From the NCBI RefSeq assembly GCF_900205865.1, contig NZ_LT906662.1, forward strand, positions 1,811,411 to 1,875,410: a stretch of DNA of 64,000 bases, written 5' to 3'. Below the pieces are notes generated by a model. It was not told where the DNA came from. It worked only from the letters and a program-made list of their open reading frames with translations, and ran no database searches. Positions 1 through 64,000 of this stretch are shown here, piece after piece; within the stretch, counting starts at the first letter, position 1; every line of letters begins with the position of its first letter. Both the position numbers and the translations under genes were made by a program. The stretch is from Thermoanaerobacterium sp. RBIITD (lineage in GTDB: Bacteria; Bacillota; Thermoanaerobacteria; Thermoanaerobacterales; Thermoanaerobacteraceae).

Positions 1-106
1 TTATAAATATTGAGAGAAAAAACGAGAAAAATAAACAAAATTAAATATAATATCAAATAATCAATTATAACAATGAATTATTGTGTAAAATCACATATTA
101 TGAGCG

Positions 107-135
107 TATACAAAGTAAACAATACATGCTATAAT
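107..135 (+). promoter_or_regulatory. Promoter of the Y RNA / ro60 transcript
   Basis: A perfect -10 (TATAAT, 130-135) lies 17 bases after TATACA (107-112), a 4/6 match to the -35 consensus. Transcription would begin near 142, just before the helix that closes the Y RNA region. Positions 1-106 are AT-rich and show no gene or other signal to me. Confidence 0.6.
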
Positions 136-141
136 AAACAT

Positions 142-400
142 GTAAGACAAAGATGAGGCGCATTAAGGGGTTACTTCGTATACTTTTGGATGTATATTAT
201 TAGTACCTCTTAAAAATTTTCCTCATTTGATATTTTACATATGCACGAGGCGTTAGGACGGGATACTTCGCTTGTTAAGCCGGGAATCGCAGGTTCGAAT
301 CCTGCCCGCAGGAAATCCTGCGGTAGCCAAGAGGTAAGGCACCGTTATGTACCTGTCCGCTTCATTCCTCGTATTCCATGTAAAATAGAAATGCGCCTCC
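142..400 (+). ncRNA. Y RNA (YrlA-like) with permuted tRNA-like module, in the ro60 leader
   Basis: Nested helices are visible. GAGGCGCAT (155-163) pairs with 391-399, TTTTACAT (233-240) with 378-385, ACGAGG (245-250) with 367-372, and GGACGGG (256-262) with 352-358. The apical part is a circularly permuted tRNA. A T-arm (stem 289-293/301-305, loop TTCGAAT) is followed by an acceptor-like helix 306-312/317-323 closed by a four-base loop, then a D-arm (GCC 326-328 / GGC 338-340). The opening corresponds to the anticodon stem and joins the long Y stem. Bacterial YrlA RNAs are known to mimic tRNA in this way and to bind Ro60. The next gene is ro60, only 25 bases downstream, so the RNA may be processed from, or regulate, the ro60 mRNA (inference). 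A side hairpin sits at about 165-213. It is not an ordinary tRNA because the T-arm precedes the D-arm. Confidence 0.85.
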
Positions 401-424
401 AAAGATAAAAAGGAGGTTATTTTT

Positions 425-1921
425 ATGTCAAGAGCAAAAGAATTATTTTCAGTAAAAATGGCAGACACAACAAATAGAGAAGGTTATCCAGCTTATACTA
501 GATCACTGGAAGAACAATATGTACAGACATTGCTCACAAACACTATCGGAAACACATTTTATGCCGATAGTAATACATTGTTGAGTGAAGCTAATGCATT
601 GCACGATCAGATGTTAGAAAAAAATCCAAACTTTGTTGCAAAGGCATTAATCTTTGCACGCAACAGAGGATTGATGAGATTGCAGCCTATATTTGGACTT
701 GCAAAGTTATCTTCTGTATCACCAGAATTGTTTTCGAAGATTTTCACTAATGTAATACTTATTCCTTCTGACTTGCAAGACTTTATGATGATATTAGAAG
801 GACAAGGCAGAGGACAGGGAGGACGTGCTGTAAAGCGACAAGTATCAAAGTTCCTTAACTCTGTTTCTGAATACTGGGCAATTAAATACAATGGGCATGG
901 TCGTGGATACAGTCTTGGCGATATTGTAAAGACAGCACATCCAAAGCCTATTTCTGATAAGCAAAAAGCTATATTTGCATATCTTGTCGGCAAGGAATAT
1001 GACAAGATGCAAGTACCGCAAATATCAGCTTATGAAGCTTTAAAGAAAACGACAGATACAAAAGAACAGATCTCTCTTATACAAGAAGGCAGACTTCCAC
1101 ATGAGGTGGTAACAGGTGTTATAAAGCCTGATAAAGAAATCTGGAACGCTATTCTCCATCAAATGCCAATATTTGCTTTGTTGAGAAATTTGAACACGTT
1201 AGACAGAGCAGGAGTACTTGATGAAAACAGAGAATATATAACGTCTGTTCTAAACGATCCAGAAAGACTTGCAAAATCCAAAATATTGCCATTTAGGTTC
1301 GTCACTGCCTTTTATCAGGTGAAAAAGGCATGGATAAAAGACGCATTAAGACAGGCAGTGGAACTCACATTTGATAACTTGCCTGATATTCCTGGGAAAA
1401 CAGCAGTGTTTTTAGACGTGTCAGAATCAATGGATGGTGATTATTTACGAACAGGTTCAGTATTCGCACTTGCTCTTTATAAGAAAACAAATGGCAATGG
1501 CATATTCTGGACGTTTGATACAAGAGTATATGATCCACAACCTTCCATGTACGACTCAATTTTAACGCAAGCTGAAAGGATAGAGGCTAGAGGAGGCACA
1601 GACACAGGTGCACCAGTGGAAAAATTAAGAAAAGATAATGTCTATGTAGATAACATAATAATTATCACAGACGAACAGCAAAACACTGGTTCACCATTCT
1701 ACAAGGAATTAGAAAAGTACCGTCGCTCAATCAATCCAAACACAAAAGCCTTTGTCATAGACATTGCACCATATCGTTCTTCAATGGTTCCGCCAACTGA
1801 CAAAAATACTCATTATATCTACGGTTGGTCTGAAACAGTGCTTGAGTATATTGCAATGTCAATCAAAGGTTATGGTAGCATGATCGAGGATATTGGTCAA
1901 ATAGAAATAGGACAGGCATAA
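425..1921 (+). CDS. rsr: Ro60-family TROVE domain RNA-binding protein
   Basis: This 498-residue protein has the two-part architecture of Ro60. The N-terminal ~300 residues form the TROVE/HEAT-like ring that in the family binds Y RNA and misfolded RNA ends. The C-terminal von Willebrand A domain has a complete MIDAS: DVSES at residues 331-335, GGTDTG, then ITDE. AAGGAGG stands 7 bases before the ATG. Length fits bacterial Rsr proteins (about 500-530). In studied bacteria Rsr works with Y RNA in RNA degradation or repair, usually with PNPase or RtcB; no rtcB is present here. Its position directly behind a Y RNA strongly supports the call. Presence on a mobile element rather than a chromosome is notable but inferred. 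Confidence 0.93.
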   Translation: MSRAKELFSVKMADTTNREGYPAYTRSLEEQYVQTLLTNTIGNTFYADSNTLLSEANALHDQMLEKNPNFVAKALIFARNRGLMRLQPIFGLAKLSSVSPELFSKIFTNVILIPSDLQDFMMILEGQGRGQGGRAVKRQVSKFLNSVSEYWAIKYNGHGRGYSLGDIVKTAHPKPISDKQKAIFAYLVGKEYDKMQVPQISAYEALKKTTDTKEQISLIQEGRLPHEVVTGVIKPDKEIWNAILHQMPIFALLRNLNTLDRAGVLDENREYITSVLNDPERLAKSKILPFRFVTAFYQVKKAWIKDALRQAVELTFDNLPDIPGKTAVFLDVSESMDGDYLRTGSVFALALYKKTNGNGIFWTFDTRVYDPQPSMYDSILTQAERIEARGGTDTGAPVEKLRKDNVYVDNIIIITDEQQNTGSPFYKELEKYRRSINPNTKAFVIDIAPYRSSMVPPTDKNTHYIYGWSETVLEYIAMSIKGYGSMIEDIGQIEIGQA

Positions 1922-1950
1922 TACCTGTCCACAATTTTTTTAAAATTGTA

Positions 1951-1978
1951 TTGACAAAAACAAAAAATGTGCTAGAAT
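1951..1978 (+). promoter_or_regulatory. Strong extended -10 promoter driving the solitary CRISPR repeats
   Basis: TTGACA (1951-1956), 16-base spacer, then TGC-TAGAAT (extended -10, hexamer 1973-1978). Predicted start near 1985, seven bases before the first repeat. The same layout (TTGACA, 16 bases, TGC, -10) recurs at 32751-32778. Confidence 0.75.
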
Positions 1979-1991
1979 AAAATCAAGTTAA

Positions 1992-2116
1992 GTTTTTTAG
2001 TCTACCTATAAGGGATTGAAACATTTTTAAAAAATCACTAAAAATTACAAAAAATATTTTTTAGTCTACCTTTTAAGGTTTTTAAAAAATTTTTAGTCTA
2101 CCTATAAGGGTGAAAT
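1992..2116 (+). CRISPR. Solitary/degenerate CRISPR repeat cluster (candidate RNA anti-CRISPR)
   Basis: The first unit (1992-2022) reads as a full ~30-nt CRISPR repeat of the clostridial type I-B/III kind. It runs from GTTTTTTAG through CTACCTATAAGGG to the ATTGAAAC end that normally becomes the crRNA 5' tag. Two partial units share TTTTTAGTCTACC and an AAGG end: 2057-2078, and 2090-2116 ending in TGAAAT. The first-to-second distance is about 64 bases, that is one repeat plus a ~35-base AT-only spacer. The second and third lie only 33 bases apart. There is no cas gene, no leader-like long array and no further repeat in the window. A promoter precedes it and a 14-bp hairpin follows. Alternatives are a decayed array tail, or a Racr-type decoy crRNA, which I favour because of the dedicated promoter on a mobile element. 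Confidence 0.75.
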
Positions 2117-2156
2117 AAGCCTTGCTTGTCCAATAGGATAATGCAAGGCTTATTTC
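2112..2156 (+). terminator. 14-bp hairpin ending the CRISPR-repeat transcript
   Basis: GAAATAAGCCTTGC (2112-2125) is perfectly complementary to 2143-2156. The tail TTGTTTG is a weak U-tract, so the hairpin may stabilise or process the RNA 3' end rather than terminate cleanly. Its 5' arm overlaps the TGAAAT end of the third repeat unit. Confidence 0.55.
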
Positions 2157-2197
2157 TTGTTTGCAGATATATTGCGCATATCTGTCGGCAAATTTTT

Positions 2198-2247
2198 CCA
2201 ACAAAAGGCTTGCACTTCCATATTGTATTTGTGAGCCTTTTTGTTGG
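2198..2247 (+). promoter_or_regulatory. Hairpin at the holin-like gene ribosome binding site
   Basis: CCAACAAAAGGCT (2198-2210) pairs with 2234-2247, followed directly by the GGAGGTGAT site of the next gene, with which it shares two G residues. The 3' arm contains five T. It could act as a terminator/attenuator or mask the site. A second small hairpin (CAGATAT/ATATCTG, 2165-2185) lies just upstream. Confidence 0.45.
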
Positions 2248-2258
2248 AGGTGATAGCC

Positions 2259-2546
2259 TTGAGTGATTTTTTCACCTATGCTACATTAGGCACATTGGCA
2301 GGAACAATAACAGCAACGACGTTAATAGTACAATTTATAAAAGATTTAAAACCATTTAAGCAAATACCAACAAGACTTTTGGTCTTAATTGTATCATTCA
2401 CAATCATTTTAATAACATCTTTAATAACAAAACAATTTTCTATAAAAAACATTCCCTTGTATCTTATAAACTCACTATTAGCAACAACATCAGCAATTGG
2501 AAGCTGGCATAGCATAACTGACATAAAAAATGGAAAACAAACTTAG
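2259..2546 (+). CDS. Small membrane protein, holin-like
   Basis: I start at TTG 2259, four bases after GGAGGTGAT, giving about 95 residues (MSDFFTYATLG...). Three hydrophobic stretches (about residues 5-22, 36-55 and 62-85) are separated by short charged turns, with a charged KNGK tail. Size and topology fit small clostridial holin-like proteins, but there is no decisive motif. It overlaps the start of a small sigma-factor gene by 17 bases and lies upstream of a broken peptidoglycan enzyme. Holin plus sigma factor recalls the uviB-uviA and tcdE-tcdR pairs of clostridial plasmids and pathogenicity loci, which supports a release or lysis role by context only. Confidence 0.5.
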   Translation: MSDFFTYATLGTLAGTITATTLIVQFIKDLKPFKQIPTRLLVLIVSFTIILITSLITKQFSIKNIPLYLINSLLATTSAIGSWHSITDIKNGKQT

Positions 2547-3063
2547 AGACCTTATCCAAAAAGCACAAGAAGGCAATAAAGATGCCTTGTTGATGCTAAT
2601 AGAACAATTTATGCCACTTATAAACAAGTATAAAAGAAAACTGAATTGTGACGGATCAGAAACGGATTTATTAATCAAATTTATTGAAATCGCAAAAAGC
2701 GAAAAAACGGTAAGTATAACAACTGAAAAACAATTAATCAAATATATAGAAACATGTATAAAAAACGAATATATAAGGCTGTCAAAAAATCAAAACAAAA
2801 TGCAAAAAAGCGAATTATTAATATTGGATGATGATATGCCAGACAAGAGAGATGTCTATGATGAAATAAACATAAAAACAACTATTAGGCAAGCATTAAA
2901 CCAATTGACGTCGTTGCAGAGAGAAATAATAATACGATCGGTTATTAATAACGAAAAAGAAAAGGACATTGCAAGTGACTTGAATATTTCTCAACAGGCA
3001 GTAAGCAAGGCAAAAAACAAGGCTTTAGAAAAAATGAAAAAATTTTTTAATGGGAGGTTGTAA
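2530..3063 (+). CDS. Small RNA polymerase sigma-70-family factor
   Basis: The 177-residue protein has a region-2-like N-terminus (AQEGNKDALLMLIEQFMPLI near residue 13) and a C-terminal region-4 helix-turn-helix (LQREIIIRSV, then EKDIASDLNISQQAVSKAK). This is the layout of small group-IV or UviA/TcdR-like sigma factors. There is no strong ribosome binding site, and the start lies inside the preceding gene, so translation is probably coupled to it. By analogy with UviA it may direct transcription of element-encoded genes. The target promoters are not identifiable here. Family is clear; regulatory role is inferred. Confidence 0.75.
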   Translation: MENKLRDLIQKAQEGNKDALLMLIEQFMPLINKYKRKLNCDGSETDLLIKFIEIAKSEKTVSITTEKQLIKYIETCIKNEYIRLSKNQNKMQKSELLILDDDMPDKRDVYDEINIKTTIRQALNQLTSLQREIIIRSVINNEKEKDIASDLNISQQAVSKAKNKALEKMKKFFNGRL

Positions 3064-3155
3064 AATTGATATAAAAACACTCTTTAATATATAGAGGGAT
3101 AAGTTGGCCGATAAAATCCTTCTGAAAAAAACTAATGAAAGAAAGTGAGGTGAAA

Positions 3156-3628
3156 ATGAATATGTGGAAAATAACAATTGATTTATATTCTGATAGATAT
3201 AAAGAAGGTGTTTTGCATCTTTGGATTTATTCTTCAACATTAGGAAAATATATTGAAAAATATAATTGCCCTTGTCTAGGCAGAGGAGTAACTTTACCAA
3301 GCTCTCCTGATAGTTGGAGATATATTAATGGTAACACTCCTACTGGAACTTGGGATGCTGTTGTTGATTCAATCGGCGATACCGAGAATATGGACCTAAT
3401 CCAAGGATAGCTTTATCGTCTATAAGCGGTAATGCTTATATTGCTGAACATACTTATGGAAGAAGTGGTTTCATGATTCACGGCGGTAGAGCTGATTATG
3501 AACCTCCATTATATCAGACAGATGGATGTATAAGGGTATATGATAATGATGAAAAATCCTTGGTTAGCTTAATTAACAGCAATGGTGGTGGTCATGGAGT
3601 AGTAATAATAAGTGAAGATTTGGGTTAA
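3156..3628 (+). pseudogene. L,D-transpeptidase (YkuD-like), frameshifted
   Basis: The first frame begins at ATG 3156 behind GAGGTGAAA and encodes an LDT-like N-terminus (LHLWIYSSTLGKY..., PTGTWDA), stopping at 3408-3410. The -1 frame takes over near 3389 and continues to TAA 3626-3628 with the catalytic block: MIHGG, then TDGCIRV. That is the HGG...C-R active-site pattern of L,D-transpeptidases, with catalytic Cys in GCIRV. Loss of a single base near 3388 explains the break. No slippery heptamer is visible, so programmed frameshifting is unlikely. The intact enzyme would cross-link or modify peptidoglycan, in keeping with the holin-like neighbour. Sequencing error is possible. Confidence 0.75.
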
Positions 3629-3632
3629 AAAA

Positions 3633-3681
3633 GGGGAATAGGACTAACAAAATCTTTCAATAGTCCTATTCCTTTTTTTTT
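3633..3681. terminator. Bidirectional intrinsic terminator
   Basis: GGGGAATAGGACTA pairs with TAGTCCTATTCC (3661-3672), followed by eight T on the plus strand and preceded by six A for the opposite direction. It separates the convergent transpeptidase remnant and lipoprotein gene. Confidence 0.85.
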
Positions 3682-4489
3682 ACGATTTATAGTAGTTAAA
3701 ATTAAATATTTTGTTTTTATCCAGTGAAATAATGTTAATTGTGTTTTTTCCCCATTGTATCATTGAATTTTGCATCGTTATATCTTTCTCTGAGATTTCA
3801 CCTACCGTATTTATATTATGAGTTTTTATTTCATAAAGCTTCAAAGAGTGACTTCCATTAGGACCATTTATTTCTGCTGACGGCAAAAAGGCAAACTCAT
3901 CTTCATTATTGGGGTTAAATGAAATTCTCATCATGCTTTCTTTTTTTGATTCGTCATACCATAGTATGTTGCTTTTATTTGTGTCAGTATCAACAATGAC
4001 ACTAATTGGAACGTCTTGAGAAAATTCCAAAACAATATATTTTCCTGACGGAGAAGCAGTTATATAGTCAATGCCATTGAACAAATCGTACTTTAACGCA
4101 TATGAAGTTAAATCAATAGTCTTTATGACATTATCCTTTGCATAGTTAAGTTTTATATAACTTTTATTACCGTCATAACTTTCTTTTAAATCACCATTTT
4201 CAACAAATAAGAGTTGATTCACCCAAACGGATACATGATCACCGTTATATGTAATAAACTGTGGAATATTTGTGCTGATATGTGGTGCGTTTAAATTTTT
4301 AGCAGTTACAATATTGGAATTTTGAGTTATATATGAATTTTTGTTTGTATTTAAATTCTTATTAGTTTTGACATTTTCACTAACTGTCTTGTTATGTTTA
4401 TTTGAATTTGCATTATTGTTTTTAATATTAGTTCCGCACCCGCTTAAGAACAAAGTTAAAATCAATAAACCTACAAAAAATTTTCTCAA
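3680..4489 (-). CDS. Predicted secreted lipoprotein
   Basis: I place the start at TTG 4489 (MRKFFVGLLILTLF...), about ten bases after AGGAGG; an upstream in-frame ATG has no such site. A hydrophobic signal sequence ends in the lipobox LSGC, so the mature N-terminus is an acylated cysteine at about residue 18. An Asn/Lys-rich linker (about residues 20-60) leads to a region of short beta-like strands (PSGKYIVLEFS, NPNNEDEFAFLPS) resembling propeller-type WD/TolB modules, but I cannot assign a family. It stands alone on its strand with the shared terminator at its 3' side. Function unknown. Confidence 0.7.
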   Translation of the reverse strand: MRKFFVGLLILTLFLSGCGTNIKNNNANSNKHNKTVSENVKTNKNLNTNKNSYITQNSNIVTAKNLNAPHISTNIPQFITYNGDHVSVWVNQLLFVENGDLKESYDGNKSYIKLNYAKDNVIKTIDLTSYALKYDLFNGIDYITASPSGKYIVLEFSQDVPISVIVDTDTNKSNILWYDESKKESMMRISFNPNNEDEFAFLPSAEINGPNGSHSLKLYEIKTHNINTVGEISEKDITMQNSMIQWGKNTINIISLDKNKIFNFNYYKS

Positions 4490-4582
4490 TGTATAACAAC
4501 CTCCTCTAAAAGAACTTTTAACGATATTATATAAAAAATACATAAGAAAAGTAAAGCAAATTAAGAAAAATTAAGAAAAATT

Positions 4583-5683
4583 TTAAGTTTGACTTAAAAA
4601 ATTAATAAATTTTTTAAGTTCTTCTAACGCTTTGTTCCACGTCCTAAAATGCTTAATAATAGTTTTGTATGAAGGCTTAAAATGTCTGCTATTGTACTCA
4701 TTAATGCTCGGCAAATGCCCGAAATATTGGTAAGCCTCATTAAGTCCATTAATACAATCATTTTTCGTATATTTGGTTCGGTCATTACAAGGTATATTTA
4801 AAGTTTTTTTAATCCTTGTAATGCCACCATGACGACCAATTTGAGATATTGTTACACCATGTTCAACCATTAGCTTTGCATTTAGCGTACTATAAGCTTC
4901 ATAAATTTTTTTCGCAATGTCTAAAATTTCTTCATCAGAAAGACCTTTATGCACTTCTGAATTAGGCTTAAAACCAGCTTTTTTTAAAGCATTGTTCCAA
5001 GAACCAAAAACCTTTTTATAAATATAAGTTGTAGAATAAAGGCTGTTTTTTGCCAAACGATCCATTTCAAGCGTAGATGGAACATGTCCCAAAAGTTCAG
5101 CAATTTCTTTAAGTTCGTCAATTAGCTTATCTTCAGACATATTTTTACGAAAAGAATATATAAAAATATATCCATGTTTCTTAAGCAAATTAGCAGCAGA
5201 CATGCCAAAATGTTCTATATATGTAGTAGGGCTAGGAAGTCCGTACTTAGAAAATTCAAGCCTTTTAGGTACACGTCCTAACATCTTGCAAACTTCAATT
5301 AACCTGTCTAACATTTCATCGTCAGATAAAGACTTAAAAGAAGCTCTGACAGGCACTTTTGCAGTCTTAAGAGTATTTGCCCAGGTGCCCCAGCGGTTTC
5401 TGAAAAGTTTTGAATCTCCAAATTGCTTAATAAAATCAGACACATGCGGAGAACGTCCATTGGTTTTATAAAAATTCTGAATCCAGCCTAGTATATCAGC
5501 ATCAGAATAAAAACGCCGATTTACAGGCAAACCAGCCTTAATTAAAGCATTATTAAAGCTGCCAAAATGTTTTCTATAGGCATCATAGCTGTACTTTTTT
5601 AAATCTCTTTTTACAGGTGGCCTGCCAAGTTCTGCATAAAGCTCTTTCAAATATTCAATAAGTTCCTCGTCAGAATATTTCAT
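4583..5683 (-). CDS. Six-repeat 'homing endonuclease associated repeat' protein
   Basis: The 366 residues consist of six ~50-residue repeats of the HNH_repeat type. Each has an acidic start (D/E-E-x-L/I), a helix, LGR/LGH-x-P, and an ending such as HFGSFNNALIKAGL or VFGSWNNALKKAGF. The fifth repeat (GGITRIKKTL) is the most diverged. In the family these units accompany HNH or GIY-YIG homing nucleases as DNA-binding modules; no nuclease core is present. The gene starts three bases after the end of the DUF2325 gene, so both are one operon. I infer a sequence-specific DNA-binding or regulatory protein. Confidence 0.7.
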   Translation of the reverse strand: MKYSDEELIEYLKELYAELGRPPVKRDLKKYSYDAYRKHFGSFNNALIKAGLPVNRRFYSDADILGWIQNFYKTNGRSPHVSDFIKQFGDSKLFRNRWGTWANTLKTAKVPVRASFKSLSDDEMLDRLIEVCKMLGRVPKRLEFSKYGLPSPTTYIEHFGMSAANLLKKHGYIFIYSFRKNMSEDKLIDELKEIAELLGHVPSTLEMDRLAKNSLYSTTYIYKKVFGSWNNALKKAGFKPNSEVHKGLSDEEILDIAKKIYEAYSTLNAKLMVEHGVTISQIGRHGGITRIKKTLNIPCNDRTKYTKNDCINGLNEAYQYFGHLPSINEYNSRHFKPSYKTIIKHFRTWNKALEELKKFINFLSQT

Positions 5684-5686
5684 AGC

Positions 5687-7144
5687 CTACACCTGCCTTT
5701 TGATTTCTTCTAATGCAAGTTCCTTGTTGAGTTTGGAAATATATCCGACTTTAATGTTTCTTTTACGTACTTCATTAATAACCTTATAATAAAGCGCATG
5801 GCTTAAAAAATTAGGAAAGAAAAACACAATATCAATATTATCCAAAACTTTTATATCAAAATTTTCAGAATTAATAAAAGTAAAATTAGGCAAACTTTTT
5901 TTAAGTTCTTTTTGCCACATTTCGTAACCGCCTACTATAAGACCTTTGATAGATGAAAAATCAGTATCCTCTGCAGAATTAGAATAGGCTTCTTTTGTGT
6001 CCAGTAAAAACATAAATTCACGTAGTGCATTAAGCTCTTTGTCCTTTTGATGTTCCTCATCAAGCTGCATTTTAAGATCCTCAACAGTTTTGTTAAGCAT
6101 CTTGATTTCTTGCATATATTTGTTTTCCAGTGTTTTTTTATGATCCGCAAGAGTTTGAGAAAGTTCATTGATTTTATTTTTAAGCATATTGTTTTCGGAT
6201 TTAAGTTTTTCTATTTCCTCGTCACGTCTCTCCATTTCGAGAAACATAGTCTCTTGATTATGCTCAAAAAAATACGTTTTAACCTGTTTATATGCTTTAA
6301 GCAGACACTTTATAATTGTTCCTGACACAAAATGTTTAGTTGCACTTTCCACATTCATGTCTTTAAAAATAGCATAGTACAATGTAAAAATTTCAATAAT
6401 ATCTTTTTTACTGATATCATTTTCAAAAAAAAGAGCATCCATGCTTAACTTCTCAGAATCAAATAAAAAGGACACAAAATCTATTTCACGTCTTACAATA
6501 TCAGCTTTGCTGTCAAAAAGCTGCTTGTACGTAGATATTTCTCCAATTTTAAAATAAATTTGTTTTCTTAAATCCACAGCATGATTTTTTATTTCATCAG
6601 GTAGTTTGTCGAAAGAATATGAAGTTGGTTCTAAACCAAGGTAATGTTTTTCACGCTGCAACAAGTTCTTTTCAAGAACACTAAGTCCTTCATTTATAAC
6701 AAATTTTTTATTAAAATTTATTGTAAGAAAATATAAAACAGTAAGTTCTGAATTAAAAATATCAATATGCATATTATCAATTTCTGATCTTAAATTAAAT
6801 ATGTACTGTTCAATATCAATATTATCATGTTTCTCAACATAAGAAAAAGCACGTGGCCATCCTTTTTTTATGATTCGCAGGAACTTCTGAAAAAGATCAA
6901 TGTCATTAACCGCACACAAAATTATACCAAGTGCTTTTTTTGCATAAACCTCACGATAAATATCACCTTCTTTCACGATAAAGTTATTATACCACTCTGA
7001 TTCCTTTGCTTTTTTATAAAACCTGTATTTGTCCGATTCATACAGCATATCAATATCTTTTCTGATTGTTCGTTTTGTACTTAATGCTTCAGTCAAAAAT
7101 GGCAAAATATTAATACGTATCTCCTGGTCCATTTTAAAAAACAC
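5687..7144 (-). CDS. Coiled-coil protein with C-terminal DUF2325 domain
   Basis: 485 residues in three parts. An alpha-helical N-terminal half (1-~285) is unrecognised. A long coiled coil follows (about 290-375, EIEKLKSENNMLKNKINEL...). The C-terminal ~90 residues match DUF2325: GLIVGGYEMWQKELKKSLP, then a predicted NAD/Rossmann-like strand order with DIVFFFPNFLSHALYYK. DUF2325 proteins are found on many Firmicute plasmids and phages without known function. AGGTG-like site before ATG 7144. Middle gene of the minus-strand operon; three bases separate it from both neighbours. Confidence 0.65.
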   Translation of the reverse strand: MFFKMDQEIRINILPFLTEALSTKRTIRKDIDMLYESDKYRFYKKAKESEWYNNFIVKEGDIYREVYAKKALGIILCAVNDIDLFQKFLRIIKKGWPRAFSYVEKHDNIDIEQYIFNLRSEIDNMHIDIFNSELTVLYFLTINFNKKFVINEGLSVLEKNLLQREKHYLGLEPTSYSFDKLPDEIKNHAVDLRKQIYFKIGEISTYKQLFDSKADIVRREIDFVSFLFDSEKLSMDALFFENDISKKDIIEIFTLYYAIFKDMNVESATKHFVSGTIIKCLLKAYKQVKTYFFEHNQETMFLEMERRDEEIEKLKSENNMLKNKINELSQTLADHKKTLENKYMQEIKMLNKTVEDLKMQLDEEHQKDKELNALREFMFLLDTKEAYSNSAEDTDFSSIKGLIVGGYEMWQKELKKSLPNFTFINSENFDIKVLDNIDIVFFFPNFLSHALYYKVINEVRKRNIKVGYISKLNKELALEEIKRQV

Positions 7145-7147
7145 CTC

Positions 7148-7543
7148 TTAATTCTTACTCCAAAATTCTTCTGCAATCTTGCAGACAGCATAACACTCAA
7201 ATTCAGACAAAGCATTAAGTTTGCTTAAAAAAGCATCCATATCAACATTCCATTTTTCAGAAAGCCTGTCAAATCTGTCAGCATCTTCAACTTTAGCTAT
7301 AAGAAGTGTTTTAAAGGACAACTCTGGCAATAAAATAGTGCCATTAAACGCATCATAAATATAATTAAATTCATTTTCTGTAAAAACATGCAAAACTTCT
7401 TTTTTAACTCTGTCAAGCATGGCAAAATAAGCACGAAGAATTTCATTGAATTTGCCTGACATGCTTTTTTCTCTTGAAACAAAATTATTGATACGTTCTA
7501 TCATTACGTCATCAAGCGTAATAGAAAATTTTTCACGTGGCAT
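7148..7543 (-). CDS. Ribbon-helix-helix DNA-binding protein
   Basis: 131 residues. The N-terminus (PREKFSITLDDVMIERINNF, then VSREKSMSGKFNEILRAYF) has the strand-helix-helix pattern of MetJ/Arc/CopG-type regulators. The remaining ~85 residues are helical and unassigned. AAAGGAG lies seven bases before the ATG. It precedes the DUF2325 protein in an operon of four, so it may autoregulate that operon or act in partition like ParG/Omega proteins. Both ideas are inference. Confidence 0.6.
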   Translation of the reverse strand: MPREKFSITLDDVMIERINNFVSREKSMSGKFNEILRAYFAMLDRVKKEVLHVFTENEFNYIYDAFNGTILLPELSFKTLLIAKVEDADRFDRLSEKWNVDMDAFLSKLNALSEFECYAVCKIAEEFWSKN

Positions 7544-7582
7544 AAAAACATCTCCTTTTAATTTCTATTATAAAACCAGGCA

Positions 7583-8035
7583 TTAAGCCTGGTTTGCATA
7601 CTTTAAAAGCTCTTTTTCAGTATCTTCTGTTAAGTTTTTTAAATACTCTACAAGTCCTTTTATGTAGTCCGCTATGTTACGGCTTACATAAAGGACTTCA
7701 TCACGAGACATGTAACTTACACGTGAGCTGAAGTCTCCGTGCAGATACTGCTGAGTACCTATATCGCCGTAGGAAAAGGGCAATATAGAAAATCTGTCAT
7801 CATCATCTAATACGATCCTCCAGAAACCTCCAAGCCTGGAAGAGACATATGCAATTCTTATGCCTTTATAAATAAACTTTTTTGCAAACTTTAAAGCGTC
7901 GTTGTCTTTTAAAATATCAACAATACCGTTACTGATACTGTCAAGGTTCTCAATTAACGTTGAAGTAACTCTTTTATGTTCCTGACATGCTTTTTCAAGT
8001 GAACTTACAATTTCCTTAAACATTTTGCTTTCCAT
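7583..8035 (-). CDS. Hypothetical protein, first gene of minus-strand operon
   Basis: 150 residues, not recognised. A helical N-terminus (about 1-50) is followed by a beta-rich stretch (GIRIAYVSSRLGGFWRIVL, FSILPFSYGDIG) and a helical C-terminus. AAAGGAG stands six bases before the ATG, and a consensus promoter lies about 70 bases upstream. A GC hairpin (AAACCAGGC/GCCTGGTTT, 7572-7594) overlaps its stop codon and may lower expression of the three downstream genes. Confidence 0.6.
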   Translation of the reverse strand: MESKMFKEIVSSLEKACQEHKRVTSTLIENLDSISNGIVDILKDNDALKFAKKFIYKGIRIAYVSSRLGGFWRIVLDDDDRFSILPFSYGDIGTQQYLHGDFSSRVSYMSRDEVLYVSRNIADYIKGLVEYLKNLTEDTEKELLKYANQA

Positions 8036-8104
8036 GATAAACTCCTTTCGTTTCCTGCAATACTTATATTCGCCTTGCAGGTGGCGATGATCTTTTACAA
8101 TTGT

Positions 8105-8133
8105 ATTATACTCTCATTATACGCACTTGTCAA
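8105..8133 (-). promoter_or_regulatory. Consensus sigma-A promoter for the minus-strand operon
   Basis: On the minus strand: TTGACA (8133-8128), 17 bases, TATAAT (8110-8105). Both hexamers are perfect. The only genes it can serve are those at 8035-4583. Confidence 0.85.
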
Positions 8134-8217
8134 TATAAAATGCGTATAAAATATCAAACAGGCTTAAATGCCTGCTTTTTTTATGTGCAAAAATTAAAAA
8201 AAAGGAGTTGGATATTG

Positions 8218-10218
8218 ATGGATTTTAAAAACAAAGTAATATTAGGCTTTATAGGTGCTATAACATACCTGTTAGCAAGCGTGTGGCTTTTAATGCCACT
8301 AGTTAAACTTTATCAACTTGCAGTGAATTTAAATCAAAATGTCAATTCAAAAGTGGATTTTTCAGTGATAAAGCAAATGTATCTGAATCCGTTTTTGGAT
8401 TTTAAATCGCTGCTAGATCCAATCATGTTTAAGGGGTATCTTGTTGCGTTGATGCTGTTGACTTTGGCGATAGTATTTCTGATAATTGCAGCAAAAAACA
8501 GTGCAATAAACGATGAAGGTGTAAAATATCTCAAAGATAATGGTACACACGGTACAGCAAACTGGATGACAGAAGGAGAAGCAAAAAAAGTATTAGGCAT
8601 AGGTACAAATGAAGGCTTGATATTAGGCAGAATAAATGGCAGAACAGTAACGCTTCCAAAAAAGACGTACTTCAATAGAAACGTAGCAGTATTCGGCGCA
8701 CCTGGCAGCATGAAATCAAGGTCATACGTAAGGACTAATATATTGCAGCTTGCAAAAGAAGGACAGAGCATAGTAGTAACAGATCCAAAAGGCGAATTGT
8801 TTAACGACATGGCACAGTTTTTAAGAGACATGGGATATAACGTAAAAATATTCAATCTTGTAAGCATGATACACTCTGACAGATGGAATCCAGTAGACGT
8901 GATACAGGACGATATAGACGCACAGACATTTGCCGAAGTAGTTATATCAAACACAAAGATAGCAGGTTCAAAATCAGGAGATCCGTTCTGGGATAGGGCA
9001 GAGCAGAATCTTTTAAAGGCACTTGTATTGTACGTAGCAACAGAATATTCAGGACGTGAAAGAAATCTGGCAAGTGTCTATTCGCTTCTGGCAAGTTCAG
9101 ATCCAAAACAGATAGACATGATCTTTAAAGGACTTCCTAACGGGCATCCAGCAAAAATGCCATATAACATTTATGCACAGGCTAATGACACAATCCGTAC
9201 AGGCGTTGTAATAGGACTTGGAACAAGGCTTCAGGTGTTTCAAAACAGGCTTGTACAAAGACTTACTGAAGAAAGTGACATAGACCTTGAACTGCCTGGT
9301 AAAGATAAGTGTGCATACTTCTGTGTATCCAGTGATATGGACTCAACATTCGACTTTTTGGCAGGACTTTTCTTCTCGTTTTTGTTTATAAAACTTATAA
9401 GGTACGCTGACATGAACGGAGGACATTGTGATCCTAACGTTTATTTCCTGCTTGATGAATTTCCTAATATAGGTGCAATACCAGACTTTACAAAAAAGAT
9501 AAGTACAATGCGTTCAAGAGGTATACATTCAAGCGTAATATTTCAGAACATAGCACAGTTAAAAAACAGGTATCCAAATGATGCATGGCAGGAAATTATA
9601 GGCAACTGTGACACAAGACTGTTTTTAGGCTGTACAGATACAGCAACGGCAGAATTTGTGTCTGCCTTGTTAGGACAGGCAACAGTACAGTCGCAGTCAA
9701 TAAGAAAAAAAGCAGGTTTTGAAGGTATGTTTGACTTCGGAGACGTGTCAATAAGCACACAAAAACGTGCCTTGTTAAATCCTGATGAAATATTAAGGCT
9801 TGAACCTATGAGTGCGCTTTTAATACTACGTGGACAAAAACCGTTTAAGGTTGAGAAAATGGACTATACAAAACACCCGTTATCAAAACAGATAAAGCCT
9901 ATTCCGATAAGTGAATACAATCCTGAATGGGTACAGCAGGAAGGCGGAGATTACAGTCCCGTATGGGACATTAGAGTTAAAGAAAGGCTTTTAAAGAGCA
10001 AAGAAAAACCTGATAAAAAATCTAAAACAGAACCTGATATAAAACGTGAAAAGGAAACAGATCCTGAACAACTCACCTTCTATATTAGTAATGAACCTAT
10101 TGCAAAAGAGGTAAAAGAACTTGACGAGATCGTAAAAGAAACAAATATAGAGCCTGAAACGAACCATGAGACAGAACCTAAACAAAAACCTAAAAGAAAA
10201 AAGAAAAGCGTGTGGTAG
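8218..10218 (+). CDS. VirD4/TraG-type conjugative coupling ATPase
   Basis: 666 residues from ATG 8218 (AAAGGAGTTG ten bases upstream; a longer upstream reading has no such site). Two N-terminal membrane helices (about residues 10-32 and 70-92) anchor a cytoplasmic ATPase. Walker A is GAPGSMKS near residue 160 and Walker B is VYFLLDEFPNIG near 410, followed by the RSRGIH and IIGNCDTRLFLG segments typical of TraG. The C-terminal ~90 residues are charged, Lys/Glu-rich and repetitive. T4 coupling proteins deliver the relaxosome to the mating channel. No relaxase or VirB4 gene lies in the window, so those must be elsewhere or be supplied in trans. Confidence 0.93.
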   Translation: MDFKNKVILGFIGAITYLLASVWLLMPLVKLYQLAVNLNQNVNSKVDFSVIKQMYLNPFLDFKSLLDPIMFKGYLVALMLLTLAIVFLIIAAKNSAINDEGVKYLKDNGTHGTANWMTEGEAKKVLGIGTNEGLILGRINGRTVTLPKKTYFNRNVAVFGAPGSMKSRSYVRTNILQLAKEGQSIVVTDPKGELFNDMAQFLRDMGYNVKIFNLVSMIHSDRWNPVDVIQDDIDAQTFAEVVISNTKIAGSKSGDPFWDRAEQNLLKALVLYVATEYSGRERNLASVYSLLASSDPKQIDMIFKGLPNGHPAKMPYNIYAQANDTIRTGVVIGLGTRLQVFQNRLVQRLTEESDIDLELPGKDKCAYFCVSSDMDSTFDFLAGLFFSFLFIKLIRYADMNGGHCDPNVYFLLDEFPNIGAIPDFTKKISTMRSRGIHSSVIFQNIAQLKNRYPNDAWQEIIGNCDTRLFLGCTDTATAEFVSALLGQATVQSQSIRKKAGFEGMFDFGDVSISTQKRALLNPDEILRLEPMSALLILRGQKPFKVEKMDYTKHPLSKQIKPIPISEYNPEWVQQEGGDYSPVWDIRVKERLLKSKEKPDKKSKTEPDIKREKETDPEQLTFYISNEPIAKEVKELDEIVKETNIEPETNHETEPKQKPKRKKKSVW

Positions 10219-10245
10219 GTATGCGCATACCTTAAACTGTGCATA

Positions 10246-10270
10246 AGCGGGCATTAAGCCTGCTTTTTTT
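10246..10270 (+). terminator. Terminator after virD4
   Basis: AGCGGGC-attaa-GCCTGCT followed by seven T. It is preceded by an exact palindrome GGTATGCGCATACC (10218-10231) that abuts the virD4 stop codon. Confidence 0.8.
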
Positions 10271-10306
10271 ATGCCTGAAAAAATTTTGAGAAAGGAGTTT
10301 TTAAAT

Positions 10307-11623
10307 ATGGAACTTATAATTTTGGATGAAATTAAAAAACAATTATTCCCTCTGCAAAAGGAAGAAATGGAACTATTAGAAGAAAGTATTTTAAAAGAAG
10401 GCATAAGAGAACCGCTTATTGTTTGGAATAATAATGACAAACAAATATTGGTAGACGGACATAACAGGTACGAAATTGCACAAAAACATAATTTAAGTTT
10501 CACAACCATAACAAAAGACTTTGCCGACATAGACGAAGCAATTGACTGGATCAACAGAAATCAATTAGGCAGAAGAAATCTGACAGACGAACAAAGAAAA
10601 TATTTGATAGGCAAACTCTACAATCAGCAAAAAGAAAAACATGGCGGAAACAGAGGGAACCAATATACTGGAAAAAATTCGGAAATGGCAAAGTATCAAA
10701 TTGATACTTTGCCAAACACAGAAAATACCAAAAAAGAAACTGCTACAAAAATTTCTAAAGCTATAAAATATGCACCAATAACAATAAAAAGATGTGGTGA
10801 TTTTGCCGAAGCAGTCGAAAAGGTCAGAGAAATTTCTCCGGTTGCAGCGCAAAAAATATTGCAAGGAGAAGTCAAAGACGCTGTCACCGCCTTGCCACAA
10901 ATAGCCAAAAAAGAACCTGAAAAGTTGCCTGAAGTTGTCAAAAAAATAGAACAAGGAAGCCAAAAAGTTAAAGATGCAGTTAAAGAAATTAACAAACAAG
11001 AAGAAATCAAAAAAGCCGAAGTTGTAACACTTCCTCCAGCAGCGATTGATATAAGGCACGGCGATTTCAGGAACGTCTTAAAAAATATTGAGCAAGTAGA
11101 CGCAATAATAACAGATCCACCGTATCCAAAAGAATTTCTCCCACTTTGGGAAGATTTGGGCAAGTTTGCGGCAGAAAAACTTAAAGAAGGCGGTTATCTT
11201 GTAGCGTATACAGGACAATTCCACTTGCCTGAAGTCTTTGCCTTGCTTTCTAAATATTTAGACTACGTGTGGACGTTTTGCCTATACCACGAAGGTCAAA
11301 CACAAATAGTCAACGGAGTTAACGTTATATGCAGATGGAAGCCTGTCTTGATATTCCAAAAAGGCAAAACAAAATTCACAAAAACAATTCAGGACTATAT
11401 TATATCAGAAGCACGTGAAAAAGACGGACATGACTGGCAACAAAGCATGTCAGGTGTAAAGAAGTTCATAGAGCTTTTCACAGACGTAAATGATACTGTA
11501 TGTGATCCGTTCACTGGCAGTGGAACAACACCAAAAGCCTGCAAACAGTTAAAAAGGAAGTTTGTAGGCGCAGAGATAGATGAAGAAACATATAAAATAG
11601 CAATAGGACGTGTAGGTTCATGA
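10307..11623 (+). CDS. ParB/Srx-domain fused to DNA (N4/N6) methyltransferase
   Basis: 438 residues from ATG 10307 (AAAGGAG 11 bases upstream). Residues ~10-80 are a ParB/sulfiredoxin-like domain with the VDGHNRY signature, followed by a helical region (TDEQRKYLIGKL). The C-terminal ~190 residues are a beta-class methyltransferase with catalytic ITDPPYP near residue 270 and, downstream, the AdoMet-binding DPFTGSGTT near 405. This fused layout is common on phages and plasmids, where it is an orphan methylase thought to protect or mark element DNA. A stop codon overlap (ATGA) couples it to the next gene. Confidence 0.85.
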   Translation: MELIILDEIKKQLFPLQKEEMELLEESILKEGIREPLIVWNNNDKQILVDGHNRYEIAQKHNLSFTTITKDFADIDEAIDWINRNQLGRRNLTDEQRKYLIGKLYNQQKEKHGGNRGNQYTGKNSEMAKYQIDTLPNTENTKKETATKISKAIKYAPITIKRCGDFAEAVEKVREISPVAAQKILQGEVKDAVTALPQIAKKEPEKLPEVVKKIEQGSQKVKDAVKEINKQEEIKKAEVVTLPPAAIDIRHGDFRNVLKNIEQVDAIITDPPYPKEFLPLWEDLGKFAAEKLKEGGYLVAYTGQFHLPEVFALLSKYLDYVWTFCLYHEGQTQIVNGVNVICRWKPVLIFQKGKTKFTKTIQDYIISEAREKDGHDWQQSMSGVKKFIELFTDVNDTVCDPFTGSGTTPKACKQLKRKFVGAEIDEETYKIAIGRVGS

Positions 11624-11985
11624 CACGTCCTGAAATAACACATAAAAGAGACCTGACGTTCAGCGGTTGGGTCCGTGAAAAGTTGCCTGACAGCAAAACA
11701 GGCTTTTGGGTAAGCGATATAGACTTTATTTTTTTCAATGGTAAGAAACGGACATTAATGCTTTTGGAGGTTAAACAACATAACAGCAGCTTGCGTCCAT
11801 TCCAAAACAAGCTATTTGCCTTTCTAGATGGAATTATCAAAAAAGGTAAGCCAAAAAGTTTCACATACTTTGGTTTTTGCATATTAAAGTTTCAAGGTAC
11901 TTGCTGGTATGATGGTAAGGCGTGGTTTAATGGAAAAGAAATAAGCGAAAAAGAATTTATAGACTTTATATACAAAAATTTCTAA
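11620..11985 (+). CDS. Small PD-(D/E)XK nuclease-like protein
   Basis: 121 residues. The start ATG overlaps the methyltransferase stop. The motif D-x(n)-EVK is present: SDIDFIFF, then TLMLLEVKQH, the core of PD-(D/E)XK-fold nucleases, about 18 residues apart as usual. The rest (FGFCILKF, WYDGKAWFNGKEI) resembles small phage endonuclease-like proteins. Coupling to a DNA methyltransferase suggests a modification-linked nuclease, but activity is unproven. Confidence 0.55.
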   Translation: MTRPEITHKRDLTFSGWVREKLPDSKTGFWVSDIDFIFFNGKKRTLMLLEVKQHNSSLRPFQNKLFAFLDGIIKKGKPKSFTYFGFCILKFQGTCWYDGKAWFNGKEISEKEFIDFIYKNF

Positions 11986-12017
11986 ACAGGCTTAAAAAAC
12001 AAGCCTGTTATTTTTTT
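11985..12017 (+). terminator. Intrinsic terminator
   Basis: AACAGGCTT (11985-11993) pairs with AAGCCTGTT (12001-12009), then A and seven T. It overlaps the stop codon of the nuclease-like gene. Confidence 0.85.
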
Positions 12018-12053
12018 ATATAAAAAATTTTTTTCGGAAAGGAGTTTTGCTTT

Positions 12054-13364
12054 ATGGAAAATATTAGACAAACTGAAATGTTGGACGTTAATGTACTTAA
12101 ACCGCACCCTTTGAACAAACTGTACTTTGACGACATAGAAGGACAGGCATGGCTGGACTTTTTGGAAAGCGTAGAAACAAGCGGAATAATAGAACCTTTA
12201 ATTGTTACAAAAAGCTATAAACCTGAACATCTTAAAGAAAATGAAACAGACCAAAACGTAGAAATAACAGAACTGACTGAAGAAGAATTAAAAAACTGCT
12301 ATGTGGTTGTAGCAGGACATCAGAGATTAAGAGCAGCAAAAGAATTAGGTTTAACTAAAGTGCCATGCGAAGTGCATGAGTACGTAGATAAAGACGGTAT
12401 TACTGCAAATGATTGGATTTTAAAGGAATTAATTGAAACGAATTTAAGGCAGCGTGGCAAAGGCAATCTTAATGATATGAAATCAGCGAAATGTTTACTG
12501 AAGCTTTATGAAATTTATGGAATTAGGAGAGGTAGACCAAATACAAATAATAACAATAATGGCATAGAAAAACACGACATAATGTCGCAATTTAATGATA
12601 AAAAATATCAAAATTATTTAGCTGATTTGTTAGGTATTTCTGTAAGACAATTACAACGCTTGTATAGGCTTAATAACCTAATTCCAGAACTCCAACAGCT
12701 TGTAGAAGAAAAGAAACTGACAACAACAGAAGCGATGCAGCTTGCACTGTTAGATGAAGAAGTACAAAGCAAACTCTATTATGCTCTTGGCGATGACATA
12801 AACAAAATGACAGCAGAACAAATAAAAGAAATTAAAGAAGAAGCTGAACGAGACCAGCAGGCACTTTTAAATAAAATAAACGATCTTGAAAAGGCATATA
12901 AAGCAAAAGAACTTGAATTAAAAAACAAGGAAAATGAAATAAGCCAGAAAGAAAACTTAATCAAGCAGTATGAAGCAGCAATAGAGCTTAACAAAAAGAA
13001 ATTAAAAGAACTTGAAAATAAAACTGTTGAAAAAGTTGAAGTAGTACCTGACAGCATAAAACAGGAACTTGAAAGACTTAAAAAAGCACAGATTGAGTCT
13101 GAAGAAAGATTTAAAGAAACGTATAATGAACTTTTAAGTTTGAAGCGTGAGTATGAAAAACTTAAAAACAGCAAGATTGAAATCAAAGACAATAGAAAAA
13201 TAAAAGATGTTATAAAAATTCTTGATGAAGTGCATTTAAAGCTTATGGAAATCAATCCTGAGGACATAAAAGAATGTGATCCTGAAACTTTAGAAAATTT
13301 CAAAATAGTCCTTTCAAATGTTAGTGAAACAATGGAGAACATTTTGATGCTTGAAATGAGGTGA
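12054..13364 (+). CDS. ParB-like nuclease-domain protein with long coiled coil
   Basis: 436 residues. The N-terminus has the ParB/Srx signatures (LKPHPLN, GIIEPLIV, VVAGHQRLRAAKELG). A helix-turn-helix follows near residue 190 (LADLLGISVRQLQRLYRLN, LTTTEAMQLALL), then a coiled coil of ~130 residues (about 260-390), rich in Glu/Lys. GGAAAGGAG precedes the ATG. It is the better candidate of the two ParB-type proteins for plasmid partition, but no parA is next to it, so a transcriptional or replication role is equally possible. Confidence 0.75.
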   Translation: MENIRQTEMLDVNVLKPHPLNKLYFDDIEGQAWLDFLESVETSGIIEPLIVTKSYKPEHLKENETDQNVEITELTEEELKNCYVVVAGHQRLRAAKELGLTKVPCEVHEYVDKDGITANDWILKELIETNLRQRGKGNLNDMKSAKCLLKLYEIYGIRRGRPNTNNNNNGIEKHDIMSQFNDKKYQNYLADLLGISVRQLQRLYRLNNLIPELQQLVEEKKLTTTEAMQLALLDEEVQSKLYYALGDDINKMTAEQIKEIKEEAERDQQALLNKINDLEKAYKAKELELKNKENEISQKENLIKQYEAAIELNKKKLKELENKTVEKVEVVPDSIKQELERLKKAQIESEERFKETYNELLSLKREYEKLKNSKIEIKDNRKIKDVIKILDEVHLKLMEINPEDIKECDPETLENFKIVLSNVSETMENILMLEMR

Positions 13365-13368
13365 GCAT

Positions 13369-14610
13369 GTGGAAGTACTGCAAAAAATACTTGACGCAGG
13401 AGGAAAACTGTATCAGGTTGGCGGTTGTGTTCGTGACAACCTAATGGGCATAAAACCACATGATATAGACTATTGCATAACAGGACTTACAGTAAAAAAA
13501 GTTTTGGAATTGTTTCCTGATGCAGAGATAACAGGCAAAGACTTTCCTGTGTTCAGAATCAATGGTGACGAATATGCTCTAGCACGCTCTGAAAAGAAAA
13601 ATGGTGTCGGATATAAAGGCTTCGAAATATATACGTCTCCTGACATAACAATAGAAGAAGATCTTGCAAGACGTGATCTAACTATAAATGCAATGGCAAG
13701 AGATATGGAAACAGGCAGAATAATAGACCCGTATGGAGGACAAAAAGACTTAAAAAAAGGCATAATAAGAGCAACAACCAAAGCCTTTGCTGAAGATCCG
13801 TTGAGAGTATACCGTGCTGCAAGATTTTCAGCAAAATATAACTTTTATATAGAAACAGATACAATGAAAATGATGCATGAGCTTAAAGACGAACTTAAGA
13901 CACTACCTACCGAAAGAGTTTTTGAGGAAACAAGAAAAGCACTTAACACAGACACACCATCAAGATATTTCAGATCATTAGCACAGGCAGAAGTTTTGGA
14001 TGTGCATTTTAAAGAACTTAATGATTTGCGTGGTATACCGCAGCCTGAAAAATACCATCCTGAAGGAGATGCCTTTGAGCATACAATGCTCGTGTTAGAC
14101 AGAATGGCAAAAGAAACAAAAAGTGAGGAATTAAGATTTTCAGCGTTGGTACATGATCTTGGAAAAGCAACAACTCCAAAAGAAATTCTTCCTCACCATT
14201 TTGGTCACGACAAACGTGGTCCCGAACTTGTGAAAAGTTTTTGTGAGCGTATAAAAGCACCAAAGACATGGGAGAAATGTGGTATCGCTGCTGCGGAATA
14301 TCACATGCAAGGACAGCGTTTCATGGAAATGCGTCCAGGCAAAAAAGTCACTTTTCTTGAAAATATAGATAAAACACCTCTTAAGGCAGATGGGATTGCA
14401 AAAATAATAGACGTAGATACGTCACATAAAGCAAAAACAAAATATATCAAAAAATATTCAGAAAAAATGTTTTCTGAAATAAACGGGAAAACAGTAAGAA
14501 TCAATGCAAAAGGACCAGCATTTGCTGAAAAGCTGCATGAAATGCGTGTACAATGGATAGCAAAAATGGTACAGTCAGAAACAGTACTGCAATGCTACAA
14601 AAACAACTAA
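13369..14610 (+). CDS. cca: CCA tRNA nucleotidyltransferase with HD domain
   Basis: 413 residues starting at GTG 13369 behind GAGGTGAGC. The nucleotidyltransferase core has GGCVRDNLMG and the metal-binding DID, followed by RRDLTINAMA and DPLRVYRAARF (the NTP and tRNA-neck motifs). A C-terminal HD domain shows H-TMLVLDRM and ALVHDLGK. Poly(A) polymerase is the alternative, but length and the HD module fit bacterial CCA-adding enzymes. The enzyme repairs or adds the 3' CCA of tRNA. Its presence on an element that also carries tRNA-Glu and a tRNA-mimicking Y RNA is unusual. Confidence 0.9.
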   Translation: MEVLQKILDAGGKLYQVGGCVRDNLMGIKPHDIDYCITGLTVKKVLELFPDAEITGKDFPVFRINGDEYALARSEKKNGVGYKGFEIYTSPDITIEEDLARRDLTINAMARDMETGRIIDPYGGQKDLKKGIIRATTKAFAEDPLRVYRAARFSAKYNFYIETDTMKMMHELKDELKTLPTERVFEETRKALNTDTPSRYFRSLAQAEVLDVHFKELNDLRGIPQPEKYHPEGDAFEHTMLVLDRMAKETKSEELRFSALVHDLGKATTPKEILPHHFGHDKRGPELVKSFCERIKAPKTWEKCGIAAAEYHMQGQRFMEMRPGKKVTFLENIDKTPLKADGIAKIIDVDTSHKAKTKYIKKYSEKMFSEINGKTVRINAKGPAFAEKLHEMRVQWIAKMVQSETVLQCYKNN

Positions 14611-14665
14611 GGTATGCGCATACCTTTTTCTGTGGATAAGACAGGTTTAACGCCTGTCTTTTTTT
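14611..14665 (+). terminator. Palindrome plus terminator after cca
   Basis: GGTATGCGCATACC (14611-14624) directly follows the cca stop and is followed by five T. A second hairpin AGACAGG/CCTGTCT (14639-14659) with a T-run ends the unit. The same two-part arrangement follows virD4. Confidence 0.75.
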
Positions 14666-14700
14666 ATGTCTAAAAAAATTTTGTAAAGGAGAGATGAACA

Positions 14701-15489
14701 ATGATAGATGAAAGATGGCAAGACATTTATGCGTCAAGACAGACAAACAAAATCCTGACAGGTGAATTAAACGCAATTGAAAGAGTAAAGATAGGAGGTG
14801 ACGAAGCAAAGGAATGTGCGGTAGTTTTCTACAATGGTGCAAAGGTATTGATTCCATTTGAAGAGATGGGACTGCCGAGAGAAGATGTCACAATAGTACG
14901 TTCAATGATAGGTGCAGAGATAGACTTTGTTGTACGTGGCATTGACACTGACAGAGAAATAGCAGTAGGTTCAAGAAAATTCGCAATGGCATTGAGAAGG
15001 AAACTTGAATTACCAAAACACAATGTAGGCGACATTATACAAATCAGAATTGATGCTGTTGGCAAAAACAGTGTAATAGCAGAAGTCTATGGCGTTGAAG
15101 TAAGAATACCAAAAGAAGATATAGACTATGGTTATATAGACAACATTAACGATCTCTTGCAAGTGGGTGATAAGGTTCAGGCAAAAATAACAGAATTAGA
15201 CATTGAAAAAGGCATAATAAAAGTTTCAGTAAAAGAAACAAAGCCTAATCCATTTTTAACAGTAGGCACAAAATACGTAAAAGGCGGTGAATATTTGGGC
15301 ACAGTAAAAGGCGTAAAGAGATATGGCTATTTTGTAAATTTGGAACAAGGTATAGACGTTTTATGTCCTAACACGTACTGGAAAGACATGCCTAAACGTG
15401 GTGACAAAGTGACAGTACGTATAACGTACATTGACAAAAATAAACAGTACGTAAGCGGAATATTAAAAAGAATTATCAGAAAAGCTTAA
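14701..15489 (+). CDS. S1-domain RNA-binding protein
   Basis: 262 residues. Two S1-type OB folds are recognisable. One spans about residues 100-175 (HNVGDIIQIRIDAVGKN ... VGDKVQAKITELDIEKG-IIKVS). The other spans about 190-260 (GGEYLGTVKGVKRYGYFVNL ... RGDKVTVRITYIDKNKQYV). The N-terminal ~95 residues may be a third, diverged one. Resembles ribosomal-protein-S1-like proteins of phages and plasmids. AAAGGAGAG precedes the ATG. It lies between cca and the giant RNA/tRNA region, so an RNA client encoded here is plausible. Confidence 0.8.
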   Translation: MIDERWQDIYASRQTNKILTGELNAIERVKIGGDEAKECAVVFYNGAKVLIPFEEMGLPREDVTIVRSMIGAEIDFVVRGIDTDREIAVGSRKFAMALRRKLELPKHNVGDIIQIRIDAVGKNSVIAEVYGVEVRIPKEDIDYGYIDNINDLLQVGDKVQAKITELDIEKGIIKVSVKETKPNPFLTVGTKYVKGGEYLGTVKGVKRYGYFVNLEQGIDVLCPNTYWKDMPKRGDKVTVRITYIDKNKQYVSGILKRIIRKA

Positions 15490-15491
15490 TT

Positions 15492-15516
15492 GCAGGCATA
15501 AAGCCTGCTTTTTTTT
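15492..15516 (+). terminator. Terminator after the S1 gene
   Basis: GCAGGC-ataaa-GCCTGC followed by eight T. Confidence 0.9.
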
Positions 15517-15563
15517 GCAAAACGTATTGAGAATAATTATCAAAAAGAAATTTAAAAAAAGTA

Positions 15564-15592
15564 TTGATTTTTGGAAATTTTATGTTTATACT
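15564..15592 (+). promoter_or_regulatory. Promoter of the giant structured RNA
   Basis: TTGATT (15564-15569), 17 bases, TATACT (15587-15592). The predicted start near 15599 coincides with the first helix of the RNA. Confidence 0.65.
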
Positions 15593-15598
15593 AAATTA

Positions 15599-16337
15599 GA
15601 AAATCTAATGTTGAGATCAGCATAAAAACGTAGGTATCTTTTCCATCAAGGTTGCCTATACTGTACCGTTCAACTACAGTAATAGGCGTAAAAGAAAGCC
15701 TAAGAACGGTTGTTGATTAGACATTAGCGGTGGCTCAATCGCACCGATAAAACGGAGCTTTAGATGCAGTGTAGAAACACAGGTGCAAATCCTGTACGTG
15801 CAATTCCTGATTTAGGAAAAAGATATGAGCTGGAATGTTCATATCAATGCAGGTTAGGTCAGTAAAGGAGACCGCTGCATTTGCACTTAATATAAAGGTG
15901 GAATGGCACTTCACCGTGCATGTTTGTTGGTAGCTTGCACAGGAGGCTGCATGATGTTTATACATCATGTCTAGATCCTAGGTCGTAAACCAACTGGGTA
16001 GTAAAGGAGGGTTCATCAGAGTCGGGACGGTCCTCCTACCGAGAAATCATTCCGACAAGGCTGTGGACAGTGCCAGTACGGAGGGCATCCACAGGACTCC
16101 CTTGTGACAGAAGCTATATATCAGGGGAGGGAAATGCCAGCAGTAGAAGGCGGGTTGGACGTCCACCCGTTAGCGCAGCTTCAAAGGTCATAATGGCAGA
16201 ACTGTCGCCCTACAGAGAAATCTGCCTACCTAATGTTTGACGAGGCAAGTTGCTTGCATGGGCATGTCGTTGAGCGGGACGTATCAGCGGCGGAAAAGCT
16301 TTTACAAGGTATGAAAAACTTTGTAAAAGCCTTTTTT
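15599..16337 (+). ncRNA. Giant ornate noncoding RNA (GOLLD/ROOL-like) upstream of tRNA-Glu
   Basis: About 735 bases without a gene, but with dense long-range pairing and a higher GC content than the neighbours. CTAATGT (15605-15611) pairs with 15721-15727 and encloses hairpin 15654-15665/15675-15687. That hairpin's loop CCGTTC (15666-15671) pairs with GAACGG 15704-15709, a pseudoknot. GTGCAA (15798-15803) with TTGCAC (15891-15896) closes a junction of three hairpins: 15804/15818, 15822/15845 and 15848/15889. GTTGGT (15926-15931) pairs with 15989-15994, and GGCAGA (16195-16200) with 16221-16226. It has its own promoter and a terminator. GOLLD and ROOL RNAs are known for this size, complexity and adjacency to tRNAs on phages and mobile elements. 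Which family it belongs to, if either, I cannot decide by eye. A group I/II intron is less likely: no ORF and no recognisable splice signals. Confidence 0.75.
16298..16337 (+). terminator. Terminator of the giant RNA
   Basis: A 12-bp stem (GCTTTTACAAGG with CTTTGTAAAAGC) is followed by six T. The tRNA starts only ten bases later, so it is transcribed either by read-through or from a promoter buried in the RNA gene. Confidence 0.85.
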
Positions 16338-16346
16338 ATATTTTAA

Positions 16347-16421
16347 GGCGGGTTCGTTCATTGGTTAGGATAGTAGGCTTTCAACCTGCTGAAACGGGTT
16401 CGATTCCCGTACCCGCTGCCA
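16347..16421 (+). tRNA. tRNA-Glu (anticodon UUC), CCA encoded
   Basis: Full cloverleaf: acceptor GGCGGGT / ACCCGCT (first pair G-U), D-stem GTTC/GGAT, anticodon stem GTAGG/CCTGC with loop CTTTCAA, and T-arm ACGGG-TTCGATT-CCCGT. Discriminator G and CCA are encoded. The unpaired-looking first pair is a G-U wobble, unusual for tRNA-Glu. Carried on a mobile element next to a giant RNA and downstream of cca. Confidence 0.93.
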
Positions 16422-16432
16422 ACTGAACATTC

Positions 16433-16466
16433 AAGGACTTACAAATTTTTGTAGGTCCTTTTTTTA
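16433..16466 (+). terminator. Terminator after tRNA-Glu
   Basis: AAGGACTTACAAA pairs with TTTGTAGGTCCTT, followed by T7. Confidence 0.85.
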
Positions 16467-16522
16467 TTTTTAAAAAATTTATCTGTGTCTTTTTAAAATA
16501 GAATTTAAGGAGGAAAAAACGA

Positions 16523-16825
16523 ATGAAGCATAGTTATTCTTGTCAGTTCACCAATACAGGATTATGCCTTGCCCAAAATTTTCAGGAGTACTTGCATTGT
16601 GTTCCTGAAAAGTGTCAGTATCTGAAAGGGCATTTAGCTCGTAGATACTGGGGAGAATACGCTGGCGACACAGGGAAAGACAATGGGATATTCAACGCTG
16701 GCGCATTTACCAACCTAAACGAGGCTATCCAGGCTGTAAAAGAAGGACTCTCTAAATGTCAGGAGCCATACTGGGGAATAGTTGTTGACTTGTTGACAAA
16801 TCAACGCATACCTGTCAACCTATAA
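16523..16825 (+). CDS. Hypothetical protein, Cys-rich
   Basis: 100 residues behind AAGGAGG. Cysteines sit at C-x(7)-C and C-x(5)-C in the first 35 residues (SYSCQFTNTGLCLAQN, HCVPEKCQYL), which could bind zinc. The remainder (GAFTNLNEAIQAVKEGL) is helical. Not recognised. First of four small genes in a row that ends in the ring-nuclease gene; small neighbours of anti-CRISPR genes are often anti-defence factors, so this is a candidate by position only. Confidence 0.6.
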   Translation: MKHSYSCQFTNTGLCLAQNFQEYLHCVPEKCQYLKGHLARRYWGEYAGDTGKDNGIFNAGAFTNLNEAIQAVKEGLSKCQEPYWGIVVDLLTNQRIPVNL

Positions 16826-16848
16826 GAAATAATAAGGAGGAATTTTGG

Positions 16849-17262
16849 ATGAGCGGGAAATTTTACAGTCTTGCAACTGAAAGGTTGCAATATGATTTTG
16901 AAACTTGTAACGGGTTTCTGTTTTATCCAGAATCCGATATAGTTACAGAAACATTGTTAAAGCACGGAAGGAAAAAGTTTTATTTCCGTGCAAAAATATT
17001 ACAAAGACTTCCTAAAAAAGAAGTCTTTGTATATGACGACAACACTGGTCTCGGCGTTGTCGTAACAAAAGGCTGGAATGGCAGTTTCCACGATCCGTTA
17101 TACCTGCCTTGCGTTGCTGTATTTGCTGCAAGGAAACGTGGAGGCTGGCTTGGAAAAGCGAATAATCTTTTTCAAAAACTCCTCCACGAAGTAGAATTAG
17201 GCGAGGATAAGACCCTCGCAGAAATAAAGGCATGGGAACATTCCCGTGCCTTTGAAGAATAG
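16849..17262 (+). CDS. Hypothetical protein
   Basis: 137 residues, AAGGAGG seven bases before the ATG. Mixed alpha/beta, basic in the middle (HGRKKFYFRAKILQRLPKKE), with a YDDNTGLGVVVTKGW turn and an acidic C-terminus. No family recognised. Same operon as the ring-nuclease gene. Confidence 0.6.
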   Translation: MSGKFYSLATERLQYDFETCNGFLFYPESDIVTETLLKHGRKKFYFRAKILQRLPKKEVFVYDDNTGLGVVVTKGWNGSFHDPLYLPCVAVFAARKRGGWLGKANNLFQKLLHEVELGEDKTLAEIKAWEHSRAFEE

Positions 17263-17277
17263 AAGGAGGAATTAAAA

Positions 17278-17484
17278 ATGTCAACAAAAAATTGGGCTAT
17301 TCTACAGTATTTTCAAGACCCATCACAGTACCTGGTACGGAGTTTCATTACCTCCGTACCAGAAGAGGTGACAGGAAAAGAACTGCGGAATATGTTAGGC
17401 TTACAAGGCAATTTTTGCCTTGTAAGCGAGGAAGATTGGGACGAGGATATTATAAACTCTTTCAAGTCCCAATCTTCAGAATAA
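17278..17484 (+). CDS. Small acidic hypothetical protein
   Basis: 68 residues behind GAAGGAGG. Acidic C-terminal half (SEEDWDEDIINSF). Small acidic proteins next to DUF1874 genes on mobile elements are plausible inhibitors that mimic nucleic acid, but nothing here proves it. An overlapping longer frame that runs into the next gene is rejected because it lacks a start signal. Confidence 0.55.
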   Translation: MSTKNWAILQYFQDPSQYLVRSFITSVPEEVTGKELRNMLGLQGNFCLVSEEDWDEDIINSFKSQSSE

Positions 17485-17510
17485 AATTTAAAAAAAAACA
17501 AGGAGGAATT

Positions 17511-17661
17511 ATGATGAGAACAATTTTAGGAAATGCTTTTTCTCTGCAAATGTTAGATTTACAGAGAAAATCTAATGTCGAGGTCACTCCTTTGACGTTG
17601 GATGAGGTTAAAAATCTTTTAAGTGAGGGCTTTGTTTCTGCTGTAGGACATCAAGACACAG
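17511..17661 (+). CDS. AcrIII-1 / DUF1874 ring nuclease, exon 1
   Basis: ATG 17511 (or 17514, better spaced from AGGAGG) opens a protein beginning MRTILGNAFSLQML, the DUF1874/B116 start. Counting from 17511, N8, S11 and H47 (in SAVGHQDT) coincide with the cA4-binding and catalytic positions of the viral ring nuclease SIRV1 gp29. The frame is cut after GHQDT by a group II intron. Joining 17661 to 20376 restores one uninterrupted 108-residue protein. The family cleaves cyclic tetra-adenylate and so switches off type III CRISPR signalling (established for AcrIII-1). Without splicing translation would run about 14 nonsense codons into the intron and stop. Confidence 0.85.
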
Positions 17662-20375
17662 GTGCGCTGCGTTTGCGCGATAATCCTACCCTGATAAGGT
17701 AGGAAAAACGCCAGCATGTCAGAAATGACATGACAACTGACTCATCGAAATCAGAGGTGAAATTCCTCTGCCACACAGAGTTAACGCTGATGAAGCATAT
17801 CAAAGCCAAAGCGGTGTGCGTGTTGAGACTCCTGCTGGCATTAGTATATCGCTATATATTGGTGTCAGAAGCCAGGTAAAGTCGTAGCCTGAAAACCTAA
17901 ACCTTGTAGAAATACAAGGCATGGATAATAATGGTGCGGACATCCGTGACCCATGGAGACGCAAGAAAGGTATACCTGAAGCTCCGTCATGATGTGCCTT
18001 GGAAACAAGGAAACAATGGAAGTCAAATATAATGCTCTGTGTTCATTATATCTGTACAGGCTTGAAATAACCTGTAATAGCCAATGCATAACTGTAACTC
18101 AAACATTGGTGTAAACTTCCCGGAGTAGAGTACCCTCCTAAAGGTCACAATTAAGGATAGATGAGTCGGAACGCAGGAGAGCCTATATGTGGAATGTAGC
18201 GACATAATGAAGCATATAGGAAGTCGGAGGTGTCATAGTAGTAATGATATACCATAACATAAATGGTATTGAGCGAAGGACACCAGACGGTTAGTTCTTG
18301 TAAATAATTCTCACCGCAATCTTGAGAGTCCTTGAAATATAGGTAATGAACCATAAGGAGGCGATACCTTATGCATATAAACAGCAAGGTTGCAAGTGAA
18401 GGACAGCTTAAGGAAAGACTAGACTTAATTTATGCCAGAAGTAAAGAAGGACGATCATTCCATGGACTGTATGAGTTGGCTTTCAATCCAGTAACAATAG
18501 TTACTGCAATTCACAACATTAAGTCCAATAAAGGTTCCTATACACCTGGTGTGGATAAAAACAACATAAACTATTACTTGCAAATGCCATATCAGGAGCT
18601 AATAGAGCTCGTGCAAAGCACAGCTAAAAACTATCAACCAAAACCAGTCAGAAGGATATATATTCCGAAGAAAAATGGCAAAATGAGACCATTAGGTATT
18701 CCTACTATGTTAGACAGGATAATTCAAGAATGTATTCGAATAGTCATTGAGCCTATATGTGAAGCAAAATTCTACCCACACAGTTACGGTTTCAGACCAT
18801 ATAGAGCAACAAAACACGCCATAAAGGATGTTGTAAATAACATTAATTCAGCCAAAAATGATGTACCCAAATATGTAATAGAAGGTGATATTAAAGGCTG
18901 CTTTGACAACATAAATCATCACATCCTGCTAAACAAATGTTATCGCATAGGAATACATGACAAACGGATACTAATGCTAATCAAGCAAATGCTCAAGGCA
19001 GGTTATATAGAATCTGACCTTAAACATATAACAGAAATAGGAACACCCCAAGGCGGCATCATTTCACCATTATTGGCAAATATATATCTAAATAATTTTG
19101 ACTGGATGGTCGGTAGAATGTATCAAGAACCAAAACAACAATGTCAAAATGTGTACACGGACAGAAGAAGGCTTAAGCTACATGGCGTGGTACCTAAATA
19201 CCTAGTCAGATATGCCGATGACTGGATAATAATGACAACAACAGAAAAGGAAGCCAACAGACTGTTAAAATACCTCCGGAAATACTTCAGATACAAACTC
19301 AAATTGGAACTTTCCGAAGAAAAGACAGTTATAACAGACATGACACAAAGATACATTAAATTTTTAGGCTTCCTAATACAGGCAGACTATAAAAGACCTA
19401 CACCAGACAATCCGCATCCAACCAAATTAGTAGGCAAACCCAGACCAGACTTCAAAAAAGTCAAGGAACAAGTCAAAACTATTAATAAAGAAATTAGCAA
19501 ACTAAAAGACATTCCAAAAGAACTGGACAGAGCCATACAAATAGAAAAAATAAACTCCATGATTATAGGCGTAGTGGAGTATTGGAAAACAGGAATAAGC
19601 AGCAATACCTTCAGTTACATTGATGACAAAATAGAACGCTGTGCATGCCGAACATTCCAAAAACTCTATCCCAAAACGTATATGGAGTACAAGATTGAAT
19701 TGGACAAACTCTCAAATAGACCGCAAAGACATCAAGGTTATAAGACTAAAACATTTGCGGTTAAAATTAAAGACCAATACATTGGCATTACTAAAGCCTT
19801 CATCACTCATAGCCAATGGCTAAAATATCCATTCAATCAAAAGATGACCCCATATACAGAAGAAGGCAGAAACTTATACCTAAAACAATTTGATATGAAA
19901 AAGAAACTGCCTTTGAATAGACCACCGCTCTATGATGTAGATATTCTAGTTCAACACAAAAATGACAAACTATATAATTTTGAATACTACATGAATAGAG
20001 AATATGCCTATAATCGAGACAAAGGCAGATGTAGAATATGTGGAAAATGGCTGGAAAAAGGCGACATGGAATGTCATCATATCCAACCGCAACTTAAACC
20101 TGACAAGGCAAATAAGGTACCTAATCTGACATGGCTGTGTGAACAATGCCATCATGTTGTACATGGAAGTCCAATTCCGAACAGCTACACAGACAGACAG
20201 AAATCTAAGATCAATAAATTTAGAGAATTATTGCAAGCAAGCGATAGCGGCGACGCTAAAACTTGTCTCCGTAAAGGCGACTAATCGTTGGAAAGCCGTA
20301 TGAGGCGAAAGTCTCACGTACGGTTTGGAGTGGGGGAAAAGGCAGAGATAACATCAAAGCCTGACCTATCACTAC
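17662..20375 (+). mobile_element. Group II intron 1 in the AcrIII-1 gene
   Basis: Begins GTGCG at 17662 and ends ...CACTAC at 20375. Both edges are defined by comparison with intron 2 and by restoration of the host gene's reading frame and family alignment. Domain V is visible at 20294-20325 (AGCCGTATGAG, GCGAAAGT tetraloop region, CTCACGTACGG). A loop CTGTGTT (18037-18043) between AATG and CATT is complementary to the last exon bases GACACAG, so it is the likely EBS1. Domain IV holds the RT-maturase ORF. The intron is 2,714 bases with intact protein, so probably active for splicing and mobility. Confidence 0.92.
18371..20284 (+). CDS. ltrA: Group II intron reverse transcriptase/maturase with HNH domain
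   Basis: 637 residues. RT domain with the RIYIPKKNGKMRPLGIP start, GTPQGGIISPLLANIYL and the catalytic YADD at 281-284. Then comes the maturase (X) domain, and a C-terminal HNH endonuclease with paired zinc ligands: CRICGKW, ECHHIQP and CEQCHHVVHG. These supply intron RNA splicing, target-strand nicking and cDNA synthesis. AAGGAGG precedes the ATG. About 85-90% similar by eye to the second intron's protein. All catalytic residues are intact. Confidence 0.95.
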   Translation: MHINSKVASEGQLKERLDLIYARSKEGRSFHGLYELAFNPVTIVTAIHNIKSNKGSYTPGVDKNNINYYLQMPYQELIELVQSTAKNYQPKPVRRIYIPKKNGKMRPLGIPTMLDRIIQECIRIVIEPICEAKFYPHSYGFRPYRATKHAIKDVVNNINSAKNDVPKYVIEGDIKGCFDNINHHILLNKCYRIGIHDKRILMLIKQMLKAGYIESDLKHITEIGTPQGGIISPLLANIYLNNFDWMVGRMYQEPKQQCQNVYTDRRRLKLHGVVPKYLVRYADDWIIMTTTEKEANRLLKYLRKYFRYKLKLELSEEKTVITDMTQRYIKFLGFLIQADYKRPTPDNPHPTKLVGKPRPDFKKVKEQVKTINKEISKLKDIPKELDRAIQIEKINSMIIGVVEYWKTGISSNTFSYIDDKIERCACRTFQKLYPKTYMEYKIELDKLSNRPQRHQGYKTKTFAVKIKDQYIGITKAFITHSQWLKYPFNQKMTPYTEEGRNLYLKQFDMKKKLPLNRPPLYDVDILVQHKNDKLYNFEYYMNREYAYNRDKGRCRICGKWLEKGDMECHHIQPQLKPDKANKVPNLTWLCEQCHHVVHGSPIPNSYTDRQKSKINKFRELLQASDSGDAKTCLRKGD

Positions 20376-20551
20376 CAGCAGTCCTTTCGGACATGCTTGG
20401 TCTTGACGTCCCATGCAACCGCATAAATGTTCATCTTACACCAGATGACGTTCTTGTGGTTTCACAGCTTGTCGGCGGAAGGCTGCCTGAAGGCAGTACA
20501 AAGCTGCCTGACGGTTTTTCTTTCCAGTTTGTGAAGGTCAGTATTTTATAA
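20376..20551 (+). CDS. AcrIII-1 / DUF1874 ring nuclease, exon 2
   Basis: Continues exon 1 as AAVLSDMLGLDVPCNRINVH, then DDVLVVSQLVGGRLPEGS and a stop at 20549-20551. R86 and E89 in GRLPEG match the R85/E88 active-site pair of SIRV1 gp29 within one residue, and R66 is also conserved. The alternative intron end at 20372 would insert one extra residue (T-V-P-A) and fits the family less well. On its own the exon has no start codon or ribosome binding site. Confidence 0.85.
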
Positions 20552-20596
20552 GGCACAGCCGATGTGCCTTATTTAAAAATTAAAGGAGAATAAAGA

Positions 20597-20896
20597 ATGT
20601 TTAATAAAATCGAAGAAATCAATCAAGAAAAACTTACTAATCATTTAAACAAAAAAGTAAAAAAATCAAAACAAAGAAAACAAAAACTTGCAAGTAAATA
20701 CAAACACTTACAATCAAATGTTCCATGGTGGATACAAAGCAATAAACCATGGAAAAGAAATTATATTTCTTCTGGCAAATATAGATTTTATGCCAGAAGA
20801 AAAGCACGCAGATGGTACAATAATACAAATAAAGCAGATGAAATTAATAACACGTCGTATAAGAAAATATACGATGTTTGGTGGACAATTTTTTAA
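20597..20896 (+). CDS. Hypothetical basic protein
   Basis: 99 residues behind AAAGGAG, strongly basic in the first 35 residues (KKVKKSKQRKQKLASKYK) with several Trp/Arg clusters later (RARRWYNN-like). Probably nucleic-acid binding; no family recognised. An overlapping frame from 20688 lacks a ribosome binding site and was not chosen. Confidence 0.5.
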   Translation: MFNKIEEINQEKLTNHLNKKVKKSKQRKQKLASKYKHLQSNVPWWIQSNKPWKRNYISSGKYRFYARRKARRWYNNTNKADEINNTSYKKIYDVWWTIF

Positions 20897-20916
20897 AAAG
20901 TTAAAGGAGGATTTTT

Positions 20917-21636
20917 ATGAGTTATGACATAATCTATGACAGGCGTTTTATAAAAGTAGATGATTTGTACGTTCCAATGATCGAAATAGGTTCCAACAAT
21001 ACTTTTGAGATTTCTGCTTCAGGTCGTGAAATACCTGAAAAGTACTGGATGGAACTTGTTTGTGACAAAAACAAATATTTGTACAGCAAAGAAGAAATTT
21101 TGCAAACTGCAAAAGAATTAGATGAATGTGGTGGAATTTATAAGTCACGATACAGATCTTTTGAGAAAGATGAATTTGTAAAATATATCATGTCTGGCAT
21201 CAAAAATGCTAAATCTCTTGAAATTTATATTAAATGGGGAAATAACTTAATTCTGCGAACATCTGACAATATAAAATATCCACAAACAACAAAAGAATTA
21301 AAAAACGAATTAATTTTTGCTGCATTAGCAAGTACAAAAATTAATTTATATTTTTCAGAACGTGATTTTAAAATAGGCAATGTCCTAACAACAAGAAATT
21401 TGTCAGAATATCCCTATGTTATCAAAGATGACTATTATTTGACACGCATATATGGCCGGAATACATGGTGGGATGATGACATCAACAATGCTCTTAAATT
21501 TAAAACAAAAAAAGAAGCAGAAAAATTCTTAAAAAAGCACAAAAAAGATCCTGTTCAGTATGTAATAATTCATTATTTTGATGAACAACAAAACAAACAA
21601 GGCAACTCAAGATATTATCAATTTTCACTATTCTAA
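20917..21636 (+). CDS. Hypothetical protein
   Basis: 239 residues, AAAGGAGG seven bases before the ATG. Starts with beta-strands (MSYDIIYDRRFIKVDDLYVPM), a helical middle, and ends DEQQNKQGNSRYYQFSLF. No motif recognised. Followed by a terminator (AAGGCTT/AAGCCTT with T6, 21652-21677). Confidence 0.6.
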   Translation: MSYDIIYDRRFIKVDDLYVPMIEIGSNNTFEISASGREIPEKYWMELVCDKNKYLYSKEEILQTAKELDECGGIYKSRYRSFEKDEFVKYIMSGIKNAKSLEIYIKWGNNLILRTSDNIKYPQTTKELKNELIFAALASTKINLYFSERDFKIGNVLTTRNLSEYPYVIKDDYYLTRIYGRNTWWDDDINNALKFKTKKEAEKFLKKHKKDPVQYVIIHYFDEQQNKQGNSRYYQFSLF

Positions 21637-21651
21637 ATTTCAAAAGGAAAT

Positions 21652-21677
21652 AAGGCTTAACAAAAAGCCTTTTTTAT
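21652..21677 (+). terminator. Intrinsic terminator
   Basis: AAGGCTT (21652-21658) pairs with AAGCCTT (21665-21671) followed by T-run. Confidence 0.75.
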
Positions 21678-21707
21678 TTTCTAAAAAAATTAAAGGAGGA
21701 ATTTTGT

Positions 21708-22784
21708 ATGAAAAATAAAGTTGAAGCATTATCAATTGCAGTACAGGCAGGTGTTCCAGTACTATTATGGGGTTCACCAGGCACTGGCAAAACCAGTGCT
21801 ATAACAGCATTAGGTGAACAATTAGGCTTGTTGACGGAAGTAGTTATAGCGTCCATCAGAGAGCCCAGTGACTTTTCAGGACTGCCTATTGTTACTGATG
21901 GCAGCGTGAAAATGGCACCTCCTGCATGGGCGAAGAATCTGGCGGAAGAAGGAAAAGGCTTATTGTTTCTGGACGAAATTTCAACAGCACCTCCAGCAGT
22001 TCAGGCAGCACTTTTAAGGGTCGTCCTTGATAGGACTGTTGGAGATTTAAAACTTCCTGATGGAGTTTCAGTTGTTGCAGCGGCAAACCCTCCAGAAGAA
22101 GCAGCAGGAGGTTGGGATTTAACGCCTCCGCTTGCAAACAGATTCTGCCATATTGACTGGACTATAAATGCAGAAGCATGGATAGAAGGCTTTACAAATG
22201 GTTTTGAAACGAGCAAAATCAAGAAACTACCAAAAGACTGGCAAAAATCGTTAAGACAAAATAAGAGCCTTATTTCAAGCTTCATTCATTTGCGTCCGCA
22301 TTTGCTTTTGCAAGTTCCAAAAGAGGAAGTGCGTGCATGGGCAAGCCCACGTTCATGGGAAATGGCAGCGTATCTTATGACAGCGTGTGATTCAATCAAT
22401 GCTGACGATGACGTAAAAAATACGCTTGTCACAGGATGTGTAGGCGAAGGAACAGGCATTGAATTTTTATCGTGGCTGAAAGACCTTGATCTGCCTGATC
22501 CTGAAGATTTGCTAAAAAATCCTGCCAGCTTCAAGCTTCCAACACGTGGCGACAAAGCCTATGCAGTACTTTCATCGGTTGCAACAGCAGCAGTTGAAAA
22601 TCTGACAAAAGAACGTTGGATCGCTGCATGGGACATTTTTGCAAGTGCTGCAAAGCAAGGCGGAAAGGACGTAGCTGCTGCGTCTGTAAAGACGTTAGCA
22701 CAGTCACGCAAGTCCAATTTGCCATTGCCAACAAAACAAATACAGGAATTTATCCCGTTACTAAGGGAGTCTGGATTACTGTAA
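21708..22784 (+). CDS. MoxR-type AAA+ ATPase
   Basis: 358 residues. Walker A GSPGTGKTS near residue 20, Walker B LLFLDEISTAPP near 87, sensor-1 region VVAAANPPEEAAGG, then an alpha-helical lid. MoxR ATPases act as chaperones with a VWA-domain partner encoded nearby, here the metallopeptidase/VWA gene at 24315. Two duplicated hypothetical genes and one small gene lie between them. Ribosome binding site AAAGGAGG. The pair may remodel or activate a metalloprotein complex (inference). Confidence 0.85.
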   Translation: MKNKVEALSIAVQAGVPVLLWGSPGTGKTSAITALGEQLGLLTEVVIASIREPSDFSGLPIVTDGSVKMAPPAWAKNLAEEGKGLLFLDEISTAPPAVQAALLRVVLDRTVGDLKLPDGVSVVAAANPPEEAAGGWDLTPPLANRFCHIDWTINAEAWIEGFTNGFETSKIKKLPKDWQKSLRQNKSLISSFIHLRPHLLLQVPKEEVRAWASPRSWEMAAYLMTACDSINADDDVKNTLVTGCVGEGTGIEFLSWLKDLDLPDPEDLLKNPASFKLPTRGDKAYAVLSSVATAAVENLTKERWIAAWDIFASAAKQGGKDVAAASVKTLAQSRKSNLPLPTKQIQEFIPLLRESGLL

Positions 22785-22814
22785 GGCGGGCTTAAGTCCT
22801 GCCTTACTTTTTTT
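22782..22814 (+). terminator. Terminator after the MoxR gene
   Basis: AAGGCGGG with CCTGCCTT and a T7 tract, overlapping the stop codon. Confidence 0.75.
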
Positions 22815-22840
22815 AAAAATAAAAAAGGAGGAATTGCAAA

Positions 22841-23371
22841 ATGATAAAATTTGTAAAATGGGCGAGTGGAAGAATCCGTGGGATAATAGGTGTTAAACTT
22901 GATGAAATAGATTTTTTAAAAATCGTTACATTAAAGGGTGACGACCTTCCTGTGGATTTTCTTTTGCCAGTTTTAGACGCAGCATTAGGAGAGGATTGGA
23001 AAAACAAAGCAGAGGAAATGTTCCTATCTCGAGGATATCCTTGGAAGGTTAAGGTAACCACAGGAATGTCAGGAAGGTCTGATTACTTCCTGATAGAAAA
23101 AATAAACGAAGAATTTAATTACTCTCCGGTAACTGCTCATATTCATATAAGTATGAGTGGTGCATTAAACGAGGGTATATATGTCGATTTAAGTAAGCTA
23201 TCTCCACTATTAAACAAAATATTGGAGGATTGCGTTTCTTGTAGTCCATCATATCTAGAAGTAATTGATCCAAAAGAAGAAGGACCGTTTAACGAACCAT
23301 CTACACCTTCTGGATTGCTTGAAACAGTAGATGCTATAAAATCGATCAAGGTATTAAGCGGAAATGATTAA
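22841..23371 (+). CDS. Hypothetical protein, tandem paralogue 1
   Basis: 176 residues. Shares with the next gene the blocks PVDFLLPVLDA, LSRGYPW, TAHIHISM, PLLNKILED and a near-identical C-terminus (STPSGLLETVDAIKS). No known family recognised. The paired histidines in AHIHIS could bind metal. AAAGGAGG precedes the ATG. Located between the MoxR ATPase and its VWA partner, so it may be a substrate or adaptor of that chaperone. Confidence 0.6.
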   Translation: MIKFVKWASGRIRGIIGVKLDEIDFLKIVTLKGDDLPVDFLLPVLDAALGEDWKNKAEEMFLSRGYPWKVKVTTGMSGRSDYFLIEKINEEFNYSPVTAHIHISMSGALNEGIYVDLSKLSPLLNKILEDCVSCSPSYLEVIDPKEEGPFNEPSTPSGLLETVDAIKSIKVLSGND

Positions 23372-23386
23372 AGGAGGAATTTCAAA

Positions 23387-23935
23387 ATGATAATGATTAA
23401 AAATATTCATTGGGAAAACAAAAATAAAGAACAAGGTGGTATTTTAGGGCTTAAGCGTGATGAAGCAACAAATAAAGTTACAATTGCTTCATTAAGAGGC
23501 AATGCTTTGCCAGTCGAATTTTTGTTATCAATTTTAAATGCAGGTTTAAAAGAAGGATGGGAGAAAGAAGCAGAAAAACTGCATTTGTCAAGAAAAAATC
23601 CTTGGCTAGTGTCAAGGTATGTCAATACTTCAGGCGCAGAAGATTATTATTTGACTGTATTGTCAAATTCTGTATGGAAATGCGCATATAATACAGCGCA
23701 TATTCACATTAGTATGTACGGAAAATTAAATGAAGATTTAAATTTGTGGTTAGGTGATATACCGCCACTATTAAATGAAATACTTAAAAAGTATAATTCT
23801 TCTGAACCTGATTATATATATGCATATACACCTACATTTAACGAACATGAATTTATACCTCCGTCTACACCTTCAGGACTACTTGAAACAATAGAAGCTA
23901 TAAAATCAATGAAGGCATTGAGCGGAGACAATTAA
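23387..23935 (+). CDS. Hypothetical protein, tandem paralogue 2
   Basis: 182 residues, about 40-45% similar by eye to the preceding gene over its whole length (PVEFLLSILNAGL, LSRKNPW, TAHIHISMYG, PSTPSGLLETIEAIKS). Fifteen bases separate the two. The conserved C-terminal STPSGLLE block repeats exactly, which argues for recent tandem duplication under selection. Function unknown. Followed by terminator 23941-23975. Confidence 0.6.
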   Translation: MIMIKNIHWENKNKEQGGILGLKRDEATNKVTIASLRGNALPVEFLLSILNAGLKEGWEKEAEKLHLSRKNPWLVSRYVNTSGAEDYYLTVLSNSVWKCAYNTAHIHISMYGKLNEDLNLWLGDIPPLLNEILKKYNSSEPDYIYAYTPTFNEHEFIPPSTPSGLLETIEAIKSMKALSGDN

Positions 23936-23940
23936 ACAAC

Positions 23941-23975
23941 AGGCAGGTTTAAGTCCTGCCTTATAGTTTTTTTTA
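23941..23975 (+). terminator. Intrinsic terminator
   Basis: AGGCAGG / CCTGCCT stem followed by TATAG and eight T. Confidence 0.75.
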
Positions 23976-23987
23976 AGGAGGATTAAA

Positions 23988-24245
23988 ATGTCCAACAAGG
24001 TTATCAAAAAAATTCGTGTTAGATGTTCAGGGCATCTACATAAAATAGGCTTAAATCAAAAAGGACAATTAATATTTTTTAATCATACAAAAGCTGAAAT
24101 TAAAGCTGAACAGGCTTTATACGAACTTGGTGCAGAGCCTTGCAGATGTCTAAAGTTTTTAGAAAAGTGGAGAAAAAAGCAATTTTACACACATCGAAAG
24201 CCATTCCACTTCATATATAGTATCGGCAATAGACCTTCTTGTTAA
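23988..24245 (+). CDS. 'KGQLIF' family small protein 1
   Basis: 85 residues. Defines, with the genes at 26312, 26574 and 36967, a paralogous family with pattern H-x-IG-x-N-x-KGQLIF-x-x-HT-x-x-E-x-x-x-E-x-AL-x-x-L, then a CxC (CRC/CKC). Here: HKIGLNQKGQLIFFNHTKAE and EPCRCLKF. Size and conserved Cys/His suggest a small metal-binding or nucleic-acid-binding fold. I know no named family. AAGGAGG before the ATG. Confidence 0.6.
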   Translation: MSNKVIKKIRVRCSGHLHKIGLNQKGQLIFFNHTKAEIKAEQALYELGAEPCRCLKFLEKWRKKQFYTHRKPFHFIYSIGNRPSC

Positions 24246-24314
24246 ACATAAAATTTATAAAATTGAAATTAATAAAGACAACCAAAAATGGAAAATAATA
24301 AAGGAGGAATTAAC

Positions 24315-25643
24315 ATGACACTTCCATTGCAATTACAGGCAGCACGTCTAAAACTGGCAAAGGAGAGACCGTATCTTGCAAGCGCCTTATGGGCACTTCA
24401 GCCAGTGGAATTTAAAAAAGGCACGATGGCGGTTGATATGTACTGGCGACTTTATTATGATCCTAAAGTCGTTAATACATGGACGATAGACGAACTTGCT
24501 GGAGTACTTTATCACGAAATAAGTCACCTCTTGAGGCAACACAATGTCCGTATGAAAAACTTTCCTAAAAACATAGCAAACATTGCAGCAGATATTGAAG
24601 TGAACAACGATCTAATAGATGAAGGAGTAACTATGCCAAAAGGCATTATAACACGTGAACTTTTTGGTTTGCCTGATAACTTGCTTGCGGAAGAATATGC
24701 TGTTTTGCTTATGCAAATAAAACAAGAACTACGAAAAAAAGACCAGCAAAACCAAGACCAGCAAGATCAACAAAACTTGCAAGGTCAGCAAGGACAAGAC
24801 CAGCAAAGTTTACAAGATCAGCAAGAACAAGATTCACAAGAACAAGATCAACAAAACCTACAGGACAAACAAGACAAAGATCAAAAGTCTCCACTTCCAG
24901 GTGCAGGACGTTGCGGTTCATGTGCAACAGGACAACTAGAAGAATGGGAACTGCCTGAGGGAAAAGGAGAACAGACAGGCATTACAGAAACAGAAGCAGA
25001 ACTTATACGCAGAAGCGTTGCAGTTGCAATTCAAGAAGCATGCAGGCAACGTGGTAGCGTACCTGCTCATCTAAAAAGATGGGCAGACAAGAAATTAAAA
25101 CCTAAAATAAACTGGAGAAAAGAACTTGCCACTGCGATAAAAAACACTATATCAAACGTGGCAGGCTGCATTGATTATTCATATAGCAAACCTTCAAGGC
25201 GTCCATATAAGGATATTATAATGCCGTCTTTAAGGCAGCCTTCTGTGAGTGTAGCAGTTGTCATAGATACGTCAGGAAGTGTATCTGACAACATGCTTTC
25301 ACAGGCACTTGCAGAAGTTGACGGAATATTAAAGTCGGTTGGTCTAAAAGATGGCGTTCATTATATTGCCTGTGATGCGGAAGTGCATATCAGTAAAAAG
25401 ATCACTGATATTAAACATGCAGAACTTGAAGGCGGTGGAGGAACAGACATGGGAGTTGGCATTAAAGCTGCTATGAGTCTTAAGCCGAGACCAAACGTAT
25501 GTATAGTCCTAACAGATGGATATACTCCGTGGCCAGATACACCTCCACAAAAAATGAAGGTCATTGCAGGTTTGCTGTCAGAAGAAAATGCAACATGGCA
25601 AGTACCTAAATGGGCTAAAAAAGTTATTATAAGGGCAGACTAA
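24315..25643 (+). CDS. VWA-domain putative metallopeptidase (DUF2201-like)
   Basis: 442 residues from ATG 24315 (AAAGGAGG upstream; an earlier ATG at 24288 lacks a site). The N-terminal domain carries a zincin motif HEISHLLRQH near residue 73. A Gln/Asp-rich low-complexity linker (about 140-195) follows. The C-terminal VWA-like domain has MIDAS residues in VIDTSGSVS, then GGGGTDMG and LTDGY. This architecture is typically coupled to MoxR-type ATPases, as here. The linker's tandem QDQQ codons are repetitive DNA and may vary in length. Substrate unknown. Confidence 0.85.
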   Translation: MTLPLQLQAARLKLAKERPYLASALWALQPVEFKKGTMAVDMYWRLYYDPKVVNTWTIDELAGVLYHEISHLLRQHNVRMKNFPKNIANIAADIEVNNDLIDEGVTMPKGIITRELFGLPDNLLAEEYAVLLMQIKQELRKKDQQNQDQQDQQNLQGQQGQDQQSLQDQQEQDSQEQDQQNLQDKQDKDQKSPLPGAGRCGSCATGQLEEWELPEGKGEQTGITETEAELIRRSVAVAIQEACRQRGSVPAHLKRWADKKLKPKINWRKELATAIKNTISNVAGCIDYSYSKPSRRPYKDIIMPSLRQPSVSVAVVIDTSGSVSDNMLSQALAEVDGILKSVGLKDGVHYIACDAEVHISKKITDIKHAELEGGGGTDMGVGIKAAMSLKPRPNVCIVLTDGYTPWPDTPPQKMKVIAGLLSEENATWQVPKWAKKVIIRAD

Positions 25644-25676
25644 CTGCCCTTTAATTTTTAAAAGGAGGAATTGATT

Positions 25677-26312
25677 ATGCCTAATTGGTGCAATACTGAA
25701 GTTGTTTTTATAGGTGAAAATGTTGAAAAACTTTATAACGACTGGCAAAAAGCTAATAAAAAATTTAAAAAAGAAGGAGATCAAGGTTGGTTAGGAAGAT
25801 TATTTATGTACAGAAACGTTACCATGCCTATACAAAGTAATGAAAAAGCAGAAATATTAGGAAGATTATTTAAAGAGCCATATTGCAGAAGTTTTATTAA
25901 TGACATTCATATGACGCAAAAAGATACTTTACTTATGTCGACTTTAGACGCATGGAAACCTGTGATAGATGCATATAACAAAATCGCTGACATGTATAAT
26001 TTAAACTTCGTTGTAAAGGCGGAAGAACCAGGACAAGAAATATATCTTAATACTGACGCAACAGGAAAATACTTTCCAGAGCGTTATATTTTTGAATTTT
26101 TTTGCAATTCCTATATTCCTTATAATCTTCTTGTTAATAAACTAAATTCACTAGATGCACAAAGATACTTTTCAAGCTTCACTCAAGTATCTGAAATCCT
26201 TTCGGGATATGGTGTTAAAACTGAAGAAGATATGGAATACTTTTGCGAATATATACGCAACAAGTATCCTGATTGTATAATTAATTTTCATGAATATGAG
26301 GAGGAATTGTAA
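25677..26312 (+). CDS. DUF1281 (YubB-like) ferredoxin-fold protein
   Basis: 212 residues beginning MPNWCNTEVVFIGENVE, the hallmark of the DUF1281/Api92-like plasmid and phage family. The body has the usual aromatic-rich blocks (RYIFEFFCNSYIP, NKYPDCIINFHEYEE). ATG 25677 is preferred to TTG 25671 because of spacing from AAAGGAGG. It overlaps the next ATG by one base (TAATG). Molecular role unknown in the family. Confidence 0.8.
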   Translation: MPNWCNTEVVFIGENVEKLYNDWQKANKKFKKEGDQGWLGRLFMYRNVTMPIQSNEKAEILGRLFKEPYCRSFINDIHMTQKDTLLMSTLDAWKPVIDAYNKIADMYNLNFVVKAEEPGQEIYLNTDATGKYFPERYIFEFFCNSYIPYNLLVNKLNSLDAQRYFSSFTQVSEILSGYGVKTEEDMEYFCEYIRNKYPDCIINFHEYEEEL

Positions 26313-26593
26313 TGAAAACAACAATTCTTTGTCTTGGTGAAGTTCATGAAATAGGCATTAATAAAAAAGGTCAGTTAATTTTTTACAATCACACAAAAGA
26401 AGAACTTAAGGCTGAAGGTGCATTAGAAAAGCTTGGAGGAACGCCTTGCAAATGCTATATGATATTACAAAACTGGCGTAATGGTGGCGATCTGCCAACA
26501 GAATTACTAATCGAATATGACAAAACAGAAGCTAAAAGAATTCAACGTTATATAAAAAGGAGGAAACAAGAAAATGCAAACCTTTGTAATTAA
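26312..26593 (+). CDS. 'KGQLIF' family small protein 2
   Basis: 93 residues with HEIGINKKGQLIFYNHTKEE and TPCKCYM, followed by a basic C-terminus (KRIQRYIKRRKQE). Start overlaps the previous stop; its 3' end overlaps the next gene by 20 bases. The tight overlap of two paralogues indicates they are translated together. Confidence 0.6.
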   Translation: MKTTILCLGEVHEIGINKKGQLIFYNHTKEELKAEGALEKLGGTPCKCYMILQNWRNGGDLPTELLIEYDKTEAKRIQRYIKRRKQENANLCN

Positions 26594-27302
26594 TTGTATG
26601 CGTAAAAAACACACAATAACGGTTAATGACAAAGGACAACTGATCTTTTTAGATCATACAAAAGAAGAACTGGAAACTGAAATAGCACTTATGCAATTGG
26701 GCACAAATAAAATCAGCAAATGTGCAAAAGTGCTATATCAAATTAGACATCTGCCAAAAGATGTCAAAATAAATTTTGCAAAAGAAGAAAAAGACTTAAA
26801 AACCTTTATCATAGAAAAACAAACACTTCATGCAAAAAGAGATCTTAAGAAGCAAAAAAATACTTGCATAAGTATAAAAGGACAATTAAGATCAAAAATT
26901 TACAGCAGAATTAAAAAAACAATAAAAGATCTCTTTTTAAAGCAATCTACTTATCGATTTGCTAATAACCGATGGGTAGACTCTGAAAATCTAATTACTA
27001 TCATAAACGCCGAGACCCCTGATATAAACCAAAAGAGTTGGCGCATATGGAGTCGTAATGGTAAATGGTCTGGTAACTCAACGGAAATAACAGTGTCAGT
27101 ACCACTTGTACATTGGTACAACCACATTTATCAAAAAGGATTAGCACTTGTAGACGGTACTTTTATACTGGACATTTTAGAAGAAGCACCAGACCATTTT
27201 ATAGTACTTGCAGGGAAAAAAGGTCGTGGCTTTTCTATAGAACCTTGCAAGGCAAAAATAAATAAAAATAACAAAAGTCTTAAATGGCTTAAGCAGGTTT
27301 AA
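26574..27302 (+). CDS. 'KGQLIF' family protein 3, with C-terminal extension
   Basis: 242 residues. The first ~75 match the small family (HTITVNDKGQLIFLDHTKEE, then SKCAKVLYQIR). The extra ~150 residues are basic at first and then beta-rich with many Trp (SWRIWSRNGKWSGNSTEITV, HWYNHIYQKG). This long version suggests the small proteins are regulatory or binding modules of a larger fold. AAAGGAGG precedes its ATG. Followed by a terminator at 27292-27320. Confidence 0.6.
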   Translation: MQTFVINCMRKKHTITVNDKGQLIFLDHTKEELETEIALMQLGTNKISKCAKVLYQIRHLPKDVKINFAKEEKDLKTFIIEKQTLHAKRDLKKQKNTCISIKGQLRSKIYSRIKKTIKDLFLKQSTYRFANNRWVDSENLITIINAETPDINQKSWRIWSRNGKWSGNSTEITVSVPLVHWYNHIYQKGLALVDGTFILDILEEAPDHFIVLAGKKGRGFSIEPCKAKINKNNKSLKWLKQV

Positions 27303-27320
27303 TCGCCTGCTTATTTTTTT
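27292..27320 (+). terminator. Intrinsic terminator before RNA copy A
   Basis: AGCAGG (27292-27297) pairs with CCTGCT (27306-27311), then TA and eight T; overlaps the stop of the preceding gene. Confidence 0.8.
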
Positions 27321-27333
27321 TGTTAATTTTTCC

Positions 27334-27363
27334 TTGACATTTAAAAAATTTTGATCCTATAAT
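27334..27363 (+). promoter_or_regulatory. Promoter of ncRNA copy A
   Basis: TTGACA (27334-27339), 18 bases, TATAAT (27358-27363). Both hexamers perfect and identically spaced in copies B and C. Confidence 0.85.
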
Positions 27364-27369
27364 AAGTTA

Positions 27370-27647
27370 GATTTCAAGGTTAACCTATCATAAAAAGCAC
27401 GATCCTCCATATTATCCGTTCCACTCTCACTGCGGAGGAGGAAATCGAAAGAGTGGTTGATAGTGTACTTGACGGCATCATATCCCTCTGCCGTAAAAAG
27501 CGGATATGTATATTCGGAGGAAGGCATAAATGTGTACCGCTTTGCTTGATGATTTGGTACACAGTGATAAAAAGTGGAATATTGATCTAGGAAGAAAGGT
27601 ATGTGCATGTATTACCAGAATTTTCAAGGTATGCGCATACCTTTTTA
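27370..27647 (+). ncRNA. Three-copy structured ncRNA family, copy A
   Basis: About 278 nt from promoter to terminator GGTATGCGCATACC-T5 (27628-27646). Helices: CTATCA (27385-27390) with TGATAG (27458-27463) encloses CCACTCT/AGAGTGG, whose loop GGAGGAGG can pair with the upstream ATCCTCC. ACGGCA (27472-27477)/TGCCGT (27489-27494) forms a pseudoknot, because CATATCC (27479-27485) in its loop pairs with GGATATG (27502-27508). GTGTACC/GGTACAC follows. Copies B and C preserve these pairs with compensatory changes. Copy A lacks the GCATG/CATGC hairpin present in B. I recognise no known RNA family. A minus-strand reading frame inside it is a shadow of the structure. Confidence 0.85.
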
Positions 27648-27650
27648 TAT

Positions 27651-27697
27651 AAGGCATATTCAAAGGCGAAACAGGTTTTTGAATATGCCTTTTTTAT
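27651..27697 (+). terminator. Hairpin terminator
   Basis: AAGGCATATTCAAA pairs with TTTGAATATGCCTT followed by T6. Near-identical arms recur at 41816-41862 and 42353-42395. Confidence 0.7.
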
Positions 27698-27725
27698 TTT
27701 TTAAACAAAGGAGAGTGTTAAAAAA

Positions 27726-27899
27726 ATGAAAAAGGAAGTTATAAGACTTAACAAAACTCAAATAGACATTTATAAGTCCATTCGTGGCGATTGGGGCGAT
27801 TTAAATCCAGTCACACGAATTGTAAGATCTAAAAAGGCATACAACAGACACAAACAAAATCAAAAGGTACGCAAACAGTTGCAAGCGTACCTTTACTAA
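27726..27899 (+). CDS. Small basic hypothetical protein
   Basis: 57 residues, MKKEVIRLNKTQIDIYKSIR at the start and a very basic C-terminal half (RSKKAYNRHKQNQKVRKQLQ). AAAGGAGAG precedes the ATG by ten bases. Likely nucleic-acid binding; not recognised. Confidence 0.55.
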   Translation: MKKEVIRLNKTQIDIYKSIRGDWGDLNPVTRIVRSKKAYNRHKQNQKVRKQLQAYLY

Positions 27900-27923
27900 T
27901 TTCCAAAAAAGGAGGATAAAAAC

Positions 27924-28070
27924 ATGGTTAACACGCAAACAAACTCACAAAAACAAGAACAAACACGGACACAAAATAGCCTTGCTACCTGTCCTGACTG
28001 CGGTGCATTATTAGTGCCAGAGTCAGGTTGCATGTACTGTCCGTTTTGTGGCTGGTCAATGTGCAAATAA
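27924..28070 (+). CDS. Small zinc-ribbon protein
   Basis: 48 residues. Gln/Thr-rich first 20, then a four-cysteine ribbon: CPDCG ... CMYCPFCGWSMCK. The pattern resembles the C-terminal ribbon of class III/II ribonucleotide reductases (YCPFCG), here as a free-standing mini-protein. AAAGGAGG upstream. Confidence 0.6.
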   Translation: MVNTQTNSQKQEQTRTQNSLATCPDCGALLVPESGCMYCPFCGWSMCK

Positions 28071-28091
28071 TTTTTGAAAGGAGAAATATAA

Positions 28092-28385
28092 ATGGTCATT
28101 GATGAAAAAATTCTTGATGATTTTTTTAATGGAAACTTGGATGAAGAACTTTTGAATTTCGTTAAAATGACATTGTCTATGACAGGTCTTGCAAACGACA
28201 TTGATAAGGCATTTGCTGTAGGAAAAGCAATGTTAAAAACGCAAGCTTACAAAGAACCGGTTGAAAGGCACGTATACATCTCGGCTCTGATATTGCTGTT
28301 GTTATTCGAATTTTTGGAATATAAAAGTTTTAAAACGCAAAACATCGAAGAAATTCTTGCGCAAATAAAAGGCGGACTTAATTAG
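28092..28385 (+). CDS. Hypothetical helical protein
   Basis: 97 residues, AAAGGAG before the ATG. Almost entirely helical, with a hydrophobic stretch SALILLLLFEFL near residue 65. Not recognised. A short U-tract follows its stop. Confidence 0.5.
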   Translation: MVIDEKILDDFFNGNLDEELLNFVKMTLSMTGLANDIDKAFAVGKAMLKTQAYKEPVERHVYISALILLLLFEFLEYKSFKTQNIEEILAQIKGGLN

Positions 28386-28430
28386 GTTCGCCTTTTATTT
28401 TTTTTAAAAAACATGAAAGGAGAAATTGAT

Positions 28431-28541
28431 ATGATTTTTGTTAAAATGCCATTACCGATATTAATTGCTTTAGCATTTGGCGTTGTTTATTATATCGGAA
28501 AATTAGACAATCAAAAAAATGAAAAGGAGGAAGTTAAATAA
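28431..28541 (+). CDS. Single-pass membrane micropeptide
   Basis: 36 residues (MIFVKMPLPILIALAFGVVY then a charged tail KLDNQKNEKEEVK). One transmembrane segment. GAAAGGAG nine bases before the ATG. Its stop overlaps the next ATG by one base, and the next gene's GGAGG lies inside it, so it is translated in tandem. Confidence 0.5.
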   Translation: MIFVKMPLPILIALAFGVVYYIGKLDNQKNEKEEVK

Positions 28542-28786
28542 TGTTTTTTAATAGTATGTTTTATGATGATACAAAAGCAAAAGTTTTAAGAAATATGTAC
28601 CCTGTTGGGACAAAGATAAAATTAATCTACATGGATGATATACAGGCACCACCTGTTGGTACGTGTGGTACTGTAATTGGAGTAGATGATCTTGGCAATA
28701 TATTAGTCGAATGGGAAAACGGAAGTAGCTTAAGTTTACTTCCTGACAAAGATAAATTTCAAGTAATTTCTAAACCTAATTTATAA
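28541..28786 (+). CDS. DUF4314-like protein
   Basis: 81 residues. The block YPVGTKIKLIYMDD, then GTCGTVIGVDDLGNILVEWENG, is the DUF4314 signature, an SH3-like small fold seen on Firmicute plasmids and ICEs. Function unknown in the family. Confidence 0.75.
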   Translation: MFFNSMFYDDTKAKVLRNMYPVGTKIKLIYMDDIQAPPVGTCGTVIGVDDLGNILVEWENGSSLSLLPDKDKFQVISKPNL

Positions 28787-28808
28787 AAATTTTAAAGGAG
28801 GATGTTAA

Positions 28809-29363
28809 ATGATGGAAGATTTTATCGAGCTTGAAAAGGAGTTTTTAGAAGAAACTGAAAGACAATTTAATGATGATGACGGTATTCATAATGATAGTTA
28901 TGCCGACTGGACTATCGCCAAAATTAAAAACCTTCAGGCAGACTTAGAAAGAAAAAAGATGTTTATCAAGAACAAAAAAGCAGCATTAGATGAGTGGTAC
29001 GAACAGCAGGCAAAATCAATCAATCAGGATATTGCCTTCTACACATCACGCCTTCAGCAATACTTTGACAGTCTCGATCCATCACTGCTTACTAAAGGCA
29101 AAACGCAATTGTCTTATAGCCTGCCTTCAGGCAAGCTTGTTAAGAAATTTGAGAAGCCTGAATTTAGGCGTAATGACGAAGCTTTATTGCCGTGGATCGA
29201 ACAAAATGCACCTGAATACATCAAAATCAAAAAAGACGTAGATTGGGCAGAATTGAAGAAAAAATTGAACGTGAATGGCAATAAAGCAATTCTGTCCGAT
29301 ACAGGCGAGGTTGTCGAAGGTATTGCTGTTGAAAATAAGCCTGCGGAATTTAAAATCGATTAA
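28809..29363 (+). CDS. Gam-like host-nuclease inhibitor
   Basis: 184 residues. Long helical hairpin (about residues 35-85, IAKIKNLQADLERKK ... SINQDIAFYTSRLQQYF) followed by the family's beta segment (LPSGKLVKKFEKPEF) and a C-terminal DWAELKKKL. This matches Mu-Gam-like proteins that bind DNA ends and shield them from RecBCD/AddAB. Gam fits an element that enters the cell as linear or single-stranded DNA. AAAGGAGG before the ATG. Confidence 0.75.
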   Translation: MMEDFIELEKEFLEETERQFNDDDGIHNDSYADWTIAKIKNLQADLERKKMFIKNKKAALDEWYEQQAKSINQDIAFYTSRLQQYFDSLDPSLLTKGKTQLSYSLPSGKLVKKFEKPEFRRNDEALLPWIEQNAPEYIKIKKDVDWAELKKKLNVNGNKAILSDTGEVVEGIAVENKPAEFKID

Positions 29364-29376
29364 AGGAGGAATAATC

Positions 29377-29634
29377 ATGGATAAAGAAGTAGACGAAATT
29401 CTTGCTGCGATGAACAACGAAATCGCAGCAAATAATTTCAAAGATTCGCTTGTAAGGTTTGAACAAGCAGCATATATGTTGCTGTCAGACTGGGATTCAC
29501 TACCAGAAGACAGCGACATAAAAGACATAATATCAGAAAAATACCCGTTCAGAAAAGGTTTTTTAGAAGTTTGTCATGATATTTCTGAATGGGTAGAACA
29601 CACAATCAATCAAATTAAGGAGAAACAGGTTTAA
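29377..29634 (+). CDS. Hypothetical protein, paralogue of the intron-2 host gene
   Basis: 85 residues from ATG 29377 (AAAGGAGG eight bases upstream). The C-terminal half (SEKYPFRKGFLEVCHDISEW, VEHTINQ) aligns with residues ~85-110 of the gene split by intron 2 (TKYPFVKSFSDVADDINDWY, EAVINQ). A shared small helical domain of unknown function. Confidence 0.55.
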   Translation: MDKEVDEILAAMNNEIAANNFKDSLVRFEQAAYMLLSDWDSLPEDSDIKDIISEKYPFRKGFLEVCHDISEWVEHTINQIKEKQV

Positions 29635-29683
29635 AACAAGCCTGTTTCTCTTTTTAATAAAAAATTAAAAGGAGAGGATTTGT

Positions 29684-30703
29684 ATGATAAAAGGCTTATC
29701 AGAGATTAGAAGAATACCAAGATTAGGAAAGATTCACTTGGGCGAAAAAAAGAAATCAGAAAAAAGTGATAATTTATATCCATCAGCAACAAGTTATTTC
29801 GTTGTACACCAAGATAATAATACTTCAAAAGAAATGGCAGAAAAATTTCATAATGTGTATGGAGATCATCCTAAAGAATTGAATATCGTATTTCCTTTAG
29901 ATGATCCAGAGAAGTTCTTTCCACAGTGGTTAAAAAGATATTCAAAAAGTATGCTTTTGTGCAAAGGTGACGGAGAAAAGGCAGTCGAAGTAGATGTAAA
30001 AACAGGTGAAAGAAAAGAAATCACTTGTTTATACAAAAACTGCCCTTATTACCAAAAAAAGCAATGTCGTAAAATTGGAAATCTGCAATTTTATCTAAAT
30101 GAGATCCCTGGAGGAGTATGGCAAATCGATACATCTTCAGGTAACAGCATCATTGAATTAAATTCAGCAATAGACCTTATTAAAGCACAAAATAATGGAC
30201 ATATTGCAAACATACCATTAAAATTGTCACTACATCCAATACAGGTCACAGTAAATGGCTATCCTAAAACAATATATGTGCTTAAACTATCTCAATCAGA
30301 ACATAATAAAGAGCCTAAAGAACCTAATATATTGCCTGATACTGATGATGTGCCTGAAGATCTGTTTCCCGATAATGTAAATTTAGAAGATATACCAAAC
30401 AATTTACCAGATTTTGAGCCTGTAGACAGTATTGAAGATCCATTTACAGAAACTGCAACAAACGCAAAGTATGGACAACTAAAAGTTACGCATGTAAAAA
30501 CTTTAAAAAACAATAATACAGGTGAAATTTTTTATGGTTTAACCTGTGTTGATAATAAAAATATTCAACATAATCTTGTCAGTCAAGACAATGTGAAACA
30601 ATTAACAGGCAAGAGTTTAATTGAATACGAACTTGAGCCTGTTAATGACCATTTAGAAAAACTTATTTCATACAAGATTTTGGAAGATGTGCAGGAAGCC
30701 TAA
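29684..30703 (+). CDS. Gp3-like recombination directionality factor family protein
   Basis: 339 residues. The N-terminus (IKGLSEIRRIPRLGKIHLG, PSATSYFVV, ELNIVFPLDDPEKFFPQWLK, LLCKGDGEKA) is the signature of the Gp3-like/'hydrolase or metal-binding' family. It has a Cys cluster (CLYKNCPYYQKKQC) that probably binds zinc. phiC31 Gp3 controls serine-integrase directionality. Many plasmid members have no known integrase, and none is seen here. The C-terminal ~100 residues are acidic linker plus a small beta domain. AAAGGAGAGG upstream. Confidence 0.7.
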   Translation: MIKGLSEIRRIPRLGKIHLGEKKKSEKSDNLYPSATSYFVVHQDNNTSKEMAEKFHNVYGDHPKELNIVFPLDDPEKFFPQWLKRYSKSMLLCKGDGEKAVEVDVKTGERKEITCLYKNCPYYQKKQCRKIGNLQFYLNEIPGGVWQIDTSSGNSIIELNSAIDLIKAQNNGHIANIPLKLSLHPIQVTVNGYPKTIYVLKLSQSEHNKEPKEPNILPDTDDVPEDLFPDNVNLEDIPNNLPDFEPVDSIEDPFTETATNAKYGQLKVTHVKTLKNNNTGEIFYGLTCVDNKNIQHNLVSQDNVKQLTGKSLIEYELEPVNDHLEKLISYKILEDVQEA

Positions 30704-30749
30704 TTCCTGCACATTGCTTTAAAAATAAATTTTAAGGAGGAATTTTTAT

Positions 30750-31076
30750 ATGTATATAGTCAGAACTTATCTTTCTGAAACTCTTCCAAAACAATATTCA
30801 AAAATAGAAGAAATTGTACAAGACTTTCAATTTTTAGAAAAGCCTACTAAAGAAGGCTTTTATCGTGATATTTTCACCAATGATTTGATTGAAGTCAAAA
30901 AAGATAAACAAATAAAAATAATACACCATATGTTTATAACTAAAATAAATTGCAGTAGTTTAAAAGCTGTTTATCAAGCTTTTCAACTACGAGAAAAGCC
31001 TAACAAGGAAGGTTTTTACAGAGACCTTGAAGGCAACCTTATTGAAATTATAAAGGAGGAAATGCAGGAAACCTAA
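30750..31076 (+). CDS. Hypothetical protein with internal duplication
   Basis: 108 residues made of two copies of a ~50-residue unit. FLEKPTKEGFYRDIFTNDLI in the first half aligns with LREKPNKEGFYRDLEGNLIE in the second. AAGGAGG upstream. No family recognised. An internal AAAGGAGG near the 3' end does not precede another start. Confidence 0.55.
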   Translation: MYIVRTYLSETLPKQYSKIEEIVQDFQFLEKPTKEGFYRDIFTNDLIEVKKDKQIKIIHHMFITKINCSSLKAVYQAFQLREKPNKEGFYRDLEGNLIEIIKEEMQET

Positions 31077-31125
31077 AATCCTGCACTTTTTTTAAAAAAA
31101 ATAAATTTAAAGGAGGAATTTTTTT

Positions 31126-31404
31126 ATGAGTACAAAACCGAAAATTAAGTACGACGCTATATGTCCTGCTTGCGGTTCACTTCACGCCTGCAAAGATTGG
31201 GCTTATATCGGTGGTAAAGGACGTATAAGAGCCATTTACTGCCATGACTGTGATTCTGTTACGACATTGGACGAGCTTAAAGAAAGATATAAAAAGAGCA
31301 AGATACGCAGTTATATAGAAATTGCTGCGTATCAGATGCTTGAAGATATGCTGACTGTAGAAGAATTTAGACGCATTATCAGAACAAACAAGAAAGCCAT
31401 CTAA
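31126..31404 (+). CDS. Zinc-ribbon protein
   Basis: 92 residues. Four cysteines (CPACG at 14-18 and CHDCD near 46-50) form a ribbon, followed by a basic helix (KERYKKSKIR) and a helical tail. Probably nucleic-acid binding. AAAGGAGG before the ATG. Confidence 0.6.
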   Translation: MSTKPKIKYDAICPACGSLHACKDWAYIGGKGRIRAIYCHDCDSVTTLDELKERYKKSKIRSYIEIAAYQMLEDMLTVEEFRRIIRTNKKAI

Positions 31405-31420
31405 AAAAAGGAGGATTTTT

Positions 31421-31609
31421 ATGAAAAAAATAATTGTTGAAGTTGAGAGAGGTCTCGTGACAAATATTTATGCCAATTTCAAGGATGTAAAAGTCCTTGT
31501 TTTAGATCATGACACAGATTTGTCCGATCCTGATGGAATATTATCACTCGAAGAATTACAGCATTTTAAGGGAAAAGACAAATTTGTTTCTGTTGATTTT
31601 GTTTCATAA
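31421..31609 (+). CDS. Small hypothetical protein
   Basis: 62 residues behind AAAGGAGG, alternating strands (KKIIVEVERGLVTNIYANF, VKVLVLDHDTD). Resembles short plasmid-encoded beta proteins; function unknown. Confidence 0.5.
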   Translation: MKKIIVEVERGLVTNIYANFKDVKVLVLDHDTDLSDPDGILSLEELQHFKGKDKFVSVDFVS

Positions 31610-31630
31610 ATTAGTAAAGGAGGAAAATTC

Positions 31631-32023
31631 ATGACACAGTTAGAACAAGTCCAAAACAAACTTGCTTATGCCTATTCTATGCCTTATCAAAAAATATTAC
31701 AATACAAAAATAAAATCAGGCAGTTAGAAAAGCAGGAGTTGCTGCTTTTTATGCCTGAATGGAATACTGATAAAGCCTTTGAGTACCTATCAACGTACCT
31801 ACAAAGGCTTTCTAAAAAATATCAAGGACAGAATGTTCAGGCTATTGCATGGACTTCTGGCAATAATAAAAAACTTTCAAATTTGCATGACAAGGCTATG
31901 GCAAAAGTGGATCGAGCATTTCATGAACATGATCGTAACATGTTTTTTATGGGCTTGATTGAGTTTGACGAGATCATAGAAAAAATTATAGAAGCCTACA
32001 ATCAGGCTCAAAAAGCATCATAA
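31631..32023 (+). CDS. Hypothetical helical protein
   Basis: 130 residues, AAAGGAGG seven bases before the ATG. Almost all helix, with a QVQNKLAYAYSMPYQKILQY start and an acidic C-terminus (GLIEFDEIIEKIIEAYNQ). Not recognised. Confidence 0.5.
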   Translation: MTQLEQVQNKLAYAYSMPYQKILQYKNKIRQLEKQELLLFMPEWNTDKAFEYLSTYLQRLSKKYQGQNVQAIAWTSGNNKKLSNLHDKAMAKVDRAFHEHDRNMFFMGLIEFDEIIEKIIEAYNQAQKAS

Positions 32024-32041
32024 AAAAATATATAAAGATGA

Positions 32042-32111
32042 AAAAGGCACGTAAAAGTCTTTAATAAGGCTTAATACGTGTCTTTAATATTGTGAAGGAA
32101 AGGAGAAAAAT
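32042..32111 (+). repeat. Duplicated leader with GGCACGT hairpin, copy 1
   Basis: About 68 bases nearly identical to 32391-32458, ending in the ribosome binding site GAAGGAAAGGAG. AAGGCACGT and ACGTGTCTT can pair around TTAATAAGG. Each copy stands directly before a different small gene, so the leader, including its binding site, was duplicated as a unit. Confidence 0.7.
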
Positions 32112-32113
32112 AA

Positions 32114-32374
32114 ATGAAAAATAATTTAGAAAAAATAAAAGAAGAATTGCAAAATATTTGTCCTGCTAAACGTGACTACACATATCCAATTTTTAGCAAC
32201 AGTTGGTCTGGCTGGAAAATTTATTCATTAGGTCCAAAAATAATTGCTAAAGGCGTTTACAAGGGACTAATTGGAAGAACCCTTATTTATAAAAATAATA
32301 AGTGGTGTGAAACAAATTCATTTTCAACAGGTTCATTAGGAACTCCTGATGATACTATCAATTATGAACCATAA
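32114..32374 (+). CDS. Small hypothetical protein
   Basis: 86 residues behind the duplicated leader. The core (WSGWKIYSLGPKIIAKGVYK, IYKNNKWCETNSF) resembles the larger protein at 41891 (LNWTGWKVYKAKF, GTYKNHYGKYLFFIDGKWR), so the two are paralogues. Function unknown. Confidence 0.5.
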   Translation: MKNNLEKIKEELQNICPAKRDYTYPIFSNSWSGWKIYSLGPKIIAKGVYKGLIGRTLIYKNNKWCETNSFSTGSLGTPDDTINYEP

Positions 32375-32390
32375 ATAAAAACGAAGGAGA

Positions 32391-32459
32391 AAAGGCACGT
32401 AAAAGTCTTTACCAAGGCTTAATACGTGCCTTTAATATTGTGAAGGAAAGGAGAAAAAA
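32391..32459 (+). repeat. Duplicated leader with GGCACGT hairpin, copy 2
   Basis: Second copy. The stem is perfected here (AGGCACGT/ACGTGCCT) compared with copy 1, which carries one G-U pair, so base-pairing is preserved between copies. Confidence 0.7.
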
Positions 32460-32460
32460 G

Positions 32461-32754
32461 ATGTTAATGGAATTGTGGGGCTGTGATGTTTGGATTGTTT
32501 TTTCAGATCATGCTTTCAAAAGAGTTGATGACAGAAACATTGTAATGGAATTAATACCTGATAGCATCAAAAGTGTTGAAGAAGAACTAGGAGATGTTAA
32601 AATTAACAACGATTTTGTTATTATCAATACTTTTGCAAACATAACAATAGTAGGTACTTTTGAAAAACAAAATAAAATTGTAATAAAAACAATTGTCGAT
32701 AAAGGCGATAACTTTATTCCAAAAGAAAATGACATAATTATAAAAATATCTTGA
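32461..32754 (+). CDS. DUF4258-like small protein
   Basis: 97 residues from ATG 32461. The block VFSDHAFKRVDDRNIVMELI has the H-x(3)-R-x(3)-R spacing of DUF4258/RelE-like small proteins, and the protein is related by this block to the gene at 47212 (FSPHSILRCKQRQ). Such proteins can be toxins of toxin-antitoxin pairs; no antitoxin is obvious next to it. The next promoter's -35 overlaps its stop codon. Confidence 0.5.
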   Translation: MLMELWGCDVWIVFSDHAFKRVDDRNIVMELIPDSIKSVEEELGDVKINNDFVIINTFANITIVGTFEKQNKIVIKTIVDKGDNFIPKENDIIIKIS

Positions 32755-32832
32755 CAAATCTATTAATAATGCTAAAATATAATTAAGTAAATAGAGGGTA
32801 TGCATTGGGTCGAAAAAGTGCATACCCTTTTT
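32751..32832 (+). promoter_or_regulatory. Promoter followed at once by an attenuator hairpin
   Basis: TTGACA (32751-32756), 16 bases, TGC-TAAAAT (32773-32778). The predicted RNA starts near 32785 and forms GGGTATGCA (32796-32804) / TGCATACCC (32819-32827) followed by TTTTTAT, a complete terminator within 50 nt of the start. A second hairpin (CACTCTTTC/GAAAGAGAGTG, 32843-32875) lies before the gene. Either a ~45-nt small RNA is made, or read-through is regulated. Confidence 0.65.
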
Positions 32833-32882
32833 ATGTTTTATGCACTCTTTCGATAATACAAAAAAGAAAGAGAGTGTTGTCT

Positions 32883-33176
32883 ATGAAATTAATACTTGAT
32901 CCAGAAGTAAAAGATTTTTTAAAGAAAAATAAATTAATAACAAAACAAGATTTAATTAATAAAATGTATGAACTTTTTTCTGAATATCCTGAAACTTATA
33001 CATTCATAAGTGCTGAAATTGTTAAAAATAATAAAACTTTTTTTGTAGATTATGGTACATCTATTAACCATAAAGATATAGATTGTGTGTATATAAGAGA
33101 AAAAATAGATGATAATAGAACCATTAAAGAAATATGTTTAGAAAAAGCTAAAAAGCAAAACAAACAGCCAGTATAA
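32883..33176 (+). CDS. Hypothetical protein downstream of attenuator
   Basis: 97 residues from ATG 32883. Helical N-terminus (DPEVKDFLKKNKLITKQDL) and a charged C-terminus (TIKEICLEKAKKQNKQ). The last ~25 residues resemble the tail of the next protein (TIKEILQRRAKEKEQ). Weak ribosome binding site (AGAGTGTTG) that lies on the 3' side of the second leader hairpin, consistent with control at translation. Confidence 0.5.
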   Translation: MKLILDPEVKDFLKKNKLITKQDLINKMYELFSEYPETYTFISAEIVKNNKTFFVDYGTSINHKDIDCVYIREKIDDNRTIKEICLEKAKKQNKQPV

Positions 33177-33198
33177 TTCTATACTGGCATTTTTTTAT
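33166..33198 (+). terminator. Intrinsic terminator
   Basis: GCCAGTAT pairs with ATACTGGC, then A and seven T; overlaps the previous stop codon. Confidence 0.85.
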
Positions 33199-33405
33199 TT
33201 GACAAAACACAAAAATATTATATCATAACTTATGAAGGCTTTGGCAATGCCAATGTAATGCGGATAGAATTTGGCTTCGCAAATAAGTTCAATGACGATT
33301 CAGACACATTCTTAATTATATTCATCATCACAGGTGGTATAATACTTCGGACAGAGGTATTATACCATCTTTTATTATGTCCGAAGTTAGAAAGGATGAT
33401 ATATT
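33199..33405 (+). promoter_or_regulatory. Promoter and structured pseudoknot leader
   Basis: TTGACA (33199-33204), 16 bases, TATCAT (33221-33226) opens a ~170-nt leader. A 10-bp hairpin GGTATAATAC (33336-33345) / GTATTATACC (33357-33366) is followed by CTTTTATT. Its loop with flank, ACTTCGGACA (33344-33353), is perfectly complementary to TGTCCGAAGT (33378-33387). The two helices share bases, so they form a switch or an H-type pseudoknot just before the ribosome binding site (AAAGGATG). Confidence 0.65.
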
Positions 33406-33735
33406 ATGAGAAAAGTTGATATTATTTTTATGCATGACGATATTGAGATGGATTTTATAAAAGCAGGTTTTAAGTTTATGTCTGAAAAAACATATCTGAA
33501 CAAAAGTATTCCTTATGATTTTGTTAACAGACATGAACAAGTTGCTTACAGAGACGGCAAAAAGCATATATTAACGTGGGATATTATATCTAACAGCAAA
33601 GAAGAACTTAAGGCTGTATTAGTGGATATACAGATATTTGTATTTGATAACGGACAGTGGAAAACTTATTATGAAAGTAAGTTGACTATAAAAGAGATTC
33701 TCCAACGTAGAGCCAAAGAAAAAGAACAGATATAG
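33406..33735 (+). CDS. Hypothetical protein under leader control
   Basis: 109 residues. Starts MRKVDIIFMHDDIEMDFIKA and has alternating strands and helices; the C-terminal TIKEILQRRAKEKEQ resembles the previous gene. Not recognised. Followed by ~200 bases of AT-rich DNA with no gene and a terminator (GCAGGC/GCCTGC, then T6) at 33935-33959. Confidence 0.5.
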   Translation: MRKVDIIFMHDDIEMDFIKAGFKFMSEKTYLNKSIPYDFVNRHEQVAYRDGKKHILTWDIISNSKEELKAVLVDIQIFVFDNGQWKTYYESKLTIKEILQRRAKEKEQI

Positions 33736-33980
33736 AGGATTTATCAAAATCCTCAAAAAATCTAACAAAGACTTTATATAGACTGCAAAAATTTATATAC
33801 ATATCAAAAATATTTATGTTTCAGGTTAAAAACAAACGATTACATATATATAAAAAATATAAATATAAATGGCAAAATATAATATAATAACATCTCTAGA
33901 GAAATTTTTTTCGACTCTTTTTTGCTTGTCATTGCAGGCTTAACCGCCTGCTTATTTTTTGCTTTCTAAAAAATATTTCC

Positions 33981-34010
33981 TTGACAAAATAATTTTTTTG
34001 AACATATAAT
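33981..34010 (+). promoter_or_regulatory. Promoter of ncRNA copy B
   Basis: TTGACA (33981-33986), 18 bases, TATAAT (34005-34010). Confidence 0.85.
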
Positions 34011-34016
34011 AAGTTA

Positions 34017-34312
34017 GATTTCAAGGTTAACCTATCGTAAAAAGTACGATCCTCTATATATTCCGTTCCACTCTCGTTGCGGAGGAGGAAATCGAAAGAG
34101 TGGTTGATAGTGTACTTGAACGGTATGATACCCACTGCCGTAATATTAGGTATCGGCATGTTAAGACATGCTATATTTGGAGGAGAGCATAAATGTGTAC
34201 CTGTCTGACCTGATGTTTTGGTACACAGTGATAAAAGGTGAAATACTAGTCTAGAAAGAAAGGTATGCGTACATACTTCCAGAATTTCACAGGTATGCGC
34301 ATACCTTTTTAT
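34017..34312 (+). ncRNA. Three-copy structured ncRNA family, copy B
   Basis: About 296 nt. CTATCG (34032-34037) pairs with TGATAG (34105-34110). The pseudoknot pair is GATACC (34127-34132) with GGTATC (34149-34154), which replaces ATATCC/GGATAT of copy A by compensatory change. ACGG/CCGT flank it. An extra hairpin GCATG/CATGC (34157-34172) is present. GTGTACC/GGTACAC and the terminator palindrome (34292-34305, then T5) are conserved. The most constant stretches are the CCACTCT/AGAGTGG arm with its GGAGGAGG loop and the GAAAGAAAGGTATG segment. Confidence 0.85.
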
Positions 34313-34345
34313 ATTAAAAAAAAAAGGAAGAAGGAAGGTGCTAAT

Positions 34346-34561
34346 TTGAAAGCAGATAAAACAAGATTAGGCTTACCGATTCATTATTATAATATCTCTC
34401 AAAATAGATATATATGGTTTACTTTTGAGAGTAGCTTACCTATTTGGTGGGTTCCAAGATTAGAACGATATTCATATGGAATTAGGGTAGGTTTTTTGAT
34501 ATTTGCAGTTGGATTTGGAATAGTAAATGAAAGTGTAATTGATTTTCTAATCGATGTTTAA
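34346..34561 (+). CDS. Small membrane protein
   Basis: 71 residues from TTG 34346 behind GGAAGGTG. The N-terminal half contains LGLPIHYYNIS, an LGLP motif shared with the two small proteins at 41401 and 41619. A single C-terminal membrane helix (RVGFLIFAVGFGIVN). Function unknown. Confidence 0.45.
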   Translation: MKADKTRLGLPIHYYNISQNRYIWFTFESSLPIWWVPRLERYSYGIRVGFLIFAVGFGIVNESVIDFLIDV

Positions 34562-34595
34562 AAAATACTTAAAAATCAATGAAAGGAGAATTTTT

Positions 34596-35057
34596 ATGCA
34601 TGGTTTAATTTATCAGTTAAATGACAAAATTATTGAAAGCGATGATTTTTTGACAGAAGAAGAATTATATGACGGCTTTGTAGGTGAAGTAGCCGATTAT
34701 GTTAATGGTGACATTGACAGAAATGCAGCAATTAACGAACTTGTCATTTCGTTAACACCTTATGGCATAATTTACGACCCTACAGAACAATCAATTACTT
34801 TTAGACAAGGCTTTAAAGAAGCATTTTTCAAAGAGCGTTATACAAATTTAAAAAAGTACGTTTCAAAACTTACTTTAGAAGAATTTTCAGGCAGTACAGA
34901 TACATTTCCTCTATATTGCATCAAAAAAACTATAGAGGACAAATATGGCACGTATATCTATTTTGATAATGTCTATATAACGCTGGATGAGTTTGTACGA
35001 AACATGGAAGAAGAAAAAAAATACTACTTTGGTTCAGCAATAGACTACCATTTTTAA
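34596..35057 (+). CDS. Hypothetical acidic protein
   Basis: 153 residues from ATG 34596 (AAAGGAG upstream). Acidic, mixed helix/strand (FLTEEELYDGFVGEVADYV, SLTPYGIIYDPTEQ). Followed by the strong terminator 35112-35158. Not recognised. Confidence 0.55.
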   Translation: MHGLIYQLNDKIIESDDFLTEEELYDGFVGEVADYVNGDIDRNAAINELVISLTPYGIIYDPTEQSITFRQGFKEAFFKERYTNLKKYVSKLTLEEFSGSTDTFPLYCIKKTIEDKYGTYIYFDNVYITLDEFVRNMEEEKKYYFGSAIDYHF

Positions 35058-35111
35058 AGCAAGGGAAGAACTTTTCTTTATGCGTTAAATAAACATAAAT
35101 AGTCTGTAATC

Positions 35112-35158
35112 AAGGCACGTATCTAAAATGAGAAAAGTTTTAGATACGTGCCTTTTTT
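35112..35158 (+). terminator. Long-stem terminator
   Basis: AAGGCACGTATCTAAAA pairs perfectly with TTTTAGATACGTGCCTT, 17 bp, followed by T-run. The GGCACGT arm is the same as in the duplicated leaders at 32.0-32.4 kb. Confidence 0.85.
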
Positions 35159-35189
35159 ATTTTTAAAAATCAAAAGGAGGAATTAGATT

Positions 35190-36035
35190 ATGAATAAAGT
35201 CTATCAGTACGTGACAGAACGTATCATCAAAAAAATGGAACAAGGCGAAATACCGTGGAAAAAAGGCTGGATGAACACACCAGCCTTAAATTATGTAACA
35301 AGGAAACCGTATAAAGGCATAAACAAATTGCTTTTGGACGGCGGAGAATATCTTACGTTTAATCAAGTCCAGCAACTAAAAGGTAAAATCAAAAAAGGCG
35401 CAAAGGCTGAAATAGTTGTCTTTTACACGACCTATACAAAAACAGAAAAAATCACAAACACAGAAACAGGACAGGAAGAGGAAAAAGAAATCACAATACC
35501 AGTTCTTAAATACTATAACGTCTTTAACTTAAAAAACGTTGAAGGTATACCGTCTAAACTTAAAAAGATCGAACATGAACCTATTAAGGAAGCTGAACAG
35601 GTTATATCAGGCTACAAACAATGTCCTGAAATAGTCCATGAAAATCCTGATAAAGCCTGCTATTTTCCACTTAAAGACATCATAAATGTACCTGAAAAAG
35701 GCTTTTTTAAGGATATTAACGAATATTATTCAACACTTTTCCATGAAATGATCCATTCAACAGGACATGAAACAAGACTTAAAAGGTTTAGCAACAGTCC
35801 TGATGAGCACATGTTCGGCAGTGACAGCTATTCTAAAGAGGAACTTGTCGCAGAGCTTGGTGCTGCTATGCTTTGCGAACATGTTGGTATTTTGAACAGG
35901 ATTATTGACAATTCTGCTGCATACCTGCAAAGCTGGATTAAGGTTTTAAAAGATGACATGACATTAATCGTGCACGCATCAGGCAAGGCACAGAAGGCTG
36001 TTGACTATATATTAGGCGTAAAGGAGGAAGAATGA
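35190..36035 (+). CDS. ArdC-like antirestriction protein
   Basis: 281 residues. The N-terminal ssDNA-binding domain has the ArdC signature (VTERIIKKMEQGEIPWKKGW, RKPYKGINKLLL), with KYYNVFNLKNVEG next. The C-terminal zincin-like metallopeptidase domain has HEMIHSTGHETR near residue 192 and EELVAELGAAMLC, the third metal-ligand region. ArdC proteins protect incoming single-stranded plasmid DNA during conjugation. All motifs are intact. AAAGGAGG before the ATG; overlaps the next gene by four bases. Confidence 0.9.
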   Translation: MNKVYQYVTERIIKKMEQGEIPWKKGWMNTPALNYVTRKPYKGINKLLLDGGEYLTFNQVQQLKGKIKKGAKAEIVVFYTTYTKTEKITNTETGQEEEKEITIPVLKYYNVFNLKNVEGIPSKLKKIEHEPIKEAEQVISGYKQCPEIVHENPDKACYFPLKDIINVPEKGFFKDINEYYSTLFHEMIHSTGHETRLKRFSNSPDEHMFGSDSYSKEELVAELGAAMLCEHVGILNRIIDNSAAYLQSWIKVLKDDMTLIVHASGKAQKAVDYILGVKEEE

Positions 36036-36232
36036 TGGAAGAAAAAACGTACGAGTATTGTCCGTGGTGTGGAACAAAATCAGAAATCTCTTCAAACAAG
36101 CCTACACCTTGTCCTAATTGCGGTCATATTCTAAATCCTTGTTCAACCTGCTATGACCATTTGGATGGTTATAAGGAATGTGACTGGACTGAAGAAAAAG
36201 GATGTTGGAGATTTCCAAAGGAGGAATTGTAA
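36032..36232 (+). CDS. Small zinc-ribbon protein
   Basis: 66 residues with ligands CPWCG, CPNCG and CSTCYDH plus a late Cys pair (ECDWTEEKGCW). Start overlaps the ardC stop (ATGATGG), stop overlaps the next start (TAATG), so it is translated as part of a chain of four coupled genes. Probably structural zinc; role unknown. Confidence 0.6.
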   Translation: MMEEKTYEYCPWCGTKSEISSNKPTPCPNCGHILNPCSTCYDHLDGYKECDWTEEKGCWRFPKEEL

Positions 36233-36666
36233 TGGCAGTCAGCATAGGAAATTTAGATAAAATGCAAAAAGGCGTAATATATGGTTGCGATGTGTATGAT
36301 GGCGTATATGATTATGCCATTGTCACAGAAGACAACCTGTTAATATATTTTAACAATTTGGCGGATGGTACATCTATTATAGACTTAGGTACAGGCGAGG
36401 AATTGTTTAGATTAGACCATCCACGTTGGTTTAAAAAAATAGTCAGACATTATTTGTCTGAAAAAGAGTTCCGTTCATTGACAACTGGTAGAAAGAGTAG
36501 ACTTAAAGGCATAATCTACTTGGACTGGGATAATTTTTTAGACTGGGATCACTGCAACTTTGGTGAAGGATACGGAATTAGTTACAGTGATCCTAAAAGT
36601 GCGTCAAAACTTTTCAAAAGGTTGCAAAGCACATTTTTACAAAAAAGTAAAAAGGAGGAATTATAA
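36232..36666 (+). CDS. Hypothetical protein
   Basis: 144 residues from ATG 36232. The first 60 residues are beta-rich (GVIYGCDVYDGVYDYAIVTE), the rest rich in Asp/Trp/Arg (LDWDNFLDWDHCNFGEGYG). Not recognised; coupled to both neighbours by one-base overlaps. Confidence 0.55.
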   Translation: MAVSIGNLDKMQKGVIYGCDVYDGVYDYAIVTEDNLLIYFNNLADGTSIIDLGTGEELFRLDHPRWFKKIVRHYLSEKEFRSLTTGRKSRLKGIIYLDWDNFLDWDHCNFGEGYGISYSDPKSASKLFKRLQSTFLQKSKKEEL

Positions 36667-36893
36667 TGGCAAAAATAAATTTTGATAAGGAAATTTATGA
36701 AGGCTGGACTGTCAGAGATTTAATAGAGGTACTAGAACCACAATTAGACCTTATACAGTCAGGCAGAAGCTTTATAGAACCTATAAAAACAAAAGAAGAA
36801 CTTAAAAAGTGGTGCAAAGACAATCAACCAGGCTACAAAAAGTACGTGCCTGACGTTGTCAACTACTTTGCACAAAAATACAACATAAAATAA
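36666..36893 (+). CDS. Hypothetical protein
   Basis: 75 residues behind AAAGGAGG, helical (EGWTVRDLIEVLEPQLDLI). Followed by hairpin AAAGGTGCA/TGCACCTTT (36900-36943) with a weak T-run. Confidence 0.5.
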   Translation: MAKINFDKEIYEGWTVRDLIEVLEPQLDLIQSGRSFIEPIKTKEELKKWCKDNQPGYKKYVPDVVNYFAQKYNIK

Positions 36894-36966
36894 CCATCAA
36901 AAGGTGCAACTAAAGCTATTAAGACTTTGGCTGCACCTTTATGTTTTTTATAAAGGAGGATATGAA

Positions 36967-37200
36967 ATGTACTGTTTTCTGTGGTGCAACGGAGAAATTC
37001 ATAAAATCGGAGTCAAAAACAGACAACTTATATTTTCAGATCATACGCAGGAAGAATTAGAAACAGAAGTGGCTTTAAGCGCACTTAATGATGGTCAGTT
37101 TCAATGCAAGTGTGCGGAAATATATACATTGTGGCAAAAAGGACAAATAAAAAAGCTGCCAAAGTTTCTACAAAAAATGTTAAAGGAGGAATTAAAATGA
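36967..37200 (+). CDS. 'KGQLIF' family small protein 4
   Basis: 77 residues from ATG 36967 (AAAGGAGG upstream). HKIGVKNRQLIFSDHTQEE and QCKCAEIY place it in the paralogous family of 23988/26312/26574, with N-R replacing K-G in the central motif. Its stop overlaps the next start (ATGA). Confidence 0.6.
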   Translation: MYCFLWCNGEIHKIGVKNRQLIFSDHTQEELETEVALSALNDGQFQCKCAEIYTLWQKGQIKKLPKFLQKMLKEELK

Positions 37201-38183
37201 GAATTGAAGGAAAATATAAGATGGGCTATTATCCTACGCCCAATAGTATAGTAGATCGCATTAAGTCTTTTTTAGATTTTCCAACGCAATATAACGTCCT
37301 TGATCCATGCTGCGGTGAAGGTGATGCAATAAGTAATTTAATAGACAATAACGGACGCACTTATGGCGTGGAACTGGACTATCAAAGATATAGCAAAGCC
37401 TGTGAAAAACTTACACGTACTTTATATGGCGGATATGAAGAAATGATAACACAAAACAATGCCTTTTCTGTACTTTTTCTAAATCCGCCATATGATACTG
37501 ACGAAAATGGTGAAAGAAAAGAATTAATTTTTCTTAAAAAGACAATAAAGTACCTGACGACAGGCGGTATACTGGTTTATATAATTCCGCAGTATATTAT
37601 ATCTATCGTGGCAAAGCTTTTGAGTTATGCTTTTGCTGACATAAAAATATACCGCTTTACTAATGAAGAATACAAAGCATATAAGCAGGTTGTAATATTC
37701 GGCATCAAAAAAAAAGACAGAAAAGTCATTGCAAATGATATCGAAAAGCTCTTAAAGGCAGAAAAATCAGGTACAGATTTAGAAGAAATTCCACTTTTAT
37801 CCGAACCTGTCTATAAAGTTCCTGTAACACTTCCTCAAAAGTACTTTAATAATGGATATGTTGACAGAGAGTATCTGGAGAAAAAACTTTCAGAATCAAA
37901 TTTATTGTCTAATATTAAGAAACAATTAGAAACATTAGAGGAACAGGAAGAAAAACATCCGCCATTGCCACTGCACATGGCACATATAGGTCTATTGTTG
38001 GCAACAGGCAGTCTTAATGGTGAGATGAACGGACATGTTGTAAAAGGCATAGTTAAAAAAAGCGAAAAAAAAATTATCGAGGAAGATGAGGAAACAGGTG
38101 AACAAACAACCAAAACTACAGAGGAATTAAGCGTCAGCATTAAAATACTGACAAAATTTGGCGAGATAAAGGAATTAATTTAA
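37197..38183 (+). CDS. DUF6094-type adenine DNA methyltransferase
   Basis: 328 residues from ATG 37197 behind AAAGGAGG. AdoMet site LDPCCGEGDA near residue 37 and catalytic NPPY (FLNPPYDTD) near 98. YYPTPNSIVDRI at the N-terminus is the DUF6094 mark. The C-terminal ~110 residues (LPLHMAHIGLLLATGSLNG) are characteristic of the family. It precedes an SNF2-type helicase by 14 bases; this methylase-helicase pair is common on large plasmids and ICEs and may modify or protect the element's DNA. Exact role not established. Confidence 0.85.
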   Translation: MRIEGKYKMGYYPTPNSIVDRIKSFLDFPTQYNVLDPCCGEGDAISNLIDNNGRTYGVELDYQRYSKACEKLTRTLYGGYEEMITQNNAFSVLFLNPPYDTDENGERKELIFLKKTIKYLTTGGILVYIIPQYIISIVAKLLSYAFADIKIYRFTNEEYKAYKQVVIFGIKKKDRKVIANDIEKLLKAEKSGTDLEEIPLLSEPVYKVPVTLPQKYFNNGYVDREYLEKKLSESNLLSNIKKQLETLEEQEEKHPPLPLHMAHIGLLLATGSLNGEMNGHVVKGIVKKSEKKIIEEDEETGEQTTKTTEELSVSIKILTKFGEIKELI

Positions 38184-38197
38184 GGAGGAATTTTGAG

Positions 38198-40783
38198 ATG
38201 TATAATTTAAGTGTTTATGATAGCGAAAAAAAGGCGTATGTTTCTGCATACGCCGATTTTTATTCATACGATCCAAAACAGCTTAATTTTATTAGCTTTG
38301 CAGGCTTTGACAGTGCTGTGCAAAGCATTAAAGCTGCTATATGGAAACGCAAAACAATAAACCTTAATTATGGCTATTATTATCCAAATGGAGAATACAG
38401 AACATTTTCAGAAAAAATTGACGAATATACACATACAGTAATGATCTCTGAAGATGCCTTTAATGTACAAACTGAAAGACCACTTATCATTATATGGAAC
38501 AACGATAAAACACAAGCAGTTATGAAAGTCTTGCAGGAAAAATTCAGTGTGCCATTGTTGGACAGGTGGGCAGACTGGCTTGTAAAACAACTTATAAATC
38601 AGAATTATCTGTTATATCAATATGTATATGGCATTGATATAGATGTATATAGACTTGATATAACAGAAGATGAACTGACAAAAATAGTTTTGAACGGACT
38701 TGATTGCGGAAATATAACAATTAATGGTGATCTTGACTTTGACGTATATAACATAACAATGGCAGACTATCTAAAAAAATATTCAAATGTATTCTCTCAA
38801 AAAATAGAGGAAACTTACAAGCCTTTATACGATCCTCTTAAGCCTAAAAATAATGTACTTATAAAGACTTTAAAAACAAAACCTTTCAAGGCACAAGAGG
38901 ACGTTATAATGGCGTCAGTCGAAACACTAAAAAAGAAAAACAGCATTGTTGTTGTAGGTGAAATGGGAACTGGCAAGACAGCATTGATAGGACCGCCAAT
39001 ACCATATATCCATGCTGATGGCAAGCCTTATAACGCACTTGTCATGTGTCCTGGTCACCTTGTCAACAAGTGGAAAAGGCAAATAGAAGCGACAGTACCT
39101 GATGCAGATGCAGTGATAATGGAAAGCTGGAAAGACATTTTTAAAATACCGAAAACAAAGAACAAAATAAGGTACTATATAATATCAAAAGATAAAGCAA
39201 AACTCGGATATGCCGAAAAACCTGCTATAGTAAAACATCTAAACGGACATATATCTTGTCCTGTATGCGGGAAAAAATTTGTAGACAAAGATGATATTCC
39301 ACTGACAGAAGATTATTTCAAGTCGCATACGACAAAAAACGATAAATGCCCGTACTGCAAAACAAAACTATGGCAGGCAGATAAAGACAGCTTCCGCAGG
39401 TATCCTGTAGCTGAATATATAAAGCGTCACATGAAAGGTTTTTTTGACTATTTCATCGCTGACGAAGTACACGAACTTAAAGGCGGAGATACAGCGCAAG
39501 GCAACAGTTTTGGCACTCTGTCAGGTTCATGCAAAAAGACAATAGCACTAACTGGAACATTGCTTGGAGGTTATCCAACAGATGTATTTTATCTTCTATA
39601 CAGGCTTAATCCAAAAGCAATGTTAAGAGACGGTATAAGCTATAATGACACAACTCTTTTTGTAGAACGCTATGGTGCAATAGAAACAATAATAAAAGAA
39701 AAAGACAGCGAATACAACAGAACATCAAAAGGCAAACAAAAAAGTACCAGAAAGCGTATGTTGCCTGTTATTTCACCATTGATTTTCTCAAAATTCCTGC
39801 TTGACCAGTGCGTATTTCTTCAGTTGTCAGACTTGCAACAAAGCTTGCCAAAGTACACTGAAGAAGTACAAATTATAGAACCTGATGAAGAACTTAAAGA
39901 AGCATATAACGATCTGGCAAACGAACTGAAAAATGCAATTTTCAATGCAGATAAAAACATGCTGTCAACGTACTTAATGACACTTTTAAGGTATCCTGAC
40001 AGTCCTTTTAACAACGAACCTATACCTGTAACAGACTATTATCAAATTGTTCCAAAAGACCTGCCTGAAGATTTTATTTATAACAAAGAGCAACACCTTT
40101 TAAATTATGTTTTAGATGAAACCAATAAAGGCAGGAACGTGTTTATATATGCACAATTCACAGGACAAAAAGACGTCACAAAACGTCTAGAAAATCTATT
40201 AAATGGTATAGGCGTAAAAACATGCACGCTTAAAACCTCGGTAAAGCAAGAAAAGCGTGAAGAATGGCTTAACGAAAAAATCAAGGACGGATACAGATGC
40301 ATTATTTCCAACTTTGAGCTTGTCAAAACAGGACTTGATCTTCTGGACTTTCCTACAATAATTTTCTATGAAACAGGCTACAACACGTTCACTTTAAGAC
40401 AAGCAAGTAAGAGATCATGGCGAATCGGACAGACAAAACCTGTTAAAGTCGTATTCATGGTCTATAAAGATACGTTGCAATACAATGCGCTTGCCTTAAT
40501 GGGCAATAAACTCGAAGCTGCAATGAACATTGAAGGAAAGTTTTCAGAAGAAGGCTTGCGAGCTTTATCCAATACAAGCAACATCATGGTTGAGCTTGCA
40601 AAAAGTCTTGTAAATGGACTTGACGAGAACATCAGCATAGAAAAGATTTGGCAGTCTCAAAGCGATAATGTCATTGACCTATCAACATTCTTCAAAAGTG
40701 TCAAAGTCAATTATTCTAAAAAGAAAAAATCTCAAATAGTCGAGCAGCTTTGTTTTGATTTTGACGCTTTACAGCAGGCATAA
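38198..40783 (+). CDS. SNF2/DEAD-like helicase with zinc ribbons
   Basis: 861 residues. An unassigned N-terminal ~225 residues precedes ATPase motif I VVGEMGTGKTALIG near 255, DEVHELKGGD (motif II) near 425 and LTGTLLGG (motif III). Two CxxC pairs (CPVCGKKF, CPYCKTKL) sit between motifs I and II as an inserted zinc ribbon. The helicase C domain has QFTGQKDV, FELVKTGLDLLDFP and the SNF2-like ASKRSWRIGQTKPV. Translocase acting on dsDNA is likely. Works next to the DUF6094 methyltransferase. Ribosome binding site AAGGAGG. Confidence 0.85.
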   Translation: MYNLSVYDSEKKAYVSAYADFYSYDPKQLNFISFAGFDSAVQSIKAAIWKRKTINLNYGYYYPNGEYRTFSEKIDEYTHTVMISEDAFNVQTERPLIIIWNNDKTQAVMKVLQEKFSVPLLDRWADWLVKQLINQNYLLYQYVYGIDIDVYRLDITEDELTKIVLNGLDCGNITINGDLDFDVYNITMADYLKKYSNVFSQKIEETYKPLYDPLKPKNNVLIKTLKTKPFKAQEDVIMASVETLKKKNSIVVVGEMGTGKTALIGPPIPYIHADGKPYNALVMCPGHLVNKWKRQIEATVPDADAVIMESWKDIFKIPKTKNKIRYYIISKDKAKLGYAEKPAIVKHLNGHISCPVCGKKFVDKDDIPLTEDYFKSHTTKNDKCPYCKTKLWQADKDSFRRYPVAEYIKRHMKGFFDYFIADEVHELKGGDTAQGNSFGTLSGSCKKTIALTGTLLGGYPTDVFYLLYRLNPKAMLRDGISYNDTTLFVERYGAIETIIKEKDSEYNRTSKGKQKSTRKRMLPVISPLIFSKFLLDQCVFLQLSDLQQSLPKYTEEVQIIEPDEELKEAYNDLANELKNAIFNADKNMLSTYLMTLLRYPDSPFNNEPIPVTDYYQIVPKDLPEDFIYNKEQHLLNYVLDETNKGRNVFIYAQFTGQKDVTKRLENLLNGIGVKTCTLKTSVKQEKREEWLNEKIKDGYRCIISNFELVKTGLDLLDFPTIIFYETGYNTFTLRQASKRSWRIGQTKPVKVVFMVYKDTLQYNALALMGNKLEAAMNIEGKFSEEGLRALSNTSNIMVELAKSLVNGLDENISIEKIWQSQSDNVIDLSTFFKSVKVNYSKKKKSQIVEQLCFDFDALQQA

Positions 40784-40800
40784 TAAGCCTGCTTTTTTAT
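40774..40800 (+). terminator. Intrinsic terminator
   Basis: AGCAGGC/GCCTGCT followed by six T, overlapping the helicase stop. Confidence 0.85.
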
Positions 40801-40807
40801 TTTTTCC

Positions 40808-40837
40808 TTGACATTTAAAGATTTTTGAGCTTATAAT
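40808..40837 (+). promoter_or_regulatory. Promoter of ncRNA copy C
   Basis: TTGACA (40808-40813), 18 bases, TATAAT (40832-40837). Confidence 0.85.
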
Positions 40838-40843
40838 GAATTA

Positions 40844-41146
40844 GAATTTCAAGGCAACCTAGCATAAAAAGTACGATCCTCCATATTATCCGTACCACTC
40901 TCACTGCGGAGGAGGAAATCGAAAGAGTGGTTGCTAGCGAACTTGACGGTATGATACCCACTGCCGTAATAATTAGGTATCTGTGCATATTTTAAAGACA
41001 TGCTATATTTTGGAGGAAGGCATAAATGTGTACCACTGCCTGACCTGATGTTTTGGTACACAGTGATTTAAAAGGTGGATATTGTTCAGAAAGAAAGGTA
41101 TGCGTGTATACTTCCAGAATTTTCAAGGTATGCGCATACCTTTTTA
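40844..41146 (+). ncRNA. Three-copy structured ncRNA family, copy C
   Basis: About 303 nt. Helix CTAGCA (40859-40864) with TGCTAG (40932-40937) shows a clean double substitution (T-A to G-C) against copies A and B. The pseudoknot pair is GATACC/GGTATC as in copy B. The GCAT...ATGC hairpin, GTGTACC/GGTACAC and terminator palindrome (41127-41140) are kept. Located directly after the helicase and before a run of small genes. The copies are 6.6 and 6.8 kb apart. Confidence 0.85.
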
Positions 41147-41174
41147 TATTTTTTAAAAGAAAGGAGAATTTTTT

Positions 41175-41381
41175 ATGAGTAACAATTACGTAATTGTCTT
41201 AATCAAACCAAATGGTTATCTTATTGAAGTAGGCATTGACAATCAAACTTATAATAAGTGGACAGACAGCAAACAGACAAACAGCGTAGATTTTGCTGAT
41301 ATACCTGAAATTAGCAATAATTTAAACAATGCTATCAAGAACCTTGGCATAGTTGCTTCCGATATTACAAAAATATTATAA
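41175..41381 (+). CDS. Small hypothetical protein
   Basis: 68 residues behind AAAGGAG. Beta N-terminus (NYVIVLIKPNGYLIEVGID) and a helical C-terminus. Not recognised. Confidence 0.5.
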   Translation: MSNNYVIVLIKPNGYLIEVGIDNQTYNKWTDSKQTNSVDFADIPEISNNLNNAIKNLGIVASDITKIL

Positions 41382-41400
41382 AAAAGAAAGGAGAATTTTT

Positions 41401-41622
41401 ATGTTAACAAAAGCTTATGTAAATGATAAAATAGAAGAAGAAATTGAGATGGAGGCGATAAGATTGAAAAAGAAAAAGAAAAAAGCTTCCAAGAAGTTTA
41501 AGTCAAAAATAGAAATTGAAAAAAACACTCCGATAATACGTTATTCAAAATTAGGCTTGCCGATAATAAGCGATAGCCATGAAATTTTTGAACGTGTATT
41601 AAAGGATGATTGGACTTTATGA
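41401..41622 (+). CDS. Lys-rich small protein, LGLP paralogue 1
   Basis: 73 residues from ATG 41401 (AAAGGAG upstream). A run of Lys (RLKKKKKKASKKFKSK) precedes TPIIRYSKLGLPIISDS. The same C-terminal motif ends the next gene. Its stop overlaps the following start (ATGA). Confidence 0.5.
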   Translation: MLTKAYVNDKIEEEIEMEAIRLKKKKKKASKKFKSKIEIEKNTPIIRYSKLGLPIISDSHEIFERVLKDDWTL

Positions 41623-41792
41623 AAAAACTTACACATAAAAATAATTTTAAAGACAACAATAAAAGGATTAAAAATAATAAACATAAAAACAAGCCAACTC
41701 CTATAATTCAATATTCAGAATTAGGTTTACCTGTTATAAGCAGCAGAATTAAAACTCTCCGACAAATGTACGAAGAAGATAAATGGAGTTAA
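41619..41792 (+). CDS. Lys-rich small protein, LGLP paralogue 2
   Basis: 57 residues from ATG 41619 (coupled to the previous gene). Basic N-terminus and TPIIQYSELGLPVISSRI. Tandem duplicate of the previous gene's motif. A terminator with GCATATTCAAA arms follows (41816-41862). Confidence 0.45.
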   Translation: MKKLTHKNNFKDNNKRIKNNKHKNKPTPIIQYSELGLPVISSRIKTLRQMYEEDKWS

Positions 41793-41815
41793 TGCGAAAT
41801 TCAGCGTTAAATCAA

Positions 41816-41862
41816 TGCATATTCAAAACTAAAATAAGGTTTTTGAATATGCCTTTTTTTAA
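41816..41862 (+). terminator. Hairpin terminator of the GGCATATTC type
   Basis: GCATATTCAAAA pairs with TTTTTGAATATGC, followed by C and T7. Confidence 0.7.
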
Positions 41863-41890
41863 TTTTTAAAAAATAAAGGAGGATTTTATT

Positions 41891-42343
41891 ATGCTACTTG
41901 AAAAATGTGTAAAAAGAATAAATAAAATCTTTAAGATAGAAAACAAAGAAAATGATAATATTGATTTAAAACTTGCTAATGCAATTTTTACAAATGTTAG
42001 CAAAAAGGAAATAGAAAAGGCTTTAGATGAACTAGCATATATATCTCCTGCTATTGAGAATTACCTTTGGTATCCTGAAGAAAATGATTTAAATTGGACT
42101 GGCTGGAAAGTCTATAAAGCTAAATTTAACAAAAGAAATTTTTTGTTCGCCGAAGGTACGTATAAAAATCATTATGGGAAATATCTGTTTTTTATTGATG
42201 GCAAATGGAGACAAAGATGGTATGCTAACTATCCATATTTAGAGGTATACAAAGGAATTTGGACAATAGATTTTGGTAAAGTTGGAGGACGTTTAAAAGT
42301 AAAAAATATAGCTACAGTTAATATGACATATGCTAATATATAA
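41891..42343 (+). CDS. Hypothetical protein
   Basis: 150 residues, AAAGGAGG before the ATG. N-terminal helical half (MLLEKCVKRINKIFKIEN) and C-terminal Trp-rich half (DLNWTGWKVYKAKF, GKYLFFIDGKWRQRWY) related to the short protein at 32114. A similar terminator (GGCATATTC arms) follows at 42353-42395. Confidence 0.55.
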   Translation: MLLEKCVKRINKIFKIENKENDNIDLKLANAIFTNVSKKEIEKALDELAYISPAIENYLWYPEENDLNWTGWKVYKAKFNKRNFLFAEGTYKNHYGKYLFFIDGKWRQRWYANYPYLEVYKGIWTIDFGKVGGRLKVKNIATVNMTYANI

Positions 42344-42352
42344 ACGTCAATT

Positions 42353-42395
42353 AAGGCATATTCAAAACTAAAGTAAGGTTTTTGGATATGCCTTT
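42353..42395 (+). terminator. Hairpin of the GGCATATTC type
   Basis: AAGGCATATTCAAAA pairs with TTTTTGGATATGCCTT. One G-U pair replaces G-C/A-U of the related hairpins; only a short T-run follows. Confidence 0.6.
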
Positions 42396-42428
42396 TAAAA
42401 TTTTAAAAAGAAAAAAGGAGGATTTTTT

Positions 42429-43019
42429 ATGAGAACAGTAACAGTTAATATTTATAAGATTGACGAACTTTCAAGAAAGGCACAAAGGAGAGCTTATGAG
42501 CATTGGCTGGAAAAAGCAGAATATCCGTGGCATGACGACAATGTAAAGACGTTAAGAAAATTTGAAGAGATATTTCCAGTAAAAATTCATGAATTTGAGT
42601 ATGGCGGAAGTTATAATTATATTCGTTTTTTGTTTACTGAACGTAGAGACATAAAAAATCTTTCAGGCATAAGGCTATTAAAATATTTGTATAATAATTA
42701 TTTTGACTATATTTCAAGCAAAAAAATTTTTTATGGAAAATCAAAAAAAAGGAAATCAAAAATTATTTATAGCTTTGATTATGCATTAACTGGATATTAT
42801 ACGGACGAAGCAATTCTTGGACCAATATATAAATTTTTGATAAAGCCTGAAAATATAACTTTTTATGCCTTGCTCAAACGTTGTTTAGACGCATGGCTTG
42901 ATGCTTGCGAAAAAGATTATGAAAGCTATTTTAGCTTTGAAAGCTTTTTAGATGATGCAACTCTCAATAGATATGAATATTTAGAAAATGGAGATGAGTT
43001 TAATGTGGCCATACTCTAA
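42429..43019 (+). CDS. Phage/plasmid-type hypothetical protein
   Basis: 196 residues. The start, MRTVTVNIYKIDELSRKAQR, then RAYEHWLEKA, is typical of a phage and plasmid protein group that begins with 'T-[IV]-N-[IV]-Y-x-[FI]-x-EL-S-x-x-A' (recalled, not searched). The rest is aromatic and helical. No function known. Overlaps the next gene by 17 bases, whose binding site GGAGATGAG lies in its 3' end. Confidence 0.55.
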   Translation: MRTVTVNIYKIDELSRKAQRRAYEHWLEKAEYPWHDDNVKTLRKFEEIFPVKIHEFEYGGSYNYIRFLFTERRDIKNLSGIRLLKYLYNNYFDYISSKKIFYGKSKKRKSKIIYSFDYALTGYYTDEAILGPIYKFLIKPENITFYALLKRCLDAWLDACEKDYESYFSFESFLDDATLNRYEYLENGDEFNVAIL

Positions 43020-43230
43020 AAATCAAGAAGAAAAGTTTGCAAAAATTTTTGAGGACGTAAGACAAAAACCTTATTCCTGCTTCTTTAATACTCTATACAG
43101 GCATGGATACATTCACGTCGGTAAAGATCATCTGCAAAAATATGTAAGCATACTTAAGAAGTATGCCATGCCTTTTAAAATTGAGCATGAGAACAGTTTT
43201 TGGTATGTCCTCAAAATTGTAAAGGAGTGA
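43003..43230 (+). CDS. Small hypothetical protein
   Basis: 75 residues from ATG 43003. MWPYSKNQEEKFAKIFEDV and HVGKDHLQKYVSILKKY are helical. Resembles small partner proteins coupled to larger phage genes; function unknown. Confidence 0.45.
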   Translation: MWPYSKNQEEKFAKIFEDVRQKPYSCFFNTLYRHGYIHVGKDHLQKYVSILKKYAMPFKIEHENSFWYVLKIVKE

Positions 43231-43234
43231 TAAT

Positions 43235-43498
43235 GTGCTACTTGAAAAGTACGCTAAAAAGTACGATAAGCAATATAGAAAGTTGTTGCGGTACGTCAAT
43301 TGTACCGCAGTTTCTTTCGATCTTGGAAACGGACTTTGTTGCATTGTTTCACCTTGTGCAAAACAGCCAGGGCGTTATCAATGCACATTTTTTGACGAAC
43401 AAGGTCCTTTAAGTGACATTATAAGAGACCGTAAGGAGGACATTTTTAGGGAGATTGTCTTGTATGATAAAACGAAGTTGATTGATATGATTGAGTGA
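43235..43498 (+). CDS. Hypothetical protein
   Basis: 87 residues starting at GTG 43235 (AAAGGAG nine bases upstream). Basic helical N-terminus (YAKKYDKQYRKLLRYV) and a central FDLGNGLCCIVSPC. A frame from 43200 in another register is a shadow. Not recognised. Confidence 0.5.
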   Translation: MLLEKYAKKYDKQYRKLLRYVNCTAVSFDLGNGLCCIVSPCAKQPGRYQCTFFDEQGPLSDIIRDRKEDIFREIVLYDKTKLIDMIE

Positions 43499-43511
43499 AG
43501 GAGGAATTAAA

Positions 43512-43967
43512 ATGCGAGAGATAAAGTTTAGAGTGTGGAGTAAAAAAGAAAAAAAGATGTATTACGGCGATAGACAACATGAACCTAATATGATTGGATT
43601 TGACGGAAAAATATTTGCAACAGGTTCAACTGGTGTTATGTGTAACTATGGCTGTAGTGCAGATTATATAAATTGGTGTAATCCAGAAGAAGATTATGAA
43701 TTAATGGAATACACAGGCTTTAAAGACAAATATGGGAAGGAAGTTTTTGAAGGAGATATATTGCGCTGCAAAATATGGAATCCTATGTCATGCCAACGTG
43801 ATTGTGTATTAGAAGTGATAGTTGTATGGAATCAATCTGTTGGCAGTTGGAAATTCCAAGATATAAGACATAATTTTGCCGATCTCTCATGGATTTTTAT
43901 AGATGGCGTTAAAATAATTGGCAATATTTACGAAAATCCTGAACTTTTAAAGGAGGAATTGAAATGA
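43512..43967 (+). CDS. YopX-family protein
   Basis: 151 residues from ATG 43512 (AAGGAGG upstream). MREIKFRVWSKKEKKMYYG, YTGFKDKYGKEVFEGDIL and DGVKIIGNIYENPELL are the family's three landmarks. YopX proteins occur in SP-beta-like and many other phages and plasmids, function unknown. Overlaps the next start by four bases. Confidence 0.9.
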   Translation: MREIKFRVWSKKEKKMYYGDRQHEPNMIGFDGKIFATGSTGVMCNYGCSADYINWCNPEEDYELMEYTGFKDKYGKEVFEGDILRCKIWNPMSCQRDCVLEVIVVWNQSVGSWKFQDIRHNFADLSWIFIDGVKIIGNIYENPELLKEELK

Positions 43968-44428
43968 AGAAATATAGAGTAAATTATTATTTAGGTAACA
44001 AAGAATGGACGGAAACAATGTCGGAAGGACAATTAAGAAACTTCGAAAAAAGGCTTGAAAATGGTGCTGAAGAAAAGATTATATCAGTTACAGAAATTCA
44101 CGAACTGCCTTCAGACTTACTTCAAGCATTTCAAGACTTCAAAAAAGCTGCATATAGGTTTGCTGAAATGCTTGAAAAATACGATTCAAATAATAATACT
44201 CACGACTTGTACGCTACTAAATATCCGTTCGTCAAGTCTTTTTCTGATGTTGCAGACGATATAAATGACTGGTATGAAGCAGTCATCAATCAAGAAACTA
44301 CAACGTCACGAAATTTCAAGGAACTTCAAGGCGAAATATTAAATGCCTGTCCAGGTTATCCAGCAGTAATCAAACTAAATAATAGTAAAGTCCTGACTAC
44401 AAGTCCTGTCAGGTACATTTATAGCATC
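43964..44428 (+). CDS. Hypothetical protein split by intron 2, exon 1
   Basis: 155 codons from ATG 43964 up to the intron. Middle domain (LPSDLLQAFQDFKKAAYRF, TKYPFVKSFSDVADDINDWY) is shared with the small protein at 29377. After splicing, the frame continues exactly (IYSI then YDNGRATVLYTK) to give 184 residues. Without splicing only ten intron-derived residues are added before a stop. Function unknown. Confidence 0.75.
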
Positions 44429-47141
44429 GTGCGCTGCGTTTGCGCGATAATCTTGCCCTGATAAGGTAAGAAAAACGCCAACATGTCAGAAATGACATGA
44501 TAACTAGCTCATCAAAATCAGAGGTGAAATTCCTCTGCCACACAGAGTTAACGCTAATGAGGCAAATCAAAGCCGAAACGGTGTGCGTGTTGAGACTCCT
44601 GCTGGCAACAGTGTGTCGCTACACACTATTGTCAGAAGCCAGGTAAAGTCGTAACCTGAAAACCTAAACCTTACATCATGTAAGGCATGGATAATAATGG
44701 TGCGGACATCCGTGACCTATGGAGACGCAAGAAAGGTATGATTAAAGCTCCGACAAAATGTGCCATGGAAACGTGGAAACGATGGAAGCTTTGTATAATG
44801 TTGATACTTCATTATACAAGTACAAGCATGAAATAGCCTGTAAGAGCCAATGAATAACTGTAACTCAAACATTGGTGTGAGCTTCCCGGAGTAAAGTACC
44901 CTCCTAAAGGTCACATTTAAGGATAGATGAGCTGGAACGCAGGAGAGCCTACATGTGGAATGTAGCGACATGATGAAGCATGTAGGAAGTCGGAGGTGTC
45001 ATAGTAGTAATGATGTATCATAACACAAATGATACTGAACGAAGGACACCAGACGGTTAGTTCTTGCAAATAATTCTCACCGCAATCTTGAAAGTCCTTG
45101 AAATATAGGTAATGAACCATAAGGAGGTGTTGCCTTATGCATATAAACAACAAGATTGCAAGTGAAGGACAGCTTAAAGAAAGGCTTGATTTAATTTACG
45201 CTAAAAGTAAAGAAGGAAGAAGCTTTCATGGACTTTATGAATTGGCATTTAATCCTATAACGATAGTCACAGCCATACACAACATCAAAGCCAACAAAGG
45301 TTCTAGCACTCCCGGTGTGGATAAAAACAACATAAACTATTACTTGCAAATGCCATATCAGGAACTCATAGAACTTGTGCAAAACACAGCTAAAAACTAC
45401 CAGCCACAACCAGTCAGAAGGATATATATTCCTAAAAAGAATGGCAAGAAGAGACCGCTGGGTATTCCTACCATGTTAGACAGAATAATTCAGGAATGTA
45501 TCCACATAGTCATAGAACCTGTTTGTGAGGCAAAATTTTATCCTCACAGTTATGGTTTTAGACCTTATCGTGCTACCAAACATGCAATAGCTGATATCAT
45601 TAATAACATCAACAAGGCCAAAAAGGATGTACCTAAATATGCAATAGAAGGCGATATCAAAGGTTGCTTTGACAACATCAACCATCGCATATTATTAAAC
45701 AAATGCTATCGCATAGGTATACATGATAAACGAATATTGATGCTAATTAAACAAATGCTCAAGGCTGGTTATATAGAAACAGACCTTAAACACCTAACAG
45801 AACTAGGAACGCCACAAGGTGGTATTATATCACCAATCTTAGCGAATATATATCTAAACAATTTTGACTGGACCATTGGTAGAATGTATCAGGAACCAAA
45901 GCAACAATATCAAAGACTAAACCATGATAGAGCAAGACTTAAGAATCAGGGCACAATACCAAAGTACCTAGTCAGATACGCTGACGATTGGATAATAATG
46001 ACAACGACTGAAAAAGAAGCCAACAGACTGTTAAAGTATCTCCGGAAATACTTTAAGCATAAGCTTAAACTTGAACTTTCCGAAGAAAAGACGATCATAA
46101 CGGATATGACACAAAAATATGTCAAATTTTTAGGCTTCCTTATACAGGCGGACTATAAGCGGCCATCTCCGGACAATCCACATCCTACCAAGCTCGTAGG
46201 TAAATCAAGACCTGACTTCAAGAAAGTCAAAGAGCAGGTCAAAATAATCAATAAGGAGATACGTAAATTGAAAGATGTACCTAAAGAGCTTGACAGAGCC
46301 ATCCAAATTGAGAAGGTTAACTCTATGATTATAGGCATGGCAGAATATTGGAAAACAGGAATATGCAGCAACACTTATCAATATATCGACAATAAAATAT
46401 ATCGCTGTGCATTCCGAACTTTCCAAAAGCTCTATCCTAAAACGTATATGGAACATCAAGTTGAACTGGAAAAATTGGCAAACAGACCGCAGAGACATCA
46501 AGGCTACAAGACCAAAACATTTGCGGTCAAAGTTAAAGACCAGTACATTGGCATCACCAAAACATTTATCACTCATAGCCAGTGGACAAAATATCCGTTC
46601 AACCAAAAGATGACGCCATATACGGAAGAAGGCAGAAACCTGTATTTAAAGCAGTTTAAAAAGAAAGAGAAAGTACCTTTGGATAGACCGCCACTATACG
46701 ATATAAAGACTCTAATACACCACAAAAATAATAAACTATATAATTTTGAATATTTTATGAATAGAGAATACGCCTATAATCGTGATAAAGGCAAATGCAG
46801 GATATGCGGAAAATGGCTGGAAAAATGCAACATGGAATGTCATCATATCCAACCACAACTAAAATCTGATAAGGTAAACAAGGTGCCTAACCTAGCATGG
46901 TTGTGCGAACAATGCCATCATATTGTACATGGAAGTCCAATTCCAAGCAACTATACGGATAGACAGAAAGTGAAAATCAATAAATTCAGAGAATTATTGC
47001 AAGCAGGTAATAGTGGCGACACTAACGCCTGTCCCCGTAAAGGCGACTAATCGTTGGAAAGCCGTATGAGGCGAAAGTCTCACGTACGGTTTGGAGTGGG
47101 GGAAAAGGCAAAGATAACTTCAAAGCCTTACCTATCACTAC
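44429..47141 (+). mobile_element. Group II intron 2
   Basis: 2,713 bases from GTGCG to CACTAC, related to intron 1 over its whole length. The proposed EBS1 loop reads GATACTT (44803-44809) between AATG and CATT, and pairs with exon end TAGCATC with five pairs around one A-C mismatch. That loop differs from intron 1 exactly where the target differs, which supports its role and shows retargeting. Domain V at 47060-47091 is identical to intron 1. The D6 branch region differs by two bases. Confidence 0.92.
45137..47050 (+). CDS. ltrA: Group II intron reverse transcriptase/maturase with HNH domain
   Basis: 637 residues, same length as the first intron's protein. RT core with GTPQGGIISPILANIYL and YADD at 281-284, maturase region, and a C-terminal HNH (CRICGKW, ECHHIQP, CEQCHHIVHG) are intact. 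Substitutions against copy 1 are scattered and mostly conservative, with many silent changes. So the two introns diverged for some time and are both maintained, rather than being a very recent duplication. Confidence 0.95.
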   Translation: MHINNKIASEGQLKERLDLIYAKSKEGRSFHGLYELAFNPITIVTAIHNIKANKGSSTPGVDKNNINYYLQMPYQELIELVQNTAKNYQPQPVRRIYIPKKNGKKRPLGIPTMLDRIIQECIHIVIEPVCEAKFYPHSYGFRPYRATKHAIADIINNINKAKKDVPKYAIEGDIKGCFDNINHRILLNKCYRIGIHDKRILMLIKQMLKAGYIETDLKHLTELGTPQGGIISPILANIYLNNFDWTIGRMYQEPKQQYQRLNHDRARLKNQGTIPKYLVRYADDWIIMTTTEKEANRLLKYLRKYFKHKLKLELSEEKTIITDMTQKYVKFLGFLIQADYKRPSPDNPHPTKLVGKSRPDFKKVKEQVKIINKEIRKLKDVPKELDRAIQIEKVNSMIIGMAEYWKTGICSNTYQYIDNKIYRCAFRTFQKLYPKTYMEHQVELEKLANRPQRHQGYKTKTFAVKVKDQYIGITKTFITHSQWTKYPFNQKMTPYTEEGRNLYLKQFKKKEKVPLDRPPLYDIKTLIHHKNNKLYNFEYFMNREYAYNRDKGKCRICGKWLEKCNMECHHIQPQLKSDKVNKVPNLAWLCEQCHHIVHGSPIPSNYTDRQKVKINKFRELLQAGNSGDTNACPRKGD

Positions 47142-47231
47142 TATGACAATGGACGGGCAACAGTACTGTACACGAAAAATTCCGTGTATAAAATTGGAAA
47201 AGGAGGAGGTAATGATGGTTCAGTTAAATAA
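47142..47231 (+). CDS. Hypothetical protein split by intron 2, exon 2
   Basis: 29 codons then TAA 47229-47231: YDNGRATVLYTKNSVYKIGK, ending in a Gly/Asn-rich tail. In frame with exon 1. Its last 20 bases overlap the next gene's start, and the ribosome binding site of that gene encodes the Gly-Gly-Gly tail. Confidence 0.7.
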   Translation, partial: YDNGRATVLYTKNSVYKIGKGGGNDGSVK

Positions 47232-47565
47232 ATACGAATATTTGATTACTTTATGGGGCGAAACTTTGAAAATAAGTTTTTCGCCCCATTCTATTTTAAG
47301 GTGCAAACAAAGACAAAAAAATCCAAAAAGCATTGTTCAGTCCATTATGTCATGTCAGGATCGTATAAAGGACTTGAGATATTCACGCCAAAGGTTTACA
47401 CTTCTTGACTATGCTTATAATAATGCCTGTATATTAGCTTTTGACAATCCACATAAGTTAAGTATTGTAACAGTTTTGGACGGTGTTGATGTGTGGACTG
47501 AAGGAAAATTGGACTTGATAACAAAAACAAAGCGAGAGGTGCACAGGTACGTGTGCGCTGACTGA
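47212..47565 (+). CDS. DUF4258-like protein
   Basis: 117 residues from ATG 47212, four bases after GGAGGAGGT. FSPHSILRCKQRQKNPKSIV matches the H-x(3)-R-x(3)-R block of the protein at 32461; SRQRFTLLDYAYNN and LSIVTVLDGVDVW follow as the beta part. May be a RelE-like toxin fold. The long upstream extension within exon 2 is out of use. Confidence 0.5.
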   Translation: MMVQLNKYEYLITLWGETLKISFSPHSILRCKQRQKNPKSIVQSIMSCQDRIKDLRYSRQRFTLLDYAYNNACILAFDNPHKLSIVTVLDGVDVWTEGKLDLITKTKREVHRYVCAD

Positions 47566-47625
47566 AAGGCAAAAATTCAACGATTCTTGTCTTTATTTTT
47601 ATTTTAAGTAAAGGAGAGATTTTTT

Positions 47626-48150
47626 ATGGAAAAAAAGTACTTTAAAATAGTCGGCAACATAGACATCTACTTTTATAAAATGATGCCTATGTATGACGAT
47701 CTAGAAGGATATGGGTATTATGAAAGTATAGATATCCCGTATCCAAGTCAAGGAGATTATTTGATTATTTCAACAAAAAATATTTCTTTAAATATTTCTT
47801 TTTCTTCTGCTACAAAAGATTTGACAGAAATTTCATGGAAAGGGAATATTGAAATAAAAAGACTTCTTGCAGAAGGAAAGATACAAGAAGTGTCACGCAA
47901 TATATATTTGCGTGATATGGAATTAAGTAAAAGGATGTTACAAAAATACGAAGAACTTGTGACAGCAGAAATTTATTTAGATTATATACAAGAAAAAATT
48001 AAAGAAATACCACAATATCAAAAAATTTTATGTGCCTTTAAAATGCACACAATTTACAAAGATTATAAGAAGGCACACAAAAAATATAAAGAAATAATGA
48101 AAGAATATGCAAATTTAGAAAAACAACAAAAAGAGTTACTACTATTTTAG
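47626..48150 (+). CDS. Hypothetical protein with coiled-coil C-terminus
   Basis: 174 residues behind AAAGGAGAG. N-terminal ~75 residues beta-rich (IVGNIDIYFYKMMPMYDDLE), C-terminal half helical (YKEIMKEYANLEKQQKELL). Not recognised. A hairpin terminator-like AGTAGGGA...TCCCTACT with T7 (48210-48238) follows. Confidence 0.5.
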   Translation: MEKKYFKIVGNIDIYFYKMMPMYDDLEGYGYYESIDIPYPSQGDYLIISTKNISLNISFSSATKDLTEISWKGNIEIKRLLAEGKIQEVSRNIYLRDMELSKRMLQKYEELVTAEIYLDYIQEKIKEIPQYQKILCAFKMHTIYKDYKKAHKKYKEIMKEYANLEKQQKELLLF

Positions 48151-48270
48151 ACACATGGCAGAACTAAATGGTAATAAAGCATTAGAATTGTTCAAAATTG
48201 AGCTTTAAAAAGTAGGGAAGTTTTTATCCCTACTTTTTTTAATTAAAGATGAAAGGAGAACGATGAAATT

Positions 48271-48807
48271 ATGTTAAATATAATGTATTTTTCAGGAAAA
48301 GTCAAGGATCTACAAAAATTTACAAGTCTCTTAACAAACGTTAAAGGTAAACTAATATGCTGTGATATTGACAACACGCTTGCTGACATCAATACACAAT
48401 TGTTAAAGGCAGGATATAATATTTCTCAATATCCCAATCCTGTACTTAATGAGGATTTTTGGACGTCTTATGAAGGTCTTGACATACTTATTAGAGCAAA
48501 AAAAATTAAAAATACATCAAAAATTTTAGATGTTTTTAATGGACTTGGCGCAGATGTGTTTTTTGCAACCAGCAGAAACATAAGATTAAGAGAACTTACA
48601 AGGAAGTGGATCGAAAAGCAAGGCATATACAACAAACATGCAGTTTACTTCACTGCCTCAAAACACATTCTTGAGGCTGACGTTTATCTGGAAGATGATC
48701 CTCAACAAATATCAAAACTCCTTTCTATAGGTAAGCCTGTTCTGATACCGTCATGGCAGTATAATCAAGGCTTTGACAGTGAAAATGCTATCTATTTCAA
48801 TATATAG
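48271..48807 (+). CDS. HAD-superfamily 5'-nucleotidase-like protein
   Basis: 178 residues. Catalytic motif I CCDIDNTLAD near residue 32 (DxDxT). Motif II is FATSR near 101, and motif IV is YLEDDP near 138. These fit the NT5C/phage nucleotidase group of HAD phosphatases, which act on (deoxy)nucleoside monophosphates. Start at ATG 48271. AAAGGAG lies somewhat far (13 bases), and an ATG between (48263) opens a four-codon reading. Confidence 0.75.
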   Translation: MLNIMYFSGKVKDLQKFTSLLTNVKGKLICCDIDNTLADINTQLLKAGYNISQYPNPVLNEDFWTSYEGLDILIRAKKIKNTSKILDVFNGLGADVFFATSRNIRLRELTRKWIEKQGIYNKHAVYFTASKHILEADVYLEDDPQQISKLLSIGKPVLIPSWQYNQGFDSENAIYFNI

Positions 48808-48823
48808 AAAGGAGTTGCTGAAT

Positions 48824-49897
48824 ATGTGCGATTATAGAGATCCACGTCTGTCAATTTTAAATGTTGCTCAAAAATCAGGCATAGTAATTTTAAGACAAGT
48901 ATCAAACGAGGAATTTATGGCAAGATGTCCGTTTTGTGGCGATTCAGAAAAAAATCCAAAACACGGACATCTTATGCTTAACATAGAGAAAGATGCATAC
49001 CACTGCACGAGATGCGGTGAAAAAGGATTTGCAATAGGACTTTATGCACGACTACATCGAATAAATAATAGTGAAGCGTTTAAAGAACTTATGAACATGA
49101 TACCTGAAACAATACCTAAAATTGAAACTAAAAAAATGCCACAAAGCCCTATTGCAAGCATTAATGAACGTGACAAAGTATATAGGGCATTTTTGGATAA
49201 GTTAACTCTTAAAGGCGAACATTTACAGAACCTTATCCGCAGAGGACTATCGTGGGAAGAAATTGGCAGAAATCTATACAAGTCAATACCAACAATTCCT
49301 CAGGAACGCTTAAGAATATGCAATGAACTGTTGCAAGAAGGATTAAACCTCAATGGCATACCAGGCTTCTTTCAAGTCCAGAAAGAAAATCAAACGTACT
49401 GGGATTTTTACTCTGACAACGGCTTTTTCATACCTGTACGTGACATTCAAGGACGTATTCAAGGTATGCAGATACGTCTTGATGATGACCATGAACGAAA
49501 ATATGTGTGGTTTTCGTCACGTGGAAAATCGAGTGGAACTGGTGCACATGCATGGATAGGCGTACATGGAGTACCTTCAAAAACTGTATTAGTTACTGAA
49601 GGCCCATTAAAAGCTGATATTGCACATTTTTTAAGTCGCTTTACGTTTGTGTCAGTTGCAGGCGTAGACGCAACAAAAGGCATTGAACAAGTTTTGAAAG
49701 AACTTGATACTAAACGTGTCTTTATTGCATATGATATGGACTTAAAAAGCAATAAGAACGTACAAAAGGCTAAAGAAAGGCTTGAAAAAAAGCTTATACA
49801 GGCAGGTTTTGAGGTGCATACAAAGACGTGGGATGAGCGTTTAGGAAAAGGCATTGACGATTATTTGCTTTGGAAAAAACGCCAAAAAGTGGTATAG
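48824..49897 (+). CDS. DnaG-like primase (CHC2 zinc finger + Toprim)
   Basis: 357 residues from ATG 48824 (AAAGGAG upstream). N-terminal zinc finger CPFCGDSEKNPKHGH ... YHCTRCGEKG (residues ~28-60). A central region follows, then Toprim with VTEGPLKAD near 260 and AYDMD near 308 (E...DxD metal site), ending GKGIDDYLLW. It would lay primers for element DNA replication. It directly precedes an SF2 helicase, together a plausible replication module; no initiator protein is identifiable. Confidence 0.85.
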   Translation: MCDYRDPRLSILNVAQKSGIVILRQVSNEEFMARCPFCGDSEKNPKHGHLMLNIEKDAYHCTRCGEKGFAIGLYARLHRINNSEAFKELMNMIPETIPKIETKKMPQSPIASINERDKVYRAFLDKLTLKGEHLQNLIRRGLSWEEIGRNLYKSIPTIPQERLRICNELLQEGLNLNGIPGFFQVQKENQTYWDFYSDNGFFIPVRDIQGRIQGMQIRLDDDHERKYVWFSSRGKSSGTGAHAWIGVHGVPSKTVLVTEGPLKADIAHFLSRFTFVSVAGVDATKGIEQVLKELDTKRVFIAYDMDLKSNKNVQKAKERLEKKLIQAGFEVHTKTWDERLGKGIDDYLLWKKRQKVV

Positions 49898-49954
49898 GAC
49901 TTTGTTCCTATACCTTTTTTCATAATAAAAAGAAATTGAAGGAGGAATTTTACT

Positions 49955-51505
49955 ATGTTATATAATTGGCAAAAAGAAGCAATAGAAAAAATACAAGGAG
50001 AAAATGCATTATTATCAGCACCTACAGGTTCAGGTAAGACGAAAGTTGCATATATGTGGGCAGGTTTAATAGATAAAGACGAGAAAATTTTGCAGCCAAA
50101 AACCAAAATAATATTTACTGCACCGATTAAAGCGTTAAGCAACGAGAGATATATGGAATTAAAAAATATGAATATTAATGTAGGGTTAGAAACAGGTGAT
50201 TTTAAGAAAAATATAGAAGCACCTGTTATATGCTGCACTCAAGAAATATATACGAACAAATATGCTCAATGTCCGAATCTTAAGGTTGTTATTGATGAAT
50301 TTCATTATGTATCTACTGATCCTGAAAGAGCAAGAGCATATATAGACGGAATTGCAAACAGCAATCCGACATCAAAGATACTTGTTATGTCGGCAACTTT
50401 TGGACATCCTGAAACTGTCAAAAAATATCTTGAAAGACTTTCTAACAGACAATTTTCAATGTATGTGACAAACGAAAGAGCAACATCATTAGTATTTACC
50501 GAAAAACCTGTTATATTAGACAAACTGCAAAATGCACTTGTGTTTGTTTTTTCAAGGCGTGGTGTTGAATCTATTGCCTACGATATAGCGCAAAACAGAA
50601 ACAGAATTGCAACCGAAAAAGTCCGTACATTAGAAAAACTTGCAGAAATCTTTTCGGTTTCTGATATTCCTGAAATTTGCTATAAAGGTGTGGGAATATA
50701 TGTCGGTTCACTTTTGCCAAAAGAAAAGTTATTTATGGAGACTGGTTTCAGAAATGGTATTTTGAATATTATGGTTGGTACCGATGCACTTGCATTAGGT
50801 GTTAATCTACCTGCCGAAACAGTAGTATTTGCACAGCTTGCAAAATACTACGATGGACCTATAACAAAAAATGAATTTGTACAAATGGCAGGACGTGCAG
50901 GAAGAAAGGGATACTTCGACAGAGGCTTTGTATCATACATGCCAAGCAACTTTGAGTCCTTCGACTATGATACAAAAGAACTTTATGAAGAACTTTTAAA
51001 TGCACCTCAAGAGCCTATGGAAATAACTATAGATATTTCAATACCTGAACTCTTAAAAGGAAAGTCTATAAAGGAAGAAGCTGAGTATGTAGCGAAAAAT
51101 TCAATTCCTATGTTATCAGTTTCAGATGTTCAGGAAAGAATTGAATATATAATGGAACAAATAGACGAATTTGCCAATGAATTAGATATACAAAACTTTA
51201 AAGAAATTTTATCAGACATATATTTTCCTGAATACTCACTTTGGACGAACCTAAACATTGCACAGGTTTTTGGCGAAAACGAAAAAATCGACATGGATGA
51301 CTTAAAGGAACTTATTTTCGGTTGCGAAGAAAGTAGAAACTTTTTCTATTCTCTATTGCAATTAAAAAAATACATTAAAACATTGCCAAAACAATATAAG
51401 CGAAAAATAAAAAACCAAAGTTTATTAGACAAACTTATCAATGAAATTGATCCGACTGTTAATGACTTTGAGATGAGAATAAAAAATGCAAGAGAAATAT
51501 TATAA
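49955..51505 (+). CDS. SF2 (Ski2/Hel308-like) helicase
   Basis: 516 residues. Motif I APTGSGKTKVAY near 27, IFTAPIKALSNERY (Ia), DEFHYV (II) near 113, VMSATFGHPE (III), GTDALALGVNLPAETVVFA (V) and MAGRAGRKGYFDRG (VI). The last two are diagnostic for Ski2/Hel308/DEAD-like enzymes. The C-terminal ~150 residues are helical, without the full Hel308 ratchet. Could act in DNA repair/replication or RNA unwinding. AAGGAGG before the ATG; terminator 51549-51581 closes the long plus-strand region. Confidence 0.85.
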   Translation: MLYNWQKEAIEKIQGENALLSAPTGSGKTKVAYMWAGLIDKDEKILQPKTKIIFTAPIKALSNERYMELKNMNINVGLETGDFKKNIEAPVICCTQEIYTNKYAQCPNLKVVIDEFHYVSTDPERARAYIDGIANSNPTSKILVMSATFGHPETVKKYLERLSNRQFSMYVTNERATSLVFTEKPVILDKLQNALVFVFSRRGVESIAYDIAQNRNRIATEKVRTLEKLAEIFSVSDIPEICYKGVGIYVGSLLPKEKLFMETGFRNGILNIMVGTDALALGVNLPAETVVFAQLAKYYDGPITKNEFVQMAGRAGRKGYFDRGFVSYMPSNFESFDYDTKELYEELLNAPQEPMEITIDISIPELLKGKSIKEEAEYVAKNSIPMLSVSDVQERIEYIMEQIDEFANELDIQNFKEILSDIYFPEYSLWTNLNIAQVFGENEKIDMDDLKELIFGCEESRNFFYSLLQLKKYIKTLPKQYKRKIKNQSLLDKLINEIDPTVNDFEMRIKNAREIL

Positions 51506-51548
51506 GACTTGTTTTTGTATGTGAATTTGTTTTTAAGGTGCGTTCATA

Positions 51549-51581
51549 GGCATGATGGCAAAAGCTATCGTGCCTTTTTTA
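51549..51581 (+). terminator. Terminator ending the plus-strand block
   Basis: GGCATGATGGC pairs imperfectly with GCTATCGTGCC around a four-base A loop, followed by T6. Confidence 0.8.
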
Positions 51582-51651
51582 TTTGCTTATATATATACAA
51601 GGGTTTTAAACTCAGGTTTTTCTATATCCTTTATTCTTATTTTTCTTAAAA

Positions 51652-52728
51652 CTAACTTTCTATATCTATTTCAATATATTTTAATTCTTCTAACATTTTT
51701 AAAGTTTTTATTCTTAGATTTTCAATTTTTTTATATTTTTCAACTATTTCATTCTGTTTATCAATATCAAATTCTCCATTTTCTTTTATAGGTATTTCTA
51801 CAGTTACATATTCTTTTATATTTGCCAAAGAAGCACGAAAAGTTCTATTAAAACCATAATCGTCTTTGTTACTCCTTAATGCATATAAAAGATATTCTGG
51901 GTTTATATTACTATTTTTAACCTTTAAGACACCACAATGATCTGTTGGATAAAAAGGTTGATTTTTAGGGATATAATTCCAATCAAAGATTCCATCTATT
52001 CCCCATATTAATGAAGGAGTAGAAAAATCATCAATAAATGTATTATTAGTATAACCAAAAGGTTTAAATACATTTGCACTGTAGATAGGAACTAATAGTT
52101 TTTTATTATTATTTTTTATTAAATCTTGCTTTAATATTCTTTTCCCTATAAACAAAGAAAAAAGAGTTACATCGGATAAATTAATTGTAATCATTTTGCA
52201 ATTGTTTAAGATTTTTACAGAAATATTTTTTAATTTTTCACTATATTCCTCTATTTTTTTCTTTATTTTTTGAAATTTTTTATACTTATTAGCTATTTCA
52301 TTTTGCTTTTCTAAATCTATAAAAATCTCAATTTCAAGTTCTTTTAGTTTTTCTTTACTTGCAGTTTTGCTCCATGACAACCCTAAATTTAATAATTCTT
52401 TTTCAATAACAATTCTAATGTATTCAAGGTTTATAGCATCTCTATATTCTTCTTTTAAAATCATTGGTCTATGATGATCATTTGTTGTGAATTTATGTTT
52501 GTGGTAAAATACATAACCTACAGAGCCTTCTCTATTCCAAGCTAAACAGTTTTCAAAATATTTAACTTGAGGTAAATTATCTCTTACATAACCAATAGGT
52601 GTTTCTGTTTTTTTTCCACCATAAACAGGTATGTTGCCAGGATTATTTAATATAAAATCTTCTGTAATTCCTTTTATAGCAGGAAAATCAAATAATTCAT
52701 CTAAAAGGAATATTTCTTTGTGACTCAT
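51652..52728 (-). CDS. hsdS: Type I/IIB restriction specificity (HsdS-like) subunit
   Basis: 358 residues with two half-site units. Each is a target-recognition domain (about 5-115 and 185-295) followed by a helical spacer, EKQNEIANKYKKFQKIKKKI and DKQNEIVEKYKKIENLRIK, the repeated conserved regions of HsdS. NIPVYGGKKTETP and LWGIDGIFDW are typical recognition-domain segments. Four bases downstream of the fused methyltransferase gene, so it sets that enzyme's DNA target. Two domains mean a bipartite target sequence. Confidence 0.85.
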   Translation of the reverse strand: MSHKEIFLLDELFDFPAIKGITEDFILNNPGNIPVYGGKKTETPIGYVRDNLPQVKYFENCLAWNREGSVGYVFYHKHKFTTNDHHRPMILKEEYRDAINLEYIRIVIEKELLNLGLSWSKTASKEKLKELEIEIFIDLEKQNEIANKYKKFQKIKKKIEEYSEKLKNISVKILNNCKMITINLSDVTLFSLFIGKRILKQDLIKNNNKKLLVPIYSANVFKPFGYTNNTFIDDFSTPSLIWGIDGIFDWNYIPKNQPFYPTDHCGVLKVKNSNINPEYLLYALRSNKDDYGFNRTFRASLANIKEYVTVEIPIKENGEFDIDKQNEIVEKYKKIENLRIKTLKMLEELKYIEIDIES

Positions 52729-52731
52729 ATT

Positions 52732-54768
52732 TTATAATACACCACCTTTTAATTCATTATTTAAAAAATCTCTAATGCTTGCTAATAAACTATAAAAATC
52801 TTCTTCTGAAACTTCATTTTTTTCTTCTTCTATTCCAAGTTGTTCTCTTTCTTCTGTTGTCCAATATTTATCTATCATCCAATGTTTCAATTTATCAAAT
52901 TCTTCAAAATTCATAATTTTACATCTTAAATTATTTGTTATTTCTAAACCTACTTTAAAACTATTAAACAGTTTTACTGCCTCTATTAAATTATTTTCTT
53001 GAATAGGAAATCTTTTGGCATCACGAGTTTCCCCTATTTCACTAACAAGATATAGAAAAACAGGCTCTGTTTGAACATTATTATCATGTTTCTTTTCAAG
53101 TATTAATATATAAGTTTTTTTAGGTGTTGCATAAAATGTTCTTACAGGAAGGGATATTATTCCTTTAATAACACAATGCTTTTTTATATAATCAATCATA
53201 TTTGCTTGATTTAACAATCCATCTGGAACTATAACTAATGCTTCGCCACCTTTTTTTAAACTTTTTATTATCCATTCAATTGCTAATGATTCTGTTCCTC
53301 TGCCATTTGCAGTATAATAGTCACTTAAACCTTCTTTTTGAATTATTTCTTTTAAACTACTACTACCATTTGTAACATATGGAGGATTTGTTAATATCAA
53401 ATCGTATTCTTCTTCATGCTTTAATCCAAACGTTCCTAAATTAGTCCTTAACAACTTAAAAACTTTATTAAATGCATTATTTGCAAATTCCATTAAATGT
53501 TCTTTTGAATGATACTTCGATAATAAATCAGAAAAATATATTAACATATTTGCTTTTGCAAGTATTATAGTTCTTTCATCATCTTTTTCATCAGTTCCTT
53601 TATCATAACCTACTAAAGTAATTTTAGGTTGAATCTTTTGATTTTTAGGTTCAAATTCTTTCCAAATATTTTTGTTTAACATAATTGTTTCTAATATAAA
53701 GCCACCAACACCACAAAAAGGATCGCATATTTTAGAGCCTTCTTTAAGTAAATAAGCATTTGACATTTTAACCATAGCTTGAACAACATTTCTTGGAGTA
53801 AAATATTGTCCCAAGCTTTTAACTCCAGCACTTTGTCTTAAAAATGTTTCATATAATCTTGTTTTAAATTCTCTACTTACATATTTAAATGAACCATTTT
53901 TTTCTTCAAATTTTTTAAAACTTTCTAATACTTGTCCAAATAAAGTAGCTTGGGATATATTGGGTTCACCATTTTCATTAACAAATATAGTCCCATTAAT
54001 AATTGTTGTTCCATCTTCTCCTTTTGGAAACATTTCTTTTATATCTTTTCTACAACTATTCGCATAATGTTTTAATGCTTCAACATCAGAAAGTTGTTCT
54101 TTTATTTGATAAACACTATCAAAATTATTATAATTTTTTAAAACACCTATATCGCTTAAAAACTTAAATACAAAAATTTCAACTACATTATATAAACATT
54201 TTTCAGGCTCTTTTCCTGTATTAATCCATATTTTTTGCCACACTTCTTTTGCCAAAGGTGTAGGATCAATTATCTCAGGTTCTTTTAAAACATTGCTATT
54301 TTCCGTTAATGAATAGTCTATTTTATCAATAAGATTTTCTAAATCAATTATTTCTTCTGCTATTAACATTCCTGAAAAAATCTTTTGTCCATTAAAAATA
54401 ATAGATATTTTATTACCTTTTTCATTAATAATTTCTTGTCCATTTAAAGCATTTATCCAAAATGTTTTTGAACCATCTGTTACAATTAATAATTTACATA
54501 ATTCTTTGGCTACTTCTAATTCTTGTTGAATTGCATCTTGTATTTTTTTGACACTTGACAGTTCTTCTGGAGTTTTATATTCAACAACTGCTTTGACTAT
54601 TCCTCCAGGAAGAACTATTAAACCATCGGGTTTTTTATCTTTGATTTTATTATTAATTTTATTAATTATTTTTGCTTTTTTTAGTTGACTTAAAGTAGTT
54701 TGCCCTAATTTATAATAATTATATCTACCTAAGTTTATTGGACTTATTTGTATAAGCTCCTCACTCAT
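52732..54768 (-). CDS. Fused nuclease-methyltransferase (BcgI-like RM subunit)
   Basis: 678 residues from ATG 54768 (GAGGTG seven bases upstream; GTG 54777 is the alternative). Residues ~1-170 look like a PD-(D/E)XK nuclease: KKPDGLIVL, then VVEYKT. The type I HsdM-like methyltransferase follows (about 190-640) with motif I CDPFCGVGGF near 350 and catalytic LTNPPYV near 455. Nuclease and methylase in one chain with a separate HsdS subunit is the BcgI (type IIB) arrangement; type I systems would need a separate HsdR, absent here. Codon use and very AT-rich DNA differ from the plus-strand block, suggesting separate acquisition. Confidence 0.75.
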   Translation of the reverse strand: MSEELIQISPINLGRYNYYKLGQTTLSQLKKAKIINKINNKIKDKKPDGLIVLPGGIVKAVVEYKTPEELSSVKKIQDAIQQELEVAKELCKLLIVTDGSKTFWINALNGQEIINEKGNKISIIFNGQKIFSGMLIAEEIIDLENLIDKIDYSLTENSNVLKEPEIIDPTPLAKEVWQKIWINTGKEPEKCLYNVVEIFVFKFLSDIGVLKNYNNFDSVYQIKEQLSDVEALKHYANSCRKDIKEMFPKGEDGTTIINGTIFVNENGEPNISQATLFGQVLESFKKFEEKNGSFKYVSREFKTRLYETFLRQSAGVKSLGQYFTPRNVVQAMVKMSNAYLLKEGSKICDPFCGVGGFILETIMLNKNIWKEFEPKNQKIQPKITLVGYDKGTDEKDDERTIILAKANMLIYFSDLLSKYHSKEHLMEFANNAFNKVFKLLRTNLGTFGLKHEEEYDLILTNPPYVTNGSSSLKEIIQKEGLSDYYTANGRGTESLAIEWIIKSLKKGGEALVIVPDGLLNQANMIDYIKKHCVIKGIISLPVRTFYATPKKTYILILEKKHDNNVQTEPVFLYLVSEIGETRDAKRFPIQENNLIEAVKLFNSFKVGLEITNNLRCKIMNFEEFDKLKHWMIDKYWTTEEREQLGIEEEKNEVSEEDFYSLLASIRDFLNNELKGGVL

Positions 54769-55244
54769 TTGTATCACCTCTTTACAGACTTGTGCATATC
54801 CTAAAAGCCTTGATTTAAGCTATTTTTAAGATATGCTTTTTTCTTATCACTTAAAAATTTTTTACCTGATATGTAGGATTTCCTGTCTTTTATATCGAAT
54901 TATTTTATTATTAACATCATTAAACATTAAAGGAGAAAACCCTACTTTTACCAGCTTCAACAAGTTTTGAACAATATCAATCTTTTTACTTTTCAGCCTA
55001 AAATGATTTTTATATTTCTTTATTTAATAATCTTAATTTGTTTTCTATTTCTGGATTCCCGCCTTCTAATTTAGTTCAACTCGGATATAATTTTCGATGA
55101 AACTTTTTAATCTTTGAACGATTTTTTAATTATACTCATATCTAATAAATTTTTTCTTATATAACAATATATATTATATCGCATTGATTGAACTAAAAAA
55201 AATCAAACAATTGTATATATTTATATCTTTTTTCTTATTTATAA

Positions 55245-55435
55245 TGATACCAGAAAACTAGACAGACAAAAAGTCAAAAATAAGTTAGAATATAGTTATG
55301 AATAAGAGAAGAAATTTTACACCAGAACAAAAAACAAAAATTGTATTAGAGGTATTGCGAGAAGAAAAAACGCTTAATGAAATCGCTGCTGAATATGAAA
55401 TATATCCGAATATAATTAGTCGCTGGAAAGCATAA
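55245..55435 (+). pseudogene. IS3-family element fragment (end plus truncated orfA)
   Basis: Starts with the end sequence TGATACCAGAAAACTAGACA. ATG 55298 opens 45 codons (MNKRRNFTPEQKTKIVLEVL, then LNEIAAEYEIYPNIISRWKA), the HTH_Tnp_1 start of IS3 OrfA, before a stop. The rest of orfA and orfB are missing. Similar ends lie at 56830 and 61412. Confidence 0.8.
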
Positions 55436-55754
55436 TTTGTCATTTAATATATTAATTTACATTATGTATAAATTTATATAAATAAAGGAAATTCAAAAAT
55501 TAACTTAGATTTTTAAAAAATTGTCTTGATAGATGGGAACATTGTAAATTTCAGTCAGTAAGAATAATGACGTAGTAGTATACATGACGAATGAATACGA
55601 AACAGTTATTGCTTCCAGTGACGATATATAATTTTGTTCAATGTCAGGTCGGAAGGTTACACGGCTGGCATCAGTGGAAACAGCAGTACATCAAGTACAT
55701 CTTCGTCAAAGACTTCTGCCAGTGATTCAAATCAGAGTCTACTATAAAGCTATT

Positions 55755-55885
55755 ATGGAAAACCGGGTAAAATATACGTTGATTCTAATGTCAGAGGGTT
55801 AATCAAGGGGCAATATTAACAGTAAAAGGGGTAAGATATACCACATTTCGTGGATCCGTGGTACGACAAAACAAAATATGTTATC
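55755..55885 (+). pseudogene. Decayed copy of the MBL protein C-terminus
   Basis: Reads KIYVDSNVRGLIKGQY, stop codons, then HFVDPWYDKT. It aligns with KVYVDANGHGLIKGNINSKG and LPGDPWYDRTKA of the gene at 58638. A Ser/Thr-rich linker-like stretch precedes it. It is a remnant of a duplicate secreted protein. Confidence 0.6.
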
Positions 55886-55945
55886 CCATATGTATTTTGT
55901 TGTAAAAGTAAAATATAAACTTGTTTAGAAGGAGATGTTTTAAAA

Positions 55946-56728
55946 ATGGATAACATCAACAGAGAAAAGATATTGGATTCATACGAAGAAAATCATCCTT
56001 TTGTTCATTTTGAAATAATAGATGAAAATGGTAATTCATGTGGAACATATAACGATAATTTAATAAGAGTCTACTTACCACAAGTGAAAGAATTCTACGA
56101 TAAATGTATAGAAATAGTAAAAGATAATAAATTTTGTGATTTTACTCTATACGATTGTATTTCTTATATTCTTGACCATGAATTAATTCATCACGATATT
56201 GAAAAAAATATAGTAGCAAAATATGGTTATATTAATTGCTTAAAATATGCGGAATATCTCTTCTTGAGTGAAGCAATTGTTAATTACAAGCAGTATATTA
56301 ACTATCATAAAAATAATAGAATTAAATTTTCTATTATAAAATCTAGATTACTCGATTTAATAGATGTGGTTAAAAACATACATGGAAGTAGTGAATTATA
56401 TGGAGAAGATAAAATTAAAAAACCAAAGCCAATAGAAAAAAGCCTTGACTTACGTCAAAAAGAGTATTCAGATGAACAAATTATTGATTTTTATGGTAGT
56501 TTAATAGGCTGTCAGTTGGCTTACAATAAAGTAAAAGACAACTGGAATGATGAACTAAATAATTTTAATAAAAAAAATAGTATCTTTGCAGAATATTTGA
56601 ATCAGTTTTCCGAAGACATATTAAGTTCTGCAAATAATTGTGAAAACATGACTGAAAAGTTATTAAATAAAATACAAGAAAAGAATGATATTTTTATACG
56701 TCAAAATGGTCTTAGAACATATATTTAA
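55946..56728 (+). CDS. Putative zincin-like protein
   Basis: 260 residues, GAAGGAGATG upstream. ISYILDHELIHHDIEKN contains HELIH, an HExxH metal motif, and a Glu follows at LFLSEAIVN about 30 residues on, as in gluzincins. No signal peptide, so cytoplasmic. The rest (helical, charged) is unrecognised. Whether it cleaves protein or acts like ArdC/ImmA-type regulators is open. Confidence 0.55.
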   Translation: MDNINREKILDSYEENHPFVHFEIIDENGNSCGTYNDNLIRVYLPQVKEFYDKCIEIVKDNKFCDFTLYDCISYILDHELIHHDIEKNIVAKYGYINCLKYAEYLFLSEAIVNYKQYINYHKNNRIKFSIIKSRLLDLIDVVKNIHGSSELYGEDKIKKPKPIEKSLDLRQKEYSDEQIIDFYGSLIGCQLAYNKVKDNWNDELNNFNKKNSIFAEYLNQFSEDILSSANNCENMTEKLLNKIQEKNDIFIRQNGLRTYI

Positions 56729-56729
56729 A

Positions 56730-57213
56730 ATCTAGTAACGAGTAGTAATTTAAAATATAATAGAAATTATAAATGTTATTTTACCAGTAATCATGACAAG
56801 GATGGCTGTTACTATACTGTAAAAATATAATGATACCCGAAAACTAGCAGACAAAAAACAAAAATAAGAAAAATATATTATAACATTAAATACTGCCTGC
56901 AAATTGCAGGTATTTTTTTATATCCAAATATAAAATTTCTAAAAATTTCATCTAAACAAGAAGGAATTTTAAAGCAATATGGCGAATTAAGTATTAATAT
57001 TAACAATTCAGTAAAAGAAAGGATTTGATACTGTGACATATGTCATTGTTATATTGCAAAAGTATAACCTAATAATCCATATCAATTAAGGTATTATTTT
57101 TGCAAGTATGATTTGGATATAAGAGTTACTATTATAGAAGTTTCTGCTCTTGCAGAACGTTCAAGAATAATTAAAGAAAAAATAGAAAGGCTATAAAATT
57201 AGGAGTCTTTATC
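56730..57213. other. Gene-free interval with IS end and terminator
   Basis: Contains an IS3-type end (TGATACCCGAAAACTAGCAG, 56830-56870), a terminator (CCTGCAAATTGCAGG with T7, 56896-56925), and fragments of broken reading frames (CDICH-like near 57030; SALAERSRIIKEKIERL near 57140-57196) that I cannot assign. Confidence 0.5.
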
Positions 57214-58500
57214 ATGGATAATATTAAATTACCTTTTGGTTTAGGAAAATATGATAATAAAATTTATCATATTTCCGAAGTCAAACAAGGGAAAGAATGT
57301 AATTGCATTTGTCCTTATTGTGGACAAGATTTACTTGCTAAAAAAGGAAATATAAGATCGCATCACTTTGCTCATGTAAAAGAAGAATGTAAATATGCTT
57401 TTGAAACATCTATTCACATGTACATAAAAGAAATTTTAAGTAAAAACAATAAAATTTATGTGCCTGGACATAATTTTGCAAAAGAAATGTATTTGCACTA
57501 TAATAGAGTAGAACTAGAAACAAGGTTTGGAGGAATTATACCTGATATTGCTATATATGCTGGAAAACAAAGCAAACCACTTTTAATAGAAGTCAATGTA
57601 ACGCATCCTATAGATGATGATAAGCTAGAAAAAATTATTAATATGGGTATTTCTGTATTGCAAATAAATATTTGTGATAGTAATTTCGATTTTTATAATT
57701 TTGACAAAAAGGACTTAGAAGATATTATTCTACATAAAACTGATTTTAAAGAATGGGCATACAATGCGTATGAGGATAGAAAGTTTGAAGAAATAAGTAT
57801 AAAAGAAGAAAAAAGAAGATCGATGCTAAGAAAAAGAAAGGAATTATTTCTTTTTAAACAAAAAATTGCTGAAGATTTTGAACAAAAATATAAAGTTGCA
57901 ATAATTTTGCCTAAAGAATGTTCTCAATGTGATGGAATTATGAGCATTAATAAAGCAGATGATCATTATTATTATAAATGCGATTCCTGCAAAGTAAATG
58001 AGCCTATTGGACCTTCAAAATATATTAGTTTTATTAAATATGATGACTTTAATATTAATGATAAAAAACAAAAAATTATTGAATGTGTAGAAGATAAAAA
58101 AGAAAGACATCAATTACTTGATTTTGCTATTAAAAATCAAGATAAGCAAGCTTTAGAATATATAACAAAACTAATGATTCAACAAAGAGATAATAAGGAT
58201 AAAATTGATAGACTAACAATTCTTTATAATTATTTTGTCACGAAACAAGGGAAACAAATACATATTAGTTATTGGAAAAATTATTATTCTAATTGTCCAA
58301 TTTGTGGGTCGGATATGGTTTTTAGAAAATCCAAAAAAGACAATGAAATATTTCTAGGTTGTTCCTTATATCCAAAATGTTATGGTACAAAAAAAATAAT
58401 AACAATAAGTGTAAAAGATGTTTTATATATGGATAAAAATGCTTTTATTTATATGTTAAAGGACAAAATATCTAATAAGCAACATATTATTAAGTCTTAA
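57214..58500 (+). CDS. CoiA-like nuclease with zinc fingers
   Basis: 428 residues. N-terminal CICPYCGQDLLAKKG and SHHFAH form the CoiA-type zinc/His region. The nuclease-like core GGIIPDIAIY ... LLIEVNVTHPIDDDK follows (PD-(D/E)XK with E-V-N). Later come two zinc ribbons: CSQCDG...CDSCK near 230-260, and CPICGSDMVFRKSKK...CSLYPKCYG near 365-400, the latter topoisomerase-like. CoiA acts in DNA uptake and recombination; the element may use this protein on entering DNA. AGGAG is weak and upstream genes are debris. Confidence 0.7.
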   Translation: MDNIKLPFGLGKYDNKIYHISEVKQGKECNCICPYCGQDLLAKKGNIRSHHFAHVKEECKYAFETSIHMYIKEILSKNNKIYVPGHNFAKEMYLHYNRVELETRFGGIIPDIAIYAGKQSKPLLIEVNVTHPIDDDKLEKIINMGISVLQINICDSNFDFYNFDKKDLEDIILHKTDFKEWAYNAYEDRKFEEISIKEEKRRSMLRKRKELFLFKQKIAEDFEQKYKVAIILPKECSQCDGIMSINKADDHYYYKCDSCKVNEPIGPSKYISFIKYDDFNINDKKQKIIECVEDKKERHQLLDFAIKNQDKQALEYITKLMIQQRDNKDKIDRLTILYNYFVTKQGKQIHISYWKNYYSNCPICGSDMVFRKSKKDNEIFLGCSLYPKCYGTKKIITISVKDVLYMDKNAFIYMLKDKISNKQHIIKS

Positions 58501-58637
58501 TGAACAACCGTATATTGAACGGTACGTACGGTAATGTGACAGGATAGTAAATAACTCGATTTTTTATTTAAGGACGTAATAAGGACATTAAATATGTTAT
58601 AATATTATTGTGAAAATATGGTAAGGGAGGGTATAAA

Positions 58638-60047
58638 GTGTATAAAAAGTTTCTGTCAGTTCTTTTAACAGTTCTTTTATTACTTTCTTTTGCAGGTCCA
58701 ATACAAATTTATGCAAATAATATCACAATCATAATTAACGGTCAAAATGTAACATTCGCTCAACAACCAATCATCAAAAATGGAACAACGTTAGTTCCAA
58801 TGCGTGCATTTTTTGAAGCATTAGGCGCAAAAGTAAACTGGGATCAGAGCACACAAACAGTAACAGGGACACGTGACAATACAACCGTACAGCTCACAAT
58901 AGGATCTAAAATAGGCAAAGTCAACGGACAAAATCATGCTCTTGCAGTAGAAGCACAGATTATCAATGGCTATACATATATACCTTTAAGGTTTGTTGGC
59001 GAAGCACTTGGAGATGAAGTAAATTACAGCAATGGAGTAATAACAATCAATTCAAATAAGGCACCACCTATAGGTAAGCTAATAGTAAGCTATATTGATG
59101 TAGGTCAAGGCGACAGCATACTTGTACAGACGCCATCAGGCAAAAACATGCTTATAGATGCAGGAGTACCTGAAATGGGCAGTACAGTAGTATCTTATTT
59201 AAAAAGCAAAGGCATAAGTAAGCTTGATGTAGTTATTGCAACACATCCACATGACGACCATATAGGCGGTATGCCTGACGTTATCAATACGTTCACTATA
59301 GATACATTCTATATGCCTAACACAACAACTAATACAAACGCCTTTGAGAACCTATTAAATGCACTTAAAAATAAAAACGTTAATTCAGTGTATGTAAAAG
59401 CAGGAAACAATATAGATTTAGGCAGTGACATAACAGCAAAATTTCTTGCGCCTAACAGCAGCAGTTACGACAATCTTAACAATTATTCAGCAGTTGTTAA
59501 ATTAACATACAAGAATGTATCTTTCCTATTTACAGGTGATGCAGAAAAGGAATCAGAACAAGAAATGCTTAATAAAGGATACAACTTAAAAGCAGACGTA
59601 CTTAAAGTAGGCCATCATGGTTCTGATACGTCAACAACAGCAGATTTCCTTAAAGCAGTAAGTCCTAAATACGCAGTAATAAGCGTTGGAAAAAACAATG
59701 ACTACGGACATCCTAATCAGTCTGTATTAGACAGGCTTAACAATGCAGGCATAAAAATTTTTAGAACAGACTTAAATGGCACTGTGGTAGCAACAACAGA
59801 CGGTAATACAATTTCGTTCAACGTTAATCCCACCAATACTACAGATGATAATAGTACAGGCAATACGAGTACTGAGAAAGTGTACGTTGACGCGAATGGG
59901 CATGGACTTATTAAAGGCAATATAAACAGCAAAGGAGAGAAGATATATCACTTGCCTGGAGATCCGTGGTATGACAGAACAAAAGCAGAAGCATGGTTTA
60001 AGACGGAAGCCGAAGCTCAGGCAGCAGGATATCGACCAGCAAAATGA
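58638..60047 (+). CDS. Secreted ComEC-like metallo-beta-lactamase-fold hydrolase with stalk domain
   Basis: 469 residues starting at GTG 58638 behind GGGAGG. Signal peptide (about 1-28). Then a copper-amine-oxidase N-terminal-type stalk domain (about 30-140: GTTLVPMRAFFEALGAKVNW, YIPLRFVGEALG). Then an MBL domain of the ComEC/Rec2 type with HPHDDHIGG near 203 and GHHGSDTS near 335. A C-terminal ~55-residue module (ANGHGLIKGNINSKGEKIYH, PWYDRTKAEAWF) is typical of secreted nucleases. Probably an extracellular nuclease or phosphodiesterase. A decayed copy of its C-terminus lies at 55.8 kb. Confidence 0.85.
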   Translation: MYKKFLSVLLTVLLLLSFAGPIQIYANNITIIINGQNVTFAQQPIIKNGTTLVPMRAFFEALGAKVNWDQSTQTVTGTRDNTTVQLTIGSKIGKVNGQNHALAVEAQIINGYTYIPLRFVGEALGDEVNYSNGVITINSNKAPPIGKLIVSYIDVGQGDSILVQTPSGKNMLIDAGVPEMGSTVVSYLKSKGISKLDVVIATHPHDDHIGGMPDVINTFTIDTFYMPNTTTNTNAFENLLNALKNKNVNSVYVKAGNNIDLGSDITAKFLAPNSSSYDNLNNYSAVVKLTYKNVSFLFTGDAEKESEQEMLNKGYNLKADVLKVGHHGSDTSTTADFLKAVSPKYAVISVGKNNDYGHPNQSVLDRLNNAGIKIFRTDLNGTVVATTDGNTISFNVNPTNTTDDNSTGNTSTEKVYVDANGHGLIKGNINSKGEKIYHLPGDPWYDRTKAEAWFKTEAEAQAAGYRPAK

Positions 60048-60352
60048 TAAAAGAACAAAAAAATATAAGACCAAAATTAATCTTTTTGTATGTGTTAAAT
60101 ATACTTGCAAGTGGATTTTTTATTTTTATAGCAACAAAATTTTTGCTAGACAGTAGTACGTTAATAGGAACAATAGACATTGTATTATTTATCACTGCGA
60201 TTGTATTTGATATTGTTATACTGAATTTTTTACGACATAAAAAAGATATAAAAGAGCCATTAGATGTCATACCTAAAAATATTTATATGTGGCATAGTGT
60301 AGTATTTCTCATAGGACTTGCTATTCTATTGTATGTTTGCTATTTGTCATAA
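60044..60352 (+). CDS. Small membrane protein
   Basis: 102 residues overlapping the MBL gene by four bases (ATGA). Three hydrophobic helices (LIFLYVLNILASGFFIFIAT, IDIVLFITAIVFDIVIL, HSVVFLIGLAILLYVC). Coupled translation suggests a membrane partner or immunity-type protein for the secreted hydrolase. Confidence 0.6.
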   Translation: MIKEQKNIRPKLIFLYVLNILASGFFIFIATKFLLDSSTLIGTIDIVLFITAIVFDIVILNFLRHKKDIKEPLDVIPKNIYMWHSVVFLIGLAILLYVCYLS

Positions 60353-60520
60353 CTCCACCTATTTGTAAAATCAGAAGGTTGAAAAAGTCTTAATTTGTCT
60401 TCACCTTATAAAAGATGGAGACTTCTTGCTGAACTTTGTTAAATTTTTAAGATATGAAACAAATATATTGTCTTTAATGATAATTATATGAGTATGTAAG
60501 AAAATTCAATTTTTCTTTTT

Positions 60521-61398
60521 AAAAATTATTTTAACAGATGGGAGCATTATAACAATTTGATGAAAGTGGAGGAAAATTCTGTTAACATATAAGACAAGGT
60601 AATTTAAAATTAATGACTTCGATTTTTTTAAAAAACTTAAATTATAAATAAAAATAAGGAGGAAATTTTATGAGTAAAACTAAAACAATTATAATATTTG
60701 TTATTTTACTTTTAACATTCGGCTTTGTGATGGGTTTTGCTTATGCTCAAAGTAACAGTATAAAAATTGTAGTTAATGGAAATACAATATCAACAGATGT
60801 TCCTCCTCTTGTAGAAAACGGGAGAACGCTAGTTCCATTACGAGCCATATCCGAGGCATTAGGAGTTCCAATAAAATGGGATGGTACTACGTCTACTGTG
60901 TATGTCGGTACAGTTCCAGAAGGAATAGACCTTGTTGATGATTTAAAGCCATTTAAAATAGGTTCAACAAATACTGTTTTATTAAAATTAAAACCAGTCT
61001 CAATTGCAGGAGTAGAATACAACCACGGTTATAGTTGTTATGCCGAATGGCCTGATGTTCTAGGTGATTTGTGGTGGAATTTAAATGGTAAATATACAAC
61101 TTTGACATTTTCAACTGGAATACCGGATAATGCTAATTACAACAAGTGTGCTCTAAAGATTGAAGGCGATGGTCAACTATTAAAAACCATTGAAATGTCA
61201 ACTTCTGATGGTGCTAAACAATGTACAATTGATGTTACAGGAGTTAAAATATTAAGAATATTTACGGTTTGCTCAAATTCAATGAACGTATTTAAAGTTA
61301 ATATCCCTCTAGTAAATCCACGAGTTCAATAAATTTTTATTTTGTGTTAAATTATATAAATTATGTGTAATGCTCCCATCTGTTAAGACAATTTTAAG
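60521..61398. mobile_element. Passenger unit flanked by ~29-bp inverted repeats
   Basis: The left repeat (60521-60549) contains TTTTAACAGATGGGAGCATT. The right (61369-61398) is its inverted copy, TAATGCTCCCATCTGTTAAG then ACAATTTTAA. A third related copy (GATGGGAACATTG) lies at 55511-55544. Between the repeats there is only the stalk-domain gene and no transposase, so this looks like a non-autonomous transposable unit that carries a secreted protein. Positions 60353-60520 just upstream hold no gene. Confidence 0.5.
60670..61332 (+). CDS. Secreted stalk-domain protein
   Basis: 220 residues behind AAGGAGG. Signal peptide (MSKTKTIIIFVILLLTFGFV..., cleavage after AYA). The stalk domain NGRTLVPLRAISEALGVPIK is homologous to that of the MBL protein. 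The C-terminal ~110 residues form a beta-sandwich-like region (NPCBM-type: TLTFSTGIPDNANY, LLKTIEMSTSDGAKQCTIDV, then IDVTGVKILRIFT) that usually binds glycans. The whole gene sits inside an inverted-repeat unit. Confidence 0.7.
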   Translation: MSKTKTIIIFVILLLTFGFVMGFAYAQSNSIKIVVNGNTISTDVPPLVENGRTLVPLRAISEALGVPIKWDGTTSTVYVGTVPEGIDLVDDLKPFKIGSTNTVLLKLKPVSIAGVEYNHGYSCYAEWPDVLGDLWWNLNGKYTTLTFSTGIPDNANYNKCALKIEGDGQLLKTIEMSTSDGAKQCTIDVTGVKILRIFTVCSNSMNVFKVNIPLVNPRVQ

Positions 61399-61411
61399 AT
61401 AAATATTATAA

Positions 61412-61490
61412 TGCTACCAGAAAACTAGACAGACAAAAAGACAAAAATAAGTTAAAATATAAATATGGATAAAGGAAGAATTTTACACCA
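61412..61490 (+). repeat. IS3-type end remnant, third copy
   Basis: TGCTACCAGAAAACTAGACA and the following AAAATAAGTTAAAATATAAA match the start of the fragment at 55245, up to an interrupted GAAGAATTTTACACCA. No transposase reading frame remains. Confidence 0.7.
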
Positions 61491-61524
61491 AAAATAACAA
61501 ACATTCAGAAAGGCGGTAATAAAA

Positions 61525-61722
61525 ATGGTAAAAACCTATCAAGACTTAATAAAAACTGTACATGACTATATAGAACCTTTTAAGCCCTGTACATGTGGCG
61601 AAAATGTACTTGTAACACTTGCTGTAGAGCCTGTTAAGGCAGACTATTTTAAGGACGATAGCGTGCAGCATTGTATAGTACAGTGTAAAAGGTGCGGTAA
61701 AATGTACATATCGGAGTATTAA
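61525..61722 (+). CDS. Small zinc-ribbon protein
   Basis: 65 residues. CTCGE near 22 and CKRCGKMY near 55 provide four cysteines (plus C at HCIVQC). GAAAGGCGG upstream. Function unknown. Confidence 0.5.
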   Translation: MVKTYQDLIKTVHDYIEPFKPCTCGENVLVTLAVEPVKADYFKDDSVQHCIVQCKRCGKMYISEY

Positions 61723-61749
61723 TATGTATTTAAATGGAGGTTTTTAAAG

Positions 61750-61941
61750 TTGCACTACTTATTAATTTTTATTGGTACAATGATAATAACTTTTGTTGCA
61801 GGATTCATTTTTGAATTAATTTTTCATAAAAATACTCAAGTTATAAGCAAAAACTGGAAATATCTTTTGTATTATTCTTTGATTTTGTGTGTTTTGTTTC
61901 TAATAGCTTTTTGGATGTTTCCTAATGTGTTTCTTAAATAA
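61750..61941 (+). CDS. Small two-pass membrane protein
   Basis: 63 residues from TTG 61750 (GGAGG upstream). Two helices: LLIFIGTMIITFVAGFIFEL and YLLYYSLILCVLFLIAFWM. Not recognised. Confidence 0.45.
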   Translation: MHYLLIFIGTMIITFVAGFIFELIFHKNTQVISKNWKYLLYYSLILCVLFLIAFWMFPNVFLK

Positions 61942-62889
61942 ATATATTGGTTATTTCAAGTCGCAAACATGCTAACGAAACTTGCTAACATTTTGCTAAC
62001 GTAATAAATAAAATTACTTAAAATTAGACGTGAAATAAACCTAACAATTTCCAGTTTTAAAAATAAAAAAAGCCTATTTTTAGGCGTTTTTAAGGTTTAT
62101 AAAGAAAAGATGTGTTATCACTGTCATGAATTATAACTAAAATTTTATGTATGATTTTCTTTCTTATACATGCTTTTTTTATATAACCTGTTTTTTCCTA
62201 AAGTTTGCGCGCAAAAGGTAGCGGTTCGCCGCTACCAATAAAGAGCGGAAATCATCACCTATCCAAGAATAGAATTAGCATTTTATTTCTTCTGGATGGA
62301 GGATGACTTTTTTTATATAATTTTTAAGTACAGTTTTATCCTGACTTTTGCAGCAAAAAGAGATAAAAAAAGCTATAAACTTCTTTAAAATAAAGGATTT
62401 TGGGCTTTTTAATTTTGTTTCAAAGCAGATAAACTGCTATATTATTCAGGACAGTACTTTGTTCACTGATGTTAGAAATCCCAATACGTGAAATATTAAG
62501 ATATCCGACTATTTTGCCGTTGTAATTATCTCATATCAGCATTTCAGTACAATACCAATCCTTGAATAAGTCGCAGTAATGATCTTTATTGATATTTATA
62601 AAATATGCCTCCCCTTTGTCCTACAATGCTTTCTAAATTTAAAAAAGGTAATTATATAAAGCATGTCTATAAGGCTACTATGGCGTTTAAAAGTAATTTT
62701 ACAAGAAGATAATTTATTTAGTCCATACAATGGTTTAGCGTGGGTTAAAATTCAACTTAATTCTCTTTTTTAACGCAAACAATCATATTTTTACATATTA
62801 CTTTTTATTATTTTACCATTTTTATTTATAACTTTATATTTCCCCCTATAAAAATCAATAACAATCATTGGATATGAGCTGTGTTTATT
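61942..62889. other. Gene-free interval
   Basis: No supported gene. Visible features: a GC hairpin GGTAGCGGTTCGCCGCTACC (62217-62236), an AAAAGCCTATTTTTAGGC hairpin near 62069-62095, and AT-rich DNA. The GC hairpin stands out in composition and may be a terminator or part of a lost RNA. I see no iterons or other origin features. Confidence 0.4.
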
Positions 62890-63279
62890 TTACAATACTT
62901 CCCAATAAACTAATTCTTTTCTAGGATTTTCTGTTGTCTCGTGTTTCAACTCTATTTTCAAAATCTCATCGCATAACTTATTATTATTTACAATTGATAT
63001 TGCTTTTTCTCTTGAAATACCATCTTTGGAGTTAACCGTATATTCTAAATGTGGATTAAAAAAATGAATTTGATTTATAAAATAAATATTCCTATTACCT
63101 TTATTGTCAATAGCATTTACAACAGTTAATGGTCTACCAATATTATTAAAATGTAAAGAAGTAATTTTAATTGAATGTCCTTCATAAATAACTAGAGAAA
63201 TGGCTTGTATTTGTTTAAAAAAAAGTAATATCAAAAAACAGGTTATTAAAATAAATAATAACAATATTTTGTATTTCAT
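62890..63279 (-). CDS. Membrane-anchored PepSY-like protein
   Basis: 129 residues from ATG 63279 (TAAGGAGG 12 bases upstream; longer frame rejected). N-terminal membrane anchor (KILLLFILITCFLILLFF), then an extracytoplasmic beta-rich domain ending DGISREKAISIVNNNKLCDE and LVYWEVL, similar to PepSY repeats. Function unknown. Region 63280-63540 upstream holds no gene. Confidence 0.5.
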   Translation of the reverse strand: MKYKILLLFILITCFLILLFFKQIQAISLVIYEGHSIKITSLHFNNIGRPLTVVNAIDNKGNRNIYFINQIHFFNPHLEYTVNSKDGISREKAISIVNNNKLCDEILKIELKHETTENPRKELVYWEVL

Positions 63280-63540
63280 TTTTATAATAATAACCTCCTT
63301 AGTGTAAAAGTCAATATATCCTTGTACAAAAAGTGGAATATAATTTTGTACAAAAAATATACTAATAAGATGCATTAGAAGAACTGTGTTATACAGCAAA
63401 TTATTTCAATATAAAAAGCGCTATAAAAAGCAAAATAATTTAACTTTATCCATTATGTAAAACTAATTAATTTTCATAATCATGTATAAGATTGGTTAAT
63501 CTTACCTTTCTTATGTTAATCTTAACATAAAAAAGGAAAA

Positions 63541-63998
63541 ATTGAAAGGTTTTTCAGGACATTAAAAGACCAATGGATGTATGGATTTGATTGGCAGAAA
63601 ATATCTTACATAGACGAATTGAATGAGAACTTGAATAAATATATCGAAGGAATATATCATCAAGTACATTCATCAATAAATATGAAGCCCATAGAGAAAT
63701 TCATTAAATATACAGACACGATGAAATTCATAAATTCTAAGGAAGAACTTGATAACATATTTCTCTATAGAGTTAAAAGGCGTGTAATTAAAGATGCCAC
63801 AGTGTCAATAGAAAAAATTAAATTTGAAGTACCAATGCAGTATATATTGGGGATTATGCAAATATACGATATTACCCTAAATCACTTGATAAAGCATATA
63901 TTTTTAGCGAAGACGGTAAACTCTTACAAACAATACATCCAGTAAATAAAATTGATAATTCTAAGATAAGAAGAAAAGAAATAGACTTTTCTTTGTAA
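63541..63998 (+). pseudogene. Transposase C-terminus (integrase-core type), truncated and frameshifted
   Basis: Starts within codons for ERFFRTLKDQWMYGFDWQKI and continues to EVPMQYI. There two extra bases near 63843 shift the frame; the intended end (GDYANIRYYPKSLDKAYIFS, then NKIDNSKIRRKEIDFSL) is read in another register up to TAA 63996-63998. The N-terminal catalytic part is missing. This resembles DDE transposases with a Mu-type C-terminal domain. It marks the right side of the accessory region. Confidence 0.75.
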
Positions 63999-64000
63999 AT

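What the first reader, a model, noticed from the sequence alone, without database searches (positions are those of the whole stretch)
17511..20551. Predicted AcrIII-1 cA4 ring nuclease split by a group II intron right after its catalytic histidine
Seen: exon 1 ends with GHQDT (H47), exon 2 starts AAVLSDMLG. Spliced, the 108-residue protein has N8, S11, H47, R66 and the R86/E89 pair that correspond to the active site of SIRV1 gp29. Known: DUF1874 proteins are viral ring nucleases that suppress type III CRISPR. Inference: the intron interrupts the gene at its most conserved segment, so anti-CRISPR activity depends on splicing and hence on intron maturase.
Basis: partly seen in the sequence, partly recalled or inferred. 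Interest (0 to 1): 0.88.

Follow-up and report, generated by a model that had tools for sequence, protein, structure and literature searches.

The report
Anti-CRISPR gene split by retrohoming intron
A mobile DNA island in a Thermoanaerobacterium chromosome carries a predicted anti-CRISPR enzyme gene that is cut in two by a self-splicing, self-copying RNA element whose guide sequences read the very codons of the enzyme's catalytic motif, so the enzyme should be made only if the element splices itself out.

Summary
Confirmed, and sharpened. A DUF1874 (AcrIII-1-type cA4 ring nuclease) gene is split after nt 17661 by a 2714-nt group II intron. Only the joined 108-aa protein passes the Pfam cut-off (54.4 bits; halves 22.3 and 19.9). 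The orthologous island of T. butyriciformans has the gene uninterrupted, and DNA similarity breaks exactly at 17661|20376. In nine of ten aligned intron copies the guides (EBS1/EBS2) pair with their own exons at 105 of 108 positions (36-53 when slid; the tenth, a relic, pairs 5 of 12). In DUF1874 pairing is 12/12 Watson-Crick plus EBS3-IBS3, reading the codons of the catalytic motif G46-H47-Q48-D49-T50-A51. D5, D6, a bulged branch A and an intact RT/maturase/HNH ORF are present. The host carries type III-A, III-C and III-D CRISPR genes, CARF effectors, and 5 of 133 spacers matching the island, all antisense to its genes: a cA4 ring nuclease would have a job. Corrections: the island resembles a plasmid (pMU3262) more than a phage; the interrupted block is one of several equally conserved ones; maturase dependence is inferred. 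Both parts are known families; I found no report of the combination. Splicing, enzyme activity and anti-CRISPR effect are untested.

The parts
17511..17661 (+). exon 1 of DUF1874/AcrIII-1-like gene (codons 1-50 and first nt of codon 51; contains catalytic His47)
20376..20551 (+). exon 2 of DUF1874/AcrIII-1-like gene (rest of codon 51 to stop; R66, R86, E89)
   Evidence: exact empty-site breakpoint in T. butyriciformans
17662..20375 (+). group II intron (2714 nt, GTGCG...AC), called i1
   Evidence: Rfam RF02004 and RF00029; further copies in the same genome; empty site
18371..20284 (+). intron-encoded protein, 637 aa: reverse transcriptase (RYADD), maturase X domain, HNH
   Evidence: PF00078, PF08388, PF01844; TIGR04416 331 bits over cut-off 300; PDB LtrA match
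17648..17653 (+). IBS2 (ACATCA): wobble of Gly46, codon of His47, first two nt of Gln48
   Evidence: pairs 6/6 with EBS2
17656..17661 (+). IBS1 (ACACAG): last two nt of Asp49, Thr50, first nt of Ala51
   Evidence: pairs 6/6 with EBS1
17990..17995 (+). EBS2 (TGATGT) in the 5' part of the intron
   Evidence: covariation with exons across copies
18037..18042 (+). EBS1 (CTGTGT) in the loop of a visible hairpin in the 5' part of the intron
   Evidence: covariation with exons across copies
18128..18128 (+). EBS3 (G), pairs with exon-2 first base C20376
   Evidence: varies with exon +1 in other copies; relic G003 excepted
20293..20326 (+). domain V hairpin (catalytic)
   Evidence: RF00029; fold of D5-D6, z = -3.67
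20329..20373 (+). domain VI; bulged branch-point A at 20368, 7 nt before the 3' splice site
44429..47141 (+). second copy of the same intron family (i2, 84% identical, ORF 45137-47050), in another island gene
   Evidence: empty site at 44428|47142 in T. butyriciformans, with one base of alignment overlap
43964..44428 (+). exon 1 of the gene interrupted by i2 (function unknown; joined 184 aa)
   Evidence: joined protein 79% identical over 182 residues to the uninterrupted T. butyriciformans protein
47142..47231 (+). exon 2 of the gene interrupted by i2 (end calculated from the joined 184-aa ORF)
25364..25401 (+). sequence complementary to a host CRISPR spacer (33/38)
26516..26553 (+). sequence complementary to a host CRISPR spacer (33/38)
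48398..48439 (+). sequence complementary to two overlapping host CRISPR spacers (30/37 and 31/36)
49668..49704 (+). sequence complementary to a host CRISPR spacer (33/37)

Best explanation
A mobile group II intron has inserted, in the sense orientation, into the DUF1874 (AcrIII-1-type cA4 ring nuclease) gene of a chromosomally integrated, plasmid-related island. It recognises its site by base pairing: EBS2, EBS1 and EBS3 of the intron pair with the codons of the enzyme's catalytic motif G46-H47-Q48-D49-T50-A51, a site the enzyme can hardly mutate away without losing activity. The transcript is expected to splice (ribozyme plus intron-encoded maturase), rejoining codon 51 and giving an intact 108-aa ring nuclease that destroys cA4 made by the host's type III CRISPR systems, which hold spacers complementary to island transcripts. 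Unspliced RNA gives only a 63-aa product that should be inactive. Shown here by sequence: gene identity, exact intron boundaries and empty site, guide pairing and its covariation, intact ribozyme landmarks and maturase ORF, host type III genes and antisense spacers. Inferred: splicing in vivo, cA4 cleavage, and that this suppresses immunity. By analogy with Ll.LtrB in a conjugative relaxase gene (PMC6003770), the intron should also lower expression of its host gene.
For: Joined protein is DUF1874 (54.4 bits vs 22.3/19.9 for halves; PDB sequence relatives 2j6b, 2x4i, 6scf, 2j85). The Foldseek top hit for the AlphaFold model of the uninterrupted 88% identical orthologue is 6scf AcrIII-1; all 16 matches with E <= 0.001 are DUF1874-family entries, Csx1-Crn2 included. 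Empty sites for both introns in T. butyriciformans. Guide pairing in 9 of 10 aligned copies (relic G003 dropped): 105 of 108 at the predicted offset vs 36-53 when slid by 1-6; exon swapping never reached the observed score in 20,000 shuffles (max 94); with the relic kept, 110 of 120, shuffle max 101. DUF1874 site 12/12 Watson-Crick. RF00029 and RF02004; D5-D6 fold with bulged A. Maturase TIGR04416 over cut-off. An essentially identical intron (2712 of 2713 aligned bases, two small indels) in another species of the genus at an unrelated site shows recent mobility. Host: Cas10/Csm1 660 bits, CARF-HEPN, Cas10c, Cas10d, CARF-PDDEXK; 5 of 133 spacers match the island at 81-89%, null maximum 73% in 665 shuffles, all five antisense to the island's + strand genes, none in the flanking chromosome.
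Against: No transcript, splicing or enzyme data. dN/dS (0.101/0.282 against T. butyriciformans) reflects mostly history before the insertion, so it does not prove the split gene still works. The five spacer matches are imperfect (4-7 mismatches), which could by itself explain tolerance of the island. The genus copy with the same guides (G004) sits antisense in another gene, with its maturase frame broken (longest open stretch 385 aa), in a genome with no DUF1874 match, so the intron can be found without this gene. cA4 is the expected but untested messenger of these host effectors; the Cas10d match covers only the C-terminal half of its profile. Relic copy G003 does not fit the pairing rule (5 of 12).
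Confidence: 0.75

Rival explanations
1. Plain insertional inactivation: the intron entered by retrohoming but no longer splices usefully in this host, so the DUF1874 gene is dead and the island persists because the spacers match it poorly.
For: No splicing data exist; spacer matches carry 4-7 mismatches; a prophage helicase split by a putative group II intron was judged likely non-functional by its authors (PMC11318856, passages read).
Against: Sense orientation, intact ribozyme landmarks and maturase, perfect guide-exon pairing, no frameshift or stop in either exon.
Confidence: 0.17
2. The spliced DUF1874 protein works but is not chiefly an anti-CRISPR: it is a moderating ring nuclease (Crn2-like) or has another nucleotide substrate.
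For: DUF1874 members include putative cellular Crn2 proteins associated with type III CRISPR (PMC7293037, passages read). A PADLOC Csx16 profile also matches (55.6 bits).
Against: The gene lies in a mobile island, and its relatives in a Thermoanaerobacterium plasmid and phage; it is far from the host cas loci that I found; the host holds spacers against the island.
Confidence: 0.12
3. The intron is a conditional switch: splicing efficiency, or re-cutting of the spliced mRNA by the intron ribonucleoprotein through the same EBS-IBS pairing, sets how much anti-CRISPR is made. (This overlaps with the best explanation and is not exclusive of it.)
For: For Ll.LtrB the spliced intron reopens the ligated relaxase mRNA through EBS-IBS pairing, and two other introns (EcI5, BhI1) also lowered mRNA of their host constructs (PMC6003770, abstract and passages). 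Here the pairing is the maximum possible, 12/12.
Against: Nothing measured in this organism; no sign that the intron was kept for regulation: it is absent in T. butyriciformans and from the other DUF1874 genes found.
Confidence: 0.25

Closest known systems
AcrIII-1 / SIRV1 gp29 (DUF1874, PF08960; PDB 6scf, 2x4i)
   Same: Family profile, fold (of the uninterrupted orthologue), catalytic His47 and the aligned N8, S11, R66, R86, E89 positions
   Different: Gene is interrupted by a group II intron inside the catalytic motif; carried by a plasmid-like island of a thermophilic clostridium rather than an archaeal virus; activity untested
Ll.LtrB in the ltrB relaxase gene of Lactococcus pRS01 (PMC6003770: abstract and passages seen), and Ef.PcfG in Enterococcus (PMC5072309: abstract seen)
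   Same: Mobile group II intron with an LtrA-like protein in a gene of a mobile element (LtrA is the best PDB hit of the protein here); function of the host gene depends on splicing (here inferred)
   Different: Host gene is a predicted anti-CRISPR, not a relaxase; an EBS3-type base appears to pair with exon 2, as in IIB-type introns (subclass not formally tested; this class rule is recalled), whereas Ll.LtrB is IIA
DUF1874 genes of Thermoanaerobacterium plasmid pMU3262 and phage THSA-485A
   Same: 78.5% and 52% identical proteins in the same genus
   Different: Both uninterrupted; homing site pairable at 12 of 12 (10 Watson-Crick) and 10 of 12 (9 Watson-Crick) when G-U is allowed
LM41 prophage 6 helicase split by a putative group II intron (PMC11318856, passages seen)
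   Same: Phage or mobile gene split by a group II intron
   Different: Authors infer loss of function; not an anti-CRISPR
Intron-rich crAss-like phages (PMC7886860, passages seen)
   Same: Conserved phage genes interrupted by self-splicing introns
   Different: Group I introns and inteins in core genes; in the passages seen, anti-CRISPRs are discussed separately and not as interrupted genes

Membership tests
AcrIII-1 / DUF1874 ring nuclease | match to PF08960 over the curated cut-off | tested here: met
   54.4 bits vs 26, joined exons
AcrIII-1 / DUF1874 ring nuclease | catalytic histidine and aligned N/S/R/R/E residues | tested here: met
   alignment to 2x4i and 6scf; H47A of SIRV1 gp29 reported catalytically inactive (PMC7213978, passages). 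The roles of the Arg/Glu pair are recalled, not looked up
AcrIII-1 / DUF1874 ring nuclease | AcrIII-1 fold | tested here: met
   tested on the uninterrupted 88% identical orthologue L010, not on the spliced protein: pLDDT 90.8; 6scf top hit E 2.3e-7, TM 0.75
AcrIII-1 / DUF1874 ring nuclease | cleaves cA4 and suppresses type III immunity | not testable with these tools
   needs biochemistry
AcrIII-1 / DUF1874 ring nuclease | encoded by a virus or mobile element facing type III systems | tested here: met
   island with mobile-element genes; host III-A, III-C, III-D genes and 5 antisense spacers
bacterial group II intron | GUGYG 5' end, AY 3' end, D5 and D6 with bulged A | tested here: met
   (end motifs recalled)
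bacterial group II intron | RT plus maturase domains in an intron-encoded protein | tested here: met
bacterial group II intron | EBS-IBS pairing with the interrupted exon | tested here: met
   12/12 in DUF1874; 105/108 over nine copies, relic G003 excluded (110/120 with it)
bacterial group II intron | splicing and retrohoming activity | not testable with these tools
   a near-identical copy in a second species and empty sites imply recent mobility
prophage (carrier) | relatedness to phage genomes or structural genes | tested here: inconclusive
   one phage record in two near-mode searches, by 53 nt that fall in domain V of each intron; 10 ORFs scanned against PHROGs: 8 had matches (DNA metabolism, anti-restriction, other, unknown), 2 none, no capsid or tail protein; five of 17 further pMU3262 plasmid proteins examined have relatives in the window; IMG/VR lists the T. 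butyriciformans copy as viral

The most novel reading that the evidence does not exclude
A retroelement disarms a counter-defence: the intron RNA, whose guides are fully complementary to the codons of the ring nuclease's catalytic motif, throttles the anti-CRISPR by delayed splicing and by re-cutting the ligated mRNA, and can spread to other DUF1874 genes because that site cannot mutate without killing the enzyme. The intron would then be a parasite of an anti-CRISPR that indirectly restores type III immunity against the island.
Probability: 0.2. Interest if true: 0.8.

Novelty: new variant of a known kind. Interest (0 to 1): 0.62.

Why it matters
It links two arms races in one gene: CRISPR versus anti-CRISPR, and retroelement versus its host gene. 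If splicing is needed, a mobile element's defence against type III immunity is conditional on a parasite's ribozyme. It also gives a natural system, with an intron-less allele in a sister species and the host's own type III genes at hand, to test whether group II introns restrain mobile elements through their anti-defence genes as Ll.LtrB does through a relaxase gene.

Tried and rejected
Assembly artefact or chance ORFs: rejected by the two empty sites and by guide covariation. A DUF1874-specific intron lineage: not supported; copies of the family sit in unrelated sites, and no second interrupted DUF1874 was found: the match runs through the intron position in one piece in 49 of 49 phage records, 4 of 4 viral-contig loci, 9 of 9 genome-contig loci and 6 of 6 plasmid records. 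In 398 genomes of the phylum, this one included, all 10 matches over the cut-off were continuous; of 11 weaker matches (E up to 0.05) only ours (exon 2, model 49-87) begins at the intron site, and our exon 1 was not even listed, so split genes are easily missed by such scans. Intron protein in viral contigs: no relative confirmed. Phage origin of the island: no close phage record. CRISPR targeting of pMU3262: 0 spacers at 79% or more in the 23 kb examined of 110.9 kb. The CRISPR-like repeat in the first 5 kb of the window is not part of an array. Print check: searches 'group II intron' + 'anti-CRISPR' (13 papers listed), 'group II intron' + 'ring nuclease' (4), 'anti-CRISPR' + intron + splicing + phage + 'interrupted by' (4 papers, 3 listed) and two or more of DUF1874 / ring nuclease / AcrIII-1 (25, 20 listed) showed no title or abstract start on an intron-split anti-CRISPR. 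Of these I looked into four by passages; the others were seen as listings only, and only open-licence papers are held. A search for Thermoanaerobacterium + group II intron (16 papers, 10 listed) showed no title on it.
Full report
OBSERVATION. The reading frame described is real. Exon 1 (17511-17661) and exon 2 (20376-20551) join in frame to a 108-residue ORF; without splicing translation stops after 63 residues. The joined protein matches PF08960 at 54.4 bits against a cut-off of 26, while the halves alone reach 22.3 and 19.9; accordingly a whole-genome search with the family at E <= 0.001 finds nothing in this genome. Sequence relatives with solved structures are AFV3-109 (2j6b), SIRV1 ORF114 (2x4i), AcrIII-1 (6scf) and STIV B116 (2j85). 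In the printed alignments N8, S11, H47, R66, R86 and E89 sit on the corresponding residues of 2x4i, and the 6scf chain has alanine in the histidine column. H47A of SIRV1 gp29 is described as catalytically inactive (PMC7213978, passages read).

FOLD. The spliced protein is not read from continuous DNA and was not handed to the structure tool; the uninterrupted 88% identical orthologue (L010; identity) was modelled with ten homologues from fetched loci: mean pLDDT 90.8. The 16 PDB matches with E <= 0.001 are all this family: 6scf (best, E 2.3e-7, TM 0.75), 2j6b, 2x4i, 2j85, and Csx1-Crn2 (8y7g, 8y7f).

INTRON. Rfam gives D5-D6 (RF00029, 63.8 bits, 20291-20375) and D1-D4 (RF02004, 45 bits). The 3' part folds with a domain V hairpin and a domain VI with bulged A20368, 7 nt before the 3' splice site (z -3.67 against shuffles). 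The ORF at 18371-20284 carries RVT_1, GIIM and HNH domains and passes TIGR04416; the best PDB match is LtrA. Similar copies lie elsewhere in the same genome: 44429-47141 in this window and 2555664-2558376, both near full length at 84% with a full-length maturase frame, a 785-nt ORF-less derivative, and a relic.

EMPTY SITE. The nearest relative is in T. butyriciformans DSM 101588 (NZ_JAGGLT010000002, L049; G007 in the unnamed set has a contig of the same 139,361 bases). The host of the window is therefore inferred to be a Thermoanaerobacterium species, since G007 is of the same genus. There the chromosomal flank and the island align with the window, but the intron is missing: segments 17490-17661 and 20376-20920 abut without a base lost or gained. 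The second intron likewise has its empty site at 44428|47142 (one base of overlap between the two segments), and its joined host protein is 79% identical to the uninterrupted one.

GUIDES. Ten copies, four from this genome and six from other genomes, were aligned at their 5' ends. At one fixed pair of places, six bases (EBS2) pair with exon positions -14 to -9 and six (EBS1) with -6 to -1. Leaving out one decayed copy (G003, which pairs 5 of 12), 105 of 108 positions pair (G-U allowed); sliding the exon by 1-6 nt gives 36-53; swapping exons among copies reached at most 94 in 20,000 shuffles. With the relic kept the figures are 110 of 120 and at most 101. Some copies are related (i2 and i3 share guides; i1 and the G004 copy share guides), so these are not ten independent cases, and the loops were picked by inspecting this same alignment; the slid and swapped controls guard against that only in part. 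A third position (G18128) pairs with the first base of exon 2 and varies in step with it: direct reads for i1, i2, i3, i4, G004 (G-U) and G011; for G009 and G021 after allowing for a final intron base left outside the alignment; G012 has no 3' end in the data; G003 fails. In DUF1874 all 12 guide pairs are Watson-Crick. IBS2 is the wobble base of Gly46, the His47 codon and two bases of Gln48; IBS1 runs from Asp49 to the first base of Ala51. The intron thus recognises the catalytic motif itself. Among 15 uninterrupted DUF1874 sequences examined (T. butyriciformans counted twice, as L010 and L049), the number of pairable positions with G-U allowed is 12 in L010, L049, L013 and pMU3262 (all Watson-Crick only in the first two), 11 in L012, 7 to 10 in nine others, and 8 in L057, where my motif placement is doubtful.

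MOBILITY. A second species of the genus (G004) has the same intron with one mismatch in 2713 aligned bases plus two small indels that break the maturase frame, in a site with IBS2 identical and IBS1 pairing through three G-U pairs, antisense to a gene with a weak, below-cut-off Cas10/Cmr2 palm match. G004 has no DUF1874 match. So DUF1874 is the better-matching, probably cognate, site and the G004 site an ectopic one; the direction of movement is inference.

CARRIER. Genes scanned in the island include a Gp3-like recombination directionality factor, ArdC anti-restriction, a DUF6094 methyltransferase, SNF2/ResIII helicases and a DUF3854/CHC2 primase. From the 23-kb stretch of plasmid pMU3262 I compared 18 of 25 annotated proteins: besides DUF1874, five of 17 match the window (28-51% identity; two of them, a CCA-adding-type protein at 13372-14559 and a CoiA-like protein at 57223-57774, lie outside the 16.4-51.5 kb stretch that I treat as the island). 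Near-mode searches found one phage record only, through 53 nt that fall in domain V of each intron. IMG/VR lists the T. butyriciformans copy as a viral contig; I regard plasmid or integrative element as likelier.

HOST IMMUNITY. The genome encodes type III-A (Cas10/Csm1, 660 bits to TIGR02578; Csm3-5; Cas6; a CARF-HEPN protein with TIGR02221) next to type I-like genes (the latter read from ORFs, not scanned), type III-C (Cas10c, Cmr1, Cmr4, Cmr6) and type III-D (Cas10d, C-terminal half of the profile only; Cas5) genes and a CARF-PDDEXK protein. From arrays in the stretches fetched I extracted 133 spacers (the pattern search counted 150 repeat-like sites in the genome, of which its list showed the first). 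Five match the window at 81-89% over their full length; the maximum among 665 shuffled spacers, and among the 133 spacers read backwards, was 73%, and the sixth-best real spacer is also at 73%. All five fall in the island and read antisense to its + strand genes, as RNA targeting requires; none at 79% or more falls in the flanking chromosome of the window; six match the T. butyriciformans island, again all antisense. By eye, no target flank resembles the 8-nt repeat tag. Five of five on one strand is only weak evidence by itself, since spacers 56 and 115 hit the same spot.

MECHANISM. Most likely the pre-mRNA splices and the joined enzyme removes cA4 produced when the type III complexes see island transcripts. 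Shown: gene, junctions, guides, host systems, spacers. Inferred: splicing, catalysis, protection. The best precedent is Ll.LtrB in a conjugative relaxase gene, where the intron lowers host mRNA through the same kind of EBS-IBS pairing and reduces conjugation 3- to 4-fold (PMC6003770, abstract and passages). I expect the same throttle here.

NOVELTY. Both parts belong to known families; the kind of arrangement (group II intron in a mobile-element gene) is known. An anti-CRISPR as the interrupted gene, with guides that read its catalytic codons, I have not found in print in the four searches named, which cover open-licence papers only.

Noticed in passing
27325-27650, 33970-34314, 40795-41149: Three copies of a conserved ~330-nt module (79-86% alike): sigma-70-like promoter (TTGACA/TATAAT), a leader with long invariant stretches, and a terminator-like hairpin plus T-run; also present in the T. 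butyriciformans island; nothing convincing in Rfam in a permissive search of the first copy; the only full-length copies in this genome lie in the island. Candidate leader RNA or antitermination element of the island's operons.
   Followed up: partly
44429-47141: Second intron of the same family with an intact 637-aa ORF in an island gene of unknown function; empty site in T. butyriciformans.
   Followed up: yes
L048 (G000:C1:2189061-2189845): 785-nt ORF-less derivative of the intron with EBS2 pairing 6/6 and EBS1 5/6; would need a maturase in trans.
   Followed up: partly
L045 7826-10540 (G004): Near-identical copy of the DUF1874 intron lies antisense in a frame-broken gene with a weak Cas10/Cmr2 palm match at a contig end.
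   Followed up: partly
1993-2124: Orphan CRISPR-like repeat (RF01315) with two degenerate neighbours, no array.
   Followed up: no
16347-16421: tRNA-Glu directly before the island, a possible integration site; the T. butyriciformans alignment stops at 16342, just before it.
   Followed up: no
13369-14610: CCA-adding/poly(A) polymerase-like gene, absent at this place in T. butyriciformans, whose relative on pMU3262 lies directly next to DUF1874.
   Followed up: no
17511-20551 (joined exons): The joined DUF1874 protein matches PADLOC's Csx16 profile (55.6 bits), hinting that this profile mixes or relates ring-nuclease families.
   Followed up: no
L089 and L090 (G000:C1:2724000-2763800): Host carries type III-C and III-D Cas10 genes within about 20 kb, with a 9-repeat CRISPR array and a CARF-PDDEXK effector between them.
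   Followed up: partly
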